Positions 1 through 32,011 of a stretch of DNA of 32,011 bases are shown piece after piece. The stretch lies in the IMG/VR virus record IMGVR_UViG_3300042549_002822, positions 1 to 32,011 of that record; one strand, 5' to 3'. The translations under genes and the position numbers were made by a program. This stretch comes from a virus. Numbering within the stretch: the stretch's first letter is position 1; every line of letters begins with the position of its first letter. A model generated the notes under the pieces. That model had not been told where the DNA came from. It saw only the letters and a list, made by a program, of their open reading frames with translations, and ran no database searches.

Positions 1-1
1 G

Positions 2-2356
2 GCAGCGGAACCCGGCGCAGCAGGCCCCAGTGGGTTCCAGCAGGCCCTCCAGACTGGTGCTCAGATCGCTTCAATCGCATCTCTGTTCGCCGGATCTGAC
101 CGCCGCATGAAGGAGGGCATTGAGCCAATCGGCAAGACCTTTGACGGCCAGACCATCCACAAATACCGCTACAAGAACGACCCTCGCACGCAGATCGGCT
201 TGATCGCGCAGGAGGTCGAGCGCCACCACCCTGATGCTGTGGGCCTCGCAAGGGGCTACAAGACGGTCAACTATGACACGGCCACGAAGGACGCTGCCAA
301 TCGCGGGCACTTCGGGCACGGCGGCATTGCGGGTCGGCACGGGTACGGCACAGACGGCGCTGTACAGCCTTTGCCAGAGTGGGCGCAGGCCGCAGAGCGC
401 ATCCGGCGTGGCGAGGGCACGCTCGGCGACAAAGGGTACGACACTCGCTATGGCGGGGAAAAATATGCCCCGCCAGACAAGCCCCTAAGCCAAATGACCC
501 TTGGCGAGCTTTCTGACTACCAGCGCGATAAGCTGATTCCGGCAACCCGAGGCCAGATCCCCGGCGTTCCTAAGACGCAGGGCACGGGCGCGGCTGGCGC
601 TTATCAGATGACCCACGGGTTCATCAACCAATATGCCCCAGAGTTCTTTGGCCCAAATTATCGGGATGAGACGTTTTTCACGCCCGAGAACCAAGACGCC
701 CTCGCCGAGTTTGTCTACAACAAATACAAGAACGACCCCAAGAAACTGGCGGGCACTTGGGCCACCTTCAGCGGGCTTGACCCGCAGGGTTCTGGCCGGG
801 CGCTGGAGATCCAGCAGGGCCGCAACCCCCGCAACACCACCAACCCCGATGGGTCGGTCAATGTGGCGCGTAACACCGTGGGCGCTCCAGCCGCTGGCCT
901 AGATCCCAGAGGACCAGAGGTCATGGGAGAGATGCCTCCGATTATGGCAGAGCGTCCTGCCGCCCTAGCAGCCGCAGCACTTGGGCGGCCCGATGCTGAA
1001 GCCCAGAAGGCCGGTCTCGCTGGTCCGCAAGGGGCGCAGGAGAGGCCGTTTGGCTACCCTCTCCGCAAAAAGCCTGATTTCATGCAGCGCAATCAGGATT
1101 GGCTCCTGCCTCTGGCAAGCGGCGTCGGCAGCATGTTGGCTTCCAAAAGCCCGTTCCTGCTTAACGCGGTCGGTGAGGGTCTGGTTGGCGCTGCCGAGGG
1201 CTATGGCACCGGCCAGAACCGTCTCTCCGAGATGGAGGAGCGTGCGGCCAATACTGAAAACACATTTGCCGACATTGCACGCAACAGCATTGTCCAGATG
1301 GGTACGGGCTGGGGCCTGATGGTCTATGACAAGATAACTGGCACTTACAAACCTACCCCGGGCTTCTTAATCCTAAAAAATCCTGAGAACTTCCCAGACG
1401 TTGACCCAAGGACGCTCGACAACCTCCGTGAAAAAATGAAACAGAGTGGGCAGCTTGATGTTACTCCATCAGGCGGGGGATCTTCCGCAAGTGCCGCGCC
1501 AGCGCCTGCGAGGTCTGCCGAAGATCCAGCACAACCGCCAACGCCTCGACCTGACGCAAATAACCCGTATCCGCTCGTTTCTGGTGATGCATCCGCTCTG
1601 ATCAAGCGAAACATTGAGACGGCCCAGCGCGCCGCCGCTTCGTCAAGCGTACTGCCCCCTCCAGAAAAAGACATCTTCGCGCCAGTTGAGTCCGAATATG
1701 CTGCCGCCCAAGCTCTCAAGGTGCCGCTGAACGAACTGACCGTAACGATTGCCAACGCGCCGGTCGGTGGTCCTCTGACGCCGATGGTTACCATGTTTGA
1801 GATGGTGGGCAACCAAATCTCTGAGGGCTTGGGCCTTGGCCCTGCGTTCGATCCAGAGGTGATTGCCAATCAAGAGCTTCTCAAAAAACAAATCACGCGC
1901 CTTTCTGCCTTGGCGGCGGAACAAGGAAACCAGACTGCTCAGTCGGCGCTGACCACACTTTCGGCTGGCCTGCCGCAAGAAAAGAACACCGTGCAGGGCC
2001 GGGCCGAAATGATGGCAAGCATCTTGAGCGCGAACCAGCTACGCCTTGATAAGGGGCGAGTATTCTCTCAGTACAAGCAGCTTGCTCAGTCAATTCCCGG
2101 CGGCGAAGCCTATTCGCCCTACGCCGGGACCGGGCTGCAACAGCTTTATGACGCCGAAAACAGCCCCGCAACCTATGCCAAAGAGAAAGAAGTTCTGGCG
2201 CGTATGTTTATGGAACATCCGCCCGGCCATGATGGAACTTGGGCTGAGTTCCTTGCCAAACACTCAAACGACCTGACGCCCGAACAAAGGGCTACCGTTG
2301 ACAAGACGTTTGGCACGAAAGACATCGTCCGATACTTCTCGCAGGAGGCTCAGTAA
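2..2356 (+). CDS. Large virion protein with S74 core and lysozyme-like domain (5' partial)
   Basis: The frame is open from base 2, so the start lies upstream of the window and the ATG at 107 is internal. In order it has a Gly/Ala-rich stretch, an S74 (intramolecular chaperone) core at 95-313 with the Ser-Asp of SDRRMKEGI and the later IAQEVERHHPDAVG, a GHGGIAGRHGYG glycine motif, then a lysozyme/transglycosylase-like segment at about 485-842 (LGELSDYQR, GAAGAYQMTHG, FTPENQDALAEF). The remainder is Ala/Pro-rich and helical. Peptidoglycan-degrading domains on virion proteins usually help DNA entry. I infer an ejection or internal virion protein. It resembles the 1469-aa minus-strand protein at 18297-22706 in the S74 core and placement, but only this one has the lysozyme-like part. 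The next gene starts in the overlapping TAATG. Confidence 0.8.
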   Translation, partial: AAEPGAAGPSGFQQALQTGAQIASIASLFAGSDRRMKEGIEPIGKTFDGQTIHKYRYKNDPRTQIGLIAQEVERHHPDAVGLARGYKTVNYDTATKDAANRGHFGHGGIAGRHGYGTDGAVQPLPEWAQAAERIRRGEGTLGDKGYDTRYGGEKYAPPDKPLSQMTLGELSDYQRDKLIPATRGQIPGVPKTQGTGAAGAYQMTHGFINQYAPEFFGPNYRDETFFTPENQDALAEFVYNKYKNDPKKLAGTWATFSGLDPQGSGRALEIQQGRNPRNTTNPDGSVNVARNTVGAPAAGLDPRGPEVMGEMPPIMAERPAALAAAALGRPDAEAQKAGLAGPQGAQERPFGYPLRKKPDFMQRNQDWLLPLASGVGSMLASKSPFLLNAVGEGLVGAAEGYGTGQNRLSEMEERAANTENTFADIARNSIVQMGTGWGLMVYDKITGTYKPTPGFLILKNPENFPDVDPRTLDNLREKMKQSGQLDVTPSGGGSSASAAPAPARSAEDPAQPPTPRPDANNPYPLVSGDASALIKRNIETAQRAAASSSVLPPPEKDIFAPVESEYAAAQALKVPLNELTVTIANAPVGGPLTPMVTMFEMVGNQISEGLGLGPAFDPEVIANQELLKKQITRLSALAAEQGNQTAQSALTTLSAGLPQEKNTVQGRAEMMASILSANQLRLDKGRVFSQYKQLAQSIPGGEAYSPYAGTGLQQLYDAENSPATYAKEKEVLARMFMEHPPGHDGTWAEFLAKHSNDLTPEQRATVDKTFGTKDIVRYFSQEAQ
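95..313 (+). repeat. S74 core, copy 3 (plus strand)
   Basis: This 73-codon segment runs from the Ser-Asp of SDRRMKE to RGHF. It matches the two minus-strand copies at 21663-21881 and 20532-20750 almost residue for residue (GKTFDGQ, YRYKxD, RTQIGL, AQEVERHHP, AVG, YKTV, YD.AT). In phage tail proteins the S74 core mediates trimer folding and then self-cleaves at the Ser-Asp bond. Here it lacks the usual C-terminal position. Confidence 0.8.
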
Positions 2357-4977
2357 TGGCCGAGTACGACGTAGACAAGATCTTCGGCCAACTGAACCAG
2401 CCGCCTGCCGAACCAGAGCAGCCCGCGATTGCCCGGCCGGGTCAGCCCGCGCCTCGCCCAGCGGCTGTACCGGGGGGGATGCCAGATCTCACGCGGTCGG
2501 TATCCTCCGTGCCCAAAACGCCCACTCCTGCCGCGACTGACTCAATGAACGCCTTGCTCCGCACGCCTCCGCGCGTTGCATATGCGTTGCCGGGCATTTT
2601 CGGCTCTGCCGAGCAGACTGCCATTGATGCGTATTCTGGCCTTATCAGAAACCCATATTATTGGGCCAAGGAGAAACTTGACCTCATCTCCCCAAACGAA
2701 CGCAAGCGTCTGTCTGCGGAGCCGGTATTTTCAAAAAATCTTCCAACGCAAGGCCGCGATATGTACCTCGCTGCGATGGAAAAACTTGGCCGCATCACTC
2801 CGCAGCAACGGGCGGAACGAGAAGCTGTTCCTATATGGGAGAACCCGTCTAAACGTTCAGAGTTTTTCGGCTCGCCGACGATGGCAGGTCGATCTGAAGA
2901 GTTCCGTGAGAATTTTGACGCATCTGGCGTTGGCGGGATCAACTGGGGTAAGCGCCCTGAAACGCCTGAAGGCCGCATCTCGGAAATGGCTTTAGAGGGG
3001 GCGATGCAAGGCATTCCCGGCAGCAAGGGGGTGATTGGGCGCATGGTGACTGGCGGGCTGGGCGCTGGCGCGGGCAAATGGGCCGAGGAGAAATTTCCAG
3101 ACAGCGCAGTCGCCCCAATCGTCATGAACCTACTGGGCAATGCCGCTGGCGGCCTTGGTTCAGCAGTCGCAGGCAAAGTGGTGGGCGATACCGTTGGGGG
3201 TCTGGTTCTGCCGTCTTACGGTCTTAAACGCGATCTGCAAGACGCCATTCGGCAGGATCTTGTTGCTGATCCGCAAACTGCAGAGGCCCTGCGGAAAGCA
3301 GTTGCGGCAGGCTTGCCCGTCACGATGGCTGATTTGGTCACCGGCCCGAACGCCGCAAAACTTATTGAGAGGGGTGCGTACGGCACGCCCGCCAACATTG
3401 CCAAGCAGAAGTCATTGACCGATTTCCTTATTGCTCGGCAAGCCGAAGGCGCTGCTCGTACAAGTGATTTTTTGAAAAGTGAGTTTGGCACACATGGCGA
3501 GTACATGGGTTTGCCCAAAGATGCGACTGGGCAGCTTAATCCTGACCTCAATGTTGCTATTGAGAAGCGGCTTGTTGAGGCGGCCAATAAAGTTGAGACC
3601 ACAAGACTTTACGACGCCATGCGGAGCAATCCGGCAGCAGGCTCGATATCTACCTCAGTGTTTGACACGGTCAGGCCCGACTTCCTTGAGAACCCGCTTT
3701 TGAAAGATGCGATGGCAAAAGCCAGCGTGTCAGGGCAGTCTGATCCTTCCCGAGGAATTATTGCCCCGAGGTTTATTCGTGGCCCATATGGCACTCAAGA
3801 GGTGCCCGGCAATCTTGCGTTTTGGGATCAGGTCAAGCGCGAGCTAGACCGTACGGCAAAACTTGGTGAAGCGGTGCCTGATGCAAAGGCTGCGGAGGCA
3901 ACAATCACCGGAGCAAAGAATGCAAAGGCAGAGCTTGTCGGCGTTCTGGACAAAGTTGTCCCTGAATATGAAATTGCCCGCGATAGGGCAAGTGAAGTAT
4001 TTGGGGCCGCAAGCGCCCCAGAGGCTGGCGAACTTTTCTTGAAGACAACGAATGATTTCAAGGTAGAGCAGATTGCCAACGCAATGAAGAACTATTCACC
4101 TGAGCAGAGGGAGCTATTTGCTGTCGGGTACGCCAGAGGTCTTTTGAAACGAGTTAACTCTGGCGATGTGAAGGGCCTTTACACGACACTAACCAAGCCG
4201 GAAACGCGGGATCGTACAATCGCAGCCATAGGGGAAGACCGTTACAATTCTATTCTCGGCAGGGTCGCTCAGGAGCGCCTTCTCGCTGAAACTCCGACCG
4301 TTGGCTTGCCAAAAACCGCCCGTGCAGATGCGCGTGCCGCCGGTATCACCGCTTCACTTACTGGTGGCGCAACATATGGGCTTACGACATTGGCAGGGGG
4401 CGTGCCGTTCACAACTGACATTGGCCCTCTTGCCGTTACCGCCGCATTTGCTGGTGCTGGGGCGGCTCTTTCCGGCCTAAAAAGTGTTGCCGAGCATCGT
4501 ATTGGCGAACGGCTCATCAGGTTGGTTACCGATACGAAAAACCCAAAGGCAGCTAAGGAACTTGGCAACCTTCTTAACAGCCAGCCCTCTGTTATGCGTA
4601 TTTTCAACAAAATGACGCTGTCGGCCAATCAGGCCGCCCAGCAGGCGCGGAGGCAGTTTGTAACGAGGCCTGCCGAAGAAGACGACCGCCAACCTCGGGA
4701 ACCTGCAAAGCCTCAAACACCTGCCGACAAAATGAGCGAGGCGACCAGAAGGCTGATGCAGGATGTCGGCATGGGCGGACCGCAGGCCCAAGCCTCTGGC
4801 GGCCGCGTAGGCTACCGCTCAGGCGGCCGCATCCTCGACCACGGCAGCAAGGCTGACGCACTGGTCCGCGCTGCCGAGGCCGCCCGTAAGACCATCAGCG
4901 GCACCACAGAGCCTCTGCTGGATCTCCCCGACGAGCATGTGGTGAAGGCTCTAGCTGTCGCGGGGGAAGCCATTTAA
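2356..4977 (+). CDS. Large putative ejection/internal virion protein, 873 aa (paralogue of 16047-18287)
   Basis: The start is fixed by TAATG overlap with the upstream stop and by GGAGG eight bases before it. The N-terminus is Pro/Ala-rich. A Gly/Ala-rich, possibly membrane-active stretch lies near residues 215-290, a long helical middle follows, and a second Gly/Ala-rich hydrophobic stretch lies near 660-715. The last 61 residues (4792-4974: GGRVGYRSGGRILDH, then TTEPLL, PDE, VVKAL) are about three quarters identical to the end of the 746-aa minus-strand protein, although the bodies are much more divergent. I infer a virion protein acting with its upstream partner in DNA ejection; no enzymatic motif is seen. 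Its last 27 bp overlap the end of the convergent RuvC-like gene. Confidence 0.7.
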   Translation: MAEYDVDKIFGQLNQPPAEPEQPAIARPGQPAPRPAAVPGGMPDLTRSVSSVPKTPTPAATDSMNALLRTPPRVAYALPGIFGSAEQTAIDAYSGLIRNPYYWAKEKLDLISPNERKRLSAEPVFSKNLPTQGRDMYLAAMEKLGRITPQQRAEREAVPIWENPSKRSEFFGSPTMAGRSEEFRENFDASGVGGINWGKRPETPEGRISEMALEGAMQGIPGSKGVIGRMVTGGLGAGAGKWAEEKFPDSAVAPIVMNLLGNAAGGLGSAVAGKVVGDTVGGLVLPSYGLKRDLQDAIRQDLVADPQTAEALRKAVAAGLPVTMADLVTGPNAAKLIERGAYGTPANIAKQKSLTDFLIARQAEGAARTSDFLKSEFGTHGEYMGLPKDATGQLNPDLNVAIEKRLVEAANKVETTRLYDAMRSNPAAGSISTSVFDTVRPDFLENPLLKDAMAKASVSGQSDPSRGIIAPRFIRGPYGTQEVPGNLAFWDQVKRELDRTAKLGEAVPDAKAAEATITGAKNAKAELVGVLDKVVPEYEIARDRASEVFGAASAPEAGELFLKTTNDFKVEQIANAMKNYSPEQRELFAVGYARGLLKRVNSGDVKGLYTTLTKPETRDRTIAAIGEDRYNSILGRVAQERLLAETPTVGLPKTARADARAAGITASLTGGATYGLTTLAGGVPFTTDIGPLAVTAAFAGAGAALSGLKSVAEHRIGERLIRLVTDTKNPKAAKELGNLLNSQPSVMRIFNKMTLSANQAAQQARRQFVTRPAEEDDRQPREPAKPQTPADKMSEATRRLMQDVGMGGPQAQASGGRVGYRSGGRILDHGSKADALVRAAEAARKTISGTTEPLLDLPDEHVVKALAVAGEAI

Positions 4978-5427
4978 GCAGAACCACCGGCCAAGAAGGG
5001 CGGCGTCCGCGCGGCCGTCGTCCTTCACCCGCCGGAACTTGTCGGCGGCCCCCGGCCAGAGCTTCTGGCAGAGCGCCCGGCACGCGCCCTTGTCTGCCCC
5101 TACCCCCATCTGACGCTTCCATGTTTGAGGCAGGACATGGTCGTAGGGGATGGACAGCGCAGCGCAGATCCCCTCGATCACACCAGCCCCATACCCGAAG
5201 TTAAACATACTGGTCACGCCCTGACCCGGCCGGGCACCCACTCGCTCAATGACCAGATAAGCAATGTCCGCCGACCGGCTGTCGAGGATCACGGCCAGTT
5301 GATTTGCCGCAACCCTCGTCTTCCCGTCGTGCTTGATGGTCGGCATGTCCACGACCTCGATAAGGACGCCGTTGTCACTCAAGAAGGCGATGGCTCCCGT
5401 GTACCCGGGGTCGATGGCGCAGATCAT
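4951..5427 (-). CDS. RuvC-like Holliday junction resolvase
   Basis: This 158-aa protein has the RNase H-fold resolvase pattern. The N-terminal strand MICAIDPGYTGAIAFL carries Asp6, LVIERVGARPGQG carries Glu61, and the end has KDDGRADAALLGRW with Asp137 and Asp141, matching the four acidic residues of RuvC enzymes. TSMFNFGYGAGVIEG and LPQTWKRQMGV are also typical of phage RuvC-like proteins. It would cut branched DNA made during phage recombination and before packaging. Its ATG overlaps the upstream gene stop (ATGA), so the two form a small operon. Its stop codon lies inside the antisense 3' end of the 873-aa gene. Confidence 0.85.
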   Translation of the reverse strand: MICAIDPGYTGAIAFLSDNGVLIEVVDMPTIKHDGKTRVAANQLAVILDSRSADIAYLVIERVGARPGQGVTSMFNFGYGAGVIEGICAALSIPYDHVLPQTWKRQMGVGADKGACRALCQKLWPGAADKFRRVKDDGRADAALLGRWFCLNGFPRDS

Positions 5428-5651
5428 CGCAGGGGCTTCAGCTTGCAGAGCAGCACGATCCGGTCCCGATCATACCGATGCACCATGGCGACGGTGCCCC
5501 GGTCCCGGCTCTCCAGCACCAGCGGCACATCGCGCGGGTCGAGATGCCAGCGCCAGATGTAGGTCGGCTCGCATTTCTCAGCCACGATCCGCCATTGGCT
5601 GACCGACAGTTCTTTCCGGTGTTTCGCTACCTGTTGTGTCGATATCCGCAT
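5424..5651 (-). CDS. Small conserved-looking phage protein, 75 aa, unknown
   Basis: The start MRISTQQVAK at 5651 is preferred because a perfect AGGAGGT (5657-5663 on the complement) precedes it; the frame is open further upstream but without a better site. The protein is charged and rich in Arg and Trp (SQWRIVAEKCEPTYIWRWHL) with a C-terminal beta pattern (GTVAMVHRY, DRIVLLCKL). It is translationally coupled to the RuvC-like gene by a 4-nt overlap, which suggests a role in early DNA metabolism. I do not recognise the family. Confidence 0.7.
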   Translation of the reverse strand: MRISTQQVAKHRKELSVSQWRIVAEKCEPTYIWRWHLDPRDVPLVLESRDRGTVAMVHRYDRDRIVLLCKLKPLR

Positions 5652-5669
5652 CGGCCACCTCCTGTAGGG

Positions 5670-5675
5670 ATTGTA
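5670..5675 (-). promoter_or_regulatory. Possible -10 box for the RuvC operon
   Basis: TACAAT on the minus strand lies 19 bp before the start codon at 5651. No good -35 is visible 17 bp upstream, and the implied transcript would start almost at the ribosome site. This is a weak call. Confidence 0.25.
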
Positions 5676-5698
5676 GCCATGCCGCAAAAATAAATCAC

Positions 5699-5784
5699 GA
5701 AAAATGAAAATAGGCGGTTGACCTCCCAGATTGCGAGGCGTATATCTCCTTTCACACAAGGCCGATGGCCGCAGGAGATACGAA
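5699..5784 (+). promoter_or_regulatory. Early promoter and leader, copy 1
   Basis: TTGACC at 5718-5723 and TATATC at 5741-5746 are separated by 17 bp, a good sigma70-type promoter. An A-rich upstream element GAAAAATGA begins at 5699. The leader holds GGCCGATGGCC (5760-5770), a small perfect inverted repeat, immediately before GCAGGAG. TTGACCTCCCAGATTG and GGCCGATGGCCGCAGGAGA recur at 7016-7078. Confidence 0.75.
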
Positions 5785-6057
5785 ATGACCAACGCAAACC
5801 TCGCCGACCGCTACGCCGCCCTCAAGGGCCAGATCGACGCTCTCACCGCCGAACTCGACGCGGTCAAGGCTTCCATCAAGACCCTCGGCGTCCCCACCCT
5901 CGAAGGTGACCACTGCACCGTCACCCTCTCACTCTCCGAGCGGTCCTCGCTCGACACCGCCGCCGTCAAGAAGCTCCTGACCGCCGAGCAGATCGCGGCC
6001 AACACCAAGGTCTCGCTGGTCGAGACGATCCGCATCAAGGCCAAGGTGGCCGCCTAA
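5785..6057 (+). CDS. Small phage protein with N-terminal coiled coil, 90 aa
   Basis: The start is the ATG at 5785, eight bases after GGAGA; the frame is open upstream but without a site. The N-terminus (ADRYAALKGQIDALTAELDA) is a heptad-type helix. A compact part follows (LEGDHCTVTLSLSERSSLD, then VKKLLTAEQI, NTKVSLVETIRIKAKV). Similar small proteins occur in alphaproteobacterial phages from memory, but I know no function. It is the first gene behind the strongest early promoter and is followed by a UUCG hairpin. Confidence 0.75.
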   Translation: MTNANLADRYAALKGQIDALTAELDAVKASIKTLGVPTLEGDHCTVTLSLSERSSLDTAAVKKLLTAEQIAANTKVSLVETIRIKAKVAA

Positions 6058-6064
6058 TCACCCC

Positions 6065-6082
6065 GGGGGACTTCGGTCCCCC
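6065..6082 (+). other. Intercistronic UUCG hairpin 1
   Basis: GGGGGAC TTCG GTCCCCC forms a perfect 7-bp stem with a TTCG tetraloop just after the stop of the 90-aa gene. There is no T tract, so it is more likely an RNA stability, processing or partial attenuation element than a full terminator. The flanking sequence (ATCACCCCG before, TAGGAGACC before the next ATG) recurs at 7352-7397. Confidence 0.7.
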
Positions 6083-6104
6083 AACACTCTCTAGGAGACC
6101 AGAT

Positions 6105-6485
6105 ATGACCCAGACCATCCGCCTAACTGAGAAAGAAGCCGAAGTCATTCGCCACCGCGCCACCCAGCCCGACTGCATTGCCGAGGTCTTCTCGGAAACG
6201 CTGGACGGCTGGACCACCGAGCGGGTCGAGACGCTGCTCGCCCAGATCATTGCCGACACCCCGGGCAAGGGCCTGCGGATCACTTTCAACCCGGGCACCG
6301 TTGATCATGTTCTGCTGCTGACCGAACTGCTGGAAGGCAACACGACGGGCGATGCCGCCGACGATTATCTGGCTTACTACGACATTGATGAGCCTGAGTA
6401 CCGGATTGGCGTTGCTTTGCGTCGGGCCTGCGACAGCGTTGTACGCAAGTTTCATGCGGCGGGTATCGTCGCCAGCATTCGATAA
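6105..6485 (+). CDS. Hypothetical early protein, 126 aa
   Basis: The ATG at 6105 follows TAGGAGACCAGAT. The protein is acidic with an N-terminal helical part (IRLTEKEAEVIRHRA) and a middle segment rich in Asp and Tyr (DAADDYLAYYDIDEPEYRIG) before a C-terminal helix (VALRRACDSVVRKFHAAG). No catalytic motif or known domain is recognised. It sits in the first early transcription unit, 11 bp before the next gene. Confidence 0.65.
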   Translation: MTQTIRLTEKEAEVIRHRATQPDCIAEVFSETLDGWTTERVETLLAQIIADTPGKGLRITFNPGTVDHVLLLTELLEGNTTGDAADDYLAYYDIDEPEYRIGVALRRACDSVVRKFHAAGIVASIR

Positions 6486-6496
6486 GGAGACTTACC

Positions 6497-6769
6497 ATGA
6501 CCGACTATATCCTGTTCCCCCGCGCCATCGACCTCGTCTACTACATCGCGGACCGGATCGGCTCCGACTACGAACTGGCCGACGCCGTGTACGAGGATCT
6601 GTCCGCCGAGGACATCATCGACTTCGTCGCTGTTGGCTCACAGACGGGCTTCCGCCTGCCTGCCGACCTCGACCTGCTCGCCGCCGTTGAGCGCACGTTG
6701 CAGCGCCAGCAGGACATCGCGGAAGCCCAGATTGCATGGAGCCTCGAAAATGATCCGCTTAACGGCTGA
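6497..6769 (+). CDS. Hypothetical acidic early protein, 90 aa
   Basis: It starts MTDYILFPRAIDLVYYIADR after AAGGAGACTTACC, a good ribosome site. The protein is strongly acidic and mostly helical (ELADAVYEDLSAEDIIDFVAV, split by short turns). Small acidic early phage proteins are often DNA mimics or inhibitors of host factors, but nothing here proves that. The next gene starts 20 bp inside its end. Confidence 0.65.
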   Translation: MTDYILFPRAIDLVYYIADRIGSDYELADAVYEDLSAEDIIDFVAVGSQTGFRLPADLDLLAAVERTLQRQQDIAEAQIAWSLENDPLNG

Positions 6770-6992
6770 AGCCAACAATCCCGCCCTTCGGGGCCACCGG
6801 GCCAGCCGCATTCTGCGGTTCGGCCCGGGCGGCCGCTTTCAGGTCTATGCCATCCATACCCGGTTCGCCGATGTCGAGTGGTGGGTGGCTGATACCAACA
6901 TCACCTACGGGGATGGGCGGCCGTGGATCATCCGCCAAGAACCCAGCTTCGACGAGGCCATTTCGACCGTTCTGGCCGGTGTCGAAAAATAA
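6750..6992 (+). CDS. Hypothetical early protein, 80 aa
   Basis: The start MIRLTAEANNPALRG at 6750 is chosen because it leaves a short overlap with the previous gene and gives a coherent protein; the frame upstream is Ser/Arg-rich antisense-like sequence. The middle has an alternating beta pattern (SRILRFGPGGRFQVYAIHTR, VEWWVADTNI), suggesting a small beta fold, then an acidic helix. No family recognised. It closes the first early unit before the second promoter. Confidence 0.6.
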   Translation: MIRLTAEANNPALRGHRASRILRFGPGGRFQVYAIHTRFADVEWWVADTNITYGDGRPWIIRQEPSFDEAISTVLAGVEK

Positions 6993-7015
6993 TCAAGTTA
7001 GGCTGATTTATTTTC

Positions 7016-7078
7016 TTGACCTCCCAGATTGGGTGGCTTAGAACTCATCTCACGGCCGATGGCCGCAGGAGACACGCC
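7016..7078 (+). promoter_or_regulatory. Early promoter and leader, copy 2
   Basis: TTGACC (7016-7021), 17 bp, TAGAAC (7039-7044), then GGCCGATGGCC (7054-7064) and GCAGGAGA before ATG. The first 16 bases and the 19-base leader block match copy 1 at 5718-5784, while the -10 and spacer 3' half differ. The AT-rich sequence before it includes GAAAAATAATCAAG. Confidence 0.7.
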
Positions 7079-7351
7079 ATGAACCAGTTCACTTTCGCCA
7101 CCGACGCCGACACCATCGGCGATGTCATCGTCACCGCCGCCATCAACGGCCTCGACTGCATCATCGTCTCGGTCCTGTTCGGCGATGTCACCATCGACCC
7201 TGCCACGGTCGATCTTGATGGCTGCACCCTTGAGGCAGTGCTGGTTGAGCGCGCCGAGGATCTCGCCGCCGACAAGGGCCTCTTCGACGAAGACGCCTAC
7301 GTCCCCGAGCGCAAGCACTGGGAGGTCCGCGAGGACCGCTTCGGCTACTGA
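7079..7351 (+). CDS. Hypothetical acidic early protein, 90 aa
   Basis: The ATG at 7079 follows the copied leader and GCAGGAGACACGCC. The protein is very acidic with a long hydrophobic beta-rich centre (VIVTAAINGLDCIIVSVLF, then GDVTIDPATVDLDG) and an acidic C-terminus (ERAEDLAADKG, FDEDAY). It is not similar to the 90-aa protein behind promoter copy 1, although both have the same length and same flanking control sequences. Function unknown. Confidence 0.7.
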   Translation: MNQFTFATDADTIGDVIVTAAINGLDCIIVSVLFGDVTIDPATVDLDGCTLEAVLVERAEDLAADKGLFDEDAYVPERKHWEVREDRFGY

Positions 7352-7359
7352 TCAACCCC

Positions 7360-7375
7360 GGGGGCTGCGGCCCCC
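7360..7375 (+). other. Intercistronic hairpin 2
   Basis: GGGGGC TGCG GCCCCC gives a 6-bp stem with a four-base loop directly after the stop codon. It is followed by a C-rich run and CCTAGGAGACC before the next ATG, as at hairpin 1. No T tract. Confidence 0.65.
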
Positions 7376-7397
7376 ACCCCCCCCTAGGAGACCTGAC

Positions 7398-7637
7398 ATG
7401 ACCACTTTTGCAGAACGCACCATTCGCGCCCGCGCCTTCACCGCCCTCGTTGATGCTTCCATTCGCAGCATCGAGACCGAGGATCGCTACATCGCTGCAC
7501 GCAAGGCTGCCGCTTTTGAGCACATCGTCGAGGAGCTTGCCCGCCTCAACCCCGAGGCTCTTGCCCTCATCGAAGACATTTTCGTTCCGTTCTATCAGGA
7601 CCGCCTTGACGCGCAGAAGGAGACTGAAAATGGCTGA
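7398..7637 (+). CDS. Hypothetical early protein, 79 aa
   Basis: The ATG at 7398 follows TAGGAGACCTGAC. The protein is helical throughout (FAERTIRARAFTALVDASI, RKAAAFEHIVEELARL, NPEALALIEDIFVPF). No family recognised. It is the first of six genes joined by short overlaps; the next start lies 8 bp inside it. Confidence 0.65.
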   Translation: MTTFAERTIRARAFTALVDASIRSIETEDRYIAARKAAAFEHIVEELARLNPEALALIEDIFVPFYQDRLDAQKETENG

Positions 7638-7845
7638 ATGCACCGACATTGAACGCGCCCTGCTGGACGCCCTCCGCGAGGATCTTTTTGCCACCTCGTT
7701 CTATGATCGGGCGGTGGAGGCTGGAGCGCCCGCCGATCTGGCGGCCAAGCTGCACACCTACGCCATGGAGGCCGAGGCTATCCTTGATGCCGCCATGGGC
7801 CGCTACGCTGATGAGATCCTTGACGGGGATAGGGACGCACAATGA
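7630..7845 (+). CDS. Hypothetical early protein, 71 aa
   Basis: It starts MAECTDIERALLDALREDLF at 7630, overlapping the previous gene by 8 bp and with AAGGAGACTG as ribosome site. It is acidic and alpha-helical (EAEAILDAAMGRYADEIL). Unknown function; translationally coupled on both sides. Confidence 0.65.
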   Translation: MAECTDIERALLDALREDLFATSFYDRAVEAGAPADLAAKLHTYAMEAEAILDAAMGRYADEILDGDRDAQ

Positions 7846-8117
7846 AAAAAGAACCAGTCAAAAAGCCCCACCAGCAGTTTGCCGTGCGCGCTGGCAGCCT
7901 CCGCAAGATCATGTCGGGCCAAGAATTCGCTGCAGGCGTGGCCGATGGGCGTATCGGCGTGCCGTGGCCCAAAAGCATCGACATCACATGGGACTATGAG
8001 CGGGGCCGGATGTTCGGCGCCCTCTACCCAAATGTCCCCGTGAAGAATGGGCGGGCTGTCAGCGAAAGGGCGTACCGTCTGTGCGCCTTGGCCGTCATTG
8101 AGAAGGCCATCATATGA
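7842..8117 (+). CDS. Hypothetical early protein, 91 aa
   Basis: The start lies in an ATGA overlap with the previous stop. The N-terminus is Lys-rich (MKKEPVKKPHQQF), followed by a mixed segment with KIMSGQEFAAGVADGRIGVP and SIDITWDYERGRMFG. Basic overall, unlike its acidic neighbours. No domain recognised. Confidence 0.6.
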   Translation: MKKEPVKKPHQQFAVRAGSLRKIMSGQEFAAGVADGRIGVPWPKSIDITWDYERGRMFGALYPNVPVKNGRAVSERAYRLCALAVIEKAII

Positions 8118-8296
8118 CCAGAGAGGCTGACCATGCCACGCTGGTGCGGGCCTTGGCGGCGCCACGGGTGACCGTCGCCGCCATTGCCGACCAGTTCGGC
8201 GTCACTGAGCGCACGGTGTACCGCTGGCTGGCCGGTAGGCACCGGATACCCAAGGCCGTCATCACCATCCTCAACATGGAGCAGACAGATGCTTAA
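8114..8296 (+). CDS. Small helix-turn-helix protein, 60 aa
   Basis: It starts in an ATGA overlap. Residues 19-46 (VTVAAIADQFGVTERTVYRW then LAGRHRIP) are a clear helix-turn-helix of the Cro/resolvase-like type, and little else is present. It could be a regulator of the early promoters or operators. The Ala-Ile-Ala, Gly-Val-Thr and Tyr-Arg-Trp positions fit the usual turn and recognition helix. Its target is not known. Confidence 0.75.
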   Translation: MTREADHATLVRALAAPRVTVAAIADQFGVTERTVYRWLAGRHRIPKAVITILNMEQTDA

Positions 8297-8546
8297 CGAG
8301 AACAATGAGGTTGACCAGCTTGAACTGTTGGAGAACGTCCGCACCCTGCTGGGCGTCATGGCCCTGGCCCATGCCAACTTCGGCGAATTCATGGACTGGC
8401 TGTCAGAATATCTGACGTGCGCTTTGCTTGACCCGGTCGTGACCATTGAGACCATGAGCGCGGACATCGCGTCGGCGCAGCAGGAGATCCACGACCGGAG
8501 CGCCAGCATCTTGGCCCAAATGCCGACCGCGGGAGGCGTCCATTGA
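8289..8546 (+). CDS. Hypothetical early protein, 85 aa
   Basis: It starts MLNENNEVDQLELLENVRTL at 8289, 8 bp inside the HTH gene. It is helical and acidic with a hydrophobic middle (LGVMALAHANFGEFMDWLSE, YLTCALL). Unknown family. Its stop overlaps the TTG start of the next gene. Confidence 0.6.
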   Translation: MLNENNEVDQLELLENVRTLLGVMALAHANFGEFMDWLSEYLTCALLDPVVTIETMSADIASAQQEIHDRSASILAQMPTAGGVH

Positions 8547-8713
8547 CCAAGACCATCGGCGTGGGGTTCGTCAACGACAAGGTGATACTAGTGGTCGAGG
8601 GCATTACCCTGGCCATGACCCCAAAGACGGCCCGGATCTACGCTGATCTGATGGTCCATGCGGCAGACTGGATTGATCCGGTCGTGGTCGAGCCGCCTGA
8701 CGAGCCTGAGTAG
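8543..8713 (+). CDS. Small protein with TTG start, 56 aa
   Basis: The start is TTG at 8543, eight bases after GGGAGG and overlapping the previous stop as TTGA; no ATG fits. The product reads (M)TKTIGVGFVNDKVILVV, then EGITLAMTPKTARIYADLMV and an acidic tail. The pattern of a short beta hairpin followed by one helix resembles the 65-aa protein at 12591-12788. Function unknown. It ends just before the terminator. Confidence 0.6.
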   Translation: MTKTIGVGFVNDKVILVVEGITLAMTPKTARIYADLMVHAADWIDPVVVEPPDEPE

Positions 8714-8728
8714 GCCAGTGGAGGCTTC

Positions 8729-8765
8729 AGAGGGGCGGCCGAGGACTTTCCCGCGCCGCCCCTCT
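8729..8765. terminator. Strong hairpin between convergent operons
   Basis: AGAGGGGCGGC (8729-8739) and GCCGCCCCTCT (8755-8765) form an 11-bp perfect stem around a 15-base loop, followed by CTTTG. It lies in the 72-bp gap between the plus-strand early genes and the minus-strand replication operon, where a bidirectional terminator is expected. Confidence 0.75.
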
Positions 8766-8785
8766 CTTTGCCCTCCAGGGTCATC

Positions 8786-9382
8786 CTAGACCATGCTCTT
8801 GGCACGGGCGGCCAGCGCATCGAACTGGCTGCCCTCCTGCTTGACCAAGGGCGGGCGCATCTTGCGGTATCGCTCAATCACTTCGGTCGGCACGCTGGTC
8901 GGCATCCGGGCCTCTCCACCCTCCAGGTGGGCCTTGGAGAGCGCCCGATAGGCAAGCTGGCAGATCCACCCGGAGAGCAGATCGCCCCAGCCCTCGGCCC
9001 GAGCCTGACGGCCCAGATCGCCCTGCATGAAGCTCTTCGCCCAGGTCTTGCTCTCCTTGTCCAGCCTGACGTGGAGCGGCTCGACGCCCTCCTGCGTCTG
9101 GACGTGCTGCGCCTTGGCGAGGCGCTCGGCCTCCTCCCTGATTTCAGCCACCTTGGGATACCAAGTTTTGGTGCGCCAGAGATTAAGGCAAGCCTTCTCA
9201 ACCAATTCGTATGGAACATCTGCCAGCAGCCTGACGTAATCCTTGAACAGTGCGGCCCACTCGTCCTCCGACCGTTCAGAACGGAAGTGATTTGAATATC
9301 TCGCCAGCAACATCGTCAGCTTCTTCGACGAGTATTCGTTTGGCGGCGCGTTGCGCGGCACTAAGCTGTTCTTTCCGGTCAT
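8786..9382 (-). CDS. Replication-region protein, 198 aa, possible helicase loader-type partner
   Basis: The start MTGKNSLVPRNAPPNEYSSK at 9382 is chosen because GGAGGGACGCT precedes it; an earlier ATG at 9433 has no good site. Readable parts are EDEWAALFKDYVRLLADVPY and KACLNLWRTKTWYPKVAEIR, a pattern seen in phage proteins next to DUF1376 or O-like initiators. No Walker motif is present, so it is not an ATPase loader of the DnaC type. It overlaps the initiator by 107 bp in another frame. A role as accessory replication protein is inferred from position only. Confidence 0.65.
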   Translation of the reverse strand: MTGKNSLVPRNAPPNEYSSKKLTMLLARYSNHFRSERSEDEWAALFKDYVRLLADVPYELVEKACLNLWRTKTWYPKVAEIREEAERLAKAQHVQTQEGVEPLHVRLDKESKTWAKSFMQGDLGRQARAEGWGDLLSGWICQLAYRALSKAHLEGGEARMPTSVPTEVIERYRKMRPPLVKQEGSQFDALAARAKSMV

Positions 9383-10112
9383 AGCGTCCCTCCAAGATTT
9401 TCGTAAAGTTTGCTTCTTTGCAGACGAAGTCAAAGTCGGCTCGCCACCCGCGGTCGTTTGAGCCGGTCAGGAACGGGCTCTCCCGGACCCTGTCAATCAG
9501 ATGCGCCCAACCCTCCAAGCCCCCGACATCAGCAAGCCTGGCGCGCAGGGTCCGCCTCCTAGGCTCCGTCATGCGCTGGACCACTGACAACCCAGTGTCC
9601 AGAGCCATGCCGTTCCAAGCGCCGATGGCAGCGTCCAGGCTGTCCTTATTCGGGGTTACCCCTTTAGGGGTAATAGCTATACTTGTATCTGTATCTGTAT
9701 CTGTATCTGTATAGCTGGGCGTACGCTCTGCGTCCGCTGGGCATTCGCTTGGCGTTCGTTGAGCGTTCGTTGAGCGTTCGCTGGGCGTCCGCCTAGCGTT
9801 CGCTAGGGCTGACTCCTTTGCTTTCAATGACTTATCACGCACGCGCTGCAATTCATGCTCGACGCGACCGTGGACAAGGTCCGCACCGGCTATAACGAAG
9901 AAGCCTTGCAGACTTTGCCATACCACATCGAACTCACGCTTGTTGAGGCGCGTTATTCGGGCCAACTTGACGGTGTCTGCCGGCAGGGCTTTTCCGCGCT
10001 GCCAGTAGGTCATGATCAGCAAAAGGTACGCCCCGTGCTCCCTGGTGGTCAGGTGCGCGGTGTCGGCCATGTAGTCAGCCACAAAGAGCGGCATGTATGG
10101 TAGCGCGGCCAT
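9276..10112 (-). CDS. DUF1376-type replication initiator (O/YdaU-like), 278 aa
   Basis: The start MAALPYMPLFVADYMADTAH at 10112, six bases after GGAGA, gives the classic DUF1376 N-terminus. HLTTREHGAYLLLIMTYW and the RITRLNKREFDVVW segment follow; this winged-helix region binds DNA in O-like initiators. Residues about 100-150 are a repetitive linker (RTPSE-type units then a run of Asp-Thr). The C-terminal half (GWAHLIDRVRESPFLTG, WRADFDFVCKEANFTKILEG) is the usual phage initiator tail with helicase-recruiting role. The linker DNA holds the tandem repeats and inverted repeat listed separately, as in lambda O where the origin lies inside the gene. Confidence 0.85.
   Translation of the reverse strand: MAALPYMPLFVADYMADTAHLTTREHGAYLLLIMTYWQRGKALPADTVKLARITRLNKREFDVVWQSLQGFFVIAGADLVHGRVEHELQRVRDKSLKAKESALANARRTPSERSTNAQRTPSECPADAERTPSYTDTDTDTDTSIAITPKGVTPNKDSLDAAIGAWNGMALDTGLSVVQRMTEPRRRTLRARLADVGGLEGWAHLIDRVRESPFLTGSNDRGWRADFDFVCKEANFTKILEGRYDRKEQLSAAQRAAKRILVEEADDVAGEIFKSLPF
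9656..9673. repeat. Perfect inverted repeat beside the tandem repeats
   Basis: TTACCCC TTTA GGGGTAA has 7-bp arms and a 4-base loop. An alternative fold uses GGGG TTA CCCC at 9652-9662. It lies 11 bp from the hexanucleotide repeat. Confidence 0.75.
9684..9713. repeat. Hexanucleotide repeat (TGTATC)4 plus one imperfect unit
   Basis: Four perfect TGTATC units and a fifth ending in A. On the minus strand it encodes the Asp-Thr run of the initiator linker. It is the AT-rich patch of this gene, flanked by the inverted repeat and the 11-bp repeats. Confidence 0.9.
9719..9806. repeat. Eight tandem 11-bp repeats, candidate iterons
   Basis: Eight contiguous units of exactly 11 bp, consensus GCGTTCGCTGR, without gaps. 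Units 4 and 5 are identical. The others differ at one to four bases. Eleven is not a multiple of three, so the protein repeats every 11 residues (RTPSE recurring). Near-helical spacing would place all units on one face of the DNA. Likely initiator binding sites of a phage origin; this is inference. Confidence 0.8.
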
Positions 10113-10148
10113 TCGGATCTCCATCACAATAATTCCATGCCGCAGAGG

Positions 10149-10170
10149 GGCCGGGGCCGAAGCCCCGACC
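10149..10170 (-). other. Intercistronic UUCG hairpin 3
   Basis: On the minus strand, GGTCGGGGC TTCG GCCCCGGCC forms a 9-bp stem with one wobble pair. It lies between the stop of the ParB-like gene and the start of the initiator. No T tract follows. Confidence 0.65.
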
Positions 10171-10179
10171 GTTCGCCCA

Positions 10180-11034
10180 TCACTGCGCCAGCGGGAACGG
10201 CTGACCCTGCGACCACTTGGCCCGCCGCTTCTGGCCCTTGCGCCACGCGAGGAAGGTATTGACCACGTCGGCGCTCAGTCCGAACTGCCCCTCTTCGCTG
10301 TTGGCATACTTGCGCCCGATCAGCGCCTCGCGCATCACCCGGATGGGGCTGTCCCATCCTAGACCGATACCGTCCACCAGTCGGTCCACCATCTCAATGG
10401 TCGCAGTTTCGTTTTGCAGCAAACAGAAATACAGCCCGCACGCGATTGCCGAGGGGCTGCCGCCCAGCTTCTTGATCCTGCTGACCTGACGGCAAGCCTC
10501 CACAAGCATCGGGCGGCGCTCGACCATCTCCAGGATCTCCTGATGGGAGAAGCGCCTGGCGCGCTTGACGGTTGAGCCGACAATCACGGTCTCCACGCGA
10601 CCCGCAGTGGCGGCCAGCAGGGTCGCCATGGGCAGGCCATGATACCGAAGCACGTCGCCCGCGGTCCTTGCGCTGCCGCTGTCCAGTGTCGGGTAGGCAT
10701 CAGCCGTCTGCCCGAAAGAGACGCTCATGGGCACCTCGCAGCCGCTGGCGATCACAGCCGTCAACCTGTGCTGGCCGTTGTCCAGATACCCTTCACAAGT
10801 AAACGAGATGCCCTGGGCGGTGACGCGCCACTCGCCGTTCTGCATGGCCTGGACATAGGCGTCGATCTTCGCCGTGCGAATAGTGCGATTGCCCGGCAAG
10901 TTGCACTCAAGCATTGCCTCGGCAATTTCCGGCGTAATCATGATCGGGCTAGGAAGATTGAAGAATTCTCTCTTCCCACGGGAAATCATGTTGTTCAGCC
11001 ACACTTTTGGCTCCTGATTAACGCGAACAATCAT
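10180..11034 (-). CDS. ParB/Srx-like domain protein, 284 aa
   Basis: The start at 11034 follows AGGAGAATTGAG and is one base after the upstream stop; earlier in-frame codons lack a site. The N-terminal third holds ITPEIAEAMLECN, YVQAMQNGEWRVTAQG and YLDNGQHRLTAVIASG (residues 83-98). The last is the nucleotide-binding motif of the ParB/sulfiredoxin superfamily found in many phage proteins of unclear role. The C-terminal two thirds are helical, ending in a basic segment (AWRKGQKRRAKW). It may bind or nick DNA, or use CTP as true ParB does; neither is shown. It lies directly upstream of the initiator in the same operon. Confidence 0.75.
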   Translation of the reverse strand: MIVRVNQEPKVWLNNMISRGKREFFNLPSPIMITPEIAEAMLECNLPGNRTIRTAKIDAYVQAMQNGEWRVTAQGISFTCEGYLDNGQHRLTAVIASGCEVPMSVSFGQTADAYPTLDSGSARTAGDVLRYHGLPMATLLAATAGRVETVIVGSTVKRARRFSHQEILEMVERRPMLVEACRQVSRIKKLGGSPSAIACGLYFCLLQNETATIEMVDRLVDGIGLGWDSPIRVMREALIGRKYANSEEGQFGLSADVVNTFLAWRKGQKRRAKWSQGQPFPLAQ

Positions 11035-11035
11035 C

Positions 11036-11380
11036 TCAATTCTCCTCATGTCTGAGCTTTGCCAATGCCGGGGATCGGCTGGCAAGTTCATTGGCGATCT
11101 TCAAAGGGTCAATGAATTGCAGCATGGCGAACGACTTCTCGCCGAGCCGGTGCTGCTGGTCGTGGTGGTAGTGGCACAGGGGGATGACGTAGTGGTCTGA
11201 TGGCTTCACCGCCATCCCGCCGTCCGTGCCAAGCCTGACGTGGGCAGCTTCAATGCCACCCTGGCACTGGTCGCTATCCACAGCACAGATGTGGCCCCTG
11301 ACCCATTGGAGGTGGGCTGGAGACCTAAGCTGGGCTGGCTTCCTGATGCCAGCCTTGGGCGCCTTGCGACGGGAAATCAT
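11036..11380 (-). CDS. HNH-type nuclease, 114 aa
   Basis: The short protein has the pattern VRGHICAVDSDQCQGGIEAA followed by HVRLGT, then PSDHYVIPLCHYHH and a later His. Cys32, Cys39, Cys69 and His72 look like zinc ligands, and the EAAH histidine would be catalytic. Such proteins in phage replication regions are related to the DUF968/NinG type and are thought to act on recombination or replication intermediates. Its start overlaps the upstream stop (ATGA), and the ParB-like gene starts immediately after it. Confidence 0.8.
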   Translation of the reverse strand: MISRRKAPKAGIRKPAQLRSPAHLQWVRGHICAVDSDQCQGGIEAAHVRLGTDGGMAVKPSDHYVIPLCHYHHDQQHRLGEKSFAMLQFIDPLKIANELASRSPALAKLRHEEN

Positions 11381-11868
11381 GCTGCAATCCTCCGCTCGGC
11401 TCGAGCTTTCAAGTCCTCCAGGGTGATGACTTCCTTGCCCACGACATAATCGCCCGTGAGATCAGTCTTGGCCTCGCTAATGCGTTCTGCGTAGCAGACA
11501 ATCCCCCGAGCCCGCAGCGCCATCATGGCGCGGTTGGCAACCTCTGGCACAAGCTTGGATGCCGGGGGGCGAGGAGCTTTCTGCTCCCGCTTGGGGGCAT
11601 TCTCTTTGCAGTGCGCGGCGGTCTTCTGGCCCGTCGCCATGATCGTGATCACCCGGCACGGCCCGACTTTCTCAGACGAGATCTTGCCGTCGCGCGATAA
11701 TGCCAAGATGCATCTGGCAAACGAACTTTTGGACAGCCCAATACGCGCGGCCAGCGTCCTGTCTGTCGGGCAGCGTTCGTGCGCTGCGGCAATCTCAGAC
11801 ACCAAGGCAAAGACCTTCCTTCGGTTATCTGCAAGCTGCTTGATCTGGGCAGCAGATCGTTTTTGCAT
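11377..11868 (-). CDS. Winged helix-turn-helix regulator-like protein, 163 aa
   Basis: The start follows a perfect AAGGAGGTGACTG. The N-terminal half has a helical lead, then CPTDRTLAARIGLSKSSFAR, LALSRDGKISSEKVGP and RVITI. This is a winged HTH with recognition helix around residues 45-54 and a beta wing. The C-terminal part is basic (APKREQKAPRPPASK) and ends in charged helices. As first gene of the minus-strand replication operon, facing the promoter at 11953, it is a good candidate for an autoregulator of the divergent region or a DNA-binding replication factor. Confidence 0.7.
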   Translation of the reverse strand: MQKRSAAQIKQLADNRRKVFALVSEIAAAHERCPTDRTLAARIGLSKSSFARCILALSRDGKISSEKVGPCRVITIMATGQKTAAHCKENAPKREQKAPRPPASKLVPEVANRAMMALRARGIVCYAERISEAKTDLTGDYVVGKEVITLEDLKARAERRIAA

Positions 11869-11934
11869 CAGTCACCTCCTTGCTGATGACCCACCCTGCC
11901 ATCACTGCCGGGAGAGGTGCAAGATTTTTTTTAA

Positions 11935-11982
11935 GAAAAATGATTTTTGTCGTTGACCGTCCGTGATTGTCTGCGGTAATCT
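11935..11982 (+). promoter_or_regulatory. Early promoter, copy 3, with upstream palindrome
   Basis: TTGACC (11953-11958), 18 bp, TAATCT (11977-11982). GAAAAATGA begins 18 bp before the -35, as it begins 19 bp before the -35 at promoter copy 1. The spacer again carries CC then ATTG. AAAAATGATTTTT at 11936-11948 is a perfect 6-bp-arm palindrome overlapping the upstream element and could be an operator. The promoter would drive the recombination genes. Confidence 0.65.
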
Positions 11983-12009
11983 TTTTTCAGTTGGACGGGA
12001 GATATGAAA

Positions 12010-12297
12010 ATGGCACGCGAGACAACAGATACCCAGCTTGGAAGCTTCTTCGACACAGCCGAGGTCATGCTCGACCTGGAGTTCATGAAGTTTCGCGTGA
12101 CATACCGCGAGCGGCCAGAGCGCGATTACGACGGCAGCCGGTACACCTACGTTGAGGTGAGCCAGGTCTATGTAGGTACGACCAATGTGCCGCTCGCGGA
12201 AACCTTCGTGATCAACGACGAAGAATATGAGCCCCACAACTACCAGAGCATCTGGGAAGCGGCGCAGTGCGCTGCGGAGTGCCACGCGGGGCGTTGA
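12010..12297 (+). CDS. Hypothetical protein, 95 aa
   Basis: Two ATGs occur at 12004 and 12010. The second is preferred because GGGAG lies eight bases before it and only two to three before the first. The protein begins MARETTDTQLGSFFDTAEVM and has a beta pattern in the middle (FMKFRVTYRERP, YTYVEVSQVYVG) with an acidic tail. No known family. It is first behind promoter copy 3, and its stop codon sits in the loop of a GC hairpin. Confidence 0.65.
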   Translation: MARETTDTQLGSFFDTAEVMLDLEFMKFRVTYRERPERDYDGSRYTYVEVSQVYVGTTNVPLAETFVINDEEYEPHNYQSIWEAAQCAAECHAGR

Positions 12298-12304
12298 GCC
12301 CCGC
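12286..12304 (+). other. Intercistronic hairpin 4
   Basis: GCGGGGC GTTGA GCCCCGC forms a 7-bp perfect stem, with the TGA stop of the upstream gene inside the loop. It ends seven bases before the GGGAGG site of the gapR-like gene. Confidence 0.65.
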
Positions 12305-12318
12305 ACAGGGAGGCCACA

Positions 12319-12588
12319 ATGGAAGATCAGAGGAGTTATGACGTGACACAGGGCATTGCTGCAGAGCAGCTTCAGGGCATCATCTTCCGCATTGAGAACT
12401 TTGAGGAGCGGAAGGCTGAAATTGCCGGGTACATCCGCGACGTTTACGCCGAAGCTAAGGGCGATGGCTTTGACGCCAAGATCCTGCGCCAGATCATCCG
12501 CCTGCGGAAGCTCGACAAGGCCGAGCGTCAGGAGCAGGAGGCCCTGCTGGATCTGTACACACACGCCCTCGGAATGCGGGAGGAATAA
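12319..12588 (+). CDS. gapR: GapR-like nucleoid protein (DUF2312)
   Basis: The 89-aa protein matches the length and sequence pattern of alphaproteobacterial GapR: EQLQGIIFRIENFEERKAEI, IRDVYAEAKGDGFDAKILRQ, IIRLRKLDKAERQEQEALLD and LYTHALG. GapR is a coiled-coil protein that encircles overtwisted DNA ahead of forks and RNA polymerase and supports topoisomerase action; it is essential or important in Caulobacter. A phage copy in a recombination/replication operon could manage supercoiling of phage DNA or compete with host GapR. GGGAGG precedes the ATG. The host range implied is Alphaproteobacteria. Confidence 0.92.
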   Translation: MEDQRSYDVTQGIAAEQLQGIIFRIENFEERKAEIAGYIRDVYAEAKGDGFDAKILRQIIRLRKLDKAERQEQEALLDLYTHALGMREE

Positions 12589-12590
12589 TC

Positions 12591-12788
12591 ATGTCTTACG
12601 TTAACATTTCGGTGATTAACGACGATGCGGTGACGGTTCAAAAGCACCCGTCCGACAATAGCGTTGTGATCCGGTTCGGTTGGCCGACCTATGTGTCGCT
12701 GACCCGCGATGAAGCCCTCAAGCTGGCTGCGGACCTGACCGCGCTGTGCGCCCCGGTCGAAGCCGTTGCTGAAGAGGCAGCAGAGTGA
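12591..12788 (+). CDS. Small hypothetical protein, 65 aa
   Basis: It starts after GGGAGGAATAATC, which lies in the end of the gapR-like gene. The sequence has two or three strands (MSYVNISVINDDAVTVQ, NSVVIRFGWPTYVSL) followed by one helix (TRDEALKLAADLTAL) and an acidic tail. The fold pattern resembles the 56-aa protein at 8543-8713. Function unknown. Its stop overlaps the GTG start of the exonuclease gene. Confidence 0.65.
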   Translation: MSYVNISVINDDAVTVQKHPSDNSVVIRFGWPTYVSLTRDEALKLAADLTALCAPVEAVAEEAAE

Positions 12789-13570
12789 CCCCCATGGAAC
12801 TGGAGCGCCGGCGCAGTAGCGTCGGTGCTTCAGACGCCACGATAATCATGACCGGCACGCCTGAAGAGGTTTTCACTCTCTGGGGGGTCAAAACCGGACG
12901 GAAGCCGTATAGCGATCTGTCCGACGTGTTGCCGGTGCAAATAGGGATCGCCACCGAGAGCCTCAATTTGGATTTTGCACAGCGCAAACTGGGGATGACT
13001 ATCACTCGCAGCGTGGGCGTTCAGACGCATCCTGATACTCCGTGGCTGACGGCCACGCCTGATGGCTGGCTGATGGACGAGCGGTGCCCGGTGGAAGCCA
13101 AGCACGTCAACCAATTTAGCAAAATTGACGATGTCGTGGCGAAATACGCGGCGCAGATCCACGTCCAGATGATGGTGACAGACGCCCATCAAGCCTACCT
13201 GTCGGTGATCATTGGGACCATGACCCATGAGATCAGGCGGGTCCATTTTGACTGGGCGTACGCTGCCGAAGTCCGCGACCGCTGCGAGACGTTCTGGCGG
13301 TACGTCCAGACAGACACCCCACCTCTAGGCTGGGCACCGGCTGGCCCGCCGGTTGAGTACACAACCATGCGGACAGTTTCCATGCAGGGACACAATGAGT
13401 GGGCCGTTGCAGCCGACGATTGGCTGGGCACCCGGCTTTCAGTGGCTTTGCATGATGCGGCCAAGGCCACGATAAAGGGGCTGGTCGAGGCTGATGTCCG
13501 CAAAGCCGAGGGCCACGGTATTACGGTAACCCGCGCTAAGAACGGCGCGATCACGATCAAGGAGGCATGA
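12785..13570 (+). CDS. YqaJ-like recombination exonuclease, 261 aa
   Basis: The GTG start at 12785 overlaps the previous stop (GTGA) with GAGG upstream; an ATG at 12794 is an alternative. Motifs of the lambda-exonuclease/YqaJ family are in order: SSVGASDA near the start, GIATESLNLDFA (Glu58), LTATPDGWL (Asp93), CPVEAKHV (Glu104, Lys106) and YAAQIHVQMMV (Gln124). These are the PD-(D/E)XK metal site and the family glutamine. It would resect double-stranded ends so that the ERF protein encoded next can anneal the single strands. Confidence 0.88.
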   Translation: MTPMELERRRSSVGASDATIIMTGTPEEVFTLWGVKTGRKPYSDLSDVLPVQIGIATESLNLDFAQRKLGMTITRSVGVQTHPDTPWLTATPDGWLMDERCPVEAKHVNQFSKIDDVVAKYAAQIHVQMMVTDAHQAYLSVIIGTMTHEIRRVHFDWAYAAEVRDRCETFWRYVQTDTPPLGWAPAGPPVEYTTMRTVSMQGHNEWAVAADDWLGTRLSVALHDAAKATIKGLVEADVRKAEGHGITVTRAKNGAITIKEA

Positions 13571-13571
13571 C

Positions 13572-14207
13572 ATGAGAACATCTGAGAGCATCTCCGCTCT
13601 GGCCGCTGCCCTTGCCAAGGCCCAGGCGGTTATTGAGGGGGCCGTCAAAGACAGAGCCAATCCGGCATTTCGCTCAAAGTATGCCGATTTGTCCGCCGTC
13701 TGGGATGCCATCCGCGGGCCGCTGACCTCGAATGGCCTGAGCCTCGTCCAGATGCCCGATATAGACGATGGGGAGCCGGTGCTGGTCACCCGCCTGCTGC
13801 ATGAGAGCGGTGAGTGGCTGGAAGGGACGTATCTCCTGCGCCCGATCAAGGAAGACCCCCAGGGCTACGGGTCTGCAATCACCTACGCCCGGCGCTATGC
13901 CGCCATGGCGGTGTGCGGCGTGGCTCCAGAGGACGATGACGGCAACGCAGCGTCTGGTCGAACGGCGGTGGCTGCGATCAAGGATGACGTTAAGCCGAAG
14001 CCCCCGGCAATCCCGGCGGAACTGAAGGCCGAGGCCGACAACCTTCGGGCGATCATTGATGACAGCACCGGGGAGATTGCCCTCAAGTTGATCATGAAGA
14101 ACAGCGCGGGCCTGCTGGAGCGCCTGGGGAAATACTCTCCATCAGCGGTCAAATGGCTTGAAAATCACGCAGAGAAGCACCTCGCTATGCTGCTGGAGAA
14201 GGAGTGA
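13572..14207 (+). CDS. erf: ERF-family single-strand annealing protein, 211 aa
   Basis: AAGGAGG precedes the ATG. The N-terminal 125 residues show the ERF pattern: ALAKAQAVIEGAVKDRANP, FRSKYADLSAVWDAIRGPL, SNGLSLVQMP, LLHESGEWLEG and GSAITYARRYAAMAVCGVAP with EDDDGN. ERF proteins form rings that anneal homologous single-stranded DNA in phage recombination and genome circularisation. The C-terminal part is a Pro/Lys linker and helices. It lies one base after the exonuclease and 4 bp before the SSB-like gene, a standard exonuclease/annealase/SSB set. Confidence 0.92.
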   Translation: MRTSESISALAAALAKAQAVIEGAVKDRANPAFRSKYADLSAVWDAIRGPLTSNGLSLVQMPDIDDGEPVLVTRLLHESGEWLEGTYLLRPIKEDPQGYGSAITYARRYAAMAVCGVAPEDDDGNAASGRTAVAAIKDDVKPKPPAIPAELKAEADNLRAIIDDSTGEIALKLIMKNSAGLLERLGKYSPSAVKWLENHAEKHLAMLLEKE

Positions 14208-14211
14208 AGTC

Positions 14212-14469
14212 ATGAGCAGGATGGACGTAATTGTGTTCAGACAGGGCAAGGACAAAAAGTTTGCCCACAAGATTGGCTCTGCCATGCGTAAAGATGACGG
14301 GTCGATCAGTGTCTGGCTGGACAGCCTCCCGCTGCCTGACGAGCGTGGCACGGTCAACATGGTCATCCAGGTGCCGCGGGAGCGTGACAGCGCACCGTCG
14401 CGCGGGGACGGCTACGCAGATCGTGGGCGGGCCAGCCAGCGCCCGCTGGACGATGATGTGCCGTTCTGA
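14212..14469 (+). CDS. Small SSB-like protein with acidic tip, 85 aa
   Basis: The start MSRMDVIVFRQGKDKKFAHK at 14212 follows AAGGAGTGAAGTC. The body has beta strands (ISVWLDSLPLP, TVNMVIQVPRE), then a flexible Arg/Ser/Gly stretch. It ends PLDDDVPF, like the DDDIPF tip by which bacterial SSB recruits partner proteins. It is too short for a canonical SSB OB fold (about 110 residues) but lies where phage SSB genes lie, after ERF. I infer a single-strand binding protein or an SSB-tail mimic. The fold is uncertain. Confidence 0.65.
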   Translation: MSRMDVIVFRQGKDKKFAHKIGSAMRKDDGSISVWLDSLPLPDERGTVNMVIQVPRERDSAPSRGDGYADRGRASQRPLDDDVPF

Positions 14470-14477
14470 GGTGAGCC

Positions 14478-14798
14478 ATGGAGCGGTCGATAGACGAATT
14501 TCTGACTGAATGTCAGATGGTCCTCGAGGAGGCCGCCGTGGCTGAAGGGGAAGCGATGCGCTGCGAGAAGCTTGAAAAGAGCATCTTCAGCGCCATCGTG
14601 ACCTCAATGGACGGCGCTCTTGGCCGGGCTGAACATGCAGCCAGGTGCCATGAGAAATACATCAGCGCCAGCGAAGAGGCCACGACGGCCAGGATCGCCG
14701 CTGGTCTTGCAAAGGCCAAGGCCGACCTCGCCAAGATGCGGTGGGAAACCTGGCGGTCGCGTCAGGCCAACCGGCGCGCAGAAATGAACCTGAAATAA
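14478..14798 (+). CDS. Helical phage protein, 106 aa
   Basis: GAGGTGAGCC precedes the ATG. The whole protein is charged and alpha-helical (CQMVLEEAAVAEGEAM, GRAEHAARCHEKYISASEEA, LAKAKADLAKMRWETWRSRQ, ANRRAEM). Proteins of this type with an MRWExWRS motif are common next to phage SSB or annealing genes from memory, without known function. A role as recombination accessory is inferred from its neighbours. Confidence 0.65.
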   Translation: MERSIDEFLTECQMVLEEAAVAEGEAMRCEKLEKSIFSAIVTSMDGALGRAEHAARCHEKYISASEEATTARIAAGLAKAKADLAKMRWETWRSRQANRRAEMNLK

Positions 14799-14808
14799 GG
14801 AGGCAGAT

Positions 14809-15015
14809 ATGTACAAGATTGAGAAAGGCGTCCCCATTCCTAACGGCGGCAAATACCCATTAACCGACATGGGCGTGGGGGACAGCATCCTGGTGTCTAA
14901 GGAAGATCTGATGGGCCTGCGGGCGGCCATCCAAAAGGCGCAGCGGACCGTCAAAATGCGCTGGATGACCAGGGCTGAAGGCGAAAATTGCGTCCGCGTA
15001 TGGCGCACTGTCTAA
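14809..15015 (+). CDS. Small phage protein (DUF7303-like), 68 aa
   Basis: It starts MYKIEKGVPIPNGGKYPLTD after AAGGAGGCAGAT, and continues MGVGDSILVSKEDL, KMRWMTRAEGENCVRVWR. The KIEKGVPIP, KYP, GDSILV and basic C-terminal pattern matches a widespread small phage family of unknown role, probably DNA-binding. The family name is from memory. The next start lies 16 bp inside it. Confidence 0.7.
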   Translation: MYKIEKGVPIPNGGKYPLTDMGVGDSILVSKEDLMGLRAAIQKAQRTVKMRWMTRAEGENCVRVWRTV

Positions 15016-15149
15016 GGCTGCTGATCCTGCTGGTGATCAGCCTATGCGGCTGGGTGCTTTGGTCCGATGAGGTCGGCCCAGAGGCCCAGCCCACCTTGGA
15101 ACAAGCTGCGCTATGGCGCATGATGGTGCGAGAAAGGTTAACACAATGA
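15000..15149 (+). CDS. Tiny membrane protein, 49 aa
   Basis: It starts MAHCLRLLILLVISLCGWVL at 15000, overlapping the previous gene by 16 bp. A basic residue followed by about 16 hydrophobic residues makes a signal anchor or signal peptide. The rest (SDEVGPEAQPTLEQAALWRM) is polar and would face outside. The ribosome site is weak, so the call rests on the hydrophobic segment and the ATGA coupling to the next gene. Confidence 0.5.
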   Translation: MAHCLRLLILLVISLCGWVLWSDEVGPEAQPTLEQAALWRMMVRERLTQ

Positions 15150-15241
15150 TGCTCATCGCGCAGATCACGATTGGCGTGTTTCTCGCCCACGTCCTGCTCA
15201 ACATCATGGACATATTGATGGGCGGCCATGACGCCCAGTGA
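15146..15241 (+). CDS. Tiny membrane protein, 31 aa
   Basis: It starts in the ATGA overlap with the previous stop and reads MMLIAQITIGVFLAHVLLNI then MDILMGGHDAQ. One hydrophobic segment spans nearly the whole protein. Its end overlaps the next gene by 14 bp. Very short, so the evidence is only the tight coupling and the membrane segment. Confidence 0.4.
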   Translation: MMLIAQITIGVFLAHVLLNIMDILMGGHDAQ

Positions 15242-15461
15242 TTATGCCGTTGAGGTTGCCCTGGAGCATGTGATGTGGCTGCGGGAGGCCGGTTGGACCC
15301 CCGCCCACATTGCCAGCCTTGTGGGGGTCAAATACGCACCAAGGACGGCAGACAATTTCCTGGGCTATGATGATGCTGTCTATGCTCTGGCCCGGGCTTG
15401 GAACGGGCTTGTAGGCGTGCGGGGAGATGTCCATGGCATCCGAGAAATCGACGGGCTGTAG
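15228..15461 (+). CDS. Hypothetical protein, 77 aa
   Basis: It starts MTPSDYAVEVALEHVMWLRE at 15228. The segment EAGWTPAHIASLVGVKYAPR looks like an HTH-type pair of helices, with a second helical part YDDAVYALARAWNGLVGV. It may bind DNA, but the match is loose. It overlaps small genes on both sides. Confidence 0.6.
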   Translation: MTPSDYAVEVALEHVMWLREAGWTPAHIASLVGVKYAPRTADNFLGYDDAVYALARAWNGLVGVRGDVHGIREIDGL

Positions 15462-15642
15462 CCTCCAGGGAGGCGATGAGTACGATATGTTGACCAAGGC
15501 ACGGCAGTTCCATAAGCGCCGCCCGGGCGATGCAAAGAAGGCAAAGGCGACATTCAACCGGCGCGTCAGGCGCGGAGGCAAGCGTGACACCAGAACAGCA
15601 GATCTTGTGGATGGCCCGAATACTCTCGACCCCCTGGGTTGA
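15433..15642 (+). CDS. Small basic protein, 69 aa (uncertain)
   Basis: The start at 15433 has GGGGAGA seven bases before; MLTKARQFHKRRPGDAKKAK at 15487 is an alternative. The middle is strongly basic (FNRRVRRGGKRDTR), suggesting nucleic acid binding. Its last 59 bp overlap the next gene in another frame, and both may not be real over the whole length. Confidence 0.45.
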   Translation: MASEKSTGCSLQGGDEYDMLTKARQFHKRRPGDAKKAKATFNRRVRRGGKRDTRTADLVDGPNTLDPLG

Positions 15643-15781
15643 GATGTACCGCCGTTCATCGGGGTGGGATGAGACAGACGGCGCCTTGTTCCAGCCTATG
15701 CCCGATTGGGCCATGGACAAGGCGGCACGTTTGTTTGCATCAGGGTGTCGTATCGTGCATTCTGCGCCGGGGACAGAATGA
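15584..15781 (+). CDS. Small hypothetical protein with GTG start, 65 aa
   Basis: The GTG at 15584 lies six bases after GGAGG. The product reads (M)TPEQQILWMARILST, YRRSSGWDETDGALF and ARLFASGCRIVHSA. Rich in Trp and mixed helix; no family recognised. The start is chosen for its ribosome site over an upstream ATG in Arg-rich sequence. Confidence 0.55.
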   Translation: MTPEQQILWMARILSTPWVEMYRRSSGWDETDGALFQPMPDWAMDKAARLFASGCRIVHSAPGTE

Positions 15782-15810
15782 TGATCTGAGGCATGATATG
15801 GAGATACCCT

Positions 15811-16050
15811 GTGCGCTTCCTTGTGACCATGAACATGGCGTCAAAGTCCAATAACCTGGTGCATCAGGTCATATGCGATTACCCTGTAGAAAGCATTGAA
15901 GAATTCCTCGAAGAATTAACCAACGAAGACTTCATTCTTTGCGAGCATTACTACAGGGAAAGCCCGAACAAAGTCACGCTCTGGACGCTTAAAGGCAAGA
16001 TGATCCTCAATACATCCCTTATTGGCAAGGTGATGGAGTTTGTGGACTAG
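15811..16050 (+). CDS. Hypothetical protein, 79 aa
   Basis: The GTG start at 15811 has GGAG seven bases before it; an ATG at 15793 adds six residues but has a misplaced site. The product reads (M)RFLVTMNMASKSNNLVHQV, then ESIEEFLEELTNEDFILCEH and KVTLWTLKGKMILNTS. It looks like a small alpha/beta fold. Unknown family. Its TAG stop is in the palindrome CTAG that also supplies the stop of the convergent 746-aa gene. Confidence 0.65.
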   Translation: MRFLVTMNMASKSNNLVHQVICDYPVESIEEFLEELTNEDFILCEHYYRESPNKVTLWTLKGKMILNTSLIGKVMEFVD

Positions 16051-18287
16051 ATATTCTCATTTGCCACGCTCAAAGCCTTAACCACGGCCTCATCCGGCAT
16101 CTCCAGAAGCGGTTCGGTCGTTTGGCTGATCCGCTTCTTTGCCGTCTCGGCTGCCCGCACCAAGGCGCCAGCCTGGCTTGCGTGATCAAGGATGCGGCCG
16201 CCAGCGCGATAGCCTACACGACCGCCGTCAGCGCGGCCCCCGGCTTGTTGTTGTGCCTGGCGGGCCTCGCGCACTTCTCTGTCTGGGTTCTCAGCCATCA
16301 AGGACGCTGTCGGGTTCACCATGAGCCGGCGGAATGTATCCGCATCGCCCCGGCTGTTTGTCACTGCGTCCTGATATGCGCGGGACCATCTACTGATCTG
16401 ACGGGCACTGACCGGATTTGACAGATATTCAGACAGCCCTCTTGTCCCTACAAGGCCTACAAGCGTTTCCGCCATGTTTGTGTAGAGGCCCACGCCGCCA
16501 CCCGCCATAACAATATTCTGGGCGGTGCCTGAAGGATTGGTAAAGCCCTCAAGCTTCTGGCCCAATTTGGCAACATTTGTAATGTCTTCAATTGCGTCTC
16601 TGGTTGGGCTTCCCGTTGGACCAAACATAATGTCCCGGCTTGCGGGGGGCATTTTGTTGAGAGATGTCGCAAAAGAACCTGGGCTAAATTCATTTTTAGC
16701 CGTGCGGCCCATTTGAGAGATTGTCCCAGACAAAAATTCGTTCCATTGATCAGGCGGCACAATGCTCTTCGCCGTCCGCAGCAAGCGCAAATCAGCGCCT
16801 CTTGTAGATGAAGCCGCGGTCAGCAAGCGCCCAAACACGGCTTCCGCCGGAACTTGGTCAGGATCTACATTTGGGCCGCCCATAAGCTTGGCAAGGCGCG
16901 CATTTGTGGCTTTGATTTGCCTTGTAAAAGAATTTGCCTCAGTCCAGGCTTGTTTGGCGGCAGGACCGCCAGCATTCTCTGCTGCTTGCCCAAGATCATC
17001 AGTCAAAGCGGCATAAATGCGTTTCAATTCGCCATTTGAAATGCCTTGGCTGGTCATGGCTTGAGGGTTTTTTAAAAGCTCGCCAACCCTGCTTCTTAGC
17101 CCCTTAACACCCTCATATGTTAGAGGAGTAGAAAGCGCAGACTCAATAAACTTGACCGCAGGAATTGGAGAATTGTAAAGGCCCTGCGCGTCATATTCTT
17201 GCTGCAACGTTTGAGCTATTCGATTTGCATTAAGCAATGGTGTTGTGGCGTTGGGGTTAGTGATGGCGTTATCAACAGCATCATATTTTGCCGCAATCGC
17301 ATTACTTGTCTTTGGCCCCATCCAGTCAACCAAGGCCGTCTTTGCCGCCTGTCCACCTTGTTCTGCGGTTCCGCCGCCCAAGCGAGAAACTAGCCCCGCT
17401 GCAGACGCCTGCAGTTCACCCAATGACCTTGCGGACGCTTGCGACAAGGGTTCACCGCCCCAAGGAATGATCTTGAGCGTTTGGCCCGCACGCTGAACAA
17501 GCTGGGACGGGTTCACGGCGGCGTTGGGCAAAGAAACGCCCAGACGGTTCGCAGAAGCCGCAACGGAACTGGGGTCATATGAAAACCGCGAACCCAAAAG
17601 GTCGGTGCCAACATTGGCACTTAAGCCGCCAACCAGATTTCCTAGTACGTTTGCGGCGGGCTTCAGAGGATCTGGGGCAAAAGTCTCTGCAGTGGTGCCA
17701 AGCGCACTTCCGGCAAACTCCCCGGTTGCTTGGCTGGCTGTCTGACCGACCGTCGTGGGTGAGCCCTTGCCAATAGTCTGGATGACGCCGGCAGTGGTGG
17801 GAGCCATCCTTGAAATTGCGCTTGGAAGCTGGGCTGCAACGCCCCTTGCTGCAAGTGGGATTGAGAGAGCCAATGGGACAGCCGCCCCAGACGATTGAAG
17901 CACGTTCTCAATATTGCTTCTGGGCTGAAATCTTGGCTGGTCAACTTGCATGAGGCTCTTGAGCCAGTCGCTGCCCATGACAGTGTCAGCAGATGACTTC
18001 GGGGCATATCCCTCTGGCAGGGTTTTCCTCATAGCGTAGCTGACGGCGTCAGGGAGGGCGCCCACCACGTTTGCCAAGCCTCGATTGAAACCTACGAGAG
18101 GCGATATCGCAGTGGACTCAGTCGTAGGCCGCATGGCGGCCGCAGCGGGAACGTCTGGGGTGACCGTCCCGCTGTCTATGGCAGCTTGATTAACGTCCAG
18201 CGTGGGCTTGGGCGTGGGCTGCGCGGCAGGCGAGGGCTTGGCGGAATACTTTGCCCAGGGGCTGTTTGGATCGACTTCGGTTGCCAT
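16047..18287 (-). CDS. Large putative ejection/internal virion protein, 746 aa (paralogue of 2356-4977)
   Basis: GAGGA lies before MATEVDPNSPWAKYSAKPSP. A Pro-rich N-terminus is followed by Gly/Ala-rich, partly hydrophobic stretches (AAVPLALSIPLAARGVAAQ; NVLGNLVGGLSANVG), a long helical middle, and a hydrophobic segment near residue 610 (IVMAGGGVGLYTNMAETLVG). The last 62 residues (16050-16235: GGRVGYRAGGRILDH, TTEPLL, PDE, VVKAL) nearly match the end of the 873-aa plus-strand protein. I infer a virion protein that enters or lines the path of DNA ejection, working with its upstream 1469-aa neighbour. No enzyme motif seen. It is the last gene of the long minus-strand operon. Confidence 0.7.
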   Translation of the reverse strand: MATEVDPNSPWAKYSAKPSPAAQPTPKPTLDVNQAAIDSGTVTPDVPAAAAMRPTTESTAISPLVGFNRGLANVVGALPDAVSYAMRKTLPEGYAPKSSADTVMGSDWLKSLMQVDQPRFQPRSNIENVLQSSGAAVPLALSIPLAARGVAAQLPSAISRMAPTTAGVIQTIGKGSPTTVGQTASQATGEFAGSALGTTAETFAPDPLKPAANVLGNLVGGLSANVGTDLLGSRFSYDPSSVAASANRLGVSLPNAAVNPSQLVQRAGQTLKIIPWGGEPLSQASARSLGELQASAAGLVSRLGGGTAEQGGQAAKTALVDWMGPKTSNAIAAKYDAVDNAITNPNATTPLLNANRIAQTLQQEYDAQGLYNSPIPAVKFIESALSTPLTYEGVKGLRSRVGELLKNPQAMTSQGISNGELKRIYAALTDDLGQAAENAGGPAAKQAWTEANSFTRQIKATNARLAKLMGGPNVDPDQVPAEAVFGRLLTAASSTRGADLRLLRTAKSIVPPDQWNEFLSGTISQMGRTAKNEFSPGSFATSLNKMPPASRDIMFGPTGSPTRDAIEDITNVAKLGQKLEGFTNPSGTAQNIVMAGGGVGLYTNMAETLVGLVGTRGLSEYLSNPVSARQISRWSRAYQDAVTNSRGDADTFRRLMVNPTASLMAENPDREVREARQAQQQAGGRADGGRVGYRAGGRILDHASQAGALVRAAETAKKRISQTTEPLLEMPDEAVVKALSVANENI

Positions 18288-18296
18288 TTTCAGTCC

Positions 18297-21200
18297 TCAC
18301 TGCCGTGTCTCAGGAACCTGTATTCCATGGGTCTTGCGGTAGTCTGCAGGGGAAAGCTCTTTCTGTGTCAAAGGTCTGTCGAGCTTCTCAGGCTGGTATT
18401 GTGGGCCAAGGTAAACAAACGTGTCGCCAGGGTTTATGCCCACGGCGGCGTATGCTTCAGCCGCCTGGGGGTCCATACGATCTGGCAAGACGTATGTTGC
18501 GCCAACGGTCATCTTGTCAGGCGGGGGAACGTCCATACCCCTGAAGGTGCCGATCTGCGAGGCCGCCGTCTTGATGAAATCATCCATCGGGTTGGCTTCG
18601 GTCCAGGCGTTCTGGAAGGCCGACAAACTGGTCCAGCCCTGCGTCTGAGCCACGCGCCAATCTCGCTGGAACTGGTCCGCCGCCATGAGCGTGCCAAGCT
18701 GCTCGCTGACAAGTTTGTGCGCGGCAACAGGGTCAAGATTTAGTGTTGCTGACCCAGACTCACTCATTTCGGCAAATTCAGATTGCGTGAACTGTGGGTT
18801 GAGGGCCTTCAAGTTCTCCATAGTGGCGTTGACTTTGTTCTTCTGGAACCAGTTTGCTGCCGCCACCGCATCCATATCGCCGCCCAAAATCTGCTGCGCG
18901 ACTTCAGGGGCGCCTATAGAAGTGGCGTATTCAGCAATAAGGCGGGCTGTGTCTGGCACCCTGCCGGCAGCAACGGATTTATACGCCGCAGCCATAGCAA
19001 AAGAGCGGTGGATTGACGTTTGAATGTTTGCCTGATTGCCCAGTGTCGCTTTAGCCAAAGCGGCATCTTGCTCAATCTGCTGGGCCTGTGCCGGCGAAGG
19101 TTGTTGCTGAACGGCTCCCGGCGGCAAATTCACTTGGGGAAGGCCGCCGCCAGCAGGAGCTTGGGGGATGGCCGTTTTGATTGTGCCAAACGATGGATCT
19201 ACTTCCGCTTTAGTACGAGTAGGCGGCTGTTCTTCCGGCGTGACGGGAGTAGCTTCAACAGGGGCTGTCGCGCTGCCCGCGGCCGGTCTGCCGCCTGCCG
19301 CTGGCGCCGCGCCGGGAGCGCCGCCGGGAGCGCCCGCAGGGGCTCCTCCAGCGCCAGGCGGTATCCGAACAACACTGCCGTCAGGCATAATTCTGGTGCC
19401 GGTCTCAATCTCAACCCCGGCCCGTGCCCGGAGTTCTGGCGCAATAAAGGGAAGTGCAGCACTGCGTTCTGCGGTAGTCCTGGAAGCGGCTTCTATGGCT
19501 ACCTGACGTGCCTTGGCTTCAGCAAAACCAGGGATAGGTACGACTTGCCCATCTTTATAGACAACGCCGCGCTCCATGATGCCGTTCATGGAGTTGCTGA
19601 TGGTCTCAGCCGCAGCGAATTCTCCTGAAGCCAAGGCCGCCTTATAGTTTTCCACAAGCCTGGGCATATTTTGATTAAGGGGGACGCCCTGCCAGAACGG
19701 ACTATTGCCGGCAGGCATTGCGCTAGCCGCGGCTGCTGCGGGCGAAATTGCGGGCGGCATTGCCGGCGCAACGGGCGCAGCGCCAGGCGCGGCGGGAGAG
19801 GCCGGGGCAGTAGCTGGCTGGGCTCCGCCCAAGCCTGGAGCGGCACCGCCGCCAACGGCAGGGCCTCCAGCCAGGCCGGGAGCGGCTGCTGTGGGTGACG
19901 GCATCTCTGCAGGCATTGACCCGCCAAGGCTTGGGGCAGCGCCTCCAGCCGGGACAAGGCCGCCTGCAGTCGGGATTTCAGGTACAGTCGTAGATCCGCC
20001 ACCAATAGTGGGGAAGCCCCCTAGCGACTTCTGGAATGCGTCAGCAAAATCTTGGCCACCCAAGATATCATTATAAGTTGTTTGAGGCGCGCCAGTAGCC
20101 ATTGACTCGCCCAGCCTTATTTTCCTGAGCATTGAGGTCAGTTCAGCACCGGCTTTCAGGCGTTGCAGAGCAACTTGTTGAGCCGTCAGGCCAAGCCTGC
20201 CCTGCTCAAGGCCGAACTGGCGCATCTGCTGGGCGGACTGAGCGCCCGCACCCAAACCGGCGGCAAGGGCTACGCCAAGTTCTCGCGTCGGGGCCGTGCC
20301 CATAGCCGCAATGCCTGAAACCAGCGGGATCAGGTTGTCAGCCTTTGATAGCTTATCAAGCGCACCCGGCACCGCCTCTACACCCCGGCGGATGAAGCCT
20401 GGCGTGGCGTTGGCAATGCGGTCAAAGAGCCCAGGATCTCTGGCCTTATCAACTGCATCTTGAAGCTGTTGGTCTGTAATTGGAGTTCCACCAACATCAT
20501 AACCGCGCCGACCAGCCAAACCGCCCGAGGCAAAATGCCCCCGCTTGGCTGCATCCTTGGTCGCAGCGTCATAATCAACCGTCTTGTAGTCCCCCGCACT
20601 GCCAACAGCATCAGGGTGATGGCGCTCGACCTCCTGCGCCAACAGCCCGATCTGGGTGCGGGGATCGCCCTTATAGCGATACGAATAGACCGACTGCCCA
20701 TCAAAGGTCTTGCCGATGTGCCGGATGTCTTCTTTGAGGCGTTTGTCTGAAAGAAACGCCAAGAAAGGCAAGGCCGAAGCGATTGAAGACCCAATCCCGG
20801 CAAGCCCGCCAGCGGCGCCGGCGGCCCCAGCAGCGCCAGCGGCAGCAGTCCCTGCACCGGCTGCGCCTGCAGCGGCACTGCCAAGGCCAGCGGCAGCACT
20901 GCCTGCACTGCCAAGGCCAGCAGCCGCTCCCCCTGCCTCGCCAAGGGCGCCAGCGAGCTTTGCGGCCTCCAAGCCTTCCTTGGCTGGGCCAAATAGCGAA
21001 CCGATGTCTTGGCCCATATTGATTAGACCAGAGGTCGTGCCGGCTATCTGACCAAGGCCGCCATCGCCACCGCCACTGGTAGGGGCCGACTGAGATGCGG
21101 GGGCTGAAGACTTAGCTCTGTTGGCGTCAGCCTCAGTATCTTTGACAACATCAGACAGAACAGATCCTTGAGACTGCCCGTAAGGCAAAGATCCGCCCAA

Positions 21201-22706
21201 GTCGTAATTGGGACGAACAAGGCCGCCGGAAGCTCTTTTGCCCGGGGTTGACGCCATAAGAGGATCTGTAAAGGTAGAATAATACTGGTCCCTGCCCCAG
21301 TCGTAAATGTCGCCGGCAGTGTTGTATATGTCTTTGCCACCCTTGTAGGTCGAAGTGACTTGGGTGCCGGTGTCCAAGGCCTGCTGGAACGGAGACTTCT
21401 GTTGCTGCGGCGGTTCAGCGGAGCGCGAATGAAATACGTTGGCTAGATCCCCGATATTCTGCTCAGGGGTGGCAACGCCGTAAGCCCCTGTACCCGGCTG
21501 ATGGCCGTACATGCCAGCCGTCTGATACGGGAACATGGCCTTCTGTGCGGCAAGGATTTGGTAGATATCGCCGCCAATAGGCATCCCGCCGTCCGCAAAC
21601 CCTTCGCCAGCATTGCCATAGCCAACGCCGCCGCCTTGGGAGGCGACCAAGCCGCCACGATAGAAGTGCCCTCGATCCGCCGCCTTCTCAGTGGCGCGGT
21701 CATAGTCCACGGTCTTGTAGCCGCCAGCGAGGCCAACAGCCTTGGGGTGATGCCGCTCGACCTCTTGGGCCAGAAGGCCGATCTGGGTCCGGTTGTCGCC
21801 CTTGTAACGGTAAGAATAGATGTCCTGGCCGTCAAACGTCTTGCCAACGGGCTTGATGTCTTCCTTGAGCCGCTCGTCTGAGAAAAAGCCCCCGGGCTGC
21901 GTGGTCGTGGTCGTGGACCCGGACAATGCGCCTGTGCCCATGGCGATGTTTGCCAAGAACTGGGCCACCTGGAAGGGATAACCTTGTTCCTGAAGGAACT
22001 GGTTGTACTGGGCGGACAAGTCAGCCTGCTCAGTCTGCTGTTGCAGCGTACCGGCGCCGATTTGGGCTTGCGCGCCCTGCAGGGCAGAAGATTGGGCCTG
22101 CGCGCCGAGGCCGCCTATGCCCTGCCCTGCCGCAAGTTTGCGGGCAAGATCAGCCGCCTGCGCCTGATATGCCAGCCCCTGCTGCTGCTGGGCCGTGCCC
22201 ACAGCCTGCGTGTAGCCTTGCTGGCGAAGCTGGGCGAGGATCTGCTGGTTTGAGAGGGCCTGCTGCCCGGCAAGGTTGGCCTGTGCAATCCCGGCGCGGT
22301 CGCCGCCAAACGCACCCTGAGAAATGGCATTCCCGGCCAGTTGCGTGGCCTGCTGGCGGTTCTGTTGTTCTTGGGTGCGCTGCGTGGCGTTAACCACATT
22401 CTCAGTGTAGGGGCTCAAGTAACGATCAATATCAAGCTGGCCAGGCGTGGCAGTGCCAGACCCAGCGCGCATAAGGCCACCAGCCTCATTGAAATAACTC
22501 TGACCGACATTTGCGGCATTGTTAATGCCCTCAATGCCCGCCAGTTGTTGAGGGTTCATACCCGCAACAAATTGCCCCGTATAACGCTGGAACGGCTGCG
22601 CGGCGACTTCTTCGGCACGTTTGTTGACTTGGTTATAACGCCGCAGGACATCTTTCGGTATCTTGACCGATGAAGATGAAGTTCCGCCTTTGCCGCCGCC
22701 GCCCAT
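18297..22706 (-). CDS. Giant virion protein with two internal S74 cores, 1469 aa
   Basis: The N-terminal 260 residues are Gln/Ala-rich helices (YTGQFVAGMNPQQLAGIEG, NRQQATQLAGNAISQGAFGG, YPFQVAQFLANIA). The first S74 core starts at Ser276-Asp277 (FSDERLKEDI) and the second at Ser653-Asp654 (LSDKRLKEDI); each runs through AQEVERHHP to RGHF. Between and after them are glycine motifs (RGGLVASQGGG, SGGLVRPNYDLGG, SGGLAGRRGYDVGG) and Gly/Ala-rich stretches. Residues about 920-1190 are Pro/Ala linkers and the end is helical. S74 cores normally sit at the end of spikes and self-cleave before Asp; two in mid-protein is unusual. I infer an ejection or internal virion protein. It looks like two units fused. 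Confidence 0.75.
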   Translation of the reverse strand: MGGGGKGGTSSSSVKIPKDVLRRYNQVNKRAEEVAAQPFQRYTGQFVAGMNPQQLAGIEGINNAANVGQSYFNEAGGLMRAGSGTATPGQLDIDRYLSPYTENVVNATQRTQEQQNRQQATQLAGNAISQGAFGGDRAGIAQANLAGQQALSNQQILAQLRQQGYTQAVGTAQQQQGLAYQAQAADLARKLAAGQGIGGLGAQAQSSALQGAQAQIGAGTLQQQTEQADLSAQYNQFLQEQGYPFQVAQFLANIAMGTGALSGSTTTTTQPGGFFSDERLKEDIKPVGKTFDGQDIYSYRYKGDNRTQIGLLAQEVERHHPKAVGLAGGYKTVDYDRATEKAADRGHFYRGGLVASQGGGVGYGNAGEGFADGGMPIGGDIYQILAAQKAMFPYQTAGMYGHQPGTGAYGVATPEQNIGDLANVFHSRSAEPPQQQKSPFQQALDTGTQVTSTYKGGKDIYNTAGDIYDWGRDQYYSTFTDPLMASTPGKRASGGLVRPNYDLGGSLPYGQSQGSVLSDVVKDTEADANRAKSSAPASQSAPTSGGGDGGLGQIAGTTSGLINMGQDIGSLFGPAKEGLEAAKLAGALGEAGGAAAGLGSAGSAAAGLGSAAAGAAGAGTAAAGAAGAAGAAGGLAGIGSSIASALPFLAFLSDKRLKEDIRHIGKTFDGQSVYSYRYKGDPRTQIGLLAQEVERHHPDAVGSAGDYKTVDYDAATKDAAKRGHFASGGLAGRRGYDVGGTPITDQQLQDAVDKARDPGLFDRIANATPGFIRRGVEAVPGALDKLSKADNLIPLVSGIAAMGTAPTRELGVALAAGLGAGAQSAQQMRQFGLEQGRLGLTAQQVALQRLKAGAELTSMLRKIRLGESMATGAPQTTYNDILGGQDFADAFQKSLGGFPTIGGGSTTVPEIPTAGGLVPAGGAAPSLGGSMPAEMPSPTAAAPGLAGGPAVGGGAAPGLGGAQPATAPASPAAPGAAPVAPAMPPAISPAAAAASAMPAGNSPFWQGVPLNQNMPRLVENYKAALASGEFAAAETISNSMNGIMERGVVYKDGQVVPIPGFAEAKARQVAIEAASRTTAERSAALPFIAPELRARAGVEIETGTRIMPDGSVVRIPPGAGGAPAGAPGGAPGAAPAAGGRPAAGSATAPVEATPVTPEEQPPTRTKAEVDPSFGTIKTAIPQAPAGGGLPQVNLPPGAVQQQPSPAQAQQIEQDAALAKATLGNQANIQTSIHRSFAMAAAYKSVAAGRVPDTARLIAEYATSIGAPEVAQQILGGDMDAVAAANWFQKNKVNATMENLKALNPQFTQSEFAEMSESGSATLNLDPVAAHKLVSEQLGTLMAADQFQRDWRVAQTQGWTSLSAFQNAWTEANPMDDFIKTAASQIGTFRGMDVPPPDKMTVGATYVLPDRMDPQAAEAYAAVGINPGDTFVYLGPQYQPEKLDRPLTQKELSPADYRKTHGIQVPETRQ
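20532..20750 (-). repeat. S74 core, copy 2 (minus strand)
   Basis: It runs from Ser653-Asp654 to RGHF of the 1469-aa protein. It is closer to copy 3 at 95-313 in several positions (DPRTQIGL, HHPDAVG, YDxATKDA) than to its neighbour copy 1. Confidence 0.8.
21663..21881 (-). repeat. S74 core, copy 1 (minus strand)
   Basis: It runs from Ser276-Asp277 to RGHF of the 1469-aa protein (DNRTQIGL, HHPKAVGLAGG, YDRATEKAADRG). All three copies keep the Ser-Asp junction where S74 proteins cleave themselves. Confidence 0.8.
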
Positions 22707-22717
22707 GTTTTAGCCTT

Positions 22718-23242
22718 TCAAGTGACAGGCAAGAGCTTGCCCGCTTCTTGCGTTTGCTCCAAGGATGGCTCATGCCATTTCCCTGTCTCGGCCCCATAAA
22801 GCCAGAAGGCCCCTGCGGGTTCGCCAAATTGCCTCTGGTACATCTTGACCTTGGCCTGGGTGCGGAGGTTGGACAGAACGCCAATCACCAGAGGCAGGCC
22901 AAGCGTGTCGGCAACTTGTTTACTGAATTCGCAAAGACGGCGCGCTCTGCCGCCCTTCGCACTTCTGTACTCAGGATGGATGAAAATGCCCTTTTCTTCA
23001 ATTACCTCTTGAGGGGCGTACCACAGATTGCCAATCCTCAGAAGAACGGCACCTTCAACCAGTCCGCCAGGCTCTCCTACAATCCCGATAATGCCCTGGT
23101 GTTGGTTCAGGGCAGACCAGATATGCTCCAGAATCATTGTTGGCTCTGGAACCAAGAACCCATTTTCTTCACATGCCTGCATCGCCAATGACATGCACTG
23201 ATCAACATCGTCAGGCGTGCCCACTCGCACTTTCAATTCCAT
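22718..23242 (-). CDS. GNAT acetyltransferase in the virion operon, 174 aa
   Basis: AGGAGATTTGAT precedes the ATG. MELKVRVGTPDDVDQCMSLA is the usual first strand and helix, IIGIVGEPGGLVEGAVLLRI the central strands, EEKGIFIHPEYRSAKGGRAR the acetyl-CoA binding loop (variant of the Q/RxxGxG/A motif), and YQRQFGEPAGAFWLYG the C-terminal strand. It would transfer an acetyl or other acyl group from CoA to an unknown amine, perhaps on a virion protein or host target. Similar genes occur among structural genes of environmental phages from memory. It lies between the 399-aa and 1469-aa protein genes. Confidence 0.82.
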   Translation of the reverse strand: MELKVRVGTPDDVDQCMSLAMQACEENGFLVPEPTMILEHIWSALNQHQGIIGIVGEPGGLVEGAVLLRIGNLWYAPQEVIEEKGIFIHPEYRSAKGGRARRLCEFSKQVADTLGLPLVIGVLSNLRTQAKVKMYQRQFGEPAGAFWLYGAETGKWHEPSLEQTQEAGKLLPVT

Positions 23243-23264
23243 ATCAAATCTCCTGGTTTGCTCC

Positions 23265-24464
23265 CTAGTCCTTCTTTGGACCAGGCAGCTTCTTCAATGT
23301 CTTGACGGTCTTTGACCGCTGCTGCTTGACGAACTCATCCAGTATCTTGTGCCCGTCATCTAGGCTTCCGCTGCCTAGGGCGGAAACATCTTCAGGTGAT
23401 ATCACATATTCGCCACCGGCTGCGACGATTGGGACGGTGTCTGTAGGGCCGCCCTCCGCTTTACCGGGCGATGGCACGCCGTAGGGAAGGCCGCCGCCGC
23501 CGTAAGGCATCCCGGCCCCCAGCTTCTTCTGGCCGTAAGCCCCGGCAGAGAAGATGGACTTTGCCACCTTGAAACCCGCCATCGTGTTGCCCTCGCCCAT
23601 TGAACTAATGATGTCGGCAGGAATGACGTAGGCCCCAGACGGGACATGGATCGGAAGATGGTCAGTGCGACCGGCCACCGTGCTGTGGATCGGGCCAACG
23701 TGGACCTTGGTCTTGGTGCCGCCCATACGGGGCATTCCGCCCTTGGCATACTCTAGCATCCCGCCGCCCGCCTTGGCGGTACGCTCGGATGCCTTGAAAG
23801 CATCGGCTGTAGGCGCGCCTTCAGACCCGGGCTTCCGCATCTTCTCTTTCGACCCGCGGGCAATGCGCTCCTGCTTGGCGTGGATGTTGGCATAGAGGCC
23901 TCCACCACGGGCCTTCCCGGTGCGGTGCTTTAGGACAAGGATGGGGTGCTGCTCTGAGGGAATTGCCTTCTTTGCCCGTTCTTCGTTGCCCTGCCACCAT
24001 TGATCAACTTGGTCTTTGACAAATCCCTTGGTGGGCAATTTGACCACGGGCTTGTTCTCGGCGTAGTTCAAGACATCCTCGACGCTCCATCGCCGCCCGT
24101 CTTCATCACCAAACGTGCTGGCCGAGAAGAAGTCCCCCTTTTTGCGGTTGACTTCAGCCATCTTGTCCAAGGCGGCGGCGCGCTCTGGAGACAGTTGCAG
24201 GTGGTCAATGTCATTGCTGCTGATGACCCGGGCCGGAATAGATGGGAGCCCATTCATCAGGGCATTCTTACTGCGGTTGAGGCCGTCGATGATGCTGTGG
24301 GTGTCAGAGTTCATATCAGAGAGGCTGCCGCCATCTCCCTTGGCGACCCGGCGCGCCACGTCCAGCGCAGCCGCCACCGCCTGATCTTGCGGGTGACCAG
24401 AGCGAACCATCTCAGAGACGTTCCGGCTGATCGTCTTCTGGCTGCGGCCTTTGGATAGGGGCAT
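23265..24464 (-). CDS. Minor virion-region protein, 399 aa
   Basis: The ATG start MPLSKGRSQKTISRNVSEMV at 24464, six bases after GAGG, is preferred over a GTG at 24476. The N-terminal block with RSGHPQDQAVAAALDVARR is a short phage motif seen in many marine and freshwater phage proteins from memory. Later parts include HPILVLKHRTGKARGGGLYA, KMRKPGSEGAPTADAF, KVHVGPIHSTVAGRTDHLPI and VPSGAYVIPADIISSMGEGN. Glycine motifs (AKGGMPRMGG, MPYGGGGLPYG) recall those of the large virion proteins. It looks like a mosaic of several phage modules. Function unknown, likely structural. Confidence 0.7.
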   Translation of the reverse strand: MPLSKGRSQKTISRNVSEMVRSGHPQDQAVAAALDVARRVAKGDGGSLSDMNSDTHSIIDGLNRSKNALMNGLPSIPARVISSNDIDHLQLSPERAAALDKMAEVNRKKGDFFSASTFGDEDGRRWSVEDVLNYAENKPVVKLPTKGFVKDQVDQWWQGNEERAKKAIPSEQHPILVLKHRTGKARGGGLYANIHAKQERIARGSKEKMRKPGSEGAPTADAFKASERTAKAGGGMLEYAKGGMPRMGGTKTKVHVGPIHSTVAGRTDHLPIHVPSGAYVIPADIISSMGEGNTMAGFKVAKSIFSAGAYGQKKLGAGMPYGGGGLPYGVPSPGKAEGGPTDTVPIVAAGGEYVISPEDVSALGSGSLDDGHKILDEFVKQQRSKTVKTLKKLPGPKKD

Positions 24465-24472
24465 GTCTGGCC

Positions 24473-24913
24473 TCACGGGGTCGGAGTGTACGCAATGGCG
24501 CAGTTCATGCTGGCGTCGGTCTTAATAACGAGGCCCTTAGAATAGGCCAAATTGACTGCGTAATAGGACAGCCAGCCAGTGGTGTTTGCCGGGAGGCAGG
24601 CAAAGATCAAGTTGGTCGCGGCGACCGCGCCGGTTGTGGCGCTGTCATAGACAAACACTTGACCGCTGCCGCTGTGCGCCGGGATAGAAACAGCAAACAG
24701 CCGACCAGTCCCCGCAACAATAAGCTGGGTTGTACTGGCGGCAACCGTCGTTGATGTCGTAGACGGGCCTGAATTGAGAGATATCTGATCAAGATTATCC
24801 GCAATCCGCTTAAAGAAGACGGCGAGGTTGTTGATGGCAATGACGCCATTCTTCTGGACGGTGAGGATATCCCCGCCGCCAGAAACCATGTTTTGATTGC
24901 CACCTTCGGCCAT
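24473..24913 (-). CDS. Small virion-region protein, 146 aa
   Basis: TAGGAGTAGAAA precedes MAEGGNQNMVSGGGDILTVQ. The first part is helical (NNLAVFFKRIADNLDQIS) and the rest beta-rich with many Thr, Ala and Ser (TSTTVAASTTQLIVAGTG, RLFAVSIPAHSGSGQVFVYD). This suggests a decoration or tail-associated protein. No family is known to me. It follows the tail hub gene by 9 bp. Confidence 0.7.
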   Translation of the reverse strand: MAEGGNQNMVSGGGDILTVQKNGVIAINNLAVFFKRIADNLDQISLNSGPSTTSTTVAASTTQLIVAGTGRLFAVSIPAHSGSGQVFVYDSATTGAVAATNLIFACLPANTTGWLSYYAVNLAYSKGLVIKTDASMNCAIAYTPTP

Positions 24914-24922
24914 TTTCTACTC

Positions 24923-27862
24923 CTAGAACCGGCCATCAGGCTGGAGACGGTAGCGAATATTGCCCAGACGCCAGAACGAGCCCAAGTCGCTGCTCGACAC
25001 CGCGATTGAGACAAGGCGGCCACGCATCCTGGGCGTGACGTAGGTAGTGGATTGGGTCACCGGGAACGGCCCGTACTGCGTTGGGGTCTGCCCGGCAAAA
25101 TCAGTGGCGAAAAAAGTGATGCTTACTGTCGCGTCTTGCGACCCGCCGTAATAGCCCCACCGCATGTCAGGCCAGATTTGGTCCACAAAGGTTTTCTGAT
25201 CCGCCTCGTCTAGGGCAAAATACCCTGTTTGGAAGCTCGACAACATCGGCTCGCCATCAGCGTCAGGGGAGGTTTCGTGCTGGTAGATTGTCCCGCCAGA
25301 GGCCCCGATGGGCGGCCCAAGGACCGATTGGTTGATCCAAGCTGTACGGTGAAGGTTCCCAAAGTCCCAGGTGTTTAGGCCGATGTTGTACTTGGCGTAC
25401 TTGACCGGATGAACCGGATCGGTCGTGGGGTAGAACCAGCCGACCTCATTGAAACGGCTATTTGGGGCCACCCTGATCTCACGAAGCTTGGTGGTGTCCA
25501 GATCTTGGAAAATCACGTCCCAGATTGGGCAGAGGATTGGCTCAACCCCGCCCCCGGCATACCGGAAGAACTGGCTTTGGCTCATCCAATAGGCCACGCC
25601 GCTCATGACGGTGACCGCCTTGGGCGCAATCAAGCCGCAGCCGACGCCGACCTCGTTAAAGCCGTACACCAAGGGGGGGCCAACGTATTGCATGGCCCAG
25701 AGCGCCAAGTCAGTCCAGAACAGGCCCTGCTGCTGGGCCTGCACCGCACCGACAATCTCAGACCCTCGGGGAATTTCATAACTGCCCGCCTGATTGACGG
25801 TCGTGCCTATCCAAGCGGTCAGATCGTTTGCGTCTGAATAACGGATCAGGAGAGGGTCTTGGATGCCGCTGAAGGTTGTCCCCCAAGCCACAATTTGCCT
25901 CTGGGGCATTGCCACGAAAGCCCCGGCGTTAGCTGCCGGCGCGGTCGGTATGATCGTGGCAATGGAAGAGCCAGAGGTGGGGTCGTAGATGTAGATCGGC
26001 CCACCATACGGCACAGCGACCAGCAGGCTGCCGTAATTGTCGAGCGTCCAGTCAGTGGCAGTGATCGCCGTTCCAGTGTTGCCAGGCGAGAGCGCGGAGG
26101 ACGTGCCATATGGGCCATCGCCGTAATTGCCCTGGCCGTAAGTTCCGCCGACCGTTGTTATAGGGCCGAGGCCGACAAAATACTGGAACTGAACCAGCCC
26201 GCCGTTCTGATAGACGGACGCAGTGGATGTCGCCGGGGATGGGGCCTGGAGCGTGAACTCATACACTGATGGCACTGACGTGACGATGTAGTTGCCCACC
26301 GGCATGGTCAGGCCGCCGACCGTCACGGCAACCAGGATTGGGTATTCCCGGCCCACCGTAAGGCCGTGATTGGACAGAGTAAGGGTGACGGAGGATGACC
26401 CTGATGCTGTGGTGAATAGTGGAACCGCTCCAAAATTGGAGACGGTGCCGAAAACGGTTACCGCGGCTGTTGTGGCGTTGGCATATTTGACCGATGTCGT
26501 GGTCGTAGGCGAAGTAACGATGTAGGTGCCATTGTAACCAGAAGGCGTCACGCCCGCGACGGTAATAGTGCTGCCGACCTCAAAAGTGTACGGGCCGGCA
26601 AAATTCATCGTCGCGGTCGTGCCACTACCGCTGCCGGATGTGATTGTCTCGGATGCGGTTGTCCATAGAGCAAGTTCAGGATTTCCCAGTGTATCTCGAG
26701 CCTGAATGATGTAATCCGTAGCACTTACCGCTTGACACTGGTACGCGCCAAACAAAATAAGCCCGCCAACACTTACTGGAGTTTGAATATATACAGAAGT
26801 GTAGCTGCTAATAGAGTTGGCATTAAAGAAAGTTCCGCCGCTAGCTGCGGCAGTTGTAGAATTACGGTAACTAACTGATGTGGTGGTTGAGGCGGTTACT
26901 GTATATGTGCCGTTGTAGCCAGCAACAGACACCCCAGAAACAGTAATTACAGTGCCAACCGAATATGTAAATGGCCCAGTAAAGCCCAGAGTTACGGTGG
27001 CTCCATTTCCGCTAACTGAAGTTATGGACTGGGTGACGCTGTCAGTAATCGTGACAAAAGAACTTCCAGCCGTAGTCTCAAAACGAACAGTTGAGCTATC
27101 CGTAAAGGTCTGCGGGGTGATGGCGTTGAGAACATCGCCATAAGCGGAGACGGCGCTTCCTGTCGTGGTCGCCGCCCCGGTAATGGGGCTTAGGTAGCTG
27201 ACCGTAGTGGACGTTGATGCTAGCACGGCATAATTGCCGTTGTAGCTGGTCGGGACCAGGCCGGTCACGACAATGTTTGTTCCGACCGGGAAGGTGTATG
27301 GACCGGCAAATGTGAGGGTCACCACGTTGGTATCTGAACTTACCGTCCCGCCAGTGGCTGCTGCTGTTGTGGTATTTGCATAGCTTACGGACGTGGTAGT
27401 GGATGCCGTTACAACATAAGTTCCATCATATCCAGCAACAGATGTGCCAGAAACAGTAATGTTTGTTCCAACAGGGAATGTATACGACCCAGAAAACCCC
27501 AAAGTAACAGTAGTTCCATTGCCGCTGATTGACGTAATGGACTTAGAAATAGTATAGGCAACGTCAGTAATTGCTTGGGACGTAAGTAGAGCGCCAGGCT
27601 GAATTGTGTTGAGAGACGTTTCCGCCCCTACCGCCAGATAGTTAGTCCCGTTTAAGTCAGCCCAGGCCCACATATTGCGGATGGTTGAACTGATTGCGCT
27701 GGCAAAGAACTTGGTCCAGCCGCCCAGCTTCTGAGGCAAGCCAAGGCCGCTTCGGTCCGGGATGAAACGAATAAGCTGGCTCTGCGAGATTGCCGCTTCA
27801 TTGAGGGCGGGCGTCTTGTTCTGATCAACCCCGGGAATGACCTTGAGGCTTGCGTGGGGCAT
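24923..27862 (-). CDS. Tail hub / head-completion type protein with inserted repeats, 979 aa
   Basis: The N-terminus (KVIPGVDQNKTPALNEAAIS, QLIRFIPDRSGLGLPQKLGG) and C-terminal half (FSGIQDPLLIRYSDANDLTA, GYNEVG-like FNEVGVGC, LREIRVAPNSRFNEVGWFYP, MRGRLVSIAVSSSDLGSFWR) match the large beta-propeller-like proteins of environmental short-tailed phages, usually called stabilisation or hub proteins. Residues about 108-476 hold four copies of a Thr/Ser-rich beta module listed separately. It follows the adaptor gene by 3 bp, consistent with a tail tube or nozzle role after the adaptor. Confidence 0.75.
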   Translation of the reverse strand: MPHASLKVIPGVDQNKTPALNEAAISQSQLIRFIPDRSGLGLPQKLGGWTKFFASAISSTIRNMWAWADLNGTNYLAVGAETSLNTIQPGALLTSQAITDVAYTISKSITSISGNGTTVTLGFSGSYTFPVGTNITVSGTSVAGYDGTYVVTASTTTSVSYANTTTAAATGGTVSSDTNVVTLTFAGPYTFPVGTNIVVTGLVPTSYNGNYAVLASTSTTVSYLSPITGAATTTGSAVSAYGDVLNAITPQTFTDSSTVRFETTAGSSFVTITDSVTQSITSVSGNGATVTLGFTGPFTYSVGTVITVSGVSVAGYNGTYTVTASTTTSVSYRNSTTAAASGGTFFNANSISSYTSVYIQTPVSVGGLILFGAYQCQAVSATDYIIQARDTLGNPELALWTTASETITSGSGSGTTATMNFAGPYTFEVGSTITVAGVTPSGYNGTYIVTSPTTTTSVKYANATTAAVTVFGTVSNFGAVPLFTTASGSSSVTLTLSNHGLTVGREYPILVAVTVGGLTMPVGNYIVTSVPSVYEFTLQAPSPATSTASVYQNGGLVQFQYFVGLGPITTVGGTYGQGNYGDGPYGTSSALSPGNTGTAITATDWTLDNYGSLLVAVPYGGPIYIYDPTSGSSIATIIPTAPAANAGAFVAMPQRQIVAWGTTFSGIQDPLLIRYSDANDLTAWIGTTVNQAGSYEIPRGSEIVGAVQAQQQGLFWTDLALWAMQYVGPPLVYGFNEVGVGCGLIAPKAVTVMSGVAYWMSQSQFFRYAGGGVEPILCPIWDVIFQDLDTTKLREIRVAPNSRFNEVGWFYPTTDPVHPVKYAKYNIGLNTWDFGNLHRTAWINQSVLGPPIGASGGTIYQHETSPDADGEPMLSSFQTGYFALDEADQKTFVDQIWPDMRWGYYGGSQDATVSITFFATDFAGQTPTQYGPFPVTQSTTYVTPRMRGRLVSIAVSSSDLGSFWRLGNIRYRLQPDGRF
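26435..27541 (-). repeat. Four beta-rich modules in the hub protein
   Basis: Copies lie at 27341-27541, 27149-27331, 26825-27028 and 26435-26644. Each has VTLxFxGPYTFxVGTxITVS, then GYNGTYxVTAST and TTSVSYxN, about 61-70 residues. Copies 1 and 3 are closest. A more distant relative with a normal family look follows at residues 483-555, and another in the fibre protein at 29963-31156. Confidence 0.85.
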
Positions 27863-27865
27863 GGT

Positions 27866-28588
27866 TTATCCCCTGGTCGGAGTTGCGACGGGCGACGGCG
27901 ACATTGAGGTCCAGCCAGAAGACTGAAACTTCTTGCGGGCCTCCTCAACCATCGCGCCCTGCATCAGGGTCTTGTATTGGCTCTCGTAAGAGACGGCCAT
28001 CTGAGGATCGTCATTCGCTCGACCAAAATTTCGCTGGTAGCCTGAGATATAGACCATTGAAGCCATGATCAGGAGATCGGGCAGATACAAGCTGATGAAC
28101 GTGGTTTGCGTTGCCGGATCAGCCGAGAGAGATGCTGGCCGATACGTCCCAACCACCTCAACAGAGTAAGCCTGATCAGGCCATGGACCCACCAAGATGG
28201 TGCTCTGGTTAAACAGAGCAAAGTAGGCGGGAACCCCAGCAGATGCGGAGCTAGGGTACACGTTGTCGATGAATTCTTTAGTTGCGGGCAGGAGCGTCAC
28301 CCTGGTGCCGCTGTTTGCTATGTCAACGTTTGCCGGCGTGATTACGTTGATCTGCTGCAGCGCCACAAAATCGTTTGCTGGGATCGCAAGGCTGCGCGAA
28401 CCAATGCTGAAATTGTACCCTGTCAACGCCTGGGTGGTCGAGAGGAAGTCGAGGTCGCGGTAGATCCTGTTCTCTGCATAGGTCAGCATCTGGGGCAGGA
28501 TCGTCAGGAACGCTGAGTCAGTCGGAGAAACCACCGCCAGAGTAGAGATCTGGTTGACGTAATCATTATAAGTCAATCCGGTGGTCAT
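27866..28588 (-). CDS. Phage adaptor (head-tail connector) protein, 240 aa
   Basis: AAGGAGCCGCA precedes MTTGLTYNDYVNQISTLAVV. The pattern FLTILPQMLTYAENRIYRDL, SIGSRSLAIPANDFVALQQI, STILVGPWPDQAYSVEVVG and PDLLIMASMVYISGYQRNFG is that of the SU10-type adaptor family that binds below the portal and begins the short tail. The C-terminal helix ends in a Ser/Pro tail. It sits between endolysin and hub genes. Confidence is moderate to high from pattern memory. Confidence 0.8.
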   Translation of the reverse strand: MTTGLTYNDYVNQISTLAVVSPTDSAFLTILPQMLTYAENRIYRDLDFLSTTQALTGYNFSIGSRSLAIPANDFVALQQINVITPANVDIANSGTRVTLLPATKEFIDNVYPSSASAGVPAYFALFNQSTILVGPWPDQAYSVEVVGTYRPASLSADPATQTTFISLYLPDLLIMASMVYISGYQRNFGRANDDPQMAVSYESQYKTLMQGAMVEEARKKFQSSGWTSMSPSPVATPTRG

Positions 28589-28597
28589 TGCGGCTCC

Positions 28598-29110
28598 TTA
28601 ATCTGCCATCAGCAGAGCATCAGCCTGAACTTCAGCAACCCGCTTGGCCCAGCCTCGACCAAAGGTAGGCCATGTAGGGAGGCGCTGCATGAACGTCAGG
28701 CGAATATCGCAGATCTTCTTGATTAAGTCTTGGGTGTTCTTGCCGTTTGTCGCCGCAAGGGTGTTTGGTCCGATGATGCCATCATCAATTAGGCCAAGAG
28801 CCTGCTGCAGAATGCGCCCGGCCCGAGACACGCCAGAATTAACGGCGATGTCAAAGACGGCATAGTCCACGCCTGACGGCAGGGCGTCCCCCTTAACCTT
28901 GTCCCAATAGCTCTTCTTGTAGAGCGGCGCGACCATATGCGGTTTAAGGGCGCGCATATCAGCCTCCTCAACGGAGTGGCCGACGTGCATCTCCCAAGTC
29001 TGTCGCGTGACGCCCAGATTGGTCATGCCGCCTGGGTCAGACTTGTGGTTCACGAAGCCGCCTTCGTGAGACAAAAGCATCGCCAAGCAGAGGTCAAAAT
29101 TGCCCTTCAT
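28598..29110 (-). CDS. GH108-family endolysin, 170 aa
   Basis: LLSHEGGFVNHKSDPGGMTN followed by LGVT is the signature of glycosyl hydrolase family 108 muramidases, with Glu16 as catalytic acid. The C-terminal part (DYAVFDIAVNSGVSRAGRIL, LGLIDDGIIGPNTLAATNG) is the peptidoglycan-binding domain usual in this family. There is no signal peptide, so release depends on the holin encoded just upstream; the two genes overlap as ATGA. It degrades the host cell wall at lysis. Confidence 0.92.
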   Translation of the reverse strand: MKGNFDLCLAMLLSHEGGFVNHKSDPGGMTNLGVTRQTWEMHVGHSVEEADMRALKPHMVAPLYKKSYWDKVKGDALPSGVDYAVFDIAVNSGVSRAGRILQQALGLIDDGIIGPNTLAATNGKNTQDLIKKICDIRLTFMQRLPTWPTFGRGWAKRVAEVQADALLMAD

Positions 29111-29508
29111 TTGCGTGCAACCCCGGCCACTTTTTCCGCTGTTCGCATGGCCCCCAAGCCCAACAAGCCCATGAGGACGGTTGATAATGTGTCCATGTCA
29201 AATGGAATGGTGATGGGGTCATGACCGAATAACTGGGCCAGCCAATTAAGCAAAGGCAGCAGGATGAAGTGTGCGGCAAACGCCACGCCACATGCCCAGC
29301 CGACAAAAGGCCGCCAGCCGCTGACAAAAGGGTTTGTCGAGGCCGCCTCAATCTTGTTGATGTCGATCTGCTGCTGGGCTTGAGCCAAGGCCGCATCCAT
29401 CTGCGTCTTGATTAGCATGGCTTCAGCAGATGCTTGATCCTTGGGATCAGGCCAAATCTTGGTAATCAACGTGTTGGCGAGGCCAGCAATAGAAGAGATT
29501 GGGTCCAT
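29107..29508 (-). CDS. Three-segment holin (GTA-type), 133 aa
   Basis: The N-terminal helix is amphipathic and Gln-rich (AALAQAQQQIDINKIEAAST), then NPFVSGWRPFVGWACGVAFA starts the hydrophobic half. There are hydrophobic segments at about residues 66-90 and 108-123. The SGWRPFVGW motif is typical of the GTA_holin_3TM family common in alphaproteobacterial phages and gene transfer agents. It would form the membrane hole that lets the endolysin through. Its ATG overlaps the previous stop (TAATG). Confidence 0.85.
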   Translation of the reverse strand: MDPISSIAGLANTLITKIWPDPKDQASAEAMLIKTQMDAALAQAQQQIDINKIEAASTNPFVSGWRPFVGWACGVAFAAHFILLPLLNWLAQLFGHDPITIPFDMDTLSTVLMGLLGLGAMRTAEKVAGVARK

Positions 29509-29753
29509 TACTTGTCCACCTTCCGATGTTCAAGGGCGTCTATCTTATCAAAGATCTTGGCACAGATTTCTTTGATCTCGCGGAGGCCATCTGAGAACTC
29601 TTCCCGGCGTACATACTTGGCCGGGAGTTCTTTTTCTAAGGTGTGGAGATCGCGGCGCAGTTCAGCCACCGCGTCCCACAACTGCCTGCCCAGCCACCCA
29701 AGCAGCGCAAGGGCACCTCCAGCCGCAATGTTGATTAGAGACTGGAGGTCCAT
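29508..29753 (-). CDS. Membrane-anchored coiled-coil protein of the lysis group, 81 aa
   Basis: The start MDLQSLINIAAGGALALLGW at 29753 follows GAGGAATAAGCGC. One membrane segment (residues 6-25) is followed by a charged heptad helix (RRDLHTLEKELPAKYVRREE, IKEICAKIFDKIDAL). The topology of one N-terminal anchor plus a long coiled coil recalls an inner-membrane spanin, but no outer partner is seen. It could also be a holin regulator. Longer in-frame starts would run through Arg-rich antisense sequence and are rejected. Confidence 0.7.
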   Translation of the reverse strand: MDLQSLINIAAGGALALLGWLGRQLWDAVAELRRDLHTLEKELPAKYVRREEFSDGLREIKEICAKIFDKIDALEHRKVDK

Positions 29754-29757
29754 GCGC

Positions 29758-29916
29758 TTATTCCTCGGCGCTGGCGGGAACCAGGGCGGCCTCACCCTGC
29801 GACTTGATCGCAGCAATGATCTCAGCGACCTGGACGTAGGGGCCGTTGCCAAGGGCCGCAAGGACGGCATTCCACTGGCTGGCCTTGAGGCTGATATTAA
29901 TGACCTTATCTTCCAT
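29758..29916 (-). CDS. Small helical protein, 52 aa
   Basis: The start MEDKVINISLKASQWNAVLA at 29916 follows TTAGGAGAACAAAA, a clear site, so the longer frame is not used. The sequence is a short strand (KVINISLKAS) and two helices (QWNAVLAALGNG, VAEIIAAIKSQGE). Small proteins of this type lie next to lysis genes in many phages from memory. Role unknown. Confidence 0.65.
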   Translation of the reverse strand: MEDKVINISLKASQWNAVLAALGNGPYVQVAEIIAAIKSQGEAALVPASAEE

Positions 29917-29962
29917 TTTTGTTCTCCTAAGCGGCACCGCGCCGCGCGTGAATATTGCCCGA

Positions 29963-31156
29963 TTAGGCGTAGGCGCGCACCAGCAAACTCCACTTATTCT
30001 CATTTAATCCGGCCAGGGCCTTGGTTGATTTGTTCACAATCACCAGTGGGCCAGCGCCGTTCACAACCCTGATAATGATTTGGGTGGATGAGATCTGGGT
30101 TGAGTAGCCGTAGTTGTTGCTGCTGAAGGTCTGGCCGTTGTTAAGCGGGATCATGATCTGATCGTTCTGCGCGTAGCCCGCATCTCCACCAGCATCAGTG
30201 CATGTCAGGGTGAACGTCACAATTTCAGGTAGGACGGCCATGCCATGGCTTAGGGTGATGGTTTGATTGACCGTCATATTGATGGTGCCGGTTGAAGCAT
30301 AGCCACGGTTAATAGGCTGAAGGCTGCCGTTCACATAATAGCCTGTTGCGTTGACGGTGCCGACGCCCTGAGAGCCGCCTGACGCCCCACCAATCAAAAG
30401 CCCTCGGTCGCTTGCTACGGTCAGGGCCGTATTCCATGAAACGCCGCTGCGTTGTTGAAGGAAAAATCCTCCATCCGTAGTGTCTACGGCAGCTTGGAAG
30501 CGATATCCAAAAGTTGAGCCGCTATTATCAAGCGTGATTATGGGCGTTGCTTTTGTGAATGTGATGTTTCCCAAGCTGGTCAGGGCGCTGCCAAGCGTTG
30601 GAGTGCCGAGGAGCGAATAGGTGCCCGTCACGTTACCGGCCAGAGCAACGTCTTGAAGCGTCTTGTTGGTCAGCGTTTGGACACCAGACGCCGTAACAAT
30701 GGTAAGCGGGAAATATAGACTGCCGCCTACATCAGTTGCCGTGGTCCCCGTGGCAAAAGACGCAGATCCGGCGGAAGATGACGTTACTGTATGATTGCCA
30801 TTGAAATTTGTGGTCCCGCTGATCGTGATGAGGGTTCCCACGATGATAGAGGCAGCGGGAGAGAAAGTGACCGTGGCAACGCCGGAACTGGCGCTACCGA
30901 CAACCGTGCTGATCGTGTAGGTCTGGGAGTTCGTAATGTTGGCCGTGGCCGGAAGCGTCACTGTCCCCGTGACATTAAGCGCGCCGGCAACCGCCAGGGT
31001 CTTGCCAGAACCGATGTTCAAGCCGACAGACGTGCCGGTCCCCGCCGTGGCGAAGACAGCATCAATGATATCAAGATTGTCGTTGAGCGTGCCGCCCCAT
31101 GCGTTTGTGGAGCCACCCACGGTGGGCAGGGTCATCGCAAGATTGGTGGTTGCCAT
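29963..31156 (-). CDS. Tail fibre protein, 397 aa
   Basis: TAGGAGCCAACC precedes MATTNLAMTLPTVGGSTNAW. The N-terminal block (WGGTLNDNLDIIDAVFA) is the common fibre anchor motif in which a segment of the fibre is set against the rest of the tail. Thr/Gly-rich beta repeats follow (SGKTLAVAGALNVTGTVTLP), including a module (VGTLITISGTTNFNGNHTVT) like those in the hub. The C-terminal part (INMTVNQTITLSHGMAVLP, VTFTLTCTDAGGDAGYAQND) is a receptor-binding or knob region. It recognises the host surface. The next gene begins 46 bp downstream. Confidence 0.82.
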   Translation of the reverse strand: MATTNLAMTLPTVGGSTNAWGGTLNDNLDIIDAVFATAGTGTSVGLNIGSGKTLAVAGALNVTGTVTLPATANITNSQTYTISTVVGSASSGVATVTFSPAASIIVGTLITISGTTNFNGNHTVTSSSAGSASFATGTTATDVGGSLYFPLTIVTASGVQTLTNKTLQDVALAGNVTGTYSLLGTPTLGSALTSLGNITFTKATPIITLDNSGSTFGYRFQAAVDTTDGGFFLQQRSGVSWNTALTVASDRGLLIGGASGGSQGVGTVNATGYYVNGSLQPINRGYASTGTINMTVNQTITLSHGMAVLPEIVTFTLTCTDAGGDAGYAQNDQIMIPLNNGQTFSSNNYGYSTQISSTQIIIRVVNGAGPLVIVNKSTKALAGLNENKWSLLVRAYA

Positions 31157-31165
31157 GGTTGGCTC

Positions 31166-32011
31166 CTAGAACAGCATGAAGAAGTTACTGGTTGCCGGGG
31201 TGTAAGTGATGATGATTACGCCCTGAGCGCCAGCGCCACCGCTTGTGCCGGTGCCGCCAGTGGACCCGCCGCCACCGCCGTACAAACCGCCCGCAGCGCC
31301 GCTACCAAAAGTTCCGCCTAAGCTAGTGTTTGCGCCGCCGCCACCGCCACCGCCGCCACCAGAACCAGCGGTGCCGCCTGCGGTGATTGTGTATTCAGTG
31401 CCAGCGCCGCCGGGGCCGCCAGTCCCCGCAGCACCTCCAACAGCGCCGCCGCCGCCGCCACCGCCCGCACCGTTTGCTCCAGTACCGCCAGTGCCTCCAA
31501 ATGCAGTGCCGCCAGTACCGCCAGCGCCGCCTGAATAGCTAAGGCCACCAGCGCCACCCGCTCCACCGCCGCTAGTGCCAATGTTGCCCGCGCCACCAGT
31601 ACCGGCACCGCCGCCGCCGCCGCTTTGTGTGGCGTTTGCTGGGGCGCCGCCAGTGGACCCGTTGCCAGTATCATCCGCCGCTGAACCGCCACCCGGGCCG
31701 CCATTGAAAGATTGGGTTACGCCAGCGCCGCCAGTACCGCCGGAATACTTTGTGCTTCCTACGCCGGAAGCAGAAGATCCACCAGCGCCGCCAGTTGTTG
31801 ATGTCGCGCCGACACCGCCCTTTGCAAGAGCGCCGTCAGTAGCAAGGGTCGGGGCTGAATTGGCGGTCTTGTTAAGCCAAGTGTCGCCGCCAGTGCCGCC
31901 GTTAGTGCTTCCTGATACGCCACCAGCGCCACCAGCGCCGATTGACAGGTATACCGTGGCTCCCGCAGTGATGCCAATGGCGGAAACTGATGAGTACGCT
32001 CCACCACCGCC
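31166..32011 (-). CDS. Glycine-rich fibre/tip protein (5' partial)
   Basis: The minus-strand frame is open from the right edge to a TAG at 31166-31168, 281 codons. Nearly the whole segment is Gly, Ala, Ser and Thr with GGAGGxGG-type runs, ending GAQGVIIITYTPATSNFFML before Phe and stop. Gly-rich domains with a VIIITY end are typical of phage receptor-binding tips (polyglycine II bundles). The start lies outside the window. It is 9 bp before the other fibre gene. The proline-rich plus-strand frame here is its antisense image. Confidence 0.85.
   Translation of the reverse strand, partial: GGGGAYSSVSAIGITAGATVYLSIGAGGAGGVSGSTNGGTGGDTWLNKTANSAPTLATDGALAKGGVGATSTTGGAGGSSASGVGSTKYSGGTGGAGVTQSFNGGPGGGSAADDTGNGSTGGAPANATQSGGGGGAGTGGAGNIGTSGGGAGGAGGLSYSGGAGGTGGTAFGGTGGTGANGAGGGGGGGAVGGAAGTGGPGGAGTEYTITAGGTAGSGGGGGGGGGANTSLGGTFGSGAAGGLYGGGGGSTGGTGTSGGAGAQGVIIITYTPATSNFFMLF

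Follow-up and report, generated by a model that had tools for sequence, protein, structure and literature searches.

A repeated promoter-leader block upstream of unrelated small genes in an uncultured tailed phage, a candidate unit of gene exchange

Background

An open question in phage biology is how small new genes are acquired in a form that can be expressed immediately. It is raised here by a 32,011-base virus record (the window, meaning the whole stretch of DNA that we analysed), in which two 90-amino-acid genes lie behind similar promoter-like and leader sequences. Cassettes of this sort have already been described in T4-type phages and mycobacteriophages, as far as the accounts cited below go. 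A portable promoter-leader with exchange of genes at the start codon would, if true, be a testable answer beyond these two groups, and would provide a sequence handle by which small genes newly gained by phages could be found in metagenomes.

Two similar blocks precede two unrelated genes

The blocks in front of genes 1 and 2 (P1 and P2; Table 1) are identical at 53 of 63 aligned bases, between window positions 5718-5784 and 7016-7078. Identity is complete over the first 16 nucleotides from the -35 element and over 18 nucleotides of hairpin and ribosome site; seven mismatches and a four-base gap lie between these exact stretches, and three more mismatches adjoin the ATG. The sequence TTGACCTCCCAGATTG occurs at 5718 and 7016, and GGCCGATGGCCGCAGGAGA at 5760 and 7054. 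When up to three mismatches are allowed, GGCCGATGGCCGCAGGAGA has no further match in the window (0.03 expected), while TTGACCTCCCAGATTG has four matches for 0.32 expected, the two beyond P1 and P2 carrying three mismatches each.

Table 1. Features of the repeated blocks, the genes behind them and the candidate recombination genes (window coordinates)
Feature	Position	Strand	Description
P1 promoter-like block	5718..5746	+	-35 TTGACC, 17-bp spacer TCCCAGATTGCGAGGCG, -10 TATATC; promoter predicted from sequence and alignment with P2
P1 leader	5760..5784	+	GGCC-GAT-GGCC hairpin/palindrome, GCAGGAGA ribosome site; reaches the base next to ATG
Gene 1	5785..6057	+	90 aa; family has members at 64 viral loci; matches weakly the C-terminal region of the RecE-like exonuclease profile phrog_434
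Hairpin 3' of gene 1	6065..6082	+	GGGGGAC-UUCG-GUCCCCC, without U-run
Linker TAGGAGACC, ribosome site	6092..6100	+	Precedes the next gene (6105)
P2 promoter-like block	7016..7044	+	TTGACC, 17-bp spacer TCCCAGATTGGGTGGCT, TAGAAC; predicted from sequence and alignment
P2 leader	7053..7078	+	C-GGCC-GAT-GGCC-G hairpin/palindrome and GCAGGAGA, reaching ATG
Gene 2	7079..7351	+	90 aa; without relative in the collections searched
Hairpin 3' of gene 2	7360..7375	+	GGGGGC-UGCG-GCCCCC, without U-run
Linker TAGGAGACC	7385..7393	+	Precedes the gene at 7398; lineage joint 7351-7382 just upstream
RecE-like exonuclease and Erf-like annealing protein	12785..14207	+	Candidate machinery for short-homology exchange; in the part identical to G004

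Is this likeness more than that of two ordinary promoters, and does it extend to the genes? The 80-nucleotide regions upstream of the two genes align with a score of 35, and none of 47,761 shuffled pairs got to 22. The upstream flanks of P1 and P2 score 8.0, below the 95% point of the background (9.5). The proteins give a blastp E value of 0.049 over 43 amino acids, which is not significant, and the DNA of the genes aligns at 14.0, slightly above its 95% point of 12.0. With so strong an alignment of the blocks and with unrelated flanks and proteins, we take the likeness of P1 and P2 to go beyond chance and not to stem from a recent duplication that included the genes. A preliminary description of this locus had reported the extent and shared sequences of the two blocks, a 17-bp spacer in both copies, two different 90-amino-acid genes, and a similar hairpin and TAGGAGACC site after each gene; our re-reading of the window agrees with it on all these points, the two promoter-like pairs being TTGACC-17-TATATC and TTGACC-17-TAGAAC.

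Taken singly, several parts of the block are unremarkable. Both copies have a weak -10 hexamer, and scanning for sigma-70 promoters under strict settings found none at P1 or P2. The leader hairpins alone are of ordinary stability (z scores of -1.24 and -0.95) and have no U-run after them by sequence; they start 13 nucleotides past the -10 element in P1 and 8 in P2. The inverted repeat in the window's spacers has 4-bp arms only. An Rfam search gave no match, and a tRNA search found none. Behind the genes, TAGGAGACC is found twice in the window (0.14 expected). As neither 3' hairpin carries a U-run, these are not ordinary intrinsic terminators; together with the TAGGAGACC linkers, they count here as candidate parts of the unit only.

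None of the relatives of gene 1 resembles gene 2, and no relative of gene 2 was found in viral contigs. Among isolated phages, neither tblastn with the two genes nor megablast with window positions 4800-8400 returned a match. The leader pattern and the gene 1 profile had no match in bacterial or archaeal genomes, and for this reason we leave the host unnamed. We also observed that the weak match of gene 1 covers positions 275-348 of phrog_434, and that the exonuclease at 12785-13570 matches positions 60-258 of the same profile. Gene 1 may be a stand-alone form of the C-terminal part of this RecE-like exonuclease.

Gene exchange behind conserved leaders in other phages

The preliminary description had proposed a search for the leader in other phage genomes. 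Elsewhere in the viral collection, the 19-mer leader is found only in two uncultured phages, once in L006 and twice in L007, with unrelated genes behind it. A variant, GGCCGAGGCCGAGGAGACAACGAC, lies in front of another L007 gene, and a relaxed leader pattern retrieved nothing further from the viral contigs. A promoter-like pair spaced by 17 bp stands before every one of these leaders, including the GGCCGAGGCCGAGGAGACAACGAC variant. The leader type is thereby associated with six different genes on three contigs (the window, L006 and L007), whose proteins have no significant mutual similarity. Exact matches to TTGACCTCCCAGATTG also occur in L001-L005.

Two pairs of sister phages are informative as to what happens behind such leaders. 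L006 and L007 are 79% identical over 1.2 kb, in an alignment that runs through the leader, and 3' of the gene both have the hairpin ATTCCGCAATTCGCC...GGCGGATTGCGGAAT, within 52 bp that are 96% identical. Between the common leader and the 3' hairpin lie unrelated genes, of 194 amino acids in L006 and 177 in L007. In a second lineage, L118 and L094 have promoters and leaders that are 92% alike, and L118 carries an additional 81-amino-acid gene at the boundary of leader and start codon, ahead of a gene that in L094 comes straight after the leader. These comparisons demonstrate, at the sequence level, that genes have been swapped or inserted behind a kept leader in sister phages.

A sister leader, CAGGGGCRYGRTGCCCCG (GGGGC-RYGRT-GCCCC), precedes seven unrelated gene families. 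In two comparable CAGGGGCRYGRTGCCCCG families, the promoter is of one type throughout a genome and of another type in another genome. The gene 1 family, for its part, has many different leaders in front of it in related phages. The preliminary description had spoken of fixed control parts with exchangeable genes; exchangeability is supported by the six genes and by the two sister pairs, whereas fixity has to be given up, given the many leaders of the gene 1 family and the change of promoter type between genomes.

As a separate observation, the hairpin and ribosome site GGGGCACGGTGCCCC lies between two genes at position 15751 of G011, with no recognisable promoter, and is seen downstream of a gene in L122.

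Position-specific leader hairpins across related contigs

In 67 related contigs, we counted 26 clusters of similar upstream regions before non-homologous genes, after removal of the pairs that came from overlapping starts of one gene. By our reading, about two thirds of these clusters are of a promoter type. Promoter-like matches upstream of starts number 91, for about 11 expected. A GC hairpin between the -10 element and the ribosome site is present at 34 of 185 non-redundant promoter-led starts, for 7.3 in shuffled sequences (maximum 14 in 200 shuffles); the other 151 have no leader hairpin. The enrichment is sharpest 7 to 10 nucleotides past the -10 element, which corresponds roughly to predicted positions +1 to +4: 26 hairpins start there, for 1.4 in shuffled sequences (maximum 6). 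In 11 of the 58 better promoters, the spacer holds a palindrome whose arms reach 6 or more, for 0.35 after shuffling (maximum 2 in 300 shuffles). AU, GC, CG and UA are all seen at one stem pair in a hand-aligned set of 12 hairpins; this set was picked by hand for forming hairpins, so that the covariation is supporting evidence only.

Other arrangements were seen among these contigs. In L125/L126 (MW202675, positions 31660 and 32577), L058, L065, L066 and L080, promoters lie inside a long palindrome, GACACCSTGCATCGTACGATGTASGGTGT. Its arms covary and overlap with the -35 and -10 elements. In MW202675, a T run follows the palindrome, which therefore looks like a combined promoter and terminator. 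In L055, L097 and L103 (minus strand), the repeat consists of the end of a small gene and a ribosome site (CCGTGCTGGCTGAACTGGAGG..ATG), and joins different small genes.

A candidate expression unit and the alternatives

How could such a block work? Our preferred reading, to which we give a probability of roughly 0.55, is that the block serves an uncultured tailed phage as a reusable expression unit, made of a promoter, an operator-like spacer, a 5' hairpin and a ribosome site, with genes exchanged behind it by recombination. The start and timing of transcription, operator binding, mRNA protection and the part played by a recombinase are inferred. The promoter, of the host-sigma type, would be read by host RNA polymerase; through the operator-like site in the 17-bp spacer, all copies would come under the joint control of a phage regulator. 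A 60-amino-acid helix-turn-helix protein encoded at 8114-8296 is one candidate regulator. The transcript would begin just 5' of the short GC hairpin, with a strong ribosome site directly after it, and then the start codon. The most likely role of this 5' hairpin is to protect the mRNA against decay that depends on the 5' end, and to leave the ribosome site accessible. This protective role is argued from known 5' stem-loops, which hinder RppH and stabilise some mRNAs (PMC3997798).

Genes behind the block would be swapped or inserted by phage annealing recombination of the Erf/RecE type. Such exchange is possible since the block recurs both within and between related phages; Rad52-like phage recombinases, Erf included, accept short and diverged homology (PMC3945230). 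The RecE-like and Erf-like genes of the window possibly belong to another phage than P1 and P2, being to the right of the joint described below. We hold as doubtful the more specific proposal that the leader hairpin and ribosome site form a dedicated socket, into which the phage's own annealing recombinase would precisely insert or replace genes between the leader and the 3' hairpin, with operators uniform in each genome and differing between genomes.

Among the alternatives, the one that fares best, although we consider it unlikely, is that a phage regulator uses the leader palindrome GGCC-N3-GGCC, just past the transcription start, as its DNA operator, any RNA hairpin being incidental. Eight of the nine occurrences of GGCCN3GGCC in the window, G002 and L006 are in promoter-leader regions. 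Two of the four in G002 fall in a promoter spacer, where they would not be transcribed from that promoter, and the GGCC arms stay constant while the loop changes (GAT, AGT, AGA). However, hairpins of many stem sequences occupy this transcript position in related phages, and one stem pair, in the hand-picked set, comes in four pair types. Moreover, the distance from the spacer site to the palindrome is unequal, at 35 bp in P1 and 31 bp in P2.

Could the contig itself be misleading? Two phage lineages are joined at 7351-7382, at the hairpin/TAGGAGACC linker 3' of gene 2. From 7382 to its right end (32011), the window is exactly G004; left of 7351 it is of a different lineage, 75-82% similar to G004 where alignable. 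The only differences in the aligned stretch are five at 7358-7381, in the 3' hairpin region, so that a repeat common to both phages does not simply account for the joint. Either natural recombination or chimeric assembly may have produced it, and on account of the latter possibility we have given up reading it as a demonstration that phages recombine at the hairpin linker. Large virion proteins at 107-4977 and 16047-22706 have S74 chaperone and C-terminal domains in common; they are in opposite orientation and flank the replication region. Such related-domain proteins on both sides of the joint call for caution over the contig. It is nonetheless improbable that the pattern is in part an artefact of a metagenome chimera, with two phages joined at a hairpin/ribosome-site linker: P1, gene 1, P2 and gene 2 are all left of the joint and the repeat pair is unaffected by it, G002 has three such leaders in one contig, and the five differences from G004 speak against it as well.

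A simple tandem duplication of a promoter-gene segment, whose genes have since diverged past recognition, would account for two genes of the same length lying 1.3 kb apart and for gene DNA that aligns slightly above background. We judge it still less probable, in view of the insignificant protein match, the low score of the upstream flanks, the alternation of exact blocks with a diverged middle, and a gene 1 family in which nothing is like gene 2. Nor do we see the recent local duplication, genes included, that the preliminary description had set against its own reading: genes and flanks are unrelated, and substitutions are concentrated between the two exact blocks, as would be expected of older copies under selection.

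Chance or convergence, that is, two ordinary strong promoters and ribosome sites both fitting the host consensus, could explain the consensus-like TTGAC and AGGAG of the two blocks, but is very hard to reconcile with an exact 16-mer and 18-19-mer that include non-consensus bases, with the shuffling result, and with the recurrence of the 19-mer ahead of L006 and L007 genes.

Comparison with known systems

The closest known kinds of element are the PeSLs of T4-type phages and the SAS/ESAS motifs of mycobacteriophages; as far as these have been described, the block looks similar to both, and the defining features of each differ from those seen here.

PeSLs (promoter early stem-loops; Arbiol 2010 and Comeau 2014, via PMC4503421) combine a repeated early promoter with a stem-loop, and the proposal described in that account is that related phages shuffle small variable genes by means of them. 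The block likewise has a predicted promoter and a stem-loop in a repeated intergenic cassette, and gene shuffling at the cassette is seen in relatives (replacement in L006/L007, insertion in L118/L094). Unlike PeSLs, which are described there as composite promoter-terminator motifs of T4-type myoviruses, the hairpin here is in the 5' leader, downstream of the promoter and directly before the ribosome site, and by sequence no U-run follows either the leader or the 3' hairpins, as it would a terminator stem-loop. A search with the structural protein at 24926-27862 gave phage stabilization proteins from Pelagibacter phages, Roseobacter phages and uncultured phages; none of the best matches is T4-type, and T4-type genes were not seen.

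In cluster K mycobacteriophages, many small genes share two motifs: SAS is a conserved start-associated ribosome-site motif, and ESAS a SigA-like promoter that recurs between genes, has 17-18 bp spacing and includes an imperfect inverted repeat (PMC11373665, PMC12699233). The repeated motif and 17-bp spacer of the window are alike, but its spacer repeat has the short arms noted above. ESAS inverted repeats are 15-17 bp, whereas the leader hairpin here is 11-13 nucleotides, in a different phage group. The SAS consensus GGGATAGGAGCCC has no match in the window at up to two mismatches.

Stabilising 5'-terminal stem-loops are known from individual host or engineered transcripts (reviewed in PMC3997798). 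The leader hairpin resembles them in being short and in lying at or near the predicted 5' end, at +1 to +4 in 26 of the 34 hairpin leaders; unlike them, it recurs across phage genes.
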